A DNA stretch of 64,000 bases. Source: Pyropia yezoensis. Lineage: Eukaryota; Rhodophyta; Bangiophyceae; Bangiales; Bangiaceae. The translations under genes were made by a program, and so were the position numbers. Under the pieces are notes generated by a model. The model ran no database searches and was not told where the DNA came from. It saw only the letters and a list, made by a program, of their open reading frames with translations. The stretch's first letter is position 1, and every line of letters begins with the position of its first letter. Of this stretch, positions 1-64,000 are shown one piece after another. Location: positions 6,278,083 to 6,342,082 of the forward strand of contig CM020619.1 of assembly GCA_009829735.1 (NCBI GenBank). The letters are read 5' to 3'.

Positions 1-255
1 CCACGGGACCAAGATGGGAGCCCAAATGGGAGGGGTTTGTTGTTCTACCTTGGCCGGCGGTGGATTCGCCACCGGCCCCCTCGTTATAAACCCTCGGAGA
101 CACTACTAACTACCCTCCACCCCAAGATGCAAGTCCCTCTGGTCATACGTAACTTATAGATACCGTGACCAGCTCGGACTCTCAAATTGAAAGTTAAGGA
201 TTAGAAGTAGCCCCCCTAATATTAGGGTCACAATACGGACAACCATATTGCTACA
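1..255 (-). repeat. A-family LTR, cut by window edge
   Basis: This is the first two thirds of an A-family LTR read on the minus strand. It begins TGTAGCAATATGG at 255 and runs off the left edge. The same sequence recurs at 2320, 47732, 49128 and 58485, and in a diverged form at 16840. It lies inside the antisense ORF of the A fragment at 256-2682, so it was inserted there. Whether it is a solo LTR or the end of a larger element cannot be told from this window. Confidence 0.85.
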
Positions 256-1734
256 CCACGCTTCTTGCCACCCAGGCGGGCGCAACAGAGTGTACACGGG
301 AGCACGACCGTTACCGGTCTGCAACGCGCACGTTATATCCGTGCGGAATGGGTCCGCCATGACACCATGGTTCCGACGCCAGCTGGAAGCTGACTTTAAG
401 CCACCCATGGTCGGGAAGGGCGGCGTCAGCCACAGATACGGGGGGTCCCCCGGGTAGTAGTCCAAACCGGGATACCGGTTGGTACCAGGCACAAGCTGCC
501 CGAAGGCCACAGGGGTCTGGGTAGCAGCCACCCCGCGGGCACCCGCAGGGTAATCCACCTCCCGCGGCAGCGCGGGGGCAACCAAGTCGCACACCCCAAA
601 AGCGGGGTGCAGAGTAGCCTCAGGCCGCCCGACCCGGGCGCGCCAGAGTTGAGCGTGCCGGTCGTCCGGCTGACTGAGTACCCAATGATGCTCGACGCGA
701 ACCGCGTCAGGCTGGGCAACCAGCCGAGCCAGCTCCCGCTCCCAACAGGGGTCCAACGAAACCGGACGGGAGGTACCTCCACGACGGCCCGGCGGGTGGA
801 AGTCCACCCGCATCCGACCGCCTGAGTCCATGGCTTCTTGCACCGTCAGGCTACGCACCCGAGCCACCAGCTCGGAGACCGACAACGGGGGGTGTCCCAC
901 CGCAGAGGCGGCACCGCCCCGCGCGGAAGCGGTACCGCCACCCGCAGAGGGGACGCCGCCACCGACCAGGCCAACGTGGCCGCCCAACGGGGCAACCCGG
1001 GCCGGCCCAGGAAGAAGCGCCGGCGCTGGCGGAAGCCCAACGGGTAGGTGCACCGGCGCCGGGGCACGGGGACGAGGAGGAAGAAGTAGGGCGGGCACCC
1101 GCCCGGAGTAGCTCCCGGAGTCAACCGCCATGCGGGAAGGAGCGTCTTGACCGCTCGACGCCCGCGGCACCGCGGGTAGGGTACCGGCGCCGGCACCACC
1201 CGTCGACGTCGCCCCCGCCTCGGAAGGGGAAGGCGCTTGGACAGCCTCCGGAGCCAAAGCACCGGCTGTGCGGACACCCGCACCGTCTTGACTCGCCGCA
1301 CCGGGTGTCGCACCGCCACCACCACCCACGTCAACGTCGGGATCGCCTGGAGGAGTCACCGTCCGGACACCCGGACGTCCTTTCCCAGCCGGAGTCGGCC
1401 GGGAATCGCCACTTCCGCCGTAGGGCGGGCCATCTTGGGGTAGCTGCGGCGAGCCGGCACCGGCACCAGGCTCCATCCGGGTAGCCGGAAGGGAAGGGGT
1501 AGAGGCAGCCACGCGCGGTTGACCGCCGGGCTGACCCCCGACCGACGGCACCGTCGTGCCGCTGCACACGGACGACAGTCCTCGGGTCGACACACGGACG
1601 GACGCCACAGGCTCGTCGTCTTCCGACGAGCTCGCCCCGTAACGCGCGGCGTCAGGACCGACAGGCGCGTCGTCCTCCATCTCCTCCCCGCTCAGGAGGT
1701 CTTCCTCCTCCCCAAGCACCTGGGGATAGGACAT
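256..1734 (-). pseudogene. Antisense ORF of A3 (truncated)
   Basis: A minus-strand frame starts at the ATG at 1734 and runs antisense to its host retrotransposon until it meets the inserted LTR. The N-terminus is acidic, followed by a long Pro/Ala/Gly-rich stretch. The second half aligns throughout with the A1 antisense protein, sharing blocks such as EHHW.LSQPDDRHAQLW, LPREVDYPA and KSASSWRRNHGVMAD. Around that last block the codons differ from A1 at several positions, but only synonymously (AAG TCA GCT TCC against AAG TCG GCG TCG). This suggests selection on the protein rather than on the opposite strand. I recognise no domain and assign no function. The ORF is incomplete here. Confidence 0.65.
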
Positions 1735-2302
1735 GATAACGGGTGGCAGAGTCCCCCGCGCCCACAAGCCGTCGACGGCTACGACCCGGTACGGTGGGAC
1801 CACCGGGACGAGCCAGGGAAGCGCGGGCACCCGCACTTATGACCACAAACAGCCACGAGAAGCGCCGCAGGCACGCGGGTCGACCCGCGCCAGCCGAGCT
1901 ACGAGGGCGCTCCACCCAGGCACCTGGACCGGAGCCACGCCCCCCCCACACAGGGTAGACAAGGGGGGTCGCCCCCAACCGCCCTTACTCAACGCGGGCA
2001 GCCCCCGCCCCCCACTCAATCGTCCACACGAGAGGGGCTCCCCCTACCACCAGACACCTGGTGGCGGATCCGCCTGCACCACCCCTCGGAAAGGGGGGTC
2101 GTGAACAGAAACCCGCATCGGGAATTTAACGGTCCGGAAAACGGATCGTGTGTGTACCACACAAAGGGGGGCACCCCCCTCAGACAACCTCGAAAAGGGG
2201 TGTCTGTCGCGACCGGGCGCAAAGCCCCACCCGACGGGTAAACGGTCACGCGACCCACTTACATTCGGTAACCCGAATGCAACTCGACCCGAGGACGGGC
2301 CG

Positions 2303-2319
2303 AATCTAAGGGGGGGATA
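2303..2319 (+). other. Polypurine tract of A3
   Basis: The run AATCTAAGGGGGGGATA lies directly before the TG of the LTR, and the same sequence precedes the A1 3' LTR at 58484. This is the normal plus-strand priming site of an LTR retrotransposon. It proves that the element runs in the plus direction although its long ORF is on the minus strand. Confidence 0.85.
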
Positions 2320-2682
2320 TGTAGCAATATGGTCGGCCATATTGTGACCCTAGTATTAGGGGGGCTACTTCTAATCCTTGGCTTTCAATTTGATAGTCCG
2401 TACTGGTCACGGTATCTATAAGTTACGTATGACCAGGGGGACTTGCATCTTGGGGTGGAGGGTAGTTAGTAGTGTCTCTGAGGGTTTATAACGAGGGGGC
2501 CGGCGGCGAATCCACCGCCGGCCAAGGTAGAACAACAAACCCCTCCCATTTGGGCTCCCATCTTGGTCCCGTGGCTTGCGCTCCAAGGACAGCAACCTTG
2601 GCCTCTCGGTGACGTTGGTGCCGATCCCCCTTGGTGAGTGATCCCTGATAGTGGACGTGCGACGGATTCCTATTGTGCTACA
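2320..2682 (+). repeat. 3' LTR of A3 (363 bp)
   Basis: It starts TGTAGCAATATGG and ends TTGTGCTACA, with short inverted ends TGTAG/CTACA. A TATA-like TTTATAA lies near the middle. It is the same length as the A1 LTRs and over 95% identical to them by eye. Confidence 0.9.
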
Positions 2683-4110
2683 GTCGTCCTCAAACAGGTC
2701 GGCAACCGCAAAGTCCGTCGCATCCCAGCTATCCCTCGAAACTCCACTCGCACCACCGGCCGAGCTGGTGGGGTCCCCCGTACCCGCTGTCGGCGTCCCA
2801 CCGGACGATGTCATGGATGGGCCGCCGGCGCTCCGGCCTACAGCTTCCGACTCAGCCACGCCTGTCCCCTCAGCCGCACTGGCGTACTCACCAGCGGGTC
2901 CGACGAGAGCAGCAGGCGGGGCAGAGCGCCTAGCCTTCGAGGCACACACTTGATCACCCGCCGATGCATCCATCGCCGCGGTGGGACCGACGTCCTGTTC
3001 CACATCGGAATCCTCGCCAGGCTCCTCGGTCCCTTCGTTCGCTCCGGCCGCCGCCCCAGCCCCCTCCCCAGCGCTCCCGTTGCCCGTGTCACCGCCACGA
3101 CAGTCCCCGTCCCTTTCCCCGCTGCTGCGGCCGCCGCCGCCGCCGACACCGCCGCAGCATCACCGGCTCCCGCGAGCGGCTCATTCCGGTTCCGCTGACC
3201 GACAGAATCTCCAGTGGGTACCCTATTCGGCTTGAAGACGATCTCGTAGCGGCCACCTTTCTTCTGGAACAACACCTTCCGGCAGTACGCAGTCCAAGTG
3301 ATCGTCTTCTTCCACGTCGCGTCCAAAAGGATGGGAAACTGGGCGTATACGACCACTCCACCAAAAGGCCACTTGGAGAACGGCTTCACACGCCAGAGCA
3401 CGAACGGGGGACGGACGACAGTTGCACGCTGCTCCTGCTCAATCAAGAGGGACGCTGCAACTTCGAGGATCTTGACATACTTTGCGGCCGCCTTGCGGTG
3501 ACGCAGCCTGAACATGGTTGGTACCACGGCCTGACTGGCCCCCCGCACTCGAGCCCCGCTTCGCCGGGGAGGTCGGCGGACGACCTCCTCGGGCAGGCCC
3601 TGCAGACGCCGCGGCAGGTGCCCCGCCATCAGAAGGGGCTGCCGCTGCGACACCCACTCTTTGTTGCCTCCGAGGAAACGAGTGTTGAGCAGCCGCCAGA
3701 CAAGAAAAGTCCGGGTCCGCGACGCGGATGTTGCTCCATGACCACTCAATCTTGTCGATGGTGGTACCGTCCCCCAGCGCGCCACGACTGGCCACCGACG
3801 TACAGCCCTTCGGCATGGAGTCCCCCACCGTTGTCAGCTGCACCACGGCTTCACTGATAGCTGCAACGTCAGTGGTGGACAGCCCCTTTGAACATAGCAC
3901 GCTGGTTGTCGGCGACCCTAGCGGGAGGGCGGAGCGCGGGGCGACATGGCGCGCCAGCCACGACCACTGCCTAGCATCAGGATTCAACGCCTTTTTCACC
4001 AGCTCCGCATTGACATCCGATGGTTGGTTGAGGATGTGCGTGCTCGACTGGAGGTTGTCCGACACACACGTGTTCAGTCATGAGCATCGATGGGCAGGGG
4101 ACGCAGACGA
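2683..4110 (-). other. Unrecognised minus-strand coding-like region
   Basis: Two overlapping minus-strand frames here have protein-like composition. One covers about 4065-3439 and contains hydrophobic and charged alternation around LVKKALNPDARQWSWLARHV. The other covers about 3530-3210, around KAAAKYVKILEVAASLLIEQ and KKGGRYEIVFKPNRVP, followed by an Ala run. From about 3003 to 2683 a Ser/Gly/Ala-rich acidic tail continues. I do not recognise a family, and the frame changes suggest decay or introns. It may be a host pseudogene, or the non-pol part of another retroelement, since integrase remnant C lies immediately upstream on the same strand. Confidence 0.3.
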
Positions 4111-4149
4111 TAAGTGAGCACCAAGGACAGTCAGCAATTAGATCGGTGA

Positions 4150-6035
4150 CCGAGGTAACACGTCGGATCCCAAGCATCCCAACGACTCGACGGAATTGAA
4201 CTGAGCTCAGCTGGGGCCCGTTGTCGGTCAGTAGTGTATCAGGTGGCCCTTAAGCTGCAACCCACGTATGCAGAAATGCCGAGACCACGGTCTCTGCGTC
4301 TTGGTTTGGAATGGGGACCACCAGGGTCAGCTTAGTGAACCTGTAAACAATGACCAACAGATATTCGTTCACGTTATCTGTCTCAGGTCGGGGTCCAAGC
4401 AGGTCCAAATAGACGTCCACAAAGGAGTCAGTCGCCGGGAAACGGCCGAGCAGATTGGTCCAGCGCCGGCCCTGAATCTTACCCTTAGCACATGAGGGAC
4501 AGTTTGAGAAAAAAGAGGCTTCGTCGGCCACCATAGTGTCCCAATAAAAACTCCGCCTCATGGATGCATGCATTCAGTTGACCACTGGGTGGCATTGTGT
4601 AGCCTCATGCCCTTCTTGGCCAGCTTGTGGGGCCTCTCGTACAGAAGGCACCGTCCACTGGTCCCGCAACGAATGTAGACCGCTTGAATCGACTGGGAGG
4701 CCAGCGTCACTCCCTTGGACAGGTACGGTGCGCTCGGGTCAAAGCGGATCGGGTTGCCCTTAACGGGTAGGGCCTTCTGTTCTTTACCTGACCACGCACG
4801 CTTGGCGAACGACATGGTCCCATTGTTCCAAACGACCGACCCTGTCCCGGGATAAATGGCCTTAACATGGGCCTTCTGGTAGTCCATTCCTAAGATCACC
4901 GGGACCGAAAGGGCCTTCAAGACCAGGAACTCGAACGCCATGGCCTTGTCGTTCACAATCACGGTCAGCTCCACGATCTCACGGGCCTTGAGCAGCTGTC
5001 CCGACGCATCACAAACGTGGGTACTCTTCGGGGCCCTGGCCGAGACCTCCCGCCACCCTTCTGGCAGGACGTCCTCGCGAACGACACTTTCCCCCGACTC
5101 GGTGTCCGGATCGCTGTCGTCTCTCTTGGGTCTTCCTGGTCCAACCAGATCCGAATGTCCACAGCAAAGTTTCTCTTACGCAGGACAAGCAGTGTTCCCT
5201 TGAATCCGAACGGCTTTTTCATGCCCAGTCGACGTTGGAGCCATGACTTGGCCCTTCGCGTCAGATGCGGGGAGCGTGAAGAGGGCTCAATCTGTTTCTT
5301 AGTAGGCAAAGTAGGTACTGGTACAATAGGGCCGTGAAAGATCTTCGACAAGCCCAAAGCAGAAGCAAACGAACAGGTACTATCTGGCCGATGGCGGAAA
5401 GGGGACCGCTTCGATCCTCTCCCCCTTACTCTTTTCCTGAAGGGCCGGAGTCCACGGGTCCAGTGGTCTCATTGTACCTCTGGTCCAGCTCATCATCTGA
5501 CTTGTTGATCCCGTCACAAAGTGCATGGACCATGGCAACCCGGACCTGGCGATGGAACCGTCTGTCCGCGCTGGCATGGGTCTCCGTAGTCTGGCTGCGA
5601 CCCCGTGTGGCCGAAAGGAGCATGTCACGGGCCTGAGTGACCGCCTGTCGCTGGGCCTCAAATAGAGTTTTGCATTGATGGGCTATGTGGCCCGACTCCC
5701 AGCACAGGTAGCATCTATAGGGCCTGCGACTGTCCATGGTGAGGATCCCAACGATCCGAGGGGTCTCAGAATAAAATGCTTGAGCCTGGCCCGCCTTTGT
5801 CTTCTCGATTTCCTTGTCGAGGGGCCCCTTGATGATCGTAGGCGGGGCCATGGGATTCACAGCCAGCAAGGCCGGGGGGTCCAGCGCCTTCTTCGGCTTC
5901 ATATCAGGGGGCCGTCGAAGTGGTGCCGTCACGGGGGCCTTGCTAGATGACCCCGTCGACTGGGCCATAGTGATCACGTCCCGGGCCGCCTTCTACTTCC
6001 CGGCCGTAAACGTGACCAGTTGTCGATAGGTTCTC
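4150..6035 (-). mobile_element. C: Ty3/gypsy fragment (gag end, protease, integrase)
   Basis: The minus-strand parts, in order, are the C-terminal gag with a CCHC zinc knuckle (CYLCWESGHIAHQC, near 5700), then a protease-like region at about 4970-4560 (LSVPVILGMDYQKAHVKA). The integrase zinc-binding end (FFSNCPSCAKGK) and core (LDLLGP, then TDNGPQ) follow at about 4570-4150. Reverse transcriptase and RNase H are absent, so a large internal deletion has occurred. No LTR was found. The sequence differs from A, B, D and E. It is a broken fossil with many breaks. Confidence 0.6.
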
Positions 6036-6545
6036 TTGGCCCCCCCCCCCCCACCCCTCCGCCGTCGCCGCTTGAACCTCTTTCCTCCGCCGCGCCGCCG
6101 CCGGGCAGGTGGCAGCGTCGCCGCAGCGGGGTCTCCCTTGCCCGTCCGGTGTCGCCCGCCGCCGCCGGGCGGCGGCTGACAACGCACCGTTGGGCGCGGA
6201 CGTCACGCGGGGCACACGGGCCGTGGGTGGCGTACCGTGGCTCGTTTGTCGCACCGCCCCCCCTTGACGGGGGGGGCGGCTGTGTATACATTTCCCTCTT
6301 GCCCGGGCGGCGGCCCTGGGGGCCCGCCCCCCCTGGCTGCGGTGGGGGGGGGGTCTGCCGGGGCGGCAGCCGCGCGCGCGTCGGGCATGGCGGCAGCGAG
6401 GTCGGGAAAAGGGGGGGGGGGGGGGGGAAGTGCGGGAGGGGGGCGGCGGCGGGAAGGGGGGGGACAAGAGAAGGGAGGGCGATACCAAAAAAAAAAAAAA
6501 AAAAGAAAGGGGGGGGGGGGTGGGGGGAGCTCAAAGAGACGAGCA
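6036..6545. repeat. Homopolymer and low-complexity joint
   Basis: This 510-base stretch is very GC-rich, with several runs of 8 to 14 G or C and an A run of about 18 at 6487-6504. Long open frames exist in several phases because of the skewed composition, but they encode only Pro, Gly, Arg and Ala and are not credible genes. It joins the minus-strand C fragment to the plus-strand B pol, so it marks a rearrangement breakpoint or an assembly seam. The G runs could form G-quadruplexes. Confidence 0.6.
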
Positions 6546-6559
6546 AGAGAGAGCAGTGA

Positions 6560-9500
6560 ATGGAACTCCAACCCCTAGGGGAATTGGAACATGGATGGCT
6601 CATCGACCTCGAAGGAGGATGGCTCTCCATCCGCGGTAGCGTGCGGCTGGGGACAGTGATAGGAGACCAGATCTTCTATGTGTCTTTTGGAGTGGTGGCC
6701 ATCATGAGTGTCCCGGTTATCCTGGGCAACTCGTTTGGGGATACCGAAGTGAAGACTATCTCCACTGAGGATCAGACAGTGACCCTAAAGACAGGCACGG
6801 TTATACCGATCCTGCGGGAGAAGCCGGAGGAGAACCCGGCTTCGGCTCGATGGACTCCCGTGTGTGCCTGTTTGCCAAGGCAATCGGGTAAGCTGTACCT
6901 GAATACGAAGGCCAAGCTCAAGCCTGGCACGGTGTCGTATGTGCCTGTCACAGGCACCTCACAAGGCCATGGACTGATTGAAGGACACCCAAAGGTGGCC
7001 TGTAACTACGGGATCCATGTGGCCAATGGCCCAGGAGAACTGGACAAGGGTAAACTCTATTATTTCCAAGTGATGAGTCCCCTCGATAAGGAGGTTCGGT
7101 TGAGGAAGGGGATAGTGATTGCGAATATCACCCCTTTCGAGGGACCCCTCCTCCAGGCAAAGCCTGAAGAGTTGGAAGCCTTGGCGGCACCTTGTACGGT
7201 TATGGAAGAACCCCATGCCCAAGTAGACATGGGTGAGGTTCCAAACGAACTGAGGGAAGAGCTCATGGGGCTGGTGGAGAAGTACAAGTCCCTATGGGAC
7301 GGGACGCTAGGCCTGATCAAGAATACGGTTCACCGAATTCACCTCAAGCCTGGGGCGACCCCGTTCGCCAAATACCCTACAAGGCAGGGCAGCGCCATGA
7401 CAAGATGGAGGAGGAGCAGGTGGAAAAAATGCGGAAGTTGGAGGTGATTGAGCCGGCCGTGGGCGAGTGGGCTAGTCCCATCGTGATTTTCCCCAAGGCG
7501 GATGGGACCCCCCGTTTCTGCATCGACTACCGGCGCCTTAACCTGGTGACGGTCAAAGACGCCTACCCCATCCCAAGGATGGTTCAGTGTTTGGACTCCC
7601 TGGGCGACGCCCAGGTATTCTCAACACTGGATTGTAACGCGGGGTATTGGCAAATTCCAATAGCCCCTGAGGATAAACTCCTCACAGCATTTACGTGCCA
7701 TGAGGGCACTTGGCAGTGTGTGCGCTTGCCCTTTGGGTTGTGCAATGCACCGCCTACCTTCCAACGAGCTATGGACATTATCCTGGCAGGTGTGAAGTGG
7801 CAGACCTGTTTGGTCTACCTAGATGACGTAATCGTCTTTTCACGCTCCCCAGCGGAGCATCTGGTCCACCTGGACCAAGTCCTTTACCTGCTGAAAAAAG
7901 CAGGGTTTCACTGAAGCCCTCGAAGTGCCACCTCTTCCAGAAGGGGGTGGAGTATCTCGGACATGTTATTCGTCCTGGACGAGTGGCCGTTAACCTGGCG
8001 ATACCCAGGGAGGGTGCCCACTACATTGTGGAGGTAGATGCCAGCTATGATCAGCTGGGCTGTGCGCTGGCGCAGCAGCATCCGGACGGGGAGTATCTCC
8101 CCGTGGGATATTTCAGTTGGGGGTTATCCCCTGCCGAGAAGAATTACTGCGCCACCGACATAGAGGCGGTGGGCGTAGTGTGGGCAGTAACCCACCTCCG
8201 CTCCTTTCTGGAGGGAACTGAGTTCCTAGTGAGGTGTGACCATTCGGCGCTCACCTCGGTGATGACGTCGAACAGCCCCAACAGGAGGCTGACTGCATGG
8301 CGCCTCCGCTTGTCGGAGTTCACATATCAGATCAGGCATAAGCCTGGTAAGGACCACAAGGTGGCCGATGCACTGTCCCGCCTCCCGACAAAGGGCTTGG
8401 ACACTACGCCGTTGTATGACCAGATCCCCGTCCTGGCCGTTACGACCAGGTCGGCGCAGGCTCCGACGGAAAGGAAACCCAAGGGGTTAGGCCAAATCAC
8501 TCTCAAAGAGTTGATTGATGCTCAAGCCGTTGATGATTTCTGCAAGAAGCACCTCTCGGAGGAGCGGCTGACCGCCCCGGAGGATGCCAAGTGGCAGAGG
8601 AGTGCGTTCTACTTCCTCAACGAGGACGGAGTACTCTGCCGCCGGTCCCTCTTGGGAGGGAATATCCAATGGGTGATTCCAGAGACACTCAAACAGCGTC
8701 TCCTAGAAACGTACCATGACTCACCTTTGGCGGGCCATCCTGGCTCAAGGCGCATATATCGTACCATTCGCCGAAGTCTTTATTGGCCCATCATGGTGGT
8801 GGATGTGTACGGGCACGTACACAGCTGCGCGGGGTGCGCCCATAATCGGGTAGGGGACGTTCGGCACACGTCGATTATGAAACTATTCCCCGCGACTGAA
8901 CTTTTCTAGTCGGTGGCGATGGACCTTTTGGGTCCCCTCCCCACCTCTGAGAATGGGTACACGACGATCCTAGTGATCTGTGACCGCTTCACGAAGCTGG
9001 TCAGGGCGATGACCCTAAAGGGTACGACCGCCTTGGAGGTGGCGTCAGCGTTTATCAAGCACTGGGTGGCTGCCTATGGCATTCCTGATTCCACCCTTAC
9101 GGACAACGGCCCGCAGTTTGCGGCTGTGTATTTTCAGGGTGGGACGGGGTTGCTGGGCATTGCCACTAACTATACGTCACCATATCATCCCCAGACCAAT
9201 GGTCAGGTGGAAAGGTATAACAAGATCGTTATGCGGCAACTCCGCACGTTTTTCGTCTGAGCACCAACAAGAATGGGATAGATATCTGTCCCTTCTGACC
9301 ACAGCGTAAAATACGCAATTGCATACGAGTACGGGGGTTGCCCCCCTTACTTTCGTCAGCCCGCGCCGGCTCGAGGCGGATAATATTGAGCGCCTGCCGC
9401 AGGTTCGACCAAAGGACGAACAGGAACCCAGCCCCGAATCGGTGGCTGTCCAATATGTACAGGATGTGCGAAAGCTAATCCCTGCGGTTCGGAAGAACCT

Positions 9501-10059
9501 GTCTAAGGCACAACTGGCCTACAAACGCGTGTTTGACGCGGGTGTAAAACGAAAGAATGAGGACCTCACCCAAGGTGACTGGGTCTTCGTGGAGTCGCAC
9601 GCTAAGCGCAAGACAAAGATGTCTAGCCCGGCACGGGGCCCGTATATGGTGTCGAGGGCCGATGGCCACCGGCTTCTTGTTGAAACCATGGACAGAAAGC
9701 AACTGCAAAGCGGTGATAATATCACGAAGGCTCCCCCTCCCAACGACGGGAGCCCCATCTGGCAGAGGGCACGGGAGGCCCGTGACGCTTTTAAGGCACG
9801 AGGCTCTGAGGATGCCCCTGGGCAGGACGTGTTCGAGAGAATAGTCGAGCATGTCTGGGTCGAGGGGGCCAAAGGCCCCGACTTGGATTTCCGGGTGCGG
9901 TGGTTTGGCCACGGCCCCGATGGGGACACTTGGCACCCACAGGCGGATATCCCTCGGGAACACCTCCGGTGGTATTGCCGCAGGAAGAGGATCCCCCTGG
10001 CGGGGTTGCAGCAGTCTAGCCGTCTGTTTCCATCTGAGGATTCGGAAGAGGAAGAGTAG
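6560..10059 (+). pseudogene. pol: B pol region (protease end, RT, RNase H, integrase, chromo-like)
   Basis: This is a Ty3/gypsy polyprotein region. The reverse transcriptase has FCIDYRRLN, LDCNAGYWQI and the catalytic YLDD near 7820. RNase H follows with VEVDASYDQLGCAL, AVGVVWAV and VADALSRLP. Integrase has a zinc-binding H..H..C..C stretch ending HSCAGC near 8835, then catalytic MDLLGPLP, TDNGPQF and PYHPQTNGQVERYN. The C-terminus near 9840-10000 resembles a chromodomain (RVRWFGHGPDGDTWHP). The order RT, RNase H, integrase identifies Ty3/gypsy. It is closest in this window to A pol, but clearly a separate family. It lies convergent to the antisense ORF that starts 26 bases further on. The region is broken in several places. 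Confidence 0.85.
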
Positions 10060-10084
10060 AGAAGGGGCTAATCCCCTTCTCTAG

Positions 10085-11943
10085 CTACATGTTCATCAAT
10101 GTGTACACCCAGACTAACTCAACTCCCCCAAGGGAGAGTGGGTGGCTACTCCACCCACCCCAACCTCTATCTGTCGTTGTCTCATAAGGAGACCGATAAT
10201 GACCGTATCCATAGGCCAGGCCGCAACTTCGAGGGTCCGCAGGCGCACTATGCCATTGGGCCGTCCCCGCCGCTTGACGGAGGGAGAATCTAGGAATAGC
10301 CATCTTCGTATCCGCGTTAGCGCGATCAGTCTCTCGCACTAGGCGCTCCCGGAGCGCCTCAACCGAAAGGAGAGGCAAGACCACTCCCGGGATGTCACGC
10401 CACTCCTCACGGGTGCACGTGATGACCGCCAACTCGTTGGCTAGACCCGTGTAGGCTCGACAAAGGGCCATCACGAGGGAGTCCGAGACCGCCCCCGAAA
10501 GAGGCCGCAAGGCCCCAAAGACGTGCTCTAAGGCCACCTCCGCTGTCTTCGCCAGGGGTACGGCATAGGGAGGGGTTCATTACCCTAATGGAAGTCAGGC
10601 ACCGGCTGGAGCACTAGGGTCGTCCGCCCTTGAGGCATCGGGACCATCTGTCCAGGGAAGTACCTCCCCGCTTGCGGAGGAGGAGGGCGAACCCGACCCG
10701 CATCCGGCGCTACCGCCGGTTGACTGGGGCTAGGCCCCGTCCCGTATAGCTCCTGGCTAAAGACGGGCAGAAGCGGCCCCTCCTCCTCAAGGCGGGGCTC
10801 CAGAGGAAGAACACGTTCCAGCGGGGACAACCCGCTCTCATAGGGGAAGTCCTCGTGACCGATCCCCTCGCGGAGTTGGAGTACCCCCTCGGGGGTCAAC
10901 TCCCGGCTACAACGCACCACCCCACGGGGGTGCTCGGTGGAACCAAGGAAGGAAGGTGTAGCCAAGCGGTGGACCTGTTCCACCAGGTTGAGAGCGGCCT
11001 CCAAAAGAGCCCCCATCTCCGGGTTACCCCGACACAACGCCGACGGCGTCAGCCGCCGGATGGCCTCCACCAGGGGCAACGGGATAAGCCACATGTGGCC
11101 TTGATAGCGGACGGCCCCCGCCAAGACGCAAGCCGTGGCCACCTTCCAACAAACGTAGAAGCTGGCCATCACCGCCGCATCGGCGGGGCCCTTGATCATG
11201 ACGCTCCCCCGAAGGGCGGGCACCTCACCAACACGCGCGGCCATGCCGCGCGGCACCTCAAACTCATCCCACCACTCGGGGGTGAGGGGGAAATACTTGA
11301 CCCGGTCGGAGACGGAGAAGACCTCTACCTCCTTCTGCTCCGCCGTGGCGATGACGCCATGTCGAACACGAAACCGCCGCTCCGCCACGGTGGGGCGCAA
11401 GAAGAAGCCAGGGTCGCCAGCCCGCGGTACGGGAGGCTAGCCAGGGTCATACTCCAGGCCCGCCTCGCGGGCCATCCCCACCGCCAAAGGCGGCCGATCG
11501 ACGACATCTTGTAGCCGCAGACACAGCTTCGACTCTTCCGCAAGACGGAGAAAGGGGTAGTCGGTAGCCTCGCCTAACGGGACCTCAAACAGGTCCGGGT
11601 AGAACAGGCGGAAGTTCCGCCTCACCTTGGCCATACGCCGCGGATCGATGGACGACCAACGCGTCGTGGGCAGACACGGTCGAGGGTGGGGGTACGGCCA
11701 CTCCTGGTTCAGGAGCGGCACATCCTCCCCAAAGGGGCCGGGGCCACGCTTGTGGGCTGGACGCGAGTACACCACCGGCACGGCGGCGGCGGAGCTTGAC
11801 CAGTTGCCCGAAGGCGCCGCACTGGCGGCAGAGGATGGAGGGGTCACCGCCGAGTTGACGGTGGAGCCCGCCATGGTCGTGTTGCCAGCCGCAGGGACGT
11901 CCACGATCTCGGTGTCGGCCGCCGAGGCCAAGGGAGAACCCAT
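10085..11943 (-). pseudogene. Antisense ORF of B
   Basis: This minus-strand coding region starts at the ATG at 11943 and ends 26 bases from the pol stop, antisense to the element that carries it. Its start is Ser/Ala/Thr-rich (MGSPLASAADTEIVDVPAAG). Folded-looking parts follow with many Leu, Val and Trp residues, for example DRVKYFPLTPEWWDEFEVPR and YQGHMWLIPLPLVEAIRR. It sits where A elements carry their antisense ORF. A short pattern (L.G......, then R.QG....P) recurs in both, so distant homology is possible but unproven. No known domain was recognised. The frame is interrupted in a small number of places. Confidence 0.6.
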
Positions 11944-12644
11944 GATATCACCCCGAAGGGGGGCAGGGAAGCAAATTGATGAGAGGGCCTAAAGCCCGAC
12001 GCTCTGGTGACGGAGGAGGACAGGTGGGATGGTGGTCGTGGATGCCCCCCTCGTTGGGGACAGGGTGACCACCCAAGAGGGGGGGGAGCGTGGTGGTGGA
12101 GAGAGGAGAGGGTGATGGCGTCGCGGGGGTGAGTGGAGCAGAGCTGGGGAAGCCTGCCGTGAGGCTGTGCGTCCCCAAGCACAGCTCCTCCCCCCGTCGA
12201 CGGGGGTTATGTGCCCTCCGCCGTGCCTCCCCGTGAGGGATAGCCGCGGAGCGGGGTGGCCCATGCCCCCTTGCCAGGGCCTCCCAACGGCTACACCCCC
12301 TCACCCGAGCCCTCTGTGTGCATGGGAGGGGCGGGAATGGCCTGCCACCGCTACGCTCCCCCCGGGGGACGCCCTGAGTCTCCTCTGCCTCTAAAAAAAA
12401 AAAAAAAAAAGAGGTGGAAGCAGGAGGCTTCTCCCCCTGAGAGGGCCTGTGGGGGCCAACCCCCGCTGGGGGCACCACTACGTACCCCACCCCTTCCCCT
12501 TCACCAAGTGGGGTGACTAAGGGAGTGGCCCGGATGGTGCCACGTCGCCCCCTGACGGGGGGTGACCTGGCGCTAGGTGGGCCTGCCCCTACCCGACACG
12601 GCGCTGTGGGGTCGCGGGACGCTCCCCCCTTGAGGAGGGGGAAA
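11944..12644 (+). other. B spacer with polypurine tract at its end
   Basis: This 700-base spacer lies between the antisense ORF start and the 3' LTR. It is GC-rich, with an A run of about 18 at 12393-12410, and I see no credible gene. It should hold whatever promoter drives the antisense ORF. The last 16 bases (12629-12644) are the polypurine tract CTTGAGGAGGGGGAAA, directly followed by the LTR TG. Confidence 0.7.
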
Positions 12645-13323
12645 TGTAGGGATCCAAGGGATCCTCCGACACTCGCGCCGGGGCACAGCCCAGGCGATAC
12701 GGTGGCATACGGTGGCACCGGTACACACACGTGGGGCCCTCACTGGGTGGCCACGTGGCAGTTCGCATGGTCCCCAGTCGGTGGGTCCCGACGGGATTCT
12801 TCGGCTCACCCGGGAATGGGGTGACCCGAGACCGACACCGGAATCCCGATAGGATACCGGATTTGGATAAGTGTAAGCCTAATCCAATTGTATGGGTTTT
12901 ATCCTCCCCATACAGGGGGGGCTATTTTGTTGTCGAATTCCTGCATTGTTGAGGGATTTGCTGTTGTATTTGCTCTGGGGCCAGCGCCCCGCTGGCTGGG
13001 ATGATCCGTGGGAGGAGGGCGGTGAGCTTCCTGCTGGCGCCGCTGGCCTGGGATGTGATTGGCCCGCACGTGACCCGGGGTATAGGGTCGCTGGGTGCGG
13101 TGTGAGGGGGGTATACGTGCGCACGGGGGTGCTCGTTGCTTGTCCCCTTCGTAAACACAGACTTGTGCGTGCGTGAATACTGCCGTTCTGGTGCGTGCTC
13201 GTCACGTCTTGGACAGCCAAGCGGTTGGGGGCTCCGTGTCTCACCGGTCTCCCCGTGTCTCTCCACGGTAAGAATCTCTGTGTTATTCCGGGTGCTTGTC
13301 GCCTATACCTTAAATCCACTACA
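12645..13323 (+). repeat. 3' LTR of B (679 bp)
   Basis: It starts TGTAGGGATCC and ends AATCCACTACA. The same sequence lies on the minus strand at 32286-32964 with about 26 differences in 679 bases. The following five bases, CTCCT, are the target-site duplication in A2. Confidence 0.9.
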
Positions 13324-14109
13324 CTCCTGGTCCTTTGGTGGAATATCCGCCGGGACCGGTGCTCGCTTAGGCTGCTCAATGTCGGGGTCCTCCTGTTCGG
13401 GGATCTTGGCAACTGGCAAGACTTCAAGTGGTTCCACTTGGCCGTCCCCGTCAGGGGTGAGGATGTCTCCTTCACAGATCTCGGCTATTCCGAGGAGGGT
13501 CCCTTTCGGGAGGATAACTGCGTTACGGCGATTGTTCGCCATCACGAGCAGTGATGACCCCCCTCCCGGGAGGTCTATGACACCGTTAGCCATGGTCAAT
13601 CCATGGCGCTTGTAGGTGCGCAGGCTGGACTGGACTCTGCAGATGCCTGCGAGGGCACAGTTAGCCGGGAGTACCGTCTCGGATGAGGGCTCAAAGCAAG
13701 TTCGCTTAGCCAACCGAAGTATCTTCGATTCTACGTTCGCGTACACCTCGGCCACGTTAGCGTGGCTTCCTTGCAGCGTCAGATCGCTGACTATAGCCGT
13801 CTGTCCTCGCTTCGTGCCGTCGGCTTTTTGCAGCTCGACGGTCGTCCGGCCTGGCCGGATTGCATCTACGTGAACGTTGATGAAGGTGCACCCGAGTAGG
13901 CAGGATACCGATAGGGTCTCGCACACCAGGAGGCTAACTTCCGTGGTGAGGTCCCCTATCGTTACCAGCAGCGGTATCGCTGCTGTGGTGCGAATGAGTC
14001 GGCCGTTCGCGTACTTGATCGTGGGTCCCCGTGTCACTCTGACTCGGGGGAGCCTCTTGTCCGGGAGGTTGTCCTTCCGGATATGGGTCGGTCCAGCCCC
14101 CGTATCCAA
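13324..14109 (-). pseudogene. A2 protease region (start of pol)
   Basis: The frame opens near the aspartic protease signature MDTGAGPTHIRKDNLPD at 14109 and runs on with RGPTIKYANGRLIRTTAAIP and LGCTFINVHVDAIRPGR. These are the same blocks as in A1 pol at 51200-51500. It carries the protease and linker up to the point where B is inserted, and it shares the conserved PADIPPKDQE with A1 immediately before that point. Confidence 0.8.
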
Positions 14110-14363
14110 TACGGGGTAGTATGATCGCGTCGACTGGGGGTCAACCCCCAGTGTGGCTCATACCTTGAAAATTTCCAAGGTGAACAGGACATGGCCCACT
14201 CCGATATCCGGTGTGCCTCGGGCGTCTTGGGCAGAGGGCCTGGGCACATCCGTCGGGCGGGGCATCCCGTCCTTACCTCCCATTCTGGGAGGTTGGTCAT
14301 CGTGCCCCTGACTCCGTGTCTTCGGGGTAGGAAGGTGTACCCGGGGACTGATGCGGCGCCGGC

Positions 14364-16640
14364 TCAGCCGCGCTCTCCGTGGGGCTTTCCCCGCGGCCGT
14401 ACGGAGTGGTGTGCTCGGGTTGACCCAGCGGCCCCGTGTCGTCCTTCCCCGTACTCTTTTCCCGCACTCGGCTTGGTGGCGTCCTCCAGGGTGTCCGGGT
14501 GAGGAGGTACCTCCTCAACAGCCAGTAATCCTCCTTGGGCCTGCTGCCTGACTGGTGTGGGCCCCGGGGCTCTGGCGGGATAACCCTCAGTGGCTGCCTT
14601 GCGTTGCTTTGCTGCCCGTCGAGACTCGTCCGGGATGAGTGGGCATGAGGACACCCAGTGCTGGGGATCCCCGCATATCATACATCCGGATGAACCGGCA
14701 TAGCCGGTTGGCCGCGTCGGGGTGGTTCCATAGCCCCTTGTGACTGCATCGGGGGCCCGGCTGCCTGTTCCTTAATAGGCCTTGGGTCCTTGAGTCAAAC
14801 GGAACAGGGACTCTCCCAACCGGTTGGGCCTGCCCGCAATCTGCGGAGGTGCCTCGGTACGTACCGCCCAAGTTGGCATGGGTTGATGGGGGTTCCCCGG
14901 AATCGAGGAGTACCCTGTCGTCCGTACGTGCGGGACGCGCCGTCCTCCTCCCTCGTTGACCTGGAACTGGGTCCCCGCCGGGGCGATGTATGCCACCGTC
15001 CCTTCGTCATAAATGACGGGCGTAGCCGGTAGCAGCAGGTGGCCATGTTGGTCGACGAGAGGTTCGTCCTCGCCAGGGGGGTGATACCCCGTCGCCATCA
15101 GTACTGGTGCGGCTTTACGATCCACCTTGTCTTGCCTCGGTGCCGGGGTCGGACTCGGCTTGCTCCCCTCACCCTTGGGCTTCGGGGCTAGGGCACACTC
15201 CGGGTGAAGGACCCGGTAGGCGTCCCCCAGTGACGTGCACGTGTGCATCAGTCGACTGAAGTTCGTCCGTGCCGTATTGGCTCCGCGTGCGGATATCCGC
15301 ACATAGTTGGGCACTCCCGCGAACAGGATGGCCCGTAGCTCACCCTCTCCCAGGAGTTTCCCTAGCTCGTACTCGAGCTCTTGAGTTCGTCGTCCGAACA
15401 TCTCCTCATCCTCCCAGATCTGGGCGGTGGCGGTGCGAAGGGCCCGGTAGTGGTCTTCGCACTTGTCCTCACTGAGGTAGCTGCTCAGAAGATCCTTGAG
15501 AATCCCACGGTAATCCATGGGGGTGGTTGCGACTCTCATTCCCGGCATCCAGGAGGCCTGGCGAAGGATGCCTCGTACCCTTTCATCAACGAAGAAAGGA
15601 AGGATCTCCAGGGCTAACCCCTCGTTCACGAGTGCGTTGTCTGCGGCTGCCTTGAAGCTGGTCAAGAAGCCGATGATGGCCAGCGGCCGTCCGTTCGGGA
15701 CCCCGAACATCGGAGCTCCCTCCATTAGGGTCTGCATCGTTCGGATAGCCCAATTCGAGGTTTTACGCATCGATTCCGATACGAGAGTAGTGCGGTCCTC
15801 CAAACGATAACGTTCCGGAGTCAGTAACGAACGGAAGACCTTGTTTACAATCTCCGTATCCGTGTCCTGGGTATCCCGTCGCTTGGCCAGTTGATGAGTG
15901 AGCTCATCCGACTCCATGCGCTTCAATAGGCTCGCCGTAACCTGCGCTGTCATGGCCTGAACCAGTGAGGCTGGTACTTCTTGCGTGGTCGCCTCGGGTT
16001 CCCGAGTCGATTGACTTCCTCCGTCTTGAGGATGCTGGGACAGGGTGCCACCCCCCCCGATGGCCGATTCTGCTCCGGCGTAAGTATCTGCCGGGCCGTA
16101 TTCGCGGAGTCCGCTCCGGGTACTCCGAGCGTAGCGCTCCGTATGGCTACATTCCAACTCGGCTGACGAGTCGGTTCCATACCACGCCGTGTACGGGGGG
16201 TGCTCGGGAGTCGCAGCACCAATGTCAACCCCGGTGGACTCAGAAATTAGTCCGGACGGTTCGAACCGTACCGGCGTGGGAGGCGTACGACGGGGTCCCG
16301 TCGTGCGGCGTGTTGACATCAACACTGCCATTGCGTCCTCCGTTCGCTCTTGACGCGCGTCGAGTCCGGAGAACCGGGCCTCGATGCGAGCCAACGATGC
16401 CATCAGGGAGTCCCCTGGTGAGGGTGGCGGCGGAGTAGTCTCTGCCGACGACAGTTGAGGCGGGCCTCCGCTTCCTGACGTCCGTGCCGTACCGAACGTC
16501 GTTCCGGCCCCGGAGAGCATCGGCGTCTCAATGTTGTCGCCCGGGTTACCGATCCCGGTTCCCGTGATCACCTCTGGGGTCGGAATCGACGCCGATCCGT
16601 CATCTTGAACGTTCCCCGTCTCTTGGGTAGACATAGTCAC
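14364..16640 (-). pseudogene. gag: A2 gag
   Basis: The main frame begins at MTMSTQETGN (16640) and is matched by A1 gag at 48313. The N-terminal 250 residues are Gly/Thr/Pro-rich and probably disordered. The capsid-like core includes ERYRLEDRTTLVSESMRKTS and ILPFFVDERVRGILRQASWM. At the 3' end a CCHC knuckle (ICGDPQHWVSSCP) lies near 14680-14640, marking the nucleocapsid. Its role is the structural shell protein of the particle. This copy appears to have one or two interruptions near its end. Confidence 0.8.
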
Positions 16641-16821
16641 AATCAGTCAACCGACGTAACGGTCACCACAAAGAGGAGAGCGGGAGGTAGGTTAGGGGAC
16701 GTAACACTCGATCGATCACAGTCAAACAGATCGCAACACCACGGATACAAGAAAAAAACCTGCTCCCTATCCGTGTGCCAGGGCCGAAGACGGCGTCACC
16801 AGTAGGGTGACGGAAATCCGT

Positions 16822-16838
16822 CCCCTGCTGCTCCACCA
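16822..16838 (-). other. Primer-binding site of A2
   Basis: On the minus strand TGGTGGAGCAGCAGGGG follows the LTR after one spacer base. The initial TGG pairs with the CCA end of a tRNA. The identical sequence follows the A1 LTR at 48096 and the B LTR at 32283. Confidence 0.8.
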
Positions 16839-16839
16839 A

Positions 16840-17201
16840 TGTAGCACCATAGAGTACCGTTGCTCGTCCACTCTCAGGGAACACTCACCAGGGGGAATCG
16901 GCAGCAAAGTCACCGGAAGGCCAAGGTTGCTATCCTTGGAGCGCAAGCCACGGGACCAAGATGGGAGCCCAACTGGGAGGGGTTTGTTGTTCTACCATGG
17001 CCGGCGATGGATTCACCGTCGGGCCCCTCGCCATAAACCCTCGGAGACCCCACTAACTACCCTGCAACCCAAGATACAAGTCCCTCTGGTTATGCGTAAC
17101 TCGTAGATACCGTAACGACAGAGAACTCCCAACTTGGCAGTTGAGGATTAGAAGTAGTCCCCCTAAATTAGGGTTGCAATACGGTCATGCATATTGTTTC
17201 A
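16840..17201 (-). repeat. 5' LTR of A2 (diverged, 362 bp)
   Basis: On the minus strand it begins TGAAACAATATGC and ends GTGCTACA. It is clearly an A-family LTR but differs from the others at many more positions, including its first bases, so A2 belongs to a different subfamily or is older than A1. Confidence 0.85.
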
Positions 17202-18566
17202 GTCGGCCGCCGCCGCTTCCGCAGGTGTGGCGGCGGCCGCCGACGGCACGGCGTCGCAGGATGCTGAGGACGATGGCATGCCCTTGACATCTGGCAAGCG
17301 TGGACGCCCGACGTCGTTTGCTGGCCGGCCTCTCGGCACACAGGCGACGCTGGCGCAAAACGCGGCGCGGGCGCGGGACTTGGCCATGGAGAAGGAGAGC
17401 ACTGCCAACATGGAGGCGCTGCAAATCCTTTCTGGGGCCACGGCACACAAGAACCTGGTCGGGACCCTGTCGGCCCCCGCAAACCGCGACATCCCACGCT
17501 TTCGGGACTTCCTGGCGCTGAGGGCAGATGCGCTGATGGCCGAGCATGTGGCGGGCATTACGGGGGCTGGGGCGGGTACCGGCGGCGACGGCTCATCCAC
17601 GGGTGGGGCTGCGGCGGCAGCCGCCGGGCAGGCCGCCCGCAATCGCCGTGTTGCGGCTCCCACCGCCGCGGCCGCCACGGCCGCGGCCGCCCGAGGCAGC
17701 GCCCCTATCGGCGCTCCTGCTGGAGCTGCTGCGGCTGCTGCCGGGGAGGCCACCCGCAATCGCCGTCGTGCGGTTTTGACCACCGCGGCCGCCGGGGGCG
17801 GCGCCCATGACGGGCTTCCCCCTGGAGCGGCCGCGGCGGCGACCGATGTGCCGGCCACCAATGGCCGGCGCGCTCCGGCTCTGACTGCGCGTCGAGGCGG
17901 CCTTGGGGCTGCGGGAGGCGCTGATGGGGACGGCGGGGACTATGGCGGTGCTGCGGACGAGAGCACCTACGGCACAGAGGAAGAGGCGCCGAGGGTGGCG
18001 GCCGCGGCTACTGGAAATGCTACGCCGCGGCATCGCCGGGTCGTTCATCGACCACTCAAAGGGTAGCCCCCGCGCTCGCCATCGCACCAATTCCTTGCGG
18101 GGTCGACTCTCCCGGAGCGCCATCGTCTCCCTTTTCTTTTGGCAGGCCACCCCCGTCCCCACCCTCGGCCCCGGTGCTGTGGTCATGGCCATCGGACTCC
18201 TCTCAGCCCGCTCGTACAGTGAGTTCAAGTGCACGGGCGGGACCGGCGGCAGATCTTGCGGCGAAAGTGCCTCCGACGGCGGCGCCCGATGCACCGGCTG
18301 CCCGCTCTGCGGCCGACTTGTTATCTGTCGGCCGCCGCGAGCAGATAACCAAGCAGCTGCGGTTGGTGGCAGCGTCCGGGTTTATCAGCATAAAGGGGAA
18401 GGGGCGAACGCGTGCACCTGTGTACCGATCCCTCACCCCTTCTTCGGAGCCGTCCGACCGCGGCGGCTCGAACGCGGACGAAGGGGAGGAGGTGTTTGAC
18501 AATGTGGAGGAGGATGACGAGATCTCCACACCCCTCATCGGGGTTGTCAAGGACCTCGAGGAGTGA
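17202..18566 (+). CDS. Unrecognised Ala-rich protein with AT-hook-like motif, one intron
   Basis: The plus-strand frame is already open where the A2 LTR ends, so the LTR probably cut off its 5' part. Exon 1 ends at 18062 and an 83-base intron runs 18063-18145. It starts GTAGCC and ends in a strong acceptor, TCTCCCTTTTCTTTTGGCAG. Splicing carries the frame in phase into an ORF that ends with TGA at 18566, giving about 427 residues. Near the start is GKRGRPTS, which resembles an AT-hook. A helical part follows (ARARDLAMEKESTANMEALQ), then three Ala-rich repeats each containing RNRR or NGRR. The C-terminal 100 residues are charged and acidic. It could be a host gene or the accessory DNA-binding protein of the nearby Harbinger transposon, with which it is convergent. 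I do not recognise the family. Confidence 0.5.
18063..18145 (+). other. Spliceosomal intron (83 bp)
   Basis: The donor is GG|GTAGCC and the acceptor TTTTCTTTTGGCAG|GCC, after a long pyrimidine tract. Removing it joins two frames in phase with no stop. This is the clearest intron in the window and shows that the locus is eukaryotic. Confidence 0.6.
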
Positions 18567-20860
18567 CGTATGGCGGCTGACGGCGGCCGCCGCTGTTAAC
18601 ATTGAGTGGCGGGTGACGGGGGGGGGGGCAGGCAAGTACAGCGGCCGGCGGCTGCCGCCGCTGCCAGCCTTGAGGGGGTGGTCTTGGGCACGTGGGCCGC
18701 TGGGTATGTCTGCCGGCGGCGGCCGCCGCTGCCAACCTTGAGTGGGGCATGGGAGGCGGTGCGACAGGCAAGAATGGCGGCCGACGGCGGCCGTCGCGGT
18801 CAACATTGAATGGCGAGTGACGGGGGGGGGGGCGGAAAGTATGGCCGCCGCCGGCAGCCGCCGCTGCGAGCCGTGAAAGGGTGGCTTTGGGGGGGGAGTG
18901 GCCGGGGATGGCGGACTGGTGCGGCCGCCGCTACCAACATTGAGACGGGGATGGGGGGGGGGGGGGCAGCTATGTATGGCGGCCGATGGCGGCATTGAGC
19001 GGGTGCCCCCCCTCACCCCATCCCCCACCCCATTTTGGCAGCGGCGGCCGCCGTCGGCCACCTCGGGCCTCTGCGGTTGGCCGCAACATGGACGTTGCGG
19101 GCTGGTGTGTCGAGGAAAAAAGAAACCCGAAGGGAAAAAAAACCTGCCCCCATCGTCACCCACTCGAAGTTGGCACATGCGGCTGCGGCCGGCCCCCACA
19201 ACCGTCGCCCCCCGACCTACTCATCACCCACTCATTGTCGAAAGTGGCGGCCGCTGTATGCCGCCACATCTCGCTGCCCCCCCCCGCATCCTCCCCGACT
19301 CAAAGTGGTCAACGGCGCCCGACCCCGGTCCCCAAACGCCGCCGCCTTCTCCCCCCACACCACCCGCTCAACGTTGACAGCGGCGGCCACCATCCGACAT
19401 CAAACGCGGCCGCTTCTTCCCCCCCCACCATCCGCTCGATGCTCAAATCGGCGGCAGCCATCAGCCGCCATACTTGGCTGCCCCCCACCGCAGCATTCGC
19501 CACTCAATGCTTGTACCGGCGGCCGCCGCCGGCCGCCATATCCAGCGGCCCACGTCCTCAGCACCACCCAGTCACCGCACGCAGCGGTGGCCGCGGCCGA
19601 CCGTCATACTTCCCTGCGCCGCCCCCCTTCATCCACCACTCAATGTGGACAGCGGCGCCCGCCGCCGGCCGCGACTCTTGGCCGACCCTCCCGCTTATAC
19701 ACCCCGTTCAGTGTTGGCAGCGGCCGCCATACCCGGCAGTCGCTCCCCCCAAAGCCACCCACTTAAGGTTAGCAGAAGCGGCCGCCGCAGGCCGCCAATC
19801 CCGGCTGTCCCCCCCCCCAAGAGCACCCCTTAAAGGTTGCTAGTGGCGGCCGCCGCCGGCCGCCGTACCGGGCTGTCCCCCCCCCCAAGACCACCCCCTC
19901 AAGGTCGGAAGGGGCGGCCGCCATTGGCCGCCGTACCCGGCTGTCCCACACCCCCCAAAAAACCACTCAATGTTCGCAGCGGCGGCCGCCACCGGCCGCC
20001 ATACCCGGCTGCCCCCCACCCCAAAACGACTCAGTCACTGCACGCAGCGGAGGCTGCCACCGGCCGCCATACTTGCCTGCCTTCCCCGCCGTCATCCCCC
20101 ACTCAGCGTTGACAGCGGCCGCCGCCGTCGGCCGCCATACTTGCCTGCCCCCCCCCCGTCATCCGCCACTCAGCGTTGACAGAGGCCGCCGCCGTCTCCC
20201 TCCATACTTGCCTGTCCCCCCCCCCTCCAAGACCACCCGCTCAAGGTTGGCAGTGGCGGCTGCCGTCGGCCGCCAATCCTGGCTGTCCCCACCCCAAAGA
20301 CCACCCCCTCAAGGTTGGCGGCGGCGGCCGCCATCGGCCGCCATACCCTGCTGTCCCACCCCCCAAAACTACCCACTAAGTGTTTCGCAGCGGCGGCCGC
20401 CGCCGGCCGCCATACCCGGCTGCCCCCCACCCCGACGCCACCCAGTCGCTGCACGCAGCGGCGGCCGCCGCCGGCCGCCGTACCTGCGTGCCCCCCCCCC
20501 CCCCATCAGCCAGTCACTGTTGGTGGCGTCGGCCGCCGCCAGCCGCCAAACTTGGCCGCCTCTTCCGCCCCGATCCCCCACTCAATGTTGACAGCGGCGG
20601 CCGCAGTCAGCGGCCAAACGCGGCCGCCTCATCCGCCCCGCATCCTCCGCTTAATGGTGGCGGCGCCCCTGGCCGGCAAACGCGGACGCCCCTCCCGACC
20701 TCATCCCCCACGCGATGTTGGCAGTGGCGGCCGCTGTCGGCCAGCAAACGCGGCCGCCCCCCCCCCCCCAGGCACTTACTCAATTTCGGCAGCGGCGGCC
20801 ACCCCTGGCCGCCATGCTCGGCCGCTCTTGCTACCGACTCATAGTTGCACACGGTTTTCA
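18567..20860. repeat. GGCCGCC-rich minisatellite that switches orientation
   Basis: Degenerate tandem units of about 66 to 72 bases repeat roughly 30 times. A unit contains a core of the type GGCGGCCGCCGCCGGCCGCC, then ATACCCGGCTG, a C run, and CCACTCAATGTTGACAGC. From about 18567 to 19010 the units run in one orientation, and from about 19020 to 20830 in the other. The array is therefore a large imperfect inverted repeat. An A-rich motif (GGAAAAAAGAAACCCG) occurs at about 19110 and again at about 20860. The many open frames across it are by-products of its composition. Confidence 0.75.
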
Positions 20861-21012
20861 AGGAAAAAGAAAACCCGCAGGGAAAAAAACCCTTTACACA
20901 GGCACGCGCCTACTAGAGCAAGTAGTCACGTCTGCGGTGGAGGAAAGGCGCCAACGCTAGCTCCTTGTTCTGCCAGACGTGGGCCATCAGGTCCTCCCTC
21001 AGCCGCTCGTGC

Positions 21013-22656
21013 TCAATCGGGCTTCTCACGGCAGACGTACGCCGCAAAGCGTCCTTCCGAAGCGAAGGTGGCAATACAGCACCATGGCTGTCCGCGGCCG
21101 CTCCTGCAACGCCGCTTCCGACGAGACCGGCCGCCGCGCCACTGCCACCGACACCTGTCCCGCCCCCCCCCACCGACCCCGCCCGCAGGGCCGCCACCCC
21201 CCCCGGCCGATCCGCCGCCGCCGGCCCCCGATGCACCTGCAGGGCCGGAAACCCGATATGGCCTGTCCCTCCCTCGGCCATTGTCCTCCGAGCCATCGCT
21301 CTCCGCCGCCGCTCCACCTGCACTCCCGCCAGCGGCTGGGCCGTCGCTCTCCGCGGCCTCAGCCGCCTCAGCAGCAGCCCGGGCGGCCGCCAGCACCGCG
21401 AACGCCTTATCGGGCTCTCCATACGCGTCCCCCATGCGGCCCCGAGAGACGTACCCGTCCCGGCGGCTTACCACCACCATGTTGTGCAAAATGGCCACAG
21501 CTTTGGCAGGGCGCACGATGCGGTCAACCGAGTGGAACTCCGCCGGGTGAAGAAGAATGTGAAAGCGGGCCGTCGTCACCTCATAAAGGCGCTCAACGTC
21601 CTTGCGAAGCGCCTCGTGCAATCGGTTGTACGTGCGTCGTTTGAGGGTGTTGCTGGCAGCTCGGGAAAAAGGGCGAGCAAAAATAGGGTATTGTGGATAA
21701 ACGCCATCAGCCAAATAGTACAACAAGCGACGAGTTCGGCCGTTCAGTGTGAACTCAAACGTGTCAGGGGGTCATGCCGCACTAGTGATGTCCCTCGCCA
21801 GTGGAGATTGGCCGCAGACGTTGAGGTCGTTGTGGCTTCCAGGCGGCCCCACAATAAAGTGCCAGATGTACAAGTCTTCATCGCAAACGGTCTCCATGAC
21901 CACAGAGCGCCGCTTCTTGTAGCCCTGGTATTGCCCTGCAAGGGCCTTGGGGCACATGTGCCACGCCCAGTGCGAGCTATCAATGCTGCCCATGCACCAA
22001 GGCATGCCCCGCTGCGCGTTACGGTCCAAGCAGTGGGCCAGCTCCTGCTCGTTCGGCGGCCGCAGATAGTCTGCCTCGTAGTTGTCCACCAAATGGTCCA
22101 CCAACATTTGCGTGGCAAACGCGGTCGTAGACTTGGCCAGGCGCAGGTACTCGTCGGGACGGTCGGCGGCCTCGCCGTAGGCCAGCACACGGAAGGCGGC
22201 CACGACCTTCCGCAGCGCGTATGCCTGTGGACGCCCGCTGGTGTTAATGGTCCGCTTCCAGTATGGCAGATCCTTCACATCGTCAAACACGGCCATAAAA
22301 ACAGAGCGGGGCACATGAAAGCGAGTCTCAAAGTCTGCATCACCATAGAAAGGAGGGTACCCGTCTAGGCCAAAATAGTCGCGTTGGATATTGTCAAAAC
22401 CGCGGTCAAAACAGCGCAAGCGGTTCGCGCGGCGGCCAGGGACGGATCCGCCGCGACGTCGGCGTCGCGCGACAGCACCAGACAAAGCGATGCAGTGCCG
22501 CCGGCGTCGCAGAGAAAGTTGAGCCGCCAAAACAGCGGCGTGCAGCTCGTCCGCCGATCCATCAGACACCTCCCACGCCTTACGATCATGTGCAGGGGGG
22601 GAGGGCGGGTGGGGGGGCGTGGGAGGAGGCGGGGGGGGGGCCGGGGGGTGGGGCAT
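21013..22656 (-). mobile_element. PIF/Harbinger transposase with one in-frame stop
   Basis: This is a DDE transposase of the PIF/Harbinger superfamily (HARBI1-like), which cuts and pastes its transposon. Translation from the ATG at 22656 gives a Pro-rich start, a basic stretch, and a helix-turn-helix-like region (RFHVPRSVFMAVFDDVKDLPYW). The catalytic domain has MGSIDSSHWAW (first Asp, residue about 226) and PPGSHNDLNV (second Asp, about 277). An in-frame TGA at 21774-21772 interrupts it. The same frame then continues with LLYYLADGVYPQYPIF and the terminal RKDVERLYEV, where the third acidic residue is expected, then ILHNMVVV. A Gly/Ala/Ser-rich tail follows. The stop is the only break seen, so inactivation may be recent unless the TGA is read through. 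I could not define the terminal inverted repeats. Confidence 0.8.
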
Positions 22657-23679
22657 CTCCACAGGAGGCCGCGAGAACGGTCCCTATCGGGGCCACGCCA
22701 TGGCCCAGACGGCTCACGCGCCGCTTCGCGGTGACGGTCGCAAGCAGCGTCCGTGAGGGCGGCCGGGGGCAGCCAAGACAACGGCAACAACGTCGAGCGC
22801 CAGAGCGGCCGCAGGGGCGGCCGCGCGTGCGCGAGTGCACCGGCGATGACGGCGACGGCGGCCGCGATCACATCCGCGGGGGCAGCGGCGACGACGGCGG
22901 CGAGGAGGATGGTCGTCACGACGCTGGCAGCGAAGGACGTGGGCCGCCGGCGACTGAGCCAGGCGCGTGCCCATCCCAGTACGCCCCCCCCCCCCCCCCC
23001 CCCCCCCCAGAATTGCCTACGGGACTGTCCGGCACGGACGGGCCATGCGGTACGCATGGGCCGTGATCCCCCACAGGCCCCCCACAGCCCCCCCCCCCCC
23101 CCAAGTAGACATCCAGGTCCATGTGCTGGGCCCACCCCCTGCCAGGGAGCGTACTCGTGTTCCCCGGTCCCCCCCATTCCCCCGACACACCTCCGCAAAC
23201 GACCAAACACAGCCCCCCCCCCCCCCCGCACGTCTACGTTGACCCCCCCTACCAAGAAACGTTTCTGTGCGCCCTCGCGTTCCCCACAGCGGCCACAGCA
23301 ATGATGTATTCTTGATTATTTTGCCGGGGGGAGGGTACGGAAGCCCAGCTTGTGGGGCACCAGATAGAAGCGGGGCCGGGAACGAGTGTCGGATTGTGCG
23401 TTTCCCTCGTGGCACTACGCAGCAGGGACGAGTACAGTACGTGCTCGTGATCCGTGACCCCGGGACGCGTGACCGGCGGGGGGGGGGGGGGAGCGCAGTT
23501 CCAGCGGTCGTGCCCAATGGGCCGGCGCGCTCCCGAACGACCACTCCACGAGCCACGGCCAACCGCCGCCAGCAGGACATCCACACTGCGTCCAGAAACT
23601 TTCGAGAGGGTCGCGAATGTTTCGCACGGGGCCCCGTTCTACCGCAATATACGGCAATATACCTGCCCATATCCCGGTC
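22657..23679. other. GC-rich spacer with C and G runs
   Basis: I see no credible gene here. The stretch has a run of about 25 C at 22984-23008 and further runs of 9 to 14 C or G near 23090, 23215 and 23480. Frames on both strands encode Pro/Arg/Gly-rich peptides of the kind expected by chance. It may contain the 5' end and promoter of the Harbinger element. Confidence 0.4.
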
Positions 23680-24410
23680 GCGACCAACTCGGATACTAAC
23701 AACCCGCTCACAAGCCCGCGGATAGCCATTGACAGTATTTTATTTGATTTGGGTTGCGGCCCAAACAAATCACGAAAATAATTCAATCTCACCACGTGGT
23801 ACAACACGTGTGTCCCAAAGGCCCACCCAAGAAAGACGACAGGTTGTGCCCAAGGCGCTTGGGCAGGGAGAATGGGGGGAGCGCGAAAGACGACGGACGT
23901 GCCGACCCGGCGGGGGGCAAGGGTGGAGGCAGGCGGTGGTCGTGAAGTACGGCGCCGCGCCGTGGCCACGCCCGCCCGCCTGGCCCGGTCCCCCGTCAGG
24001 TCGACCGTCCCAGTCAGTCGCGCTCGCCACTGGAGATACGATTGCACCTCCCCCACCGCCGCACTCGACCCAGTCGATCGCTCGGTAAGTTACAATGGAG
24101 AAAGGCAAGCAATAACAAAGCACAACTTGGGCCCGAAGTTGGTTTCCGAGTTGGTCGTGACCAACTCGGGACCAACTTGGGCGTAAACGTGGCACGCAAA
24201 ACTTGAATCAACTCCGTCAACTCCACTCGGCCCTCAACCAGTAACGGAGGCCCGAATCCGACCGAATCGGAACGCCACTGCACCCCTGCGACGGCCCACA
24301 AGCGCCAGCTGGGCTCTCATTGGCCGAGAGCTGTTTCGGAGCCACGTGGGGGCTCAATTGAAAGCCGCGAAAGTATATGCGAGTTGGTATCGAGTTGGTT
24401 GTGACGGTGT
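23680..24410. repeat. Possible inverted-repeat (MITE-like) element
   Basis: The left end reads GACCAACTCGGATACTAAC. The complement of the right end (24382-24410) reads AACCAACTCGATACCAACTC, a similar sequence in inverted orientation about 730 bases away. The same ACCAACTCG word recurs internally as a palindrome at 24146-24169. Nothing in it looks coding. It could be a nonautonomous DNA transposon, or a relic end of the nearby Harbinger element. No target duplication was found. Confidence 0.35.
24130..24184. other. Long near-perfect palindrome
   Basis: The inner arms are CCGAGTTGGTC and GACCAACTCGG, separated by two bases (24146-24169). Outside them GCCCGAAGTTGGT faces ACCAACTTGGGC, extending the hairpin with one bulged base. 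It could form a cruciform or be a dimeric protein-binding site. Confidence 0.7.
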
Positions 24411-24438
24411 TGGAAACACTCTAAAAAGTACGTCAAGT

Positions 24439-25385
24439 TCAAGGGGGTGCACCTCTTGAAGACAATTCTTTTACGCATGTATCCTGGCTCAGGAGCCACA
24501 TCGAGAGTGAATTTGCTCCCGGAGACGAAGAGACCCTGTTCACTCTCGTGCATACCTCACTGCCATTGATCACTCTCCGATGCCCTGCGACCCGTCTTAT
24601 GTCGCACATCTCCGTACTTACCTCGACCACCCAAACCCTGCATCCCCCTTCCGCCGGCCCTTCCTTCCCGCCCGCGCTCCTCGCCATCCCAGACGACCGC
24701 CAAGATGCGTCTTCACTCTCCCTTCTGTCAGATCCCCCCCCCCTGACCCTGCCCGCCCCGCTCACCCCGCCTCATCCCTCCGCTCTGCCACCTCCCCTCC
24801 TCTCTATGCACCCCTCACCCGCTTCATTGTCGAGCCCCAACACCGGGTGGCTCTCTTTGCTGAACATCCGCCAATGCCTGCCAGTCTCCCACTCAGTCTC
24901 GGGGCAGGCCGCCTGCAGCCGCTCCAAGAGGCTGTGCGCAAACGCCGCGGCAGGGCGGTTCGTCTGGGACAGCACCTTCGCGGCAAGCTGCTGTGGGTCC
25001 CACAACAACTCCCGACGCAGCCGCGCCAGTGATCCAGCCGCCGTCGCCGTCGACGCCCCTCCCGGCCCCGCCTTCACGGTGCCCGTGAGTCCGTCCTCTC
25101 CACCCAACCTCACAAGTGCCCCGAGCAGCCCCTCATTGGCATCGGCCGACGCCGTCGCCGCCGCAATGGACGCACACATGCTGCCGGAGGAGACCATAGA
25201 AATGAACAAGTCGGGCTCCACCTCAGAGCGGCCTCACGCAATGAGGGAGTCAAAGGGGGCGACTGCTACGGCCACCGACAGCTCCTCCGATCCCGCCGCG
25301 GACAGCGTTGAAATCACGCTGGGTTGGGATACCAGCCGCTGCATGCGGGCCACGCTCAAGCCTCCCTCCTCCTGCTCCGCGTGCG
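24439..25385 (-). other. Region downstream of the NTPase gene with a coding-like minus frame
   Basis: The minus frame from about 25221 to 24772 looks protein-like in its second half (LLWDPQQLAAKVLSQTNRPA, RLQAACPETEWETGRHW) but has no clear ATG. It lies in the same direction as the large NTPase gene, about 165 bases after its stop. It could be a spliced 3' exon, a decayed gene, or chance. A plus-strand frame over the same bases is Ser/Pro-rich and less convincing. Confidence 0.25.
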
Positions 25386-28300
25386 CTACAGTGGTCTCTC
25401 CGACCTCCTCACCAATGACGCGCTGTACAGCGTGGGCCCGTCCGCCATAAAGCCGCTGAGAGCCCTCCCGTACACGTTCAGGTGATCTTGAGCGGTAATG
25501 ACGATGACGTTGGACGACTCGACAGCCGAGAGCAGCTCTCTAGGTGACTTTGCTGAGCGCAGGTTGGACTCTACCACCAAGACCATACGATGCCTCCACC
25601 CCTCCCAATGATCTCCAAACGCGTGCTCGATCTTCCGCAAGCTCTTGCGCACGTGCTCCTCGACGTTGAAGTACTCCTCCGCAAGCCCAGTGAACTTGTT
25701 TGACTTGACCACCGCGACGAGGGCGCCCTTGCTGCTCGACCCCGAGCTGCCAGCAGGTGCAAGAAACTTGATGCTGTCGAAGCTCATCTGGTCGTGCGAG
25801 CACTTGAACACAGTCGTCACCATGTCCGCAAAAGGCAGTTGCAAAATCGTCGACAGTTCATTGGCAGCCTCATTCTCATTCACATTAATGGCCTCCACAG
25901 CGTTGTAGAGCACCTTGTTCAACAGCGGCTGCTCGCCCTTGGTGTAGTACTTTGTCGTCCCGGGGTACAGCTGCAGCAAAGTCACCGCCGCGTAGTCGTG
26001 GGGAAGTTTCAGGCCGGACGATGCCGCGCCCCACGTCTTGGCGGCAGCGCGTACGCGAGTGAGAGCCACGTCCGCGTAGAGCGCGGTGTACTCCCACACG
26101 CTGGAAGACGAGCCCTCGGAGAACCGGGAGCCACATACCACCGCCACGGCGGTCAAGATGCCGTCCAGCAGAAAGTGGTCCTCGAGCACAGGACGGCTGT
26201 TGGAGAAGTCCCTCTTGACCTCATCCCACCGGTAGAGGCACGCCAGCACAATCAGCGGCGGCATGCACGGATTCGTGTAGACCCCGGCCGAGTCCGCATC
26301 CGACACAGTGAGCGCATTAAGAGAGACCAGGTCCTCCCAGGTTGTACGCCTTGGAGACAACACGCCATCAACAATGGGCCGCGAGCCACGGATGGTGCAG
26401 TGGTGCAGTGCAGCAACAATGGTGACAGGAATGATCAACAAGTAGTCCAGCAGGGTCTTAATCCTGTCGTCTTGCGTTAGCTCCGCCGACGCAGGCTGCA
26501 CGACCGAGGACCAAGCCGGACCAGAACGTGCCAGCTTGAGACGCCTCCGCAGGAAGCCCGCGCTACGCGGATGGCCCCCGCTCAGCCTCGCGAACGCCCG
26601 ACCCGACACGTCGCTGGGCACCTCAAACGTGCGCTTGAATGGAAGCCCGGAACGCAGGAGCCACTCCGATTCGAACAGGGGCTGGAAGTAGACCTTGGCC
26701 AGCTCGTCCATGTCCATGAAGCCGAGGTCGATGGCGCTCAGCACAAAAAACGGAGAGCCGCGCCTTCCGCTCGACAAAGATGATAGCCTTGTCTGGCAGT
26801 CCTCGAGAAAGCGGGGGTCCAACGTCTCACCCAAGGAGCCAATCATATCGTTGATGACAAGCTTCTGCTCCTCCGTCAGCCGGCTCTTGACCTCGTCAAA
26901 GATCAGGCCAAAGTACGGGGCGGTGAACAGAACGGAGAGACCCGTAGAGGCGCCCGTCCAGGTGCACATCTCGTGCCGGTACACGTCCAAAACGGACTGC
27001 GTAGCAATAGGAAGTGGCCGGGTACTGGATGGCACGCCAATCTGCGGCATGATGTTCGCGGGACGGCCGCCGGCAGCGGCCGTGTAGTCGACGGCAAACG
27101 CCACCTCAGCAGGGCTCTCGCCGGCCGACTCAGGCCAGACCCCCTTAATCTTGTTCAGCTCCTCTACAATGACGAGTGTCGGCCGCTCCTCCAGTGCTGC
27201 TCTGGATTCCCGGATGATCGCGTTAACGGTAGTCGAGCCGTCCTCAAGCAGTTCGATAACCAAACGTGCAAAATGGATCCAGCTCAGGCCGTCAGCACAG
27301 CGGAGGCACCAAAGCACGCGCGCGTACAGAGGAAGATAGGCTGCTGCCGGCTGCCTCGGCAGGCACGTATGCATTAGCTCCTGGTCCAGGGGCCCCCACA
27401 GACTGCCACTATTGAAGGTAATGATGCAAGGCCGTGTGCCCCGCAGCTTATCCCGAGCAGTTTCCCACCCCGACACGTCCGCCAGCATAGCTGCCCTTGC
27501 AAATCTTGGGTCGTCCAGCGACCCCAGCGCATCCACCACATCCCACGCCAGGTGCGACTTGCCAACGCCTGGAGACGACACCACAACCGACGCCACGCGC
27601 GCGTTGCGCACAAAAGAGACATGCAAAAGAGTCTGGACCACCTTGTCGTCGCGGGGTATGCAAACCTCCGCCTCGCGGTCAGGCACCAGGACCAAGATGC
27701 TGCCAGGTGAGCGCTGGTGATCCGCAGGAAGACGGTGGAAGGAGGGCAGCGCCGCCGCCACAGGATGCAGCTTAGAATACACCGCCTCAAGGTGTGCAGC
27801 TTGGTCGCGGAGAAAGTTGTGGTGTGCTCGTACAATACCGGCCAAGTCGTCCGTGAAACTGCTGACATCCGAGAGGCGGGCCTTGCGCTCAGTGGCACCC
27901 GCGTCGCACATCACCAAGGCGTCAACGGCACGACCACAAGCCGCGACCAAAAGCAGCTCAAGCTGGTCAACCGGCTCCTTGTACAGCCCAACCAGCGCAA
28001 CGACATGCTTGATGAGCTCGCCGTTCTTGGTGACGGACAGCCGTAGGTCCTCCACACGAGATACAACGTCCCCAAGATACCGACAGAGTGTGTTGGACAA
28101 AGCCGCGTTGTCGTCAGTGAAGGAATCCCAGTCCACCTCTTCACGCGCAGCCTCTACAGCGGACTCAGCGCGGGTGACCACGCCGTCCAAGCGCTCCAGA
28201 GAGGCACAGGCAGCGTCCCCAAAGCGCTGCAGGAAGGGTTCGTACGGCTCAGCAACAGCAGCCCTAATCCTGTTCACTGCATTAGCACACGACGGCCGCT

Positions 28301-28592
28301 CCGTCCTCATGACCAATGGGGACCGCTTTTGGAAGAATGGCGATGCGGTAGGGCACCACAGAGGGCCTCGCCGGCGAGAAGGCGACGGCAACAGCGTCGG
28401 GCGAGGGATCCATCCGACTCTCCCTCGGGTAGCGTCGGCGAAGGTGGCAGCAGGAACATGAGCAGCCGACATGACAGCCGATCGATAGGGGGGGGGAGAC
28501 CAGCATGCAGCACGCTGTTCCGAGCCCAGACGCCAGCCAAACTGAGACGATGCCTGCATCAGTTGGACGAAGCCGCCGCAAGAAACGGCCAT
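25386..28592 (-). CDS. Crinkler/RHS-type P-loop NTPase with C-terminal nuclease-like region
   Basis: A single uninterrupted frame of 1068 codons begins at the ATG at 28592 (context GCAATGG). The ATG at codon 95 (28310) is an alternative, since the first 90 residues look poorly ordered. Residues about 105-290 are helical. A Walker A motif, SSPGVGKSH, lies at about 339-347 after a VVQTLLHVSF segment. A Walker B-like LVIVEELN is at 473-480. The C-terminal 150 residues (ALVAVVKSNKF, MVLVVESN, NVIVITAQDHLNVYG) look like an alpha/beta nuclease-type fold. This layout matches the Crinkler-RHS family (oomycete and chytrid Crinklers, trypanosome retrotransposon-hot-spot proteins), which join an NTPase to a nuclease. 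Family membership is from motif reading only. No signal peptide is evident. It is the best-kept non-LTR gene in the window. Confidence 0.6.
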   Translation of the reverse strand: MAVSCGGFVQLMQASSQFGWRLGSEQRAACWSPPPYRSAVMSAAHVPAATFADATRGRVGWIPRPTLLPSPSRRRGPLWCPTASPFFQKRSPLVMRTERPSCANAVNRIRAAVAEPYEPFLQRFGDAACASLERLDGVVTRAESAVEAAREEVDWDSFTDDNAALSNTLCRYLGDVVSRVEDLRLSVTKNGELIKHVVALVGLYKEPVDQLELLLVAACGRAVDALVMCDAGATERKARLSDVSSFTDDLAGIVRAHHNFLRDQAAHLEAVYSKLHPVAAALPSFHRLPADHQRSPGSILVLVPDREAEVCIPRDDKVVQTLLHVSFVRNARVASVVVSSPGVGKSHLAWDVVDALGSLDDPRFARAAMLADVSGWETARDKLRGTRPCIITFNSGSLWGPLDQELMHTCLPRQPAAAYLPLYARVLWCLRCADGLSWIHFARLVIELLEDGSTTVNAIIRESRAALEERPTLVIVEELNKIKGVWPESAGESPAEVAFAVDYTAAAGGRPANIMPQIGVPSSTRPLPIATQSVLDVYRHEMCTWTGASTGLSVLFTAPYFGLIFDEVKSRLTEEQKLVINDMIGSLGETLDPRFLEDCQTRLSSLSSGRRGSPFFVLSAIDLGFMDMDELAKVYFQPLFESEWLLRSGLPFKRTFEVPSDVSGRAFARLSGGHPRSAGFLRRRLKLARSGPAWSSVVQPASAELTQDDRIKTLLDYLLIIPVTIVAALHHCTIRGSRPIVDGVLSPRRTTWEDLVSLNALTVSDADSAGVYTNPCMPPLIVLACLYRWDEVKRDFSNSRPVLEDHFLLDGILTAVAVVCGSRFSEGSSSSVWEYTALYADVALTRVRAAAKTWGAASSGLKLPHDYAAVTLLQLYPGTTKYYTKGEQPLLNKVLYNAVEAINVNENEAANELSTILQLPFADMVTTVFKCSHDQMSFDSIKFLAPAGSSGSSSKGALVAVVKSNKFTGLAEEYFNVEEHVRKSLRKIEHAFGDHWEGWRHRMVLVVESNLRSAKSPRELLSAVESSNVIVITAQDHLNVYGRALSGFMADGPTLYSASLVRRSERPL

Positions 28593-29460
28593 TGCGGCGG
28601 TGAGGACGGTCGGTTTCCCCGCGGTCTGCCCGCGGTCTCCTCACGGGCCGCGCCGGAAACAGGGATGACCTTCCGGGGTAGACTTATCTTCCGGCGTAAA
28701 TTCGCCTCCCAGGGCCGCCAAGGGCCGAAGAGGCGGTCCAGGTGGGGTCCCGGCAAGGGTAGGAGCGGTCGTGGTGTGGGGGGGGGGGATGTAAGAGCTG
28801 GCTGCCGCGCGCGAGGACGACGGGGAAAAGTGGGCCTTCACTGGCACCCACGCGCCGAGGGCCCTCGAGTCACAACACGGAATTGTTCAAAAATGCACAA
28901 ATATCTGCAAGCGAGATCCTCGTGGGGCTTCCCGCGGCGGATGTGCTACAAAGCACAACACTTCTGAAGAAGTGCAAGAGAGCTGAGAGTCCTTCAATAA
29001 GCACAGAGGCGGCACAGACCTAGAAACCAGGCTTGAGCTATATACGGGCTAATATCCACTCTTGCCACCGGCTGCGTGGCCACAAGTCGTGACGCTCACG
29101 ATCGAAGGCATCCTGCGAACCCAAGCAGGTCTTTCGACTGAGCCTTTTGAACTCACATGCTCGCAGGGACTCCACAGTACTGTGCGTCGCGTAAAAAGTG
29201 GACGTGAACGTGACATGATCATGTAAAAATGCGGCCACTGGACCAATCAAACCCACACTGCACGACACGGACACGTCCACTATTTACGGGACGCACTATA
29301 CAGCCGTTCTCTAAAGAAATGTGCACTCACATGACGCCAACAATACACGACGCCAACAAGACGCCGCAACAAGTGCCCCCGAAAATACTTCAACACAACC
29401 GTGCTTTTTCTGATCTGGCGAGTCATTCATCAGGTTAAAGCTTGAAAGTGTATCGAGTCA
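28593..29460. other. Intergenic stretch
   Basis: This stretch lies between the Crinkler/RHS-type gene start and chromovirus D. It should contain the promoter of that minus-strand gene. Base composition becomes less GC-rich after about 28860. I see no gene, repeat family or LTR in it, and the short open frames have no protein-like character. Confidence 0.4.
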
Positions 29461-30699
29461 TGATCAGGAGACTGCTCTATCCTCAAGAAACCCTATGGCC
29501 TGATTAGTAGGCAACGCCTCGCCAAGGACCTTATCCAAAAGGTTCCTGTCTTCGCCATCTCCCTGCAATCTGAAGATCCTTCCAGCACCTTCGGCATCAA
29601 TGCAATCAAAATGGGAACAGCTGAAGACAAGAATGTCGTCCAAGAGATTCTCAAGGAGTACGCCGACGTCTTCCGGGAAGAGCTTCCGGATGGACTTCCT
29701 CCTGAACGCAGTCACAATTTTAGCGTCAGGCTTACGGAGGACGCTCCACCACGTCGCAGTGGCATTTATCGCCTATCTGAGTGGGAACTCGATGAATTCG
29801 AGACACAACTTGCAACCCTCATACGAAAGGGGTTCATCCAACCAAGCGCCTCACCGTGGGGCTCCTCTGTACTCTTTGCAGCGAAGAAGGACGGTGGCTG
29901 GCGAATGTGCATCGATTATCGAGCATTGAACAAGGCCACTATCAAGAACGCATATCCCTTATCACGAATTGACGGCATCTTCGACCAACTGCGAAGGGCC
30001 AAGTACTTCGCGAAGATCGATCTCCGATCAGGTTACCACCAGATCCGGCTTGACCATGATACTATCCCGCTGACGGCGTTCCGAGCAAAATGCGGGTTCT
30101 ACGAGTTTACCGTGCTACCTTTCGGGCCAACAAATGCCCCCGCGGTCTTCATGAACCTGATGAATGACGTCTTCCGACCCTATCTCTACGATTTCATCTG
30201 TGTCTACCTCGACGACATCCTGGTCTACAGTGAAACTTACGAAGATCACCTTAAGCACCTAAGGCAAGCCCTGGACAAGTTGCGAGAGCATGAACTCTAC
30301 GCCAAGCTCAGCAAATGCCAATTTGCTCGAACAACTGCGGACTACCTCGGCCACGTTATTTCGAACGAAGGCTTCTCTATGGAGGACTACAAGGTCCAAG
30401 CCATTCGATCATGGGCAACGCCACAGAGCAAAAAGGATGTGCAATCCTTCCTCGGCATGGTCAACTTCTATCGTCGATTTATTAAGGGAATGGCATCCGT
30501 GGCTGCACCTCTCACAAGGCTCACTGGGATCGCCGACTTTGAATGGAACTCTGACGCCCAAAGGCTTTTGAGCAACTACAAACCCTGACGACAAGTGCAC
30601 CAGTACTGAGGCCATTCGACAAGAGGTACCCAATCTTTGTGTCCGCAGATGCCAGTGGGTATGCTGTTGGCGCTGTCCTTGAACAAGATGACGGAGAAG
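29461..30699 (+). mobile_element. D1: chromovirus fragment (reverse transcriptase)
   Basis: This is the pre-RT linker and reverse transcriptase of a Ty3/gypsy chromovirus. The linker has EELPDGLPPERSHNFSV. The RT has CIDYRALNKATIKNAYP, IDLRSGYHQIR, VYLDDILVYSE (catalytic YLDD near 30205) and [14 protein letters not shown]. Over most of its length it is open and looks well kept. It stops abruptly at 30699, where B gag begins in the other direction. Its last 336 bases are repeated at 37064. It may belong to the same original copy as D2. Confidence 0.8.
30364..30699 (+). repeat. 336-bp direct repeat, copy 1
   Basis: This stretch of D reverse transcriptase/RNase H matches 37064-37399 base for base with only a few substitutions and no gaps, at an offset of exactly 6,700. 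Both copies end or start at element junctions, so the repeat brackets the inserted segment 30700-37063. Confidence 0.85.
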
Positions 30700-30711
30700 G
30701 GCACCACTGTC

Positions 30712-32237
30712 ACCGGTGTCATGGGCGTGACTGCGGCCGCCAGCACGCGACGTTGGGCGCGTCAAGTGGCCCGCTCGGCCTCCCTGGCCGCCTCTTCAGC
30801 GCGGCGGGCAGATGCCTCCTTCTTCTTCTGTTCCTTGGCCTCCGCCTCGCGGCGGCTGACTGCGTCCCCGCGCTAACGCGCGTACTGCACCAACCCTTGC
30901 AGGGGGATGTTAGAGTGGTCCGCCAAATAGGGGATGACGTCCACCCGTACCTCCTAGCGCAACGCTTGGACAAACCGGGCCCTCAGCTGGGGTCCCGTTT
31001 GGATATACCCACACTTAGCGTGGATCTCTCGTAGACGCGAATAGAACGCGTTCTCTTCCTCGTCTACGTCCTGTGAGGAAGAATTAAACTCAGCCTCCTG
31101 CGCGTGGAGATTATTCTCCGGGGCATACGTCCTTAGCAGCCAGTTTACCATTTCCAGATAGGAGGATACCTCCCCTGGACGTCCGCCCTCCTGCCTGGAG
31201 GGGAGCAAACTCAATTACTCCTTTTTCAAGGGCTCCGGCGTAAACTCCGGGAGGAGGTAGAGGCCTCGCGCCTCTTACACATCATGGTCGTCAGCCGCCT
31301 TCTGGAAGCGGTATAGGAGCTCGAACACTCCAAAAGGGGGGTCACCCCCAAACTCAGAGCTATGGCCAAACAAGCTGGCCATATCCTTCTTCATCTTCGC
31401 GAGACCCGAGCCTTGCACCCCACGGATATTATTATCCTTGTTATGGAGGGCGTAAGTCTCACACTCCAGGATCGCTGCGTAGCGTTCATCCGTTGGGATA
31501 ATCTTCTCCGGGATGTCCCGTAGGGAGACTCGCGTTCCAACAGGCTCTGCATGCACAGCCCGCGCCACCGGACGTGGAAGACGACGTCCACGCCGAGAGG
31601 GTCCTTTACCACCGGAATATTCCGATGTGGATTCACTTGACGTCTCCTCAGACCGACGGCCTCGCGCTCGGCGCGGCCGACGCTGGGTGTCCTCTAGGAA
31701 GGACAACAGTTGGTGCAACGGCGTCAACAGGCCACTCACGGCCTCCACCATCGCCAGTTTTCATTCCTCCGTGGGGGCCTCAGACCCAGGAGCCACAAAC
31801 CCTCTCGGGGTCTCTCGAGCGGAACCCCCGCGAACCGAACCAGTTGGGGAGGGCGCATGCCCAAGACTGGCTACCCCCCGAGGGCCAATCCCGGCATTAC
31901 CGCCGAAGCCAGATGGCTTCCCCACACCGAACCCCGCAACCGAACGGTGATGAGGCCCGCCTTCCTCGGTCTCCTCATTCAACACCGACGGGGGTTGATG
32001 GATGGACCCTACCGAGGTGTCCAAGGTAGCTAACCCAGTCTCCTGGACGCGTGACGCGTCAACCCTACCTTGGATGGACGCCCGGGTCACGAACGAACCG
32101 CCCAGCGAGACTCCCACTTCCCCCTGAAAGGCCACCTTCTTTTCTTGCTCCGACATCTCAAACCTGTACCTACCCCAAGCTAAGGTAAAAAGAAAAAAGC
32201 CAACCACAAAAACGTAGGACAGAGAGAGACCGCCCAA
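30712..32237 (-). pseudogene. gag: B gag region
   Basis: The coding region starts near 32150 (MSEQEKKVAFQGEVGVSLGG). It continues with a Gly/Pro-rich part and an Arg/Ser-rich stretch. Helical capsid-like segments follow, such as DERYAAILECETYALHNKDN, DPPFGVFELLYRFQKAADDH and YLEMVNWLLRTYAPENN. Position after the primer site and composition make it gag. I found no close likeness to A gag. It is broken, with a few interruptions, and its end is lost at the junction. Confidence 0.6.
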
Positions 32238-32266
32238 CTGGCCAGGAAAGACGAAATCCCTCTACT

Positions 32267-32283
32267 CCCCTGCTGCTCCACCA
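32267..32283 (-). other. Primer-binding site of B
   Basis: TGGTGGAGCAGCAGGGG on the minus strand, two bases after the LTR end. It is identical to the primer site of A elements although the LTRs of A and B do not resemble each other. Confidence 0.8.
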
Positions 32284-32285
32284 AC

Positions 32286-32964
32286 TGTAGTGGTTTTAAA
32301 ATATAGGCGACAAGCACCCGGAATAACACAGAGATTCTTACCGTGGAGAAGCACGGGGAGACCGGTGAGACACGGAGCCCCCAACCGCCTGGCTGTCCAA
32401 GACGTGAGGAGCACGCACCAGAACGGCAGTATTCACGCACACAAAAGTCTGGTTTTACGAAGGGGACAAGCAACGAGCACCCCCGTGCGCACATATACCC
32501 CCCTCACTCCGCACCCAGCGACCCTATACCCCGGGTCACGTGCGGGCCAATCACATCCCAGGCCAGCGGCGCCAGCAGAAAGCTCACCGCCCTCCTCCCA
32601 CGGATCATCCCAGCCAGCGGGGCGCTGGCCCCAGAGCAAATACAACAACAAATCCCTCAACAACGCAGGAATTCGACAACAAAATAGCCCCCCCTGTATG
32701 GGGAGGATAGAACCCATACAATTGGATTAGGCTTACGCTTATCCAAATCCGGTATCCTATCGGGATTCCGGTGTCCGTCTCGGGTCACCCCATTCCCGGG
32801 TGAGCCGAAGAATCCCGTCGGGACCCACCGACTGGGGACCATGCGAATTGCCACGTGGCCACCCAGTGAGGGCCCCACGTGTGTGTACCGGTGGCACCGT
32901 ATGCCGCCGTGTCGCCTGGGCTGTGCCCCGGCGTGAGTGTCGGGGGATCCCTTGGATCCCCACA
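32286..32964 (-). repeat. 5' LTR of B (679 bp)
   Basis: On the minus strand it starts TGTGGGGATCC and ends AACCACTACA. About 26 of 679 bases differ from the LTR at 12645-13323, with no length change. It is followed on the plus strand by the target duplication AGGAG. Confidence 0.9.
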
Positions 32965-35900
32965 AGGAGGCCTTGATGGCACTGGCCGAAGCTGACCTCG
33001 ACCACCTTCCCCCTTCGGTAGCCGAAGGGGTACGACGAATCTTGAAGAAACACGGCGTCATGTGGACAGGCGGAGCCTTTGGCACCATTGGGGCAACCGA
33101 ACATCGTATAGACCTGGTACCAGGGGCACGACCCGCCCGGTCGCAATTGCACCGAGCGGGACCTATGCAACGAGAGATCGTTGATGGGGAAGTAAAGAGG
33201 ATGAGTGAAGCCAAGGTGATCCGACCCTCTATGTCAGAATGGGGTGCACCAGTCGTCATCGTGCCGAAGAAGGATCTAACCCCTCGGTTCTGCATCGATT
33301 ATCGACTCTTCCACTTGGTTACTAAGAAGGACTCATACTCTTCACCAAGGATGGACGAGTGCATCGGCTCCCTGGGGGAGTCCACAGTGTTTACCACTAT
33401 CGATTGCATTGCCGGGTACTGGCAGATCCCAGTGGCGGAGGAAGATATCCCCAAGATAGCGTTTGTCTGTCACAGTGGAGTGTACGAGTTCCCAAGGATG
33501 CCATTCGGACTGTCTAACGCACCCGCCACATTCCAGCGGGCCATCGACATTGTACTGTCGGGAGTGAAGTGGCGCAACTGCCTAGTGTACCTCGATGATG
33601 TCATCGTATTCTCGCGTAACATGGATGACCATGTCCAACATGTCGACGAAGTACTCACCCTTTTGAGGAATGCCGGGGTAACCCTGCGACTTAAGAAGTG
33701 TGCCTTCTTCCAACAGACTGTCGCATATCTGGGTCACCAGATCACCCCAGGAAAACTGGGTGTACTCGAAGCCAATACCCGGGCACTACGGGATGCCCAA
33801 TACCCGAATACCCAGACGCAGCTCGAGAGCTTCCTGGGAATGTGTAATGTATACCGACGGTTCGTCATGGACTTCGCTCGGATAGCCAAGCGCTTAACGG
33901 TTCTGACAAGCAGCACCTTGCCTAAAGTATTTCAACCTCTCTCGCCCACCGAGGAGGAAGCATTCGGGTCGCTGAAGCAAGCTCTGCTGTCCCCACCCGT
34001 CCTTGCGTTGCCGCATAGACGCGGAACCTTCGTCACCGATGTCGATGCATGCGATACCCAGGTGGGATGCACCTTGTTGCAGGGAGAGACGCTCATCGGT
34101 ACCGGTAACGCTATCCCAGACCTACATTCAGTTGGACACTTCAGCCGGACACTCAACCCGGCTGAACGCAACTATAGTGCCACCGAGCGCGAATGCCTCG
34201 GAGTGATCTGGGCCGTACAGCTGCTCCGTCCGTACCTGGAAGAGTCCAGGTTCATTGTAAGGTCCGACCACGAACCCTTATGATGGCTTCTCAACCTTGG
34301 TGACAAGGATTCCGACAGCCATGGCCGGCTAGCCCGATGGCGGCTCAAGATGGCCGAGCACGACTACCGAACCGTGTATCAGGCCGGGGCCACACACCAT
34401 CTGGGAGACGCTCTATCCCGCCTCGACACATCGAGCGGGGATAACCGACCGGTGGACGAGTACATCCCGGTTGTACCGGCGAGCATGGTGGGCAATGCCA
34501 CCCAAGGTATGGTTGACCATACCAGGGAACATACCACTTTCCCTCTGACCCTCGCGGACTTCCGCGAGGTGCAAGCCAATGACGATGACTATAGACGCCA
34601 CCGCTCTGACCTCCTGGCCGGGACGGCCGGCATCTTCTCCGAGAATAAGGATGGCCTCATATACCTACGGGCATCCGCCGACGGACGGCATCAAGTTGTG
34701 GTCCCCGTATCCCTACGGCGAGCCGTGATGGAACGGGAACACGAGAACCCTGCAGCTGGACACCCGGGGGGCTCACGTATGTTCGCAGCCATGCGAAGGT
34801 TCTTCTACTGGCCAGCAATGGCCGTCGACGTCGTCGACCATGTGCGCCGGTGCCACCCTTGTGCAGGTAACCGTACGAGTCCGCATAGGCGGGCATCTGC
34901 TATGAAACTCTCATTACCCAATGGGCCCAACGAGCAAGTCGCCATCGACATACTCGGGCCGTTTCCGGTAACGGAAGAAGGGAACAGGTACTTCCTGGTC
35001 ATGTCCGACCGCTTTACGAAGCTGTCACGAGCAGCAGCCATTCCCAACGACACGGCATACACTATCATGAACGCAGTGGCTGACCACTGGATCAGTGCAT
35101 ATGGAGTAATGAAGCAACTTCTCTCCGATAACGGAGCTAACCTGACATCGACATGCTGCACCAAGGTCATGGGCGTGTTCGGTGTCGAACCTCGTCGGGC
35201 TTCCGACTACCACCCACAGAACAACGGACAGGTGGAGCGGTTCAACCGGACCATCCTCAAAATGCTACAGTGCTACGTGGCTGAGCACACGAACACTTGG
35301 GACAGGCTCCTGTCCGTACTCACCCTGGCATACAATGCCAGGCCACACCGGAGCACGAACATCGCCCCACTGGAGTGGGTCATGCCGCTTGGCGTGGGAA
35401 ACCTAACTCTGCCACCGGGCAGCTGCACTCGGTATGATACGCCGAAGGGCTGACCGGCTGAACGGATCCACCTGGCGTGGTTACCCAAGCTATCGTGGAT
35501 GATCCCAAAGCTCAAGGGTGCCCTTGACCGAACTCAGCTTCGTTACAAAATGAACTTCGACGCCCGACTACGGGTACGCAACGCGACCCTGGTAACAGGT
35601 GACTGGGTGTATATCCGACACCAGAAGTTCCGAGAGAGCGAGCTCATACAACCGGTCAAGGGACCGTACCAGGTCCTACACATAGATGACCACTCCATCA
35701 TCCTCCACTGCGATACGGAGATACAACGCATCATCATGAATGATGTCACACCGGCACGGAAGCCGGAACAGCCGCAGCCGGTACCGGCTGGGTTGCTTCA
35801 TGCAGCTCTTAAAACCCACCGGTCAGATGACCCGGTGGGTCCGGATGGAGTCCCATACCAGATAGAGATCATAGTCGAACATACCGACCCAAACCTACCA

Positions 35901-36043
35901 GAACCCTGGTACGTCAAAGTAATGTGGGTCGGATACGACTCGCCGACCTGGAAACGGGCGGATAAAATGCCCCTCCAGCTCCTTATGCCATACATGAGGC
36001 GACGCCGCCTATTGTAACAACCCAACCGACACCGACTGTGGGT
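32965..36043 (+). mobile_element. pol: A2: pol part, separated from its 5' half
   Basis: A-family pol resumes at AGGAGGCCTTGATGGCACTGG, exactly where A2 was split by B. It holds RT (FCIDYR, IDCIAGYWQIP, YLDD near 33595), RNase H (VDVDACDTQVGCTLL, SDHEPL), and integrase zinc-binding residues ending CHPCAG near 34860. The integrase core (VAIDILGPFP, LSDNGANL, DYHPQNNGQVERFN) and a chromodomain-like end (VMWVGYDSPTWKRA) follow. It is close to A1 pol throughout. The element is cut at about 36043, shortly after pol, so its antisense ORF and 3' LTR are not here. It is broken, with about three interruptions. Confidence 0.85.
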
Positions 36044-36052
36044 CCTCCCGAA

Positions 36053-37063
36053 GCAAGTCTTGTGAAATCTGGGTTGTAAGTTTGCTTGCCTTGGACTTGA
36101 ACCCAAGACACCATGGATGCACCAACCCCAGGGGGTGTCAACCCGGCCAGTCCGGGCTTGGGCTCGAACGCACCGACCATGGAAGCTTGACCCGAGCTTA
36201 CAGCGTTTGTCACGCAAATGCGCGAACAACTCGAGGCTCGCAAGATGGAATCAGCGGACGCTAAGCAGCAACTGTCCGAAGCCAAGGCCAGGGCCACAAC
36301 TAACGGCATGAAATCCGCGAGGCCGAACAAACGCGTGGCCTTCTCCGGTAAACCTGGGACGGTTGAAGCGTGGTGCTCGCATACGGATATCTATGTGCGA
36401 CTGAGTGACCCCGATGATGCGTGCATTATCGCTTGCACCTTCCTCGACGGTAAAGCGATTGACTGGTGGAAGGTCTACAGTCAGACTACAGCTTTCCCGA
36501 ACTGGGAATACTTCCGTTCTGCGCTAATCTGACGCTTCAGTCCACTGAACAGACACAAGCGGCACGAGACAAGCTGCACTCGTGGCGCCGAATGAAAGAC
36601 GTCGAAACGTTCAACAGGACGATTTTGAGCGTCCTCTTGGACATCCCTGACATCACTGAAGCCGAGAATATTGACCGATACACCGGAGGCTTCAAGCGGG
36701 ACATCTGGCAGGCTCTTTGTCTAAAGACCTAATCAGATTTTGAATCTCTCATGACTGACGCTCTGCGCGTGGAGGCTGCCAAGGCTGGTGCCTCGACGCA
36801 CGTCGGCGGCACGTCTGCGAAGCCGTCCACGACGGGTGTCACTCCCGTGGATATCTCCAGCATCAAGTCGAGAAACTCACGCCTGAAGAGCGTCAGCGCT
36901 ACATGCGCGAAGGTCTCGGCCTCCGCTACCGTAAGAAAGGACATATGGCCTAGGACTGCCCAAAAGGCCAGCGGAACTGAAGCAGCAACCGTCATCAAAC
37001 CCGGTGCCAGACGCTTCTTCGGTTCCTGAAAACATGTCGTCACTATTTGAAGGTCCGCGTCTA
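36053..37063 (+). mobile_element. gag: D2: chromovirus leader and gag
   Basis: The sequence changes from A2 to a new leader near 36045, followed by ATGGATGCACC at 36113. Gag parts include KRVAFSGKPGTVEAWCSH, LDGKAIDWWKVYSQ and WRRMKDVETFNRTILSVLLD, typical of Retrotrans_gag capsids. The zinc knuckle region is decayed. It jumps at 37063 into the middle of reverse transcriptase, so the protease and early RT are absent at this joint. It is a broken fossil with several breaks. Confidence 0.7.
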
Positions 37064-37399
37064 AACGAAGGCTTCTCTATGGAGGACTACAAGGTCCAAG
37101 CCATTCGATCATGAGCAACGCCATAGAGCAAAAAGGATGTGCAATCCTTCCTCGGCATGGTCAACTTCTATCGTCGATTTATTAAGGGAATGGCATCCGT
37201 GGCTGCACCTCTCACAAGGCTCACTGGGAACGTCGATTTTGAATGGAACTCTGACGCCCAAAGGCTTTAGAGCAACTACAAACCCTGACGACAAGTGCAC
37301 CAGTACTGAGGCCATTCGACAAGAGGTACCCAATCTTTGTGTCCGCAGATGCCAGTGGGTATGCTGTTGGCGCTGTCCTTGAACAAGTTGACGGAGAAG
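37064..37399 (+). repeat. 336-bp direct repeat, copy 2
   Basis: Nearly identical to 30364-30699 without gaps. Most of the few differences are G-to-A or C-to-T type. See copy 1 for its meaning. Confidence 0.85.
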
Positions 37400-39257
37400 A
37401 ACGACGCCCAGTGGCCTACTTCTCATTGACGCTGAGCATCCACGAACAGCGCTACAGTATCCGTGAGCCCCAATTGCTCGCAGTAGTACAAGCCATTCGA
37501 CACCGGCACTGCTACCCCCATGGAAGACTGTTCGAGGTGCACACCGACCATGAGTCCCTAAGGTACCTGAAAACCCAAGAGAAGCTCAACGACCGCCAAG
37601 TCAAGTGGCTAGAGCTGTTGGAGCAATTCGCTTTCAAGATCATCCCCATCAAGGGCACATCCAACCCCGTAGCTGATGCTCTTTCGAGGCAACCACAAGA
37701 AGCCCCCGACAAGCACGCTCCCAATCAAGATCTCCCTAGTCGCGTGCTAACCAGGACCACCAAACACCTACCCAAGAAAACTGAAATCAACAACCTCATG
37801 ACCATAAGCCAAAGTGATCAAGACCTTGCCACCCTAGACCAAGAGTACAACGCGGACCCCGACTTTGCCGACCTAGTCAAAGACCCGGTATCTCCCTACC
37901 GGCTTCACATGAAGTTGTTGAAGCGAGGTGACCGTACGTGCAACCCCGTTGGTACTCTACACCAGAGACTACTCCATGACTACCACGACTTCCCAAGCCA
38001 AGGCACATGAGACTCAAGAAAACCACCAACGCTATTGCTTCCAAATACAACTGGAAGACGACGCGGAAGGACATCCAAAGATATGTGCAATCATGTAATT
38101 TGTGCCAGCGGAACAAGGCTGGCACCCATTCACCTCTGGGTCACCTCGAACCATTAGATCCACCGAACCAGCGATGGGCAAGTGTCTCCATGGACTTCAT
38201 CACCCCTCTTCCACTGACCCCAAGGGGCCACAATGGCATTTACGTCATTGTAGCCAGACTGTCGAATATGATTCGACTAGCACCAATGAAGTCCGACTGT
38301 ATTGCACCAGTCGTAGCGCAACTCTACTGTGATCACGTCTACCATCATCACGGTCTACCATCCGACGTCGTCTGCGACCGAGACCGTATATCTTCTCGAA
38401 CTTCTGGCAGTCTCTCACCGCAATTCTCAAGGTCAAGATCAAGGCATCTTCGGCCTATCATCCCCAGACGGACGGACAAACCGAGATCATAAACAAGAGG
38501 ATTGAAGAAATCCTGCGAAACTTCGGGAACCATCACCAGGGCGATTGGGACCTCTTCGTTGTTGCTGCAGAAGTAGCTTACAACCGGTCACCAAATGCGA
38601 TCACGACGTACTCCCCATTCTTCCTCAACTATGGGTTTGAACCGAGGACGGTACCTGTGGACATCCACGACAGCGAGGAATCGAACCTACCAGCAGTCCC
38701 AGATTGGCAAAGCAGTCTGAAAGAAGCTCAGGAGACGGCCACCACCGCCATCAAGAAGGCAAATGAGACACGCTCGACGTACGCTATCCGCCGACGCCGA
38801 CTCTGTACGATCGCGGTCGACGATGTCGTGCTCCTGAGCACCAAGAACCTTATGCCGAACGCCTTCCAAGGCGCTCGCAAGTTGACGCCCAAGTTTTCAT
38901 GACCATACCGAGTCACTGAAAGCATCAGCGATGTTACGTTCCGTCTGGATCTTTCTCAAGCGGTCCTTGATCGAAAGGTGCACACCGCCTTTCACGCCAG
39001 TCTACTGAAGCCGTTAAGCGCTGATCCGTATGGTCGACTTCCTCCCGCTCCACCTCCGGTAGCTTTTCCGGACGGTTCGGTTGAGTACGAAGTGGAATCC
39101 ATTATACGGTCACGAAAACGCCGTGGACGACCGCAGTACCTGGTCAAGTGGAAAGGCTGCGATGTCAGTGAGAAAACCTGGCTAACCAAGCAAGACCTCG
39201 ATAATGCACCTGAGGCTCTCGGCGCGTTCCTTCGGCGCACGTCCTAATGGTGGGAGG
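37064..39257 (+). mobile_element. pol: D2: chromovirus pol from RT end to chromodomain
   Basis: It begins with the second copy of the 336-bp repeat. RNase H follows (FVSADASGYAVGAVL, TDHESLRYLKTQEKLNDRQ, VADALSRQP). Integrase has zinc-binding CNLCQRNKAGTHSP, then SMDFITPLP and later parts of the core. The C-terminus at 38978-39247 is a clear chromodomain (VEYEVESIIRSRKRRG, QYLVKWKGCDVSEKTWL). Chromodomains direct integration to particular chromatin. A purine-rich AATGGTGGGAGG precedes a TGTAAAGATT start of a likely 3' LTR at 39258. It is broken, with several interruptions. Confidence 0.8.
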
Positions 39258-40311
39258 TGTAAAGATTTACCCCATAATCCCATGCCTCATACCTGAGAGA
39301 TAATATCTGGGACCTCTCCTTACAGATCCTGCCGAACCAACTCCTGGCAACATGGATCAGTTCCTTGTATTGTGGGGCATGATGCGGTGTACCTTCCAGA
39401 CTCAGCATGAGTCAGCCACTGTCTCACGGTGTCTGCCGGCCGCACGACAGCAGCCATCGACAGCCCATCATGGCCTGTCAAAAGGCGCCATCTTCAGCAC
39501 CCATGAAGACCCACACCTGCCACAGCTGGCGAGTCCGATAGAGAGTCCTCGCTGCAGCATTGCAGCGGTGTGACTGGCTAGCCGGCTGGCCGATTCGGTC
39601 GACTCGATCGAACCGTGCTTACACGCCTCTGGGACAAGCGGACCGACTGGCGTCTAGGGCGGGCTGGGGCGGCGCACTAGGCGCCGCACACCGGATCCCT
39701 TCGTTTGGGGAGAACTGAAGCTGCACTCCTTTAGTGCACACGCCCGCCCATGCTTTGTTCGGAAAGCCATGCTTTGTTTTAGAGTGGTTTTGTGCCTACC
39801 GGTGGCGCGATGGGTAAACGCATGCATTGGGGCACCTTGGGTGCCACGACGCGAGTATATAGTGCGTGGGTGTCGGCGCCACCGGGGGAGACCGGAGGGG
39901 CAACCACAAACACAGACCAAAGACGAATTTAACCCTTAGAACCTCCCTCGATCCCCACTGACGTCGCGCCGTCCTCTTCCCCAGACCCACGACCGTCACC
40001 ACCTCCATCCTCTTCCCCGCACCCTGTCGCAATATTGGCTGGCACGGGTCGCTGACACCATTAATGTGGCAGTATTGACCCCAGGTTTGAGGCATCGCGT
40101 GCCATGCAAGGGACGGCAGGCAGCTAGTCTGACCCGTTTCTCCCCTTGCATTTGGGTTTATATTCCCTAAGTTAGGGATAGTTAGCTTAGTAGTAAGTCC
40201 AACTTGGACTTCAGAGTTTTCTGCACTTTATGGTCTTGAATTTTCGTGTGGCCCGGTGGGCAGGTGCTGGGGTGGGAGATTCTGGGTGGCGAGATTTTGA
40301 GGGACCCTGGG
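39258..40311. other. Probable D 3' LTR and unassigned DNA
   Basis: A TG start after a purine tract at 39258 suggests that the D 3' LTR begins here. A possible end is GTGCTTACA near 39624, but no second copy is present to confirm it. The remaining 700 bases up to the E LTR show no gene. Near 40150 is an AT-richer patch with TTATATTCCCTAAGTTAGGG. Confidence 0.4.
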
Positions 40312-41129
40312 TGTAAGGTGAAGCGCAGCGAAGCGCCGTCCGCGACAGCACACTCGTGCTCCCATGGTCGCTCGCTCGCCACCCTACGCCCACCCTCAAC
40401 GCACGCGCGGTACGACGGCGGATAACCTACTCAGTGTCGGTCGGTCGCGCGCAACACGTGCGCGCGAAGAAGACGTCCGCGAAGAAGACGGGTGCGAAGG
40501 GGATGAGCTTGACGTCGGTCGTTCTCGGGTTCTAGGGTTAAAAGGTGTTTATGTCGATGGGCTTGAGTCCTCCCTCCGTTCTCCACCCTCGGTCGCAGGC
40601 ACGCACGCTGTTATACCCTCTGGCACACCCCGCGGGTCGCTCACAGGGCCCTTGGCGTAGTCCCTCCTGTTTGCCACACCAGGTGGTCCGAAAACGCAGG
40701 TCAGCACTCGTCGTGGCGCACCCCCCTCTCAGAAGGGTCAATCGGAGGGGGTGGGCTACTCGCAAGATCGTTCTTGCATACAATAGGTAAGCACGTTACA
40801 CGCTCCCGAACGCTGTCCCAGAGGCTAGAAACGGGATATGCGATACTATTGGTTCCCGTCGAGCTATGGCAATTCCAGCACCATTATTGGCCTTCCATAA
40901 TGCGGTCCCAGGGCCACTGTAAGCCACGCATCCTGCCACGTGTCAAATGTATTCCTGGAAGATCTTTGGGGGATTCAAGATTCATCCGGAAGGCGTTCGA
41001 AGCTTTCGGAAGAATATAGAATCCACAGGATGCGGTCCGAAGAAGATCACGGATCAAGTACGGATGTAGTTAGCACGACATCAGTGGCTTGACGACCGAA
41101 TTGGATCAAGTAAGGATCGAACCCTTAGA
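40312..41129 (-). repeat. 3' LTR of E (818 bp)
   Basis: On plus coordinates it runs from TGTAAGGTGAAGCGC to CGAACCCTTAGA. The copy at 46746-47563 matches it end to end with no gaps. Several open frames fall inside but are shared LTR noise. Confidence 0.9.
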
Positions 41130-41146
41130 TCTCCCCCCCCTTAAGA
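41130..41146 (-). other. Polypurine tract of E
   Basis: On the minus strand CTTAAGGGGGGGGAGA lies directly before the 3' LTR and between it and the end of the chromodomain. Confidence 0.75.
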
Positions 41147-44100
41147 CGCTCCCCGCTTGTGGAACGCCCGGAGTAGAGCAGGAGCATGGAGGTCCGCCTC
41201 CGAGATCCATTGGTTCTCCGTGTCATCGTAGCCTTTCCATGACACCAGATACTGCGTACGACCGCGTCGCTTGCGGGAGCGCAGGATCTTGTTGACCTCG
41301 TACTCCACAGTGCCGTCAGTCAGGGCTACCGGTGGAGCCGGAACAGGGCGACGATCGAAGTTCTTGTCAGCCCTGTAAGGTGTCAGCAGGCGGGCGTGGA
41401 ACGCATTGTGTACCTTGCGTTCCAGGACAGTGGTGGGCAGGTCCAGTCGGAAGGTCACAGGAGTAACAGCCTCCGTGATGCGGTAGGGTCCCGAGTTCTT
41501 GGGCATCAGCTTGCGCGCCCCTTGATATGACTCAGGCATCAGGTTCTTGGTGCTTAGTAGGACGTAGTCGCCGACCTTCAGGTCGCAGGCACGCCGAGAT
41601 CGATTGGCGTACGCAGCTCGGTAGGCATTCGCTTGACGGATCGCGTCCGTTGCCGTCTTGTGAGCCGCGCTCAGAGATGAAAGCCATTCCGCTGCAGCAG
41701 GTACCTTGTCGTTCGTTCCCCGAATGAGGTCAAAGGGGGCAGTCTTGGGGTTGAATCCGTACGCCAGATAAAACGGCGTGTGAGTCGTAACGGAATTCGT
41801 GGATTGGTTTTACGCCACTTCCACGTCCGTGAGAAGCAGGTCCCAGTTCGATTGATTGTGGTCGACAGAGCAGCGCAGCACTTCTTCGATCTTCTTGTTC
41901 ATGATCTCCGTCTGTCCATCGGTCTGCGGGTGGTACGCTGACGATGGGCGCAGTCGCACACCCATCTTATCCATCAGCGCCTTCCAGACCTTGGACATGA
42001 AGACAGGGTCTCGGTCACTTAAGATGCTTGCAGGTAGACCGAAGTTTCTATACACGTGGTCGTAGAACAGCTTGGCCACGTGGGGCGCCGAGGCACCGCT
42101 CTTGGTCGCTGCTAGGCGTATCATCTTCGACAGTCGGTCGACGACGACCAGCAGACCAAAGCGCCCTCGGGCAGTCTTGGGTAGTGGTGTGATGAAGTCC
42201 ATAGAGACGCTTGACCATCGCTCCTTCGGTGGTTCTAGTGGTTGGAGGTGACCCAGAGGTGATTCCGTTCTGCTCTTATTGCGTTGGCAAGGATCACATG
42301 TCTGCACGTATTCTTTGACGTCTTATCTCAGCTTCTTCCAGTGGAACTTATCTACCAGGTTCTTGGTTGTCTTGCGAACTCCCATGTGCCCTTGGCTTGG
42401 CACATCGTGATGGTCATGGAGTACAGCAAGTCGGTGAGTACCAGCGGGGATGTACGTGCGGTCACCTACGAGTAACGACCCCTTGTCTATACGGTAGGGC
42501 AACACCGGGTTCTCGTAGAGTTTGGAATACTCGGAGTCCGCATGGTACTCACTGTGGAGCGTAGCGAGCTTGTCTGGGTCCGTCTCGAATGTCATGAGGT
42601 TGTTCACTTGTAGCCCATTCTAGGGTTCCTTGGAGGTCCGTGATTCTCCAGGACTCCTTGGTTCTTGTTCTTTCTCTGGTTCTTTGATTGTCCGTGGCTC
42701 TTTGGTTTTCCGTGGTTCTTTGGTTTTCCGTGGTTCTTTGGTTTTCCGTGGTTCTTTAGTTTTCTCGGGTTTGATGGTTGTTCTCGGTAGCGCCTTGCGT
42801 AGTACGCGCTCCAAGAGTTCCGCGTTAGCCTCGGATCGAGGTTCGACATTCTCGTCCTTCCTCGAGAGGGCATCCGCTACCACGTTCTTTGGTCCAGGCA
42901 CAAGCATGATGCGGAAGTCGTATTTCTCCAGCGTCTCCAGCCAGCGCACTTCCCGATCATTCAGCTTGTCTCGGGTTCTCAGGTAGCGAAGGGATTCGTG
43001 GTCGGTATGAACGTCAAAAGATCGTCCATGCAGGTAACACCGCCAGTTTCTGATAGCCTGAACAATGGCCAATGGTGCCCTTTCTCGTATGGTGTACCGC
43101 TGCTCGTGAATGTTCAGTGTCTGCTAAAAGAAGGCCACTGGGCGACGTCCCATACCGTCGTCCTGTTCTAGAACAGCCCCTATAGCGCAGCCACTGGCGT
43201 CCGTGGACACAATCACGGGCAGGTCTGGGTCAAACAGCCGCAGCACAGGCGCACTCGCCACTCGCTCCTTGAGCGTGCGGAAAGAATCTTCATGCGCTTT
43301 TGTCCATGCAAAGACGATGTTCCCAGTCAACTCCGTCAGTGGTTTAGCAATCTCCGCCATACCGCGTACAAATCGCCGGTAGACGTTGACAAGGCCCAGG
43401 AAAGACTGCACATCCTTTTTGGTCCTAGGAGTTGGCCACATCCGGATGGACTCGGTTTTTGTGCGTTCCATCTCAAAGCGATTCGGCGACACGACATGGC
43501 CGAGAAAATCGACGGATGTACGACCAAAATCGCACTTAGACAGCTTTGCATACAGCTTATGCTCTCGCAGCGTCGTGAGCACTTTCCGCAGATGAAACGG
43601 GTGCTCGTCTACAAACTTGCTGTATATCAGGATGTCGTCCAGGTAGGCGCAGACGAAGCGGTCGATGTATGGCCGGAGGACGTCGTTCATAAGATTCATG
43701 AGCGCCGACGGGGCGTTACACAAACCAAATGGTAAAAAGAGGAGCTCGAACAGCCCATACCGCGTTCGAAAAGCCGTCAGTGGGATGGACTCGGGGTCCA
43801 TCCGAATCTGGTGATAGCCAGACCGGAGATCCAGCGTCGAAAAGATCTTGGCGCTGCGAAGGTTGTCAAAGATGTCGTCAATACGTGGCAGCGCGTAGCA
43901 GCTCTTGATTGTCTGCTTATTCAGTGCCCGGTAGTCAATGCAAAGACGGAATCCCCCATCTTTCTTGACCGCAAAAAGTACCGGTGCACCCCATGGAGAA
44001 GTGCTTGCTTGTATAAAGCCCTTATCCAGCTGGTCGCGAATCTGCCGGAGAAGTTCTTCGCACTCCGCTTCGGACAGACGATAGATACCCTTTTTATGGG

Positions 44101-44881
44101 GTGCCGCGTCGTCCACGAGATCGATCTTGAACCGCTGCTTTCTATCAGGAGGTAGACCTTTCGGTAGGTCTTCGGGGAATACATCTTTGAACTCGTGTAT
44201 CGGCTTCTTCATTCTTGGGTCTTCAGTCGAGTGTTGAACGTCCGTGAAGTTAATCTCCAACGCAGCAGACACCTCGCTGGGTCTCAGGAAGATAGCAAAG
44301 GCAGGTTGGCCCCGCTTGAGAATCTTGGCCAGCTTCTGCTTGCTTATCAGCGTCTTCGACTTGTCCAGGGTAGCACAAATGGATATAGATTTGCCACCTT
44401 TCCGGAACGTCACCTTATTCTTGCGGTAGTTCGTCTGAACGTCGAAGTTTTCGTGCCATTTCTTGCCCAAAATGATGTCTTATTCAGTCAGCGGGCACAC
44501 GGCCAAATGCAGGTTCTCTTGGTAACGGCCGACTTTCAGCCTCACAGGTGTCGCAGTGGATGTCAACGGGTGACGCTTCCCATCAGGCATCCGCGCATAT
44601 TCAGTTGATGCAATGGTCTTGATCTTCAGCCGCTCAATCAGCTTCGTTGATGCAAAATTAATCATCGCGCAGTCGTCGAACAGGATCTTAGCGCGCTCCC
44701 CATTTACGGTCCCGATTGCACTTAGCAGACCGAGATGAGGCCGCTGAAAGGCCAATTCCGGAACTGGAGCGGGATACGTACCCGCAATCGGATCCTGCTT
44801 CAGTTCCGCCTCGCTTTTGGGCAGCTCCGAGCGAGGTGGCTTTTCTCCCGGCAGCGCAGACAATGTCCGTCGCGCATGCAT
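41141..44881 (-). pseudogene. pol: E pol region (protease to chromodomain)
   Basis: Reading the minus strand, a retropepsin-like region (GERAKILFDDCAMINFASTK) is followed by pre-RT (PEDLPKGLPPDRKQRFKID). RT has CIDYRALNKQTIKSCYALP, TLDLRSGYHQIR and AYLDDILIYSK (YLDD near 43640). RNase H has VSTDASGCAIGAVLEQDDG and VADALSRK. A repeated Lys/Pro/Glu-rich linker leads to integrase, with CDPCQRNKSRTESP, SMDFITPLPK and YHPQTDGQTEIMNKK. The chromodomain has VEYEVNKILRSRKRRG and QYLVSWKGYDDTENQWI. The RT-RNase H-integrase order and chromodomain define a chromovirus. It is related to D but a separate family. It is broken in about half a dozen places. Confidence 0.85.
42660..42765 (-). repeat. Tandem repeat coding (KTKEPR)n in E linker
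   Basis: Units of about 18 to 21 bases (plus strand GGTTTTCCGTGGTTCTTT) repeat four to five times and encode RKTKEP repeats between RNase H and integrase. The result is a charged, flexible linker. Such repeats expand by slippage and should vary between copies. Confidence 0.7.
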
Positions 44882-45633
44882 CTCTTTCGCTTCTCGAGGG
44901 TCAGACGCGTCACTTGCACAGCAGAGATATCCATCGGAGTCGACTCGGCCTTCGATGCTGCTTCCTGGTACGCGTTGCTTTGAGCGCTGCTACGATAGCT
45001 TCCGCGTTTCGCCGCTTCCACCTTCAGCGCATCCAGCATGAGAGTCCCCACAGATTCGTACTGCTTGGTGCACAACACTTCCCAGATGTACGACTTGAGT
45101 CCACGGCTGTACCAATCATTCTTCTCGGGCATGGTGATGCTCGGGATGTCCAGGACAATGGACTGGAAAGTCTTGTTGTATGTTGTCACGTCCTTGATCT
45201 GCCGCCACTTGTGCAGGAGGTTCCGCGCCGCTTGTTCCTTGTTCAGGAGGTTAAACCGATGCGTCATGGCATCGCAAAGACTCGGCCAATCCGGTACAGC
45301 GCTCGAGGCCGCATAAGACTGGTACAACGCAAACACCTGACCTTGAAGATAAGTCTTCGCAATGGCCAGGGCTTGGCCCGGATCCGTCCCAGCAAGATAC
45401 TGGTCCATGTGGGATACCCATGCATCCTCGGTCCCCAGCTTTCCGAAGAACGTGTTTGGCTTGTTCGGCTTGGGTCCACTTGGAGCTCGCACAACGTGTG
45501 CTTGCGTCGCCGTCAGCTGCTCCTTCAGTCTCGCCGTGTCGGCCAATAGGCTTTGGACATAAGAAGTAATTTGAGTCCATGCCTCAGGCGTCACAGTTGC
45601 AGAGCCTCCACCGCCGGCGTTACCGGACTCCAT
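44800..45633 (-). pseudogene. gag: E gag (277 codons, open)
   Basis: It starts at the ATG at 45633 (CCATGG context) with MESGNAGGGGSATVTPEAW. A coiled region (ADTARLKEQLTATQA) and a Retrotrans_gag core (KPNTFFGKLGTEDAWVSH, LLHKWRQIKDVTTYNKTFQ) follow. Near the end is a CCHC knuckle, CLRCREKSHLARSC. It forms the particle shell and binds RNA. The frame is uninterrupted, as expected for a recent insertion. Its ATG lies three bases after the stop of the upstream zinc-finger ORF. Confidence 0.85.
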
Positions 45634-45636
45634 GGC

Positions 45637-46125
45637 TTAGGCCTGCTTATTTACTGTCTTGATGTGGGAAAGGCCGCGCAGGTGGCGATAGTAGTGGGCG
45701 TCACTCTCAAACACGCGCTTGCAGTCCACACAATAAGGGAGACGAGGAGGGTTGACCTTGTTCTTGGGCCGGCGAGAGGCACGGTGGTCACGCCAGTTGG
45801 ATTCGCCGTAACAGGTCACGTGACAGTAGCCGCACTTGAACTTGGGCTTCGTGATCCGTCCACTCGGGCCACGGCTCTCCACACGAAGGGCGCGTCGTTC
45901 CACGCTTCGCACGGTACGAGGCTTGATCGTGCCCACTTGGTGCGGTGCCGCCTTTTCTTGGTCCGAGGCAGGGCGAGGAGGAAGAGGCGGAAGAAGTAGG
46001 CGACGTCCAGCCGCCGCGTCTGCTACACGGGGGGGTTCAGAGAGGGTCCCCTCCCCGGTCTTGGTATTCTTGTTCTCTGGTTCCACTGGTGATTGGGTAA
46101 GAACAGTAACGAGATAAGCACACAA
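45637..46125 (-). CDS. Extra zinc-finger ORF upstream of E gag
   Basis: An open frame of about 160 codons lies between the leader and gag on the element's own strand. The first half is Pro/Arg-rich. The second half holds one complete C2H2 finger, YCVDCKRVFESDAHYYRHLR then GLSH (C-X2-C-X12-H-X5-H), of the U1/matrin type that often binds RNA. A partial one precedes it (KCGYCHVTCYGESNWRDH). It ends in TAAGCCATGG, where TAA is its stop and ATG starts gag, so reinitiation or splicing may link them. No in-frame ATG is visible, so its own start is unclear and may need a spliced exon or a non-AUG codon. It is not a standard Ty3/gypsy part, and it may derive from a host gene. Confidence 0.55.
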   Translation of the reverse strand: MCAYLVTVLTQSPVEPENKNTKTGEGTLSEPPRVADAAAGRRLLLPPLPPRPASDQEKAAPHQVGTIKPRTVRSVERRALRVESRGPSGRITKPKFKCGYCHVTCYGESNWRDHRASRRPKNKVNPPRLPYCVDCKRVFESDAHYYRHLRGLSHIKTVNKQA

Positions 46126-46727
46126 GCACCCTTGCTGTGTCAGATCAACGCTCCTGCTCCTCGCGTCCCAGAGGAGACTGCCTTGATCCAGTTACGGGCA
46201 CACGGCCACTGGACCAAGGAAGGCTGCTCTGAAGCGCTACGACCAGACTCGCTGTGCACTCCCTTGTTCGGGAAGGCCACTGGAGTGGGAGCTTACCAAG
46301 ACTTAATCTGGGAAGGTCCACAATCCAGTCACCTGCGGCCCTGTGGGAGACTGACCCGGTCCAGATAGGGAGCACGAACCTCGCGGACCGAGCAAGCCTG
46401 CACAGAGACGCGTCGCAGAGGAGTCCAACCGTCAACCCACAGTAGTTACCCGCCCCGCGCGCGCGCGATGGTGCGCCCCGTTGGAACCGAACCGACCCCC
46501 CCCACCAGCAGCACACGGCCGACTGGGGTGACGGGACGAAGGGAGCCCCGTGAGGGAAGACCCCACCCCGAATGGCACGATGGCCCGGTATTATAAGGCC
46601 AACCCGAACACAGTGGGGCCCCGCGACAGACCCGGGGAGAGGCCAGCGAGCCCGAAGGCTGCCTTACCGCGCAAAAGCGCTCGGGATCGGGTGCGCATGC
46701 ACGCACGCACGCACGCAGGGTAGAAAA
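46126..46727 (-). other. E leader between primer site and zinc-finger ORF
   Basis: This 600-base leader holds no convincing ORF. A short CGCA repeat lies at 46697-46715. It should contain packaging signals, and it may contain an intron feeding the zinc-finger ORF, which lacks an ATG. Confidence 0.4.
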
Positions 46728-46743
46728 CTATCTGAATCTACCA
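46728..46743 (-). other. Primer-binding site of E
   Basis: TGGTAGATTCAGATAG on the minus strand, two bases inside the LTR edge. The TGG start fits priming by a tRNA CCA end. It differs from the A/B primer site. Confidence 0.7.
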
Positions 46744-46745
46744 AA

Positions 46746-47563
46746 TATAAGGTGAAGCGCAACGAAGCGCCGTCCGCGACAGCACACTCGTGCTCCCATG
46801 GTCGCTCGCTCGCCACCCTACGCCCACCCTCAACGCACGCGCGGTACGACGGCGGATAACCTACTCAGTGTCGGTCGGTCGCGCGCAACACGTGCGCGCG
46901 AAGAAGACGTCCGCGAAGAAGACGGGTGCGAAGGGGATGAGCTTGACGTCGGTCGTTCTCGGGTTCTAGGGTTCAAAGGTGTTTATGTCGAAGGGCTTGA
47001 GTCCTCCCTCCGTTCTCCACCCTCGGTCGCAGGCACGCACGCTGTTATACCCTCTGGCACACCCCGCGGGTCGCTCACAAGGCCCTTGGCGTAGTCCCTC
47101 TTGTTTGCCACACCAGGTGGTCCGAAAACGCAGGTCAGCACTCGTCGTGGCGCACCCCCCTCTCAGAAGGGTCAATCGGAGGGGGTGGGCTACTCGCAAG
47201 ATCGTTCTTGCATACTATTGGTAAGCACGTTACACGCTCCCGAACGCTGTCCCAGAGGCTAGAAACGGGATATGCGATACTATTGGTTCCCGTCGAGCTA
47301 TGGCAATTCCAGCACCATTATTGGCCTTCCATAATGCGGTCCCAGGGCCACTGTAAGCCACGCATCCTGCCACGTGTCAAATGTATTCCTGGAAGATCTT
47401 TGGGGGATTCAAGATTCATCCGGAAGCCGTTTGAAGCTTTCAGAAAAATCTAGAATCCACAGGATGCGGTCCGAAGAAGATCACGGATCAAGTACGGATG
47501 TAGTTAGCACGACATCAGTGGCTTGACGAACGAATTGGATCAAGTAAGGGTCGAACCCTTACA
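46746..47563 (-). repeat. 5' LTR of E (818 bp)
   Basis: On the minus strand it starts TGTAAGGGTTCGACC. It is about 98% identical to the copy at 40312-41129. Confidence 0.9.
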
Positions 47564-47731
47564 GTGTCACGGCGCTTCCGCAGAGCCAGCTCCTGCACCT
47601 TGTGCTCCCCAGGCTAGCCGTCTTCGTCCAGCATGTCTGCTAGGTCGCGCAGAGCGAGGACCATCTTGATGCGCTGGCGCCGCTCGTGGAAGTTTGTCTC
47701 CGTCAACTTATCAATCTTGATGCTGCCCATC
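47564..47731 (-). pseudogene. gag: G1: copia gag piece left of the A1 insertion
   Basis: The minus strand reads GSIKIDKLTETNFHERRQR and then IKMVLALRDLADML, the conserved start of Ty1/copia gag proteins. The rest of this gag start lies on the other side of A1 at 58848-58870. The copy is bounded on the left by the E LTR. It is a broken fossil, and only this short part of the body is present. Confidence 0.75.
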
Positions 47732-48094
47732 TGTAGCAATATGGTTTTCCGTATTGTGACCCTAGTATTAGGGGGGCTACTTCTAATCCTTGGCTTTCAA
47801 TTTGAGAGTCCGGACTGGTTACGGTATCTATAAGTTACGTATGACCAGAGGGACTTGCATCTTGGGGTGGAGGGTAGTTAGTAGTGTCTCCGAGGGTTTA
47901 TAACGTGGGGGCCGGCGGCGAATCCACCGCCGGCCAAGGTAGAACAACAAACCCCTCCCATTTGGGCTCCCATCTTGGTCCCGTGGCTTGCGCTCCAAGG
48001 ACAGCAACCTTGGCCTCCCGGTGACGTTGGTGCCGATCCCCCCTGGTGAGTGTTCCCTGAGAGTGGACGTGCGACGGATTCCTATTGTGCTACA
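47732..48094 (+). repeat. 5' LTR of A1 (363 bp)
   Basis: TGTAGCAATATGG to TTGTGCTACA, preceded by CCATC. TTTATAAC at 47897 is TATA-like. Read on the opposite strand it gives TTATAAACC, so the LTR could in principle drive transcription both ways. Confidence 0.92.
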
Positions 48095-48095
48095 T

Positions 48096-48112
48096 TGGTG
48101 GAGCAGCAGGGG
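48096..48112 (+). other. Primer-binding site of A1
   Basis: TGGTGGAGCAGCAGGGG one base after the LTR. Same as in A2 and B. Confidence 0.8.
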
Positions 48113-48312
48113 ACGGGTTTCCGTCACCCTTGTGGTGACGCCGTTTTCGGCCCTGGCACACGGATAGGGATCCGGTCCTTTTCTTGTACTCGTGGTGTTG
48201 CGATCTGTTCGATTGTGTTGAGTTGTACCTTTGACTGTGATCTACTGTTACTCTCCCCAATCTACCGCCTCGCTCTCTTATTCGTGGTGATTATTACGTC
48301 GGTTGACTGATT

Positions 48313-50869
48313 GTGACTATGTCTACCCAAGAGACGGGGAACAATCAAGATGACGGATCGGCGTCGACGCCGACTCCGGAGGTGACTACGGGAACCGGGA
48401 TCGGGAACCCGATCGACAACATTGAGACGCCAATGCTTTCCGGTGCCGGATCGACGTTCGGCACGGCTCGGACGGCAGGAGGCGGAGGCCCGCCTCAACT
48501 GTCGTCGACCGACCTCACTCCGCCGCCTCCTTCACCAGGGGATTCCCTGATGGCATCATTGGCCCGCATCGAGGCCCAGTTTTCCGGACTCGACGCTCGC
48601 CAGGAGCGGACGGAGGACGCAATGGCAGTGTTGATGTCAACACGCCACACGACGGGACCCCGTCGTGTTCCTCCCACACCGGTACGGTTTGAACCGGCCG
48701 GACTACTTTCGGAGTCCACCGGGGTCGACCCCGGTGCAGCAACTCCCGGACAACCCCCGGACACAATGGGGTATGGATCCGACTCGTCGGCAGAGTTGGA
48801 ACGGAGTCACACGGAGCGATACGCTCGGAGCACCCGAAGCGGACTCCGCGGACACGACCCGGCGGATACTTACGCCGGTGGAGATTCGGTAATTGGAGGA
48901 GGGGGTACCCTCTCACAGTATCCCCACGACGAAGGAGGCCAGGCAACTCGGGTGCCCGAGGTGCCGACGCCTGAAGTACCATCTTCAGTGGTGAAAGCTA
49001 TGACCGCGCAGGTAACTGCGAGCCTACTGAAGCGGATGGAGTCCGATGAGTTCGCTCATCAACTGGCTAAGCGACTGGATATCCAGGACGCTGACACGGA
49101 GATCGTCAACGAGGTCTTCCGGTCGGTTGTAGCAATATGGTTGGCCGTATTGTGACCCTAATATTAGGGGGCTACTTCTAATCCTTGGCTTTCAAGTTGA
49201 TAGTCCGTACTGGTTACGGTATCTATAAGTTACGTATGACCAGAGGGACTTGCATCTTGGGGTGGAGGGTAGTTAGTAGTGTCTCCGAGGGTTTATAACG
49301 AGGGGGCCGGCGGCGAATCCACCGCCGGCCAAGGTAGAACAACAAACCCCTCCCATTTGGGCTCCCATCTTGGTCCCGTGGCTTGCGCTCCAAGGACAGC
49401 AACCTTGGCCTCCCGGTGATGTTGGTGCCGATCCCCCTTGGTGAGTGTTCCCTGAGAGTGGACGTGCGACGGATTCCTATTGTGCTACATCGGTTGTTAC
49501 TCTGGAACGTTATCGTTTGGAGGACCGCTCTACCACCGTATCGGAATCGATGCGTAATACGTCGCATCGAGCGATTCGCTCTATGCAGACCCTTATGAGG
49601 GGAGTCCCTATGTTCGGGGGCCCCAACGGACGCCCGTTGGCAGTCATTGGCTTCTTGACTAGCTTCAAGGCAGCCGCGGACAAGGCGCTCGTCCACGAGG
49701 GGCTGGCCCTGGAGATCCTCCCGTTCTTTGTTGATGAACGGGTGCGAGGCATTCTTCGCCAGGCATCCCCGATGCCGGGAATGAGGGTCGCGGCCACCCC
49801 CATGGATTACCGTGGGATCCTCAAGGAGCTGCTGAGCAGTTACCTCAGTGAGGACAAGTGCGAGGACCACTACCGGGCCCTGCGCACTGCCACCGCCCAG
49901 AGCTGGGAGGATGAGGAGATGTTTGGACGCCGGATCCAAGAGCTCGACTACGAGCTGGGGAAGCTCCTCGGAGAAGGGGAGCTACGGGCCATCCTGTTCG
50001 CAGGAGTACCCAACTACGTGCGGATATCCGCACGGGGAGCCAATACGGCCCGGACGAACTTCAGTCGACTGATGCACATGTGCAAGTCCCTAGGGGACGC
50101 CTACCGGGTGCTACACCCGGAATGTGCCTTGGCCCCGACTCCCAAGGGTGATAGAGGCAAGCCCGGTCTTACCCCGGTACCGAGGCAAGAGAAGGTGGAA
50201 CGTGAGGCCGCACCAGTACTGGTGGCGACCGAACACACCCCTACGGGTGAGGATGAACCTCTAGTTGACCAACAGGGCCACCTGTTGCTACCAGCGACGC
50301 CGGTGATTGATGAGCATGGTACGGTAGCGTACATCGCCCCGGCGGGAACCCAGTTCCAGGTCAACGAAGGAGCGGGACGTCGCGTCCCGTACGTACGGAC
50401 TACGGGGTACTCCCCGGTGACGGGTAACCCTCACCAACCCTTGCCAACATGGGCGGTGCGCACGGAGGCACCCCCGCAGATTGCGGGCCGACCCAACCGG
50501 TTGGGGGAGTCCATGTTCCGGTTGACCCAAGGACCCAAGGCCTACCAGGGAGCAGGCACTCGGGCGCCCGAGGGAGGCAACCGCAGCTACGGGGCTACCC
50601 CGATGCGAACTCAAGGGGGGACCGGCACGTCCGGATGTATGTTGTGTGGGGATCCCCAACACTGGGTGTCTTCCTGCCCACTCATCCCCGAGGAGTCTCG
50701 GTGGGCAGCGGCGCACCGCAAGGCATCCACCGGGGGGTATCCCGCCAGAGCACCCGGACCCGCACCGCGTAGGCAGCCAGCTCCAGGTGGAGTACTGGCC
50801 GTCGAGGAGGCACCGCCTCAGCCGGATGTCCCGGCGGACAGCACCCTACCAAGGGCGGGAAACGAGTAA
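48313..50869 (+). pseudogene. gag: A1 gag, interrupted by a solo LTR
   Basis: The first part opens MTMSTQETGNNQDDG and is disordered and Gly/Thr/Pro-rich, with a coiled stretch near DSLMASLARIEAQFSGLDAR. After the solo LTR (49128-49489) comes the capsid-like core, with ERYRLEDRSTTVSESMRNTS, ILPFFVDERVRGILRQA and EDEEMFGRRIQELDYELGK. A nucleocapsid with the CCHC knuckle CMLCGDPQHWVSSC lies near 50640. It aligns along its length with A2 gag. The solo insertion is the main damage. The next frame (pol) starts nine bases after this one ends. Confidence 0.85.
49128..49489 (+). repeat. Solo A-family LTR inside A1 gag
   Basis: A complete LTR (362 bp, TGTAGC..GCTACA) is flanked by TCGGT at 49123-49127 and 49490-49494. 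The direct five-base duplication shows a genuine insertion into A1 gag. Later loss of the element body by LTR-LTR recombination left only this copy. It is the youngest event in this stack. Confidence 0.92.
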
Positions 50870-50877
50870 GAGGAAGG

Positions 50878-53800
50878 ATGACCGGGGGGCACTGGGGTAA
50901 CCCAAGCAAGCCACCCCGGAGTACCGCGGGGAAAGCCCCACGGAGAGCGCGGTTGAGCCGACGCCGCATCAACCCCCGGGTACACCTTCCGGCCCCGACG
51001 ACACGGCGTCAGGGGATTGATGACCAACCACCAAGGTTGGGAGGAGAGGACGGGATGCCCCGTCAAGTTGAACCAGCCAAGGGCCCTGTCCAGGATGCCC
51101 GAGCTACACCGGATATCGGGGTAGGCCACGTACTGTTCACCTTGGAGAACTTCAAGGTATCAGCCACACTGGGGGTTGACCCCCAGTCGACACGATCGTA
51201 CTACCCTGTACTGGATACAGGGGCTGGACCCAACCATATCCGGAAGGATACCCTCCCGGACAAGTGGCTTCCGCGAGTCAGAGTGACTCGGGGACCCACC
51301 ATCAAGGACGCGAATGGTCGCCTCATTCGTACGACCGCAGCGATGTCGCTGCGGGTTACCATCGGGGAACTTACTACGGAAGTTGACTTCCTGGTATGTG
51401 AGACGCTACCGGTGCCCTGCAAACTGGGGTGCACCTTTATCAACGTCCACGTCGATGCAATCCGGCCAGGCCGGAGGACCGTCGAGCTTCAAGAAGCCGA
51501 CGGGACGAAGCGAGGACATACAGCTATCGTCAGGGACCTGACGCTACAAGGGAGCCACGTTAACGTGGCTGAGGTGTACGCAAGCGTCGAGCCGAAGACA
51601 CTTCGGTTGGCCAAGCGAACTCGCTTTGAGCCGTTGTCAGAGACAGTCCTCCCGGTTAACTGTGACCTCGCAGGCATCTGCAGAGTCCAGTCCAACTTGC
51701 GGACGTACAAGCGCCATGGGTTGACCATGGCCAACGGTCTCATAGACCTCCCAGCAGGAGGGTCGTCCCTCCTAGTGATGGCGAACTATCGCCGTAAGGC
51801 AGTCACCCTCCCGAAGGGAACTATCCTCGGGATTGCCGAACTCTACGAAGGAGATATCCTTACCCCTGACAAGGAAGGTCAAGTGGAACCACTTGAGGTG
51901 CTGGCGGCCGCCGAGACCACCGAGCGACAGCAACCCGATGACGGGAAGCCTAACCCATCGGCGGCTCCGGCGGACCTGCCGCCAAAGGACCAAGAGGCCT
52001 TGAAGGCACTGGCCGAGGCTGACCTCGACCACCTTCCCCCTTCGGTAGCCGAAGGGGTACGACGGATGCTAAGAAAGCATGACGTCATGTGGACCGGCGG
52101 GGCGCTGGGTACCATTGGGGCAACCCAACATCGTATAGACCTGGTACCAGGCGCACGCCCCGCCCGGTCACAACCGCACCAAGCGGGACCTATGCAACGA
52201 GAGATCGTTGATTGAGAAATGAAGAGGATGAGCGAAGCTAAGGTGATCCGACCTTCGATGTCGGAGTGGGGTGCCCCAGTCGTTATTGTACCGAAGAAGG
52301 ATCAAACCCCTCGGTTTTGCATCGATTATCGACGCCTCAACTTGGTGACCAAGAAAGACTCATACCCTTTACCAAGGATGGATGAATGCATCGACTCCCT
52401 GGGGGAAGCTACGGTGTTTACCACCATCGACTGCAATGCCGGATACTGGCAGATCCCGGTGGCGGACGAGGATATCCCCAAGACGGCATTCGTCTGTCAC
52501 AGTGGAGTGTACGAGTTCCTAAGGATGCCCATCGGATTGTCCAATGCCCCAGCTACATTCCAGCGGGCTGTCGACATTATACTGTCGGGGGTGAAGTGGC
52601 GTAACTGCCTAGTGTACCTCGATGACGTCATCGTCTTCTCGCGTAACATGGATGACCATGTGCAACATGTTGACGAGGTACTCACCCTCTTGAGGAACGC
52701 CGGGGTAACCCTGCGTCTGAAGAAGTGCGCCTTCTTCCAACAGACGGTCGAGTATCTGGGCCACCAGATAACCCCTGGTAAACTAGGGGTACTCGAAGCC
52801 AATACCCGGGCACTCCGGGATGCCCGGTTCCCTAACACCCAGACGCAGCTCAAGAGCTTCCTGGGAATGTGCAATGTGTACCGACGGTTCGTCAAGGACT
52901 CCGCTCGGATAGCTAAACCGTTAACGGTGCTTACGAGCAGTACCCTGCCCAAGGTACTCCAACCCCCTTCGCCTAGCGAAGAGGAGGCATTCGAGTCGCT
53001 GAAGCGAGCCCTACTATCCCCACCCGACCTTGCGTTACCGCACCGACGGGGTACCTTCGTCATCGATGTCGATGCGTGCGACACCCAAGTGGGATGCACC
53101 CTGCTACAGGGGGAGACGTTGATCGGTACCGATAACGTTATCCCGGACCTACGTCCGGTAGGATACTTCAGACGGACACTCAACCCGGCTGAGCGGAACT
53201 GTAGTGCCACCGAGCGTGAATGCCTCGGAGTTATATGGGCAGTGCAACTGCTCCGTCCATACCTGGAGGGCTCCAGGTTCATCGTGAGGTCCGACCACGA
53301 ACCCCTACGATGGCTCCTCAACCTTGGTGACAAGGATTCCGATAGCCATGGGAGGCTAGCCCGATGGAGGCTAAAAATGGCCGAGCACGACTACCGTACC
53401 GTGTATAAGGCTGGGTCAACCCACCATCTCGGAGACGCATTGTCTCGACTCGACACCCCGAGCGGGGATACCCGCCCGGTGGACGAGGACATCCCGGTGG
53501 TACCGGTCTGCATGGTGGGTAACGCTACCCAAGGTATGGTTGACCATACCATGGCACACCGAGCATGCCCACTAACCCTCGCGGACTTCCGCGAGGCACA
53601 AGCCAATGACGACGACTGTAGACGTCATCGCGCTAACCTCCTGGCCGGTACGGCCGGCATCTTCTCCGAGAACGAAGACGGACTCATATACCGGCGGGCA
53701 CCCGCCGATGGACGACATCAAGTCGTGGTTCCCGTGTCCTTACGGCAAGCCGTCATGGAACGAGAACACGAGAACCCCACAGCCGGACACCCGGGGGGTT

Positions 53801-55044
53801 CACGTATGTTCGCAGCAATGCGAAGGTTCTTCTACTGGCCAGCAATGGCCGTCGACGTGGTCGACCACGTACGGGGATGCCACGCCTGTGCACGTAACCG
53901 CATGAGTCTGCATAGGCAGGCGTCTGCCATGAAGCTATTCCCACCCGATGGGCCCAACGAGCAAGTCGCTATCGACATCCTCGGGCCACTTCCGGTAACG
54001 GAAGAAGGGAACAGGTACATCCTGGTCATGTCTGACCGCTTCACTAAGCTGTCACGAGCGGCATCCATCCCGAACGATACGGCATACACCGTCATGAACG
54101 CAGTGGTTGACCACTGGATCAGTGCATACGGATTCATGAAGCAACTCCTCTCCGACAACGGAGCAAACCTGACGTCAGCATTCTGCACCAAGGTCTTGGG
54201 CATGTTCAGTATCGAACCACGTCGGGCATCCGACTACCACCCGCAAACCAACGGGCAGGTGGAGCGGTTCAACCGCACCATCTTCAAGATGCTACAGTGC
54301 TACGTGGCCGAGCACACGAACACTTGGGACAGGCTTCTGTCCGTACTCACCCTGGCATACAATGCCAGGCCGCATCGGAGCACGAACATCGCTCCGCTGG
54401 AGTGGGTCATGCCACTAGGCGTCGGTAACCTGACGCTGCCACCAGGCAGGTGCACTCGGTATGATACACCGAAAGGCCAACCGGCCGAACGTATCCACCT
54501 AGCTTGGTTGGCCAAGCTATCGTGGATGATTCCTAAGCTCAAGGGTGCCCTTGACAGAACACAACTTCGATATAAGAAGAACTTCGACGCCCGGTTACGG
54601 GTGCGCAACGCAACCCTGATGACAGGTGACTGGGTCGACATCAGACACCAGAAGTTCCGGGGGATTAAGCTCATGCAACCGGTCAAGGGACCGTACCAGA
54701 TTCTCCACAGAGATGACCACTCTGTTATCTTACACTCCGATACGGAGATCCAACGCATCAGTGTGAATGATGTGACACCTGCTCCGAAGCCGGAACAGCC
54801 TCAGCCGGTACCGGCCGGGTTGCTACATGAAGCTCTTACAACCCACCGGTCAGATGACCCGGTGGGACCGGATGGGATCCCATACCAAGTAGAGAGCGTG
54901 GTCGGACACACCGACCCGGACCTACCAGGACCCTGGTACGTCAAGGTTATGTGGGTCGGATACGACTCACCCACCTGGGAACAGGCGGCAAATATACCCC
55001 GCCAACTCCTCATGCCTTACACGAGGCGACGACGCCTACTGTAA
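50878..55044 (+). pseudogene. pol: A1 pol (protease, RT, RNase H, integrase, chromo-like end)
   Basis: A protease with LDTGAGPNHIRKDTLPD lies near 51215. RT has VIVPKKDQTPRFCIDYRRLN, IDCNAGYWQIP and LVYLDDVIVFSR (YLDD near 52617). RNase H has VIDVDACDTQVGCTLLQ, ATERECLGVIWAVQLLRPYL, RSDHEPLRWLL and LGDALSRLD. Integrase has H..H in EHENPTAGHPGG, C..C in GCHACARN near 53878, then catalytic AIDILGPLP, LSDNGANLTS and DYHPQTNGQVERFN. The C-terminal 60 residues (VESVVGHTDPDLP, WYVKVMWVGYDSPTWEQA) resemble a chromodomain. The RT-RNase H-integrase order marks Ty3/gypsy. Nearly all of it is open, with about one interruption. Confidence 0.9.
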
Positions 55045-55523
55045 CAACCCAACCGACACCGACTTCGGCTGTTGGGGGGTGAGGCTTATACCTACTAAGT
55101 AGGGTGTGACATGGTTATGGCAGACTTAGGTTTCTAAGTCAAATCAGACTTAGGTTTCTAAGTCGAACCAAGCTTAGGTAACTAAGTAGAGCCAAGCTTA
55201 GGTAACTAAGTAAAACCTGAACCTTAATAAGTTAACTTAAAGGTAAAGGCTAACCTCGATAATATCGAAGTAACTAGAGGGCTTACACGGGAGGATGACC
55301 TCCCCAAGCCAAGACACAAAGTGAGGGAGGATAACCTCCCCAAGCATGAACCAACCGGAAGAAGTTGGACGGGAGGCAAGGCACCACTGAGCCAGAAGGG
55401 GTACTCCCCAGGGCAGCAAACAGAGGCAAGCAATGCCCCCAGCGGGGGATGAGTTTACACTCACTACTACCCGGCCACCATAAGGGCCACCGGGTCCCTC
55501 TCCCGTACAAACAATAACACTCC
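55045..55523. other. A1 spacer between convergent pol and antisense ORF
   Basis: This 479-base spacer carries four short palindromes spaced 24 to 26 bases apart (55123-55210). Two read GACTTAGGTTTCTAAGTC (7-bp arms, 4-base loop) and two CTTAGGTAACTAAG (5-bp arms). Pol ends on its left and the antisense ORF on its right, so it must contain both 3' ends. The hairpins may help stop or process the two converging transcripts. A4 keeps a related unit at 63607-63625. No gene was seen. Confidence 0.7.
55123..55210. repeat. Four-unit hairpin array
   Basis: Units are at about 55123, 55147, 55173 and 55197. Each is an inverted repeat around ACTTAG/CTAAGT. Flanking bases (AAATCA, GAACCAAG, GAGCCAAG) show that they are diverged tandem copies. 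Confidence 0.75.
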
Positions 55524-57893
55524 TCAGTGGGTAGACCCACTGCCCGAGGGAGGCCACTCACGCGTAAGCGCGTACACCTCCGTGCTCAACCGGTCGGCAA
55601 TGTCACGACGGTCGATCACCCGAGTTACCTCGGTGCATAGCTGGACGAGGGTGCTGCGGCCAGCCTCCACGTCCTCCAGAGCTTTCTGGAGGCGGTCAAG
55701 CACGCCACCGAAGCAACGCGCTGACCCAACCAGCGCAGCACCTGGGGGGATATCCCCCCAGCTAACAGAGAGACCCTCACGCATTGCGCGGGTATCAAGG
55801 GCGTTATCGCCCTCATACCAGAGACGGGGACCCCCGTCATGCACGACAGGGGCGGGAGATGACTCTGGCGCAGCCAGAGGAGCCACAGGAGCCGACACGG
55901 CTACCACCGGAGCCGGTGGCACCTGATACGAGGCCCGGCAGGACCCTACCGAAGGGGCTCCACCGTAACCCCGGAGGGGCTCCGCCCGACGACAGGACAC
56001 CTCACGCTCCCCACCCGCAGAGCCCCACTCTCGGGGACGACGGCCAACCGCCGCCGGTATCGGGTTACCGAACCACGGGGCAAGGACCTGAAGAGGGTCA
56101 TGGATAACCATGGGAATACCCAGGTCAGCAACAGCCTCGGTGGACGCCCACCCATGGCAACTGGACTCACCCGGCTGAGTACGCCGGATACGCAACGAGC
56201 GACGAGGCAAGGGGGAAGCCCCAGCCTGCGGGTCCCGGTACGGGGGAAGGGCCAACACCCCAGCCCAGTTCACGGCATCTTGAACAGCCAGCAGGGCTTC
56301 GAGCTCCCGGGCCAAGCCGGTCCGGGCAGCGATCAGGTCCACGCCCAACTGCGCGATGTGCCGACGGACACCCGTCGGAAGATGGAACAGGCGCCCCTGC
56401 CGACGGACGGACAGCAGGAAGGAGAAAGCCTGCCCGAGGGTAACCTCAAGGGTAAAGTTACCTTGCAACGGGTGCACCGGCCGGGAGGCCAACACACTCC
56501 CGAAGTATCGGAGACAAGGGCCGGTGTCAAACCGGAAAGCAGGGGCGGGTTCCCACCCCTCCTGCCACAGAGGCGGGCGCACGGGAGTGTATACAGGCGC
56601 ACGACCGTTGCCGGTCTGCAACGCACATGTTATATCGGTGCGGAACGCATCCGCCATGACACCATGGTTACGTCGCCAGCTCGACGCCGACTTCAACCCC
56701 GCCATAGGCGGGTAGGGAGCCGTCAATGACAGATACGGGGATACCCCCGGGTAATAAGCGAAGTCGGGATACCGACCGGTATCGCCCACCGTCTCTCCGA
56801 ACGCAACCGGCGCCGCCGCCGCCGCAATCCCCCGAGCACTAGCCGGGTAGTCAACCTCCCGCGGCAATGCGGGAGCAATCAGGTCGCATACCCCGAAGTT
56901 GGGGTCGAGGTAGACCTCACCCCGTCCCACCCGGGTGCGCCAGAGCTGCGCATGCCGGTCATCCGGCTGACTCAGTATCCAATGGTGTTCCACCCGCACC
57001 GCGTTCGGCTGGTTGACCAGCCGCACCAGCTCCCGCTCCCAACTCGGATCCACCTTGACGCGCCGGGAGGACTCTCCACGGGGATGGGGCGGGTGGAAGT
57101 CCACCCGCATCCGCCCACCGGACTCCATTGACTCTTGCACAGTGAGGCCTCGAACCCGAGCCACCAGGTCGGACATCGACATGGCGGGTTGACCCGCCGC
57201 CACGGCGACGCCGCCACCCAACGGGGCAACCGGGGCAGGACCAGGAAGAATCGGGGGCGCCGGGGGATGCCCCACCGGCAGAGGGGCCGGCGACGGAGGT
57301 GCACTGGGCCGAGGAGGAAGAAGAAGGGCGGGCGCCCGCCCGGAGTAGCGCCCGGAGTCCACTGCCATCGGGGAAGACAATTCTTGGCCACCAAGCGCCC
57401 GCGGCACCGCGGGCAGAGCATCGCCGCCACCCGGGCCCGACGTGGGCACCACGGGGGCTGCAGGGGTAGACCCGTCATCCGCCGACGCGGACACACCACC
57501 CGGGCGGGCACCCGCGCCGTCTTGACCCGCCGGGCTGGCCGGGGTGCCGGAACCACCATCCGCCACGCCGACGACACCGTCTGGAGGTAGAGTCGCGCCG
57601 GCACCGGCGACAGAAGCCATCCGGGCCGCCGGAGGAGAAGCGGTAGAAGCCACCGCTGCACGCGGTTGTCCGCCACCCGACGGAGCCGTCGTGCCGCTAC
57701 ACACGGACGACAACCCGCCCGGCGCGCCGTCCGGGGCCACACAAACGGTCACCCGGTCGTCCTCGTCCTCCGACGAGCTCGCTAAGAAGCACTCGGTTGC
57801 GGTGGCGGAGACGGGAACGTCGTCCACCATCACCTCTTCCTCCTCCTCAAGCAGGAGGTCGTCCTCGCCCCCGGGTACCTGGGGGTCCGACAT
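55524..57893 (-). CDS. A1 antisense ORF (789 aa), unknown function
   Basis: One open frame runs from the ATG at 57893 (MSDPQVPGGEDDLL) to 55524, antisense to the retrotransposon carrying it. Residues 1-60 are acidic and Ser-rich. Residues about 60-235 are Pro/Ala/Gly-rich and probably disordered. From about 240 onward it looks folded: SDLVARVRGLTVQESMESGG, EHHWILSQPDDRHAQLWRTR, FGVCDLIAPALPREVDYPAS, KSASSWRRNHGVMAD. A helical part (GQAFSFLLSVRRQGRLFHLP, LARELEALLAVQDAVNWAG) and a Gly/Ala-rich linker follow. A C-terminal helix (ALEDVEAGRSTLVQLCTEVT) ends it. It is conserved in A3 with synonymous changes, and B has an ORF in the same place. Antisense accessory ORFs at this site are known from plant Tat-lineage elements. 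I recognise no domain. Capsid-like, regulatory or DNA-binding roles are all guesses. Confidence 0.75.
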   Translation of the reverse strand: MSDPQVPGGEDDLLLEEEEEVMVDDVPVSATATECFLASSSEDEDDRVTVCVAPDGAPGGLSSVCSGTTAPSGGGQPRAAVASTASPPAARMASVAGAGATLPPDGVVGVADGGSGTPASPAGQDGAGARPGGVSASADDGSTPAAPVVPTSGPGGGDALPAVPRALGGQELSSPMAVDSGRYSGRAPALLLPPRPSAPPSPAPLPVGHPPAPPILPGPAPVAPLGGGVAVAAGQPAMSMSDLVARVRGLTVQESMESGGRMRVDFHPPHPRGESSRRVKVDPSWERELVRLVNQPNAVRVEHHWILSQPDDRHAQLWRTRVGRGEVYLDPNFGVCDLIAPALPREVDYPASARGIAAAAAPVAFGETVGDTGRYPDFAYYPGVSPYLSLTAPYPPMAGLKSASSWRRNHGVMADAFRTDITCALQTGNGRAPVYTPVRPPLWQEGWEPAPAFRFDTGPCLRYFGSVLASRPVHPLQGNFTLEVTLGQAFSFLLSVRRQGRLFHLPTGVRRHIAQLGVDLIAARTGLARELEALLAVQDAVNWAGVLALPPYRDPQAGASPLPRRSLRIRRTQPGESSCHGWASTEAVADLGIPMVIHDPLQVLAPWFGNPIPAAVGRRPREWGSAGGEREVSCRRAEPLRGYGGAPSVGSCRASYQVPPAPVVAVSAPVAPLAAPESSPAPVVHDGGPRLWYEGDNALDTRAMREGLSVSWGDIPPGAALVGSARCFGGVLDRLQKALEDVEAGRSTLVQLCTEVTRVIDRRDIADRLSTEVYALTREWPPSGSGSTH

Positions 57894-58484
57894 GGTGAAA
57901 GCGGGGTCGCAGGGGCGCCCCGTGCCGACAAGCCGAGGCTGGCTCGACCCGGTACGAGGAACGCTCGCGCAGACGAGCCAGGGAAGCGCGGGTACCCGTG
58001 CTTATAACCACACAGATGAGCACGAGCGATACGGCAGCGCGGGACGACCCGCGCCAGCCGAGCTACGAGGGCGCTCCACCCAGGCACCTGGACCGGGGCC
58101 ACGCCCCCCCCACACACGGGGTAAACAAGGGGGGTCACCCCCAACCGACCCCACGCAACGCGGGCAGCCCCCGCCCCCCACTCAATCGTCCACACGAGAG
58201 GGGCCCCCCTACCACCAGACAACTGGTGGCGGATCCGCTTGCACCACCCCTTGGAAAGGGGGGTCGTGAACAGAAACCCGCATCGGGAATTTAACGGTCC
58301 GGAAAATGGATCGTATGTGTACCACACAAAGGGGGGCACCCCCCTCAGACAACCTCGATAAGGGGTGTCTGTCGCGACGGTGCGCAAAGCCCCACCCGAC
58401 TGGTAAACGGTCACGCGACCCACTTACATTCGGTAACCCGAATGCAACTCGAACCGAGGACGGGCCGAATCTAAGGGGGGGATA
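57894..58484 (+). other. A1 spacer before the 3' LTR, with polypurine tract
   Basis: This 590-base spacer is conserved with A3 (1737-2319). It contains C-rich direct patches and GGGGGGCACCCCCCTCAG near 58331. No gene was seen. Since it lies upstream of the antisense ORF it is the best place for that ORF's promoter. The last 16 bases (CTAAGGGGGGGATA region, 58469-58484) are the polypurine tract. Confidence 0.7.
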
Positions 58485-58847
58485 TGTAGCAATATGGTTG
58501 TCCGTATTGTGACCCTAATATTAGGGGGGCTACTTCTAATCCTTGGCTTTCAATTTGAGAGTCCGGACTGGTCGCAGTATCTATAAGTTACGTATGACCA
58601 GAGGGACTTGCATCTTGGGGTGGAGGGTAGTTAGTAGTGTCTCCGAGGGTTTATAACGAGGGGGCCGGCGGCGAATCCACCGCCGGCCAAGGTAGAACAA
58701 CAAACCCCTCCCATTTGGGCTCCCATCTTGGTCCCGTGGCTTGCGCTCCAAGGACAGCAACCTTGGCCTCCCGGTGACGTTGGTGCCGATCCCCCCTGGT
58801 GAGTGTTCCCTGAGAGTGGACGTGCGACGGATACCTATTGTACTACA
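58485..58847 (+). repeat. 3' LTR of A1 (363 bp)
   Basis: TGTAGCAATATGG to TTGTACTACA, followed by CCATC. About 8 substitutions from the 5' LTR. Confidence 0.92.
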
Positions 58848-59021
58848 CCATCCCAGCAGCAACAGCGTCCATCATGCACATGCTCCCGACCGACGCGGGC
58901 GCTTGTCTTCTTGTTCTATCTTCATGTGTGGTACCCTAAAAAACCTTGAACCAACGCCTTCTCGTCCGTCTTGGAAGTGCCTTGTTCGCCGCCAGTCGTG
59001 TCTTGCTCTTGTCACGCCCGT

Positions 59022-59039
59022 GCGCCTGGGCCCATTACC
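59022..59039 (-). other. Copia primer-binding site (half-tRNA type)
   Basis: Directly after the LTR end the minus strand reads GGTAATGGGCCCAGGCGC. It resembles the Drosophila copia site GGTTATGGGCCCAG, which pairs with the anticodon region of a cut initiator methionine tRNA. It lacks the usual TGG start, supporting internal, half-tRNA priming. Confidence 0.65.
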
Positions 59040-59693
59040 TGTTGTTCTTGATAGTGGAGTAGGGTCGGTGTCCACGGTGAGGTGCTCGTGTGAGTAGAGC
59101 AGGTGTGGTTGAGTGCGAAGGTGCTTTGTTGGTTGTCTTTCCCTTCCTCCTCGATCCGACCTACTCGACCCCGTATATGTACACGGGGTCGGCTCCCTCG
59201 CCGGCACTCACTCGCACTCGCCGGCACGCACTCGCACTCACACTAGTACGCAAATCAAACTAACATTCGATCAAGCACAACCCACAACAGCAGCAGACTT
59301 GGGCGTGCAACGAAGGCTTGTGACACGTGGCGGCCACGTGTCACACTCAACTTGGCCTTGTTCTTGCCCGGCGCCGGGGACCTCCTTAGGACACAGAAAT
59401 GAAGGTGCCACTTGGCGCGCTCTCAGACGCCCACGTGGCAGCCGATCTTGAAAATCCGCGTCGCCTGGAAGCGCCAAAACAGGCAACATTGAGAGCTGCC
59501 AAGTGCCTTGGAGCGAATCCGATCTCGTGTCAGCCACGTGGCCGTAGAAGAGCCGTTCCTGTCCACGTGTCAGCCACGTGTCGTCGGTAGACCAATCCTT
59601 GTACACGTGTCGGCCACGTGTCTTGGTCGCCTTGGCGATCAACGTATTGTCCAGCAGCAGGGTGCCCTCCGCCATACGCGGGAGCAAGTAACA
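59040..59693 (-). repeat. 5' LTR of copia G1 (654 bp)
   Basis: On the minus strand it starts TGTTACTTGCTCCCG and ends AAGAACAACA. Its left 360 bases are repeated at 63641-64000. It contains several CACGTGTC/CCACGTG words in alternating orientation between 59320 and 59625, and a TATATGTAC patch near 59174. Confidence 0.8.
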
Positions 59694-62600
59694 GTTCCAA
59701 CATACCCGGTGCGGACTCCGCGGATACAGCCCGGAGGACATTTACGCCGCAGAAGAATTTCCCACCGGAGGAGGGGGTACCCCTTCCCAGTATCCTCAAG
59801 ACGGAGAATGGCCAGCTACTCGGGAGCCCGGGGAAACCATGAAAGAAGTATTCGCCGCACTCGTGCAGGCAATGACGGCGCAGGTGACTGCGAGCTTACT
59901 CAAGCGCATGGAGTCCGATGAGTCTACTCGTCAACTGGCCAAGCGACTGGGTACCCAGGACGCAAACACGAATATCGTCAGCGAAGTTCTTCGTTCAGTG
60001 CATACTCCGGAACGTTACCGTTTGGAGGACCGCACCACTCATGTATCGGAGTCGATGCGTAACGCCTCACATGGGTCTATTCGATCGATGCAGACCCTTA
60101 TGAAGGAAGTCTCGATGTTCGGGGGGCCTGACGGACGACCGTTAGCAGTCATCGGCTTCTCGAACGGCTTCAAGGCAGCCGCGGACAAGGCACTCGTCAA
60201 CGAGGGACTGGCCCTGAAGATCCTCCCGTTCTTTGTTGATGAACGGGTCCGATGTATCCTTCGCCAGGCAATTCCGATGCCGGAACTGAGATTGGCCGCC
60301 ACACCCACGGACTACCGTGGGATTCTCAAGGAGCTGCTCAGCAGCCAACTCAGTGAGGACAAGTGCAAAGACCAGTACCGGGCGCTTCGCGCCGCCACCG
60401 CCCAGTCCTGGGAAGATGAGGAGATGTTCGGACGCCGGATCCAAGAGCTCGACTACGAGCTGGGCAAACTCCTTTGAGAGGGAAAGCTACGGGCCATCCT
60501 GCTCGCAGGAGTGCAAAACTTCATGCGGATATCCGCACAAGGGGCCAGCACGGCACGGACAGGCTTCAGTCTACTGCAGGACATGTGCAAGTCACTGGGG
60601 GATGGCTATCGGGAACTTCATCCGGTGTGTGCCCTAGCCTCGTAACCCAAGGATGACGGGAGCAGGGTCAGTCTTACCTCGGTACGGAGGCAACAGAAGG
60701 TGGAACGTGAGGCCACTCCCGTACTGGTGGCGACCAAGTACTACTGTCAAGTTAAGGAGCAACCACTGGTCGACCAACAGGGCCACCTGTTGCTACCTGC
60801 CACCCTCGTCACGGATGACGAAGGGACGGTGGCGTACATCGCCCCGGCGGGAACCCAGCTCCCAGTCAACGAGGGCGACGGGCGTCGCGTCCGGTATGTG
60901 CAGTCGACAGGGTATGCCCCGCTGACGGGGAAACCCCATCAGCCCATGCCTGCGAGGGCGGTTTTTTGCGGAGACACTCCCGGTTATTGCCGGCAGACCC
61001 AACCGGCTGGGTCAGTCCATGTTCCGCTCGACCCAAGGACCGAAGGCATACCAGGGAGCAGGCACCCCGGCAGCCGGTGCAGCCACCCGCAGCTACGGGG
61101 TTTCGCCGACTTGGACACTCGGAACGACCGGAATCTCGGGGTGTATGCTGTGCGGGGATCCCCAGTACTGGGTGTCCTCATGCCCACTCATCCCGGAGGA
61201 TTTTCGACGGGCAGCTGCGCAACGCAAGGCAGCCACTGGAGGTCATCCCGCCAGAGTTCCGGTTGGTACACTGGGACCCGCACCAGGCAGGCAACAGTCA
61301 CAAGAGGAAGTACTGGCCGTTGAGGGGGAGTCCCCTCAGCCAGACACCACGGATGACGCTACCCAGCGAGGTGCGGGAAACGAGAAAGAGGAATCATGAC
61401 ACGGGGTCGCGCAGGCAACTCGAGCGTACCACTCCGTACGGCCGCTGGAGGAGCCCCGCGGAGAGCGCGGCTGAGCCGGCGTCGCATCGATCCCCAGGTA
61501 CACCTTCCTACCCCCACGACGCCGAATCAAGGGAGCGAGGACCAACCCCGAAGGTGACGGGGAGGTAAGGACGGGAATCCCCGTCAGACGGATCCAGCCA
61601 AGGGCTCGACCCAGGACGCCCGACGTACACCGGATGTCAGTGTGGGTCATGTACTGTTTACCTTGCAGAACTTCAAGTTATCTGCCACACTGGGGGTTGC
61701 CCCCAGTCGATTCGATCATACTATCTCGTACTGGATACGGGGGCCAGACTGAACATAATCCGAAAGGATACCCTTCCGGACAAGTGGCTCCGACGAGTAA
61801 GAGTGACATGGGGACCCACGCTCAAGGACGCGAGCGGTCGGCTTATTTGCATGACAACAGTGGTACCGCTGCTAGCTCAGATCGGGGACCTCACTACGGA
61901 AGTTACTTTCCTGGTGTGCGAGACCCTACGAGTACCGTGCATACTCGGGTGTACCTTCATAAATGCTCATGTAGCTACAATCCGGCCAGGCCGGAGGACC
62001 ATCGAGCTACAAGAAGCCGACGAAGCCACAGTGTTTACCATTAGTGGTTAGGATGCCCTTCGGATGGTCCAACACACCCGCTACATTCCAGCGGGCCATC
62101 GAGATTATACTGCCAGTAATGAAGTGGCGTACTTGCCTAGTATACCTTAAGGATGTCATCTTCTTCTCCCGTAGCAAGGATGACCATGTCCGACGCGTCA
62201 AAGAGGTACTCACCCTCTTGAGGGTCGCCGGGGTAACCCTGCGACTTAAGAAGTGATCCTTCTTCCAGCAAACTGTTGAGTGTCCGGGCCACCAGATAAC
62301 ACCAGGCACGCTCGATGTATTCTAGGCAACACACGGGCACTCCAGGGTGCTCGATACAAGAATACCCAGACGCCGCTCAAGAGCTTCATGGGATTGTGAC
62401 ACGTATACCGACGGTTATTTAAGGACTTCGCCCGTGTATCTAAACCTCTAGCGGCTCTGACAAGCAGCACCTTGCCCAAGGTACTCCAGCCCCCCTCACC
62501 CAGAGAGGTGAACGGAAGAAGGGAACAGGTATATCCTGGTCATGTCCGACCGCTTCACGAAGCTGTCGCGAGCGGCAGCCATTCCAGATGATACGGCCTA

Positions 62601-63640
62601 CACTATCATGAAGGCCGCGGTAGACCACTAGATCAGCGCATACGCAGTTATGGACCAACTCCTCACCGATATCAGAACTTATCTCACATCGGCATTCTGC
62701 ACCAAGGTCATGGGTATGTTCGGCATCTGACCATGTCGCGCATCGGACTACCACCCACAGACCAATGGGAAAGAGGAACGGTTTAACTGTACCATCGTCA
62801 AAATGCTACAGTGCTACGTGGCTGAGCACACGAGCACATGGGACAGGCTACTGTCCGTCTTAACCCTATCGTACATTGTGAGGCCACACCGGAGCACGAA
62901 CATTGCTCTACTGGAGTGGTTCATGCCCCTGGGAGTGGGGAACGTTACCCTGCCACCGGGCAGGTGCGCTCGGTAAAATGCACCGAAGGGCCGACCGGCC
63001 CCGCGGATCCATCTAGCTTGGTTGGCCAAGATATCGTGGATGATCTCTAAGCTCAAAGGTGCCCTGGACCGAACTCAACTTCGGTATTAGAAGAACTGCG
63101 ACACACAGGTATGGGTGCGCAACACGACCCTGGGAACAGGTGACTGGGTGTATATCCCACACCCGATGTTCCGAGGGATTGAGCTCATGCAACTGGTCAA
63201 GGGACCATACCAGATCCTACACACAGACGATCACTCCGTCATCCTCCACTCCGATACGTAGATACAACGCATCAGGATGACCGATGTCACACCGGCACCG
63301 AAGCCGAAGCAGCCTCAGCCGGTATTCGCCACTTCGATGATCCGGTGGGCCCGGATGGAACCACATACCAGGTAGAGAGCATCGTCGGACATACCGACCC
63401 CACCCTACCAGAACTCTGGTACGTGAATGTCATGTGCGTCGGATACGACTCACCAACCTGGGACCATGCAACGGAAGTGCCCCGCCAACTACTCATGGCA
63501 TACATGAGCCGACGCCGCCTATTGTAGCAACCCAACCGACACTGACTCCGGCAGTTGGGAGGTGGGGCTTCGACCTACTAAATAGGGTGTGGAATGGGTG
63601 AGGCAAGACTTAGGTTTACTAAGTCAGGTCAGGCTTAGTC
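59694..63640 (+). mobile_element. A4: heavily decayed A-family element
   Basis: The plus-strand remains follow A1 order. Gag lacks its start (SLLKRMESDE, ILPFFVDERVRCILRQA, knuckle CMLCGDPQYWVSSC near 61140). Protease and a shortened RT follow (62040-62500, much of RT and RNase H deleted). Integrase pieces (62510-62800) and the chromo-like end (63380-63527) come next, then the pol-to-antisense spacer with one hairpin unit. It lacks its own LTRs, since copia LTRs lie at both edges. Well over ten breaks and lower identity make it the oldest A copy in the window. Confidence 0.8.
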
Positions 63641-64000
63641 TGTTGTCACTTGATAGGGGAGTAGGGTGGGTGTCCACGGTGAGGTGCTCGTGTGAGTAGA
63701 GCAGGTGTGGTTGAGTGCGAAGGTGCTTTGTTGGTTGTCTCTCCCTTCCTCCTCGATCCGACCTACTCGACCCCGTATATGTACACGGGGTCGGCTCCCT
63801 CGCCGGCACTCACTCGCACTCTCCGGCACGCAATCGCACTCGCACTAGTACGCAAATCAAACTAACATTCGATCAAGCACAACCCACAACAGCAGCAGAC
63901 TTGGGCGTGCAACGAAGGCTTGTGACACGTGGCGGCCACGTGTCACACTCAACTTGGCCTTGTTCTTGCCCGGCGCCGGGGACCTCCTTAGGACACAGAA
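63641..64000 (-). repeat. Second copia LTR, cut by window edge
   Basis: TGTTGTCACTTGATAGG onward matches 59040-59400 with few differences. The bases to its left are A4 sequence, not a primer site, so it is a solo LTR or the 3' LTR of a minus-strand copia element extending beyond 64000. Confidence 0.8.

What the first reader, a model, noticed from the sequence alone, without database searches (positions are those of the whole stretch)
55524..57893. A 789-codon antisense gene inside an almost intact Ty3/gypsy element
A1 has matched LTRs, a target duplication, primer site and polypurine tract that fix its direction as plus, yet its third large ORF runs the other way between pol and the 3' LTR. 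It is fully open and longer than most accessory ORFs. Antisense ORFs at this position are known in plant Tat-lineage elements. This one shows no resemblance I can recognise, and its acidic head, disordered middle and folded end suggest a real protein.
Basis: partly seen in the sequence, partly recalled or inferred. Interest (0 to 1): 0.9.

Follow-up and report, generated by a model that had tools for sequence, protein, structure and literature searches.

The report
Antisense accessory gene in algal retrotransposons
A mobile element in a red alga's genome carries a real protein-coding gene that reads backwards relative to its other genes; relatives of this gene sit at the same place in many other elements, natural selection has kept it, and different versions appear to have been swapped between closely related elements.

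Summary
The 789-codon minus-strand ORF (55524-57893) is real and is a gene. A1 is a Ty3/gypsy element of a bangialean red alga: 363-bp LTRs, CCATC target duplication, PPT. It is not near-intact: a solo LTR splits gag, and an in-frame stop separates protease from pol. The ORF is not chance (0 of 1000 simulations reach its length). The genome holds at least 57 full-length copies, 45 without a stop. All 30 fetched copies keep 789 codons, ATG and TGA, and their variants show about a third to a half of the amino-acid changes expected without selection. A second version (about 67% identical over aligned codons) gives dN/dS 0.28-0.29. In 53 of 56 loci examined a pol lies at its 3' side, always antisense; three have no pol. 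Profile comparison, with controls, links it to antisense genes of four other families. No convincing Pfam or PDB match; plant TRP28 not found. Divergent versions sit on a similar chassis (pol 93-97%, LTR 94-98%), and a recombinant carries a foreign head on A1's core: the gene also moves as a cassette. Function is inferred: probably a nuclear regulator acting in trans, as proposed for Retand and Grande. New variant of a known kind.

The parts
55524..57893 (-). antisense ORF (aORF), 789 aa: acidic head, low-complexity stretch, conserved core about 318-615, predicted helices about 717-777
47732..48094 (+). 5' LTR of A1, 363 bp, TG...CA; TSD CCATC at 47727-47731
58485..58847 (+). 3' LTR of A1, 8 of 363 differences from the 5' LTR; TSD CCATC at 58848-58852
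48096..48117 (+). primer-binding-like site starting TGG one base after the 5' LTR (tRNA not identified)
58473..58484 (+). polypurine tract AAGGGGGGGATA
48313..49127 (+). gag, first part
   Evidence: matches the first part of the single 622-aa frame of copy C
49128..49489 (+). solo LTR inserted in gag, TSD TCGGT both sides
49490..50869 (+). gag, second part; weak zinc-knuckle match (E 0.042, below the Pfam cut-off)
50878..52215 (+). protease frame (gag-asp_proteas E 0.00041, below the Pfam cut-off), closed by TGA at 52213-52215
52219..55044 (+). pol: RT, RNase H, integrase, chromodomain-like end
55121..55217 (.). 4 x 24-bp repeat with palindromic units between the convergent stops of pol and aORF
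57894..58484 (-). region upstream of the aORF; candidate leftward promoter and leader (inferred, not shown)
   Evidence: 72-81% identical to copy 2 up to about 58100, 94-97% beyond
55500..58045 (.). exchangeable cassette: divergent between A1 (type 1) and L044 (type 2) while pol and spacer stay 86-98% and the 3' internal end and LTR 92-99% identical; in L051/L053 an internal head/core junction lies near 57343. The upper border is blurred: 57944-58243 is only 82-84% identical even between A1 and type 1 copies
256..1734 (-). second aORF copy, cut at 255 by an LTR; its own 3' LTR is at 2320-2682
10085..11943 (-). antisense ORFs (broken by stops) of another gypsy lineage, after its pol at 7420-9993(+); distant homologue of the aORF core

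Best explanation
The ORF is an accessory gene of the retrotransposon. Shown by sequence: it is coding-type sequence under purifying selection, found in antisense between pol and the 3' LTR, present in at least five gypsy families of this genome (my grouping), and diverged in a block on otherwise similar elements, as if replaced as a cassette. Inferred: it is transcribed leftward from its own promoter between its ATG and the 3' LTR, ends in the spacer shared with pol, and gives a soluble protein with an acidic low-complexity head and a helical core. The protein most likely works in the nucleus, in trans, as a regulator of the element (its transcription, silencing state or integration complex), as proposed for gene23 of Grande and the TRP28 proteins of Retand. 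Odds: real protein gene about 0.97; element-serving accessory function about 0.85; nuclear regulator about 0.45.
For: Not chance. At least 57 full-length copies, 45 stop-free. 30 of 30 fetched copies with the same length, ATG and TGA, 27 of 30 stop-free, and a deficit of nonsynonymous variants. dN/dS 0.29 against copy 2 over 436 codons, only minus frame 0 open in both, 8 of 8 gaps multiples of three; 0.28 against type 2 copy L044 over 715 codons; yardsticks: gag 0.20-0.22, pol 0.11-0.16. Pairs within or between other families: 0.12, 0.19, 0.31, 0.37, and 0.53 in a close pair with few changes. Antisense pol at the 3' side in 53 of 56 loci L001-L056, same-strand pol there in 0, no pol in 3 (first looks). 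Distant homology: hhalign E 2.8e-5 and 2.3e-7, scores 46.8 and 61.3 against best shuffles of 27.4 and 34.3. Homologues at 43-53% identity in Pyropia vietnamensis. No membrane-type segment, highest 19-residue hydropathy 1.35; one family ends in an arginine/serine-rich basic tail.
Against: No transcript, protein or localisation datum was seen. No domain or fold gives a function: Pfam gave only DUF6214 in 1 of 9 members at E 0.014 and BRI3BP in 2 of 16 at 0.066; PDB sequences nothing better than E 0.062; folds nothing. A1's own protein gave an unusable model (mean pLDDT 28.5). The strong basic tail is in one of five families examined for it; A1 has one short basic cluster. Constraint is uneven: dN/dS 0.46 in the first 240 residues; none in residues 561-700 between A1 and L002 (dN 0.053, dS 0.049); A1-only changes show no codon-position bias (11, 13, 14).
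Confidence: 0.6

Rival explanations
1. The protein counters host silencing (an anti-silencing factor), and the diverged heads reflect an arms race.
For: Diverged versions and a head-swapped recombinant on one chassis; the head is the faster part (dN/dS 0.46 in residues 1-240 against 0.16 in 241-450).
Against: Synonymous sites diverged as well (dS 0.79 in the aORF against 0.20 in the end of pol of the same pair), so exchange explains the divergence without positive selection; no test of silencing was possible.
Confidence: 0.17
2. The antisense transcript itself matters (double-stranded RNA that limits or tunes the element) and the protein is secondary.
For: Convergent genes share a short spacer with palindromic repeats; the review PMC7264820 raises this for plant elements.
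Against: Codon-level constraint in the minus frame, conserved start and stop, gaps in threes point to a protein.
Confidence: 0.07
3. A host gene or another element was captured or nested recently in reverse.
For: Reverse orientation; the lower border of divergence is sharp.
Against: Same place and strand in 53 of 56 loci, none in sense, in families whose integrase is 38-84% identical to that of the E element over 42-69 residues; E and L035/L036 are closest in both integrase and aORF.
Confidence: 0.03
4. Chance open frame in GC-rich DNA.
For: The region is 65% GC.
Against: 0 of 1000 simulations reach the length; selection and homology results above.
Confidence: 0.01

Closest known systems
Retand-lineage antisense ORFs with the TRP28 domain (PF04195), plants
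   Different: No PF04195 match in 9, 7 and 16 family members scanned; Retand is described there as non-chromovirus, whereas this pol ends in a chromodomain-like module; host is a red alga
Grande gene23 and RIRE2 antisense ORFs (maize, rice)
   Same: Same place and strand; gene23 reported nuclear and transcribed from its own promoter (PMC7264820, parts 1-2 of 3 read)
   Different: No sequence of theirs was compared here; promoter and localisation untested for this one
Boty antisense ORF (Botrytis, fungi)
   Same: Retrotransposon with an antisense ORF between pol and 3' LTR (PMC7264820)
   Different: Not compared by sequence
HTLV-1 HBZ
   Same: Antisense gene of a retrovirus with nuclear location (PMC11963269 passage)
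   Different: The HTLV antisense promoter lies inside the 3' LTR (PMC7264820); no sequence comparison made

Membership tests
Ty3/gypsy LTR retrotransposon (A1) | LTR pair with target duplication, PBS and PPT | tested here: met
   tRNA of the PBS not identified
Ty3/gypsy LTR retrotransposon (A1) | pol order RT - RNase H - integrase | tested here: met
Chromodomain-bearing Ty3/gypsy (chromovirus) | chromodomain after integrase | tested here: inconclusive
   A1 alone 16.3 bits against cut-off 25.1, E 0.0095; 2 of 4 members match, best E 5e-5; a profile of 4 C-termini hits PDB chains, best E 0.012, the top ones chromodomain proteins by name or recall. No RT phylogeny was made.
Retand/TRP28 antisense accessory ORF | ORF antisense between pol and 3' LTR | tested here: met
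   A1 itself; antisense pol at the 3' side in 53 of 56 loci, 3 without pol
Retand/TRP28 antisense accessory ORF | TRP28 domain PF04195 | tested here: not met
   hmmscan of 9, 7 and 16 members, none listed; a genome search gave none but its controls did not ring either
Retand/TRP28 antisense accessory ORF | non-chromovirus pol | tested here: inconclusive
   chromodomain-like end
Grande gene23-like | own promoter and nuclear protein | not testable with these tools
   no RNA or protein data
env-like aORF | sense orientation and transmembrane segments | tested here: not met
   antisense; highest 19-residue hydropathy 1.35
Known protein fold | match of the predicted core (L035, pTM 0.68, mean pLDDT 63.3) to a solved structure | tested here: inconclusive

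The most novel reading that the evidence does not exclude
The antisense gene is an identity module. Elements with similar gag-pol and LTRs carry one of at least two old, deeply diverged versions, and the head can be swapped apart from the core. The protein would then decide something specific to the version, such as which copies it regulates, which chromatin it targets, or resistance to co-resident copies, much like an exchangeable specificity or immunity gene in a virus.
Probability: 0.22. Interest if true: 0.85.

Novelty: new variant of a known kind. Interest (0 to 1): 0.62.

Why it matters
In the papers I read, antisense accessory genes of LTR retrotransposons are described mostly from flowering plants, with one fungal example, and their function is unknown. 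Here is a separate protein family, in elements of a red alga whose pol ends in a chromodomain-like module, old enough to span families with integrases 38-84% identical to one of them, with many stop-free copies and natural recombinants. That makes the function question testable: recombinants separate head from core, and the cassette borders show which part of the element travels with the gene. It also suggests that antisense genes at this site arose, or were kept, more than once in Ty3/gypsy evolution (inference).

Tried and rejected
Rejected: chance frame; sense-strand coding, since all three plus frames hold stops in both copies; env-like protein; recent host capture.

Not done: RT phylogeny; any expression test; L057-L062 are too short to show pol, so antisense placement of the L057/L058 family is untested; the viral fold library was busy.

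Full report
What is there. Window 47732-58847 is a Ty3/gypsy element with 363-bp LTRs (8 differences), TSD CCATC, a TGG-type primer site and a G-rich polypurine tract. Gag, protease and pol are on the plus strand. The host is a bangialean red alga by its protein relatives: the five named hits of the seven are all Pyropia vietnamensis (lineage). The assembly is 107.5 Mb in 11 contigs, which fits my recollection of the nori alga Pyropia yezoensis; that name is recalled, not tested. A1 is broken: a solo LTR with its own TSD sits in gag, and a TGA closes the protease frame before pol, while more than 50 of the 150 pol ends scored in the genome lie in a 1423-aa frame.

The antisense ORF is a gene. 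The stop-free frame of 825 codons exceeds every one of 1000 first-order Markov simulations. The genome holds at least 57 full-length copies, A1 included; only 57 of 32350 candidates were scored, so this is a lower bound; 45 of 57 have no stop inside. I fetched the 30 best: all 30 have ATG, 789 codons and TGA, and 27 of 30 have no stop inside. Among the 29 other than A1, nonsynonymous to synonymous variants are 318:261, and 64:80 for those in two or more copies; without selection 2.2-2.6:1 is expected. A1 against 26 stop-free copies gives a mean dN/dS of 0.41; changes found only in A1 are spread evenly over codon positions (11, 13, 14), which suggests that A1 itself is no longer constrained. 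Against the second copy in this window (436 codons) dN/dS is 0.29, changes by codon position are 88, 82 and 185, and 8 of 8 gaps are multiples of three; the minus frame is the only one of six open in both. Against the open part of type 2 copy L044 (715 codons) it is 0.28. Gag and pol pairs give 0.20-0.22 and 0.11-0.16, so the aORF is constrained, less so than pol. Constraint is uneven: residues 241-450 have 0.16 and residues 1-240 have 0.46, and residues 561-700 show none between A1 and L002.

It belongs to an old family of antisense genes. In 53 of the 56 loci L001-L056 a pol lies at the 3' side of the ORF on the opposite strand; none has a same-strand pol there, and three, from one tandem array, have no pol. 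L008, L018, L029 and L030 also hold a further pol piece at the 5' side, in three cases on the ORF's strand; I take these as neighbouring elements. The loci were best hits or hand-picked, so they are not a random sample. The element at 6605-9993 has its own antisense ORFs at 10085-11943; the longest of them has 142 matches in the genome, some of them pieces of one copy. Plain HMM search did not link the two sets, but profile-profile comparison did: score 46.8, E 2.8e-5, against 14.7 for a reversed profile and at most 27.4 in the 58 of 60 shuffles that finished. With families L035 and L055-L062 added, score 61.3, E 2.3e-7, against 15.0 reversed and at most 34.3 in 99 of 100 shuffles. Those families keep P-x-WW...P-x-G...GS and a helical segment. 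AF2 on the L035 core with 16 sequences gives pTM 0.68, mean pLDDT 63.3, with block means of 75-93 over residues 161-230, but no match among solved structures, which is inconclusive. E and L035/L036 are closest in both integrase and aORF; the order of L055 and L056 differs between the two short comparisons.

It also moves as a cassette. L043-L047 carry a type 2 aORF (60-62% identical to A1 in L043 and L044 by tblastn; 67% over aligned codons of L044), yet the end of pol is 93-95% and the LTR stretches held are 94-98% identical. Between A1 and L044 divergence begins within about 45 bp of the aORF stop and ends near 58045, about 150 bp beyond the ATG. The upper border is blurred, because 57944-58243 is only 82-84% identical even between A1 and two type 1 copies. 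For A1 and L044, dS is 0.79 in the aORF but 0.20 in the end of pol. Fast protein evolution alone cannot explain that; exchange by recombination can, and template switching in reverse transcription is the obvious route (inference). L051, L053 and L054 join a type 2-like head to a type 1 core and end; in L051 and L053 the junction is near 57343, residue about 183. The heads of A1, copy 2 and a P. vietnamensis protein all start with an acidic stretch around DDLL/EDLL.

How it probably works. Literature on the same layout in plants (PMC7264820, parts 1-2 of 3 read; PMC11963269, abstract and passages) reports own-promoter transcription and nuclear location for Grande gene23 and proposes regulation for Retand's TRP28 proteins. 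By analogy I place the promoter between the ATG and the 3' LTR and the protein in the nucleus. The acidic low-complexity head, the absence of a membrane-type segment and, in one of five families examined, an arginine/serine-rich tail fit, but prove nothing. Rivals are anti-silencing, RNA-level action, and an identity or specificity role; the cassette exchange and head swap make the last worth testing.

Membership and novelty. It shares its layout with Retand-type antisense ORFs but lacks their defining PF04195 domain as far as Pfam can tell, and its pol ends in a chromodomain-like module. I therefore file it as a new variant of a known kind, not as a member. Interest 0.62: the kind is known, but this family, its breadth and its cassette behaviour were not seen in the listings and papers, several of which show only part of what matched.

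Noticed in passing
48313-50869 with 49128-49489: Gag of A1 is split by a solo LTR of its own family with TSD TCGGT.
   Followed up: yes
12645-13323 and 32286-32964; 13324-17196 and 32967-36037: 5' and 3' parts of an A1-like element lie on opposite strands, both breaking at the same A1 site beside copies of a 679-bp repeat; this looks like an insertion followed by a rearrangement.
   Followed up: no
59039-64000: A1-related element with different LTRs, a partly deleted RT and no aORF; its pol-LTR junction was unique among 40 scored matches.
   Followed up: partly
L048-L050 (G000:C2:9880067-9892399): Four aORF copies at exact 3489-bp spacing; the three fetched show LTR-aORF units without pol.
   Followed up: partly
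55121-55217: Four 24-bp palindromic repeats between the convergent stops of pol and aORF.
   Followed up: no
18567-20829: Dense array of imperfect repeats on both strands.
   Followed up: no
21772-22662: ORF with a Plant_tran domain and a sub-threshold DDE_Tnp_4 match, a DDE transposase piece.
   Followed up: no
25386-28592: 1068-aa minus-strand ORF without a Pfam match at E 0.01.
   Followed up: no
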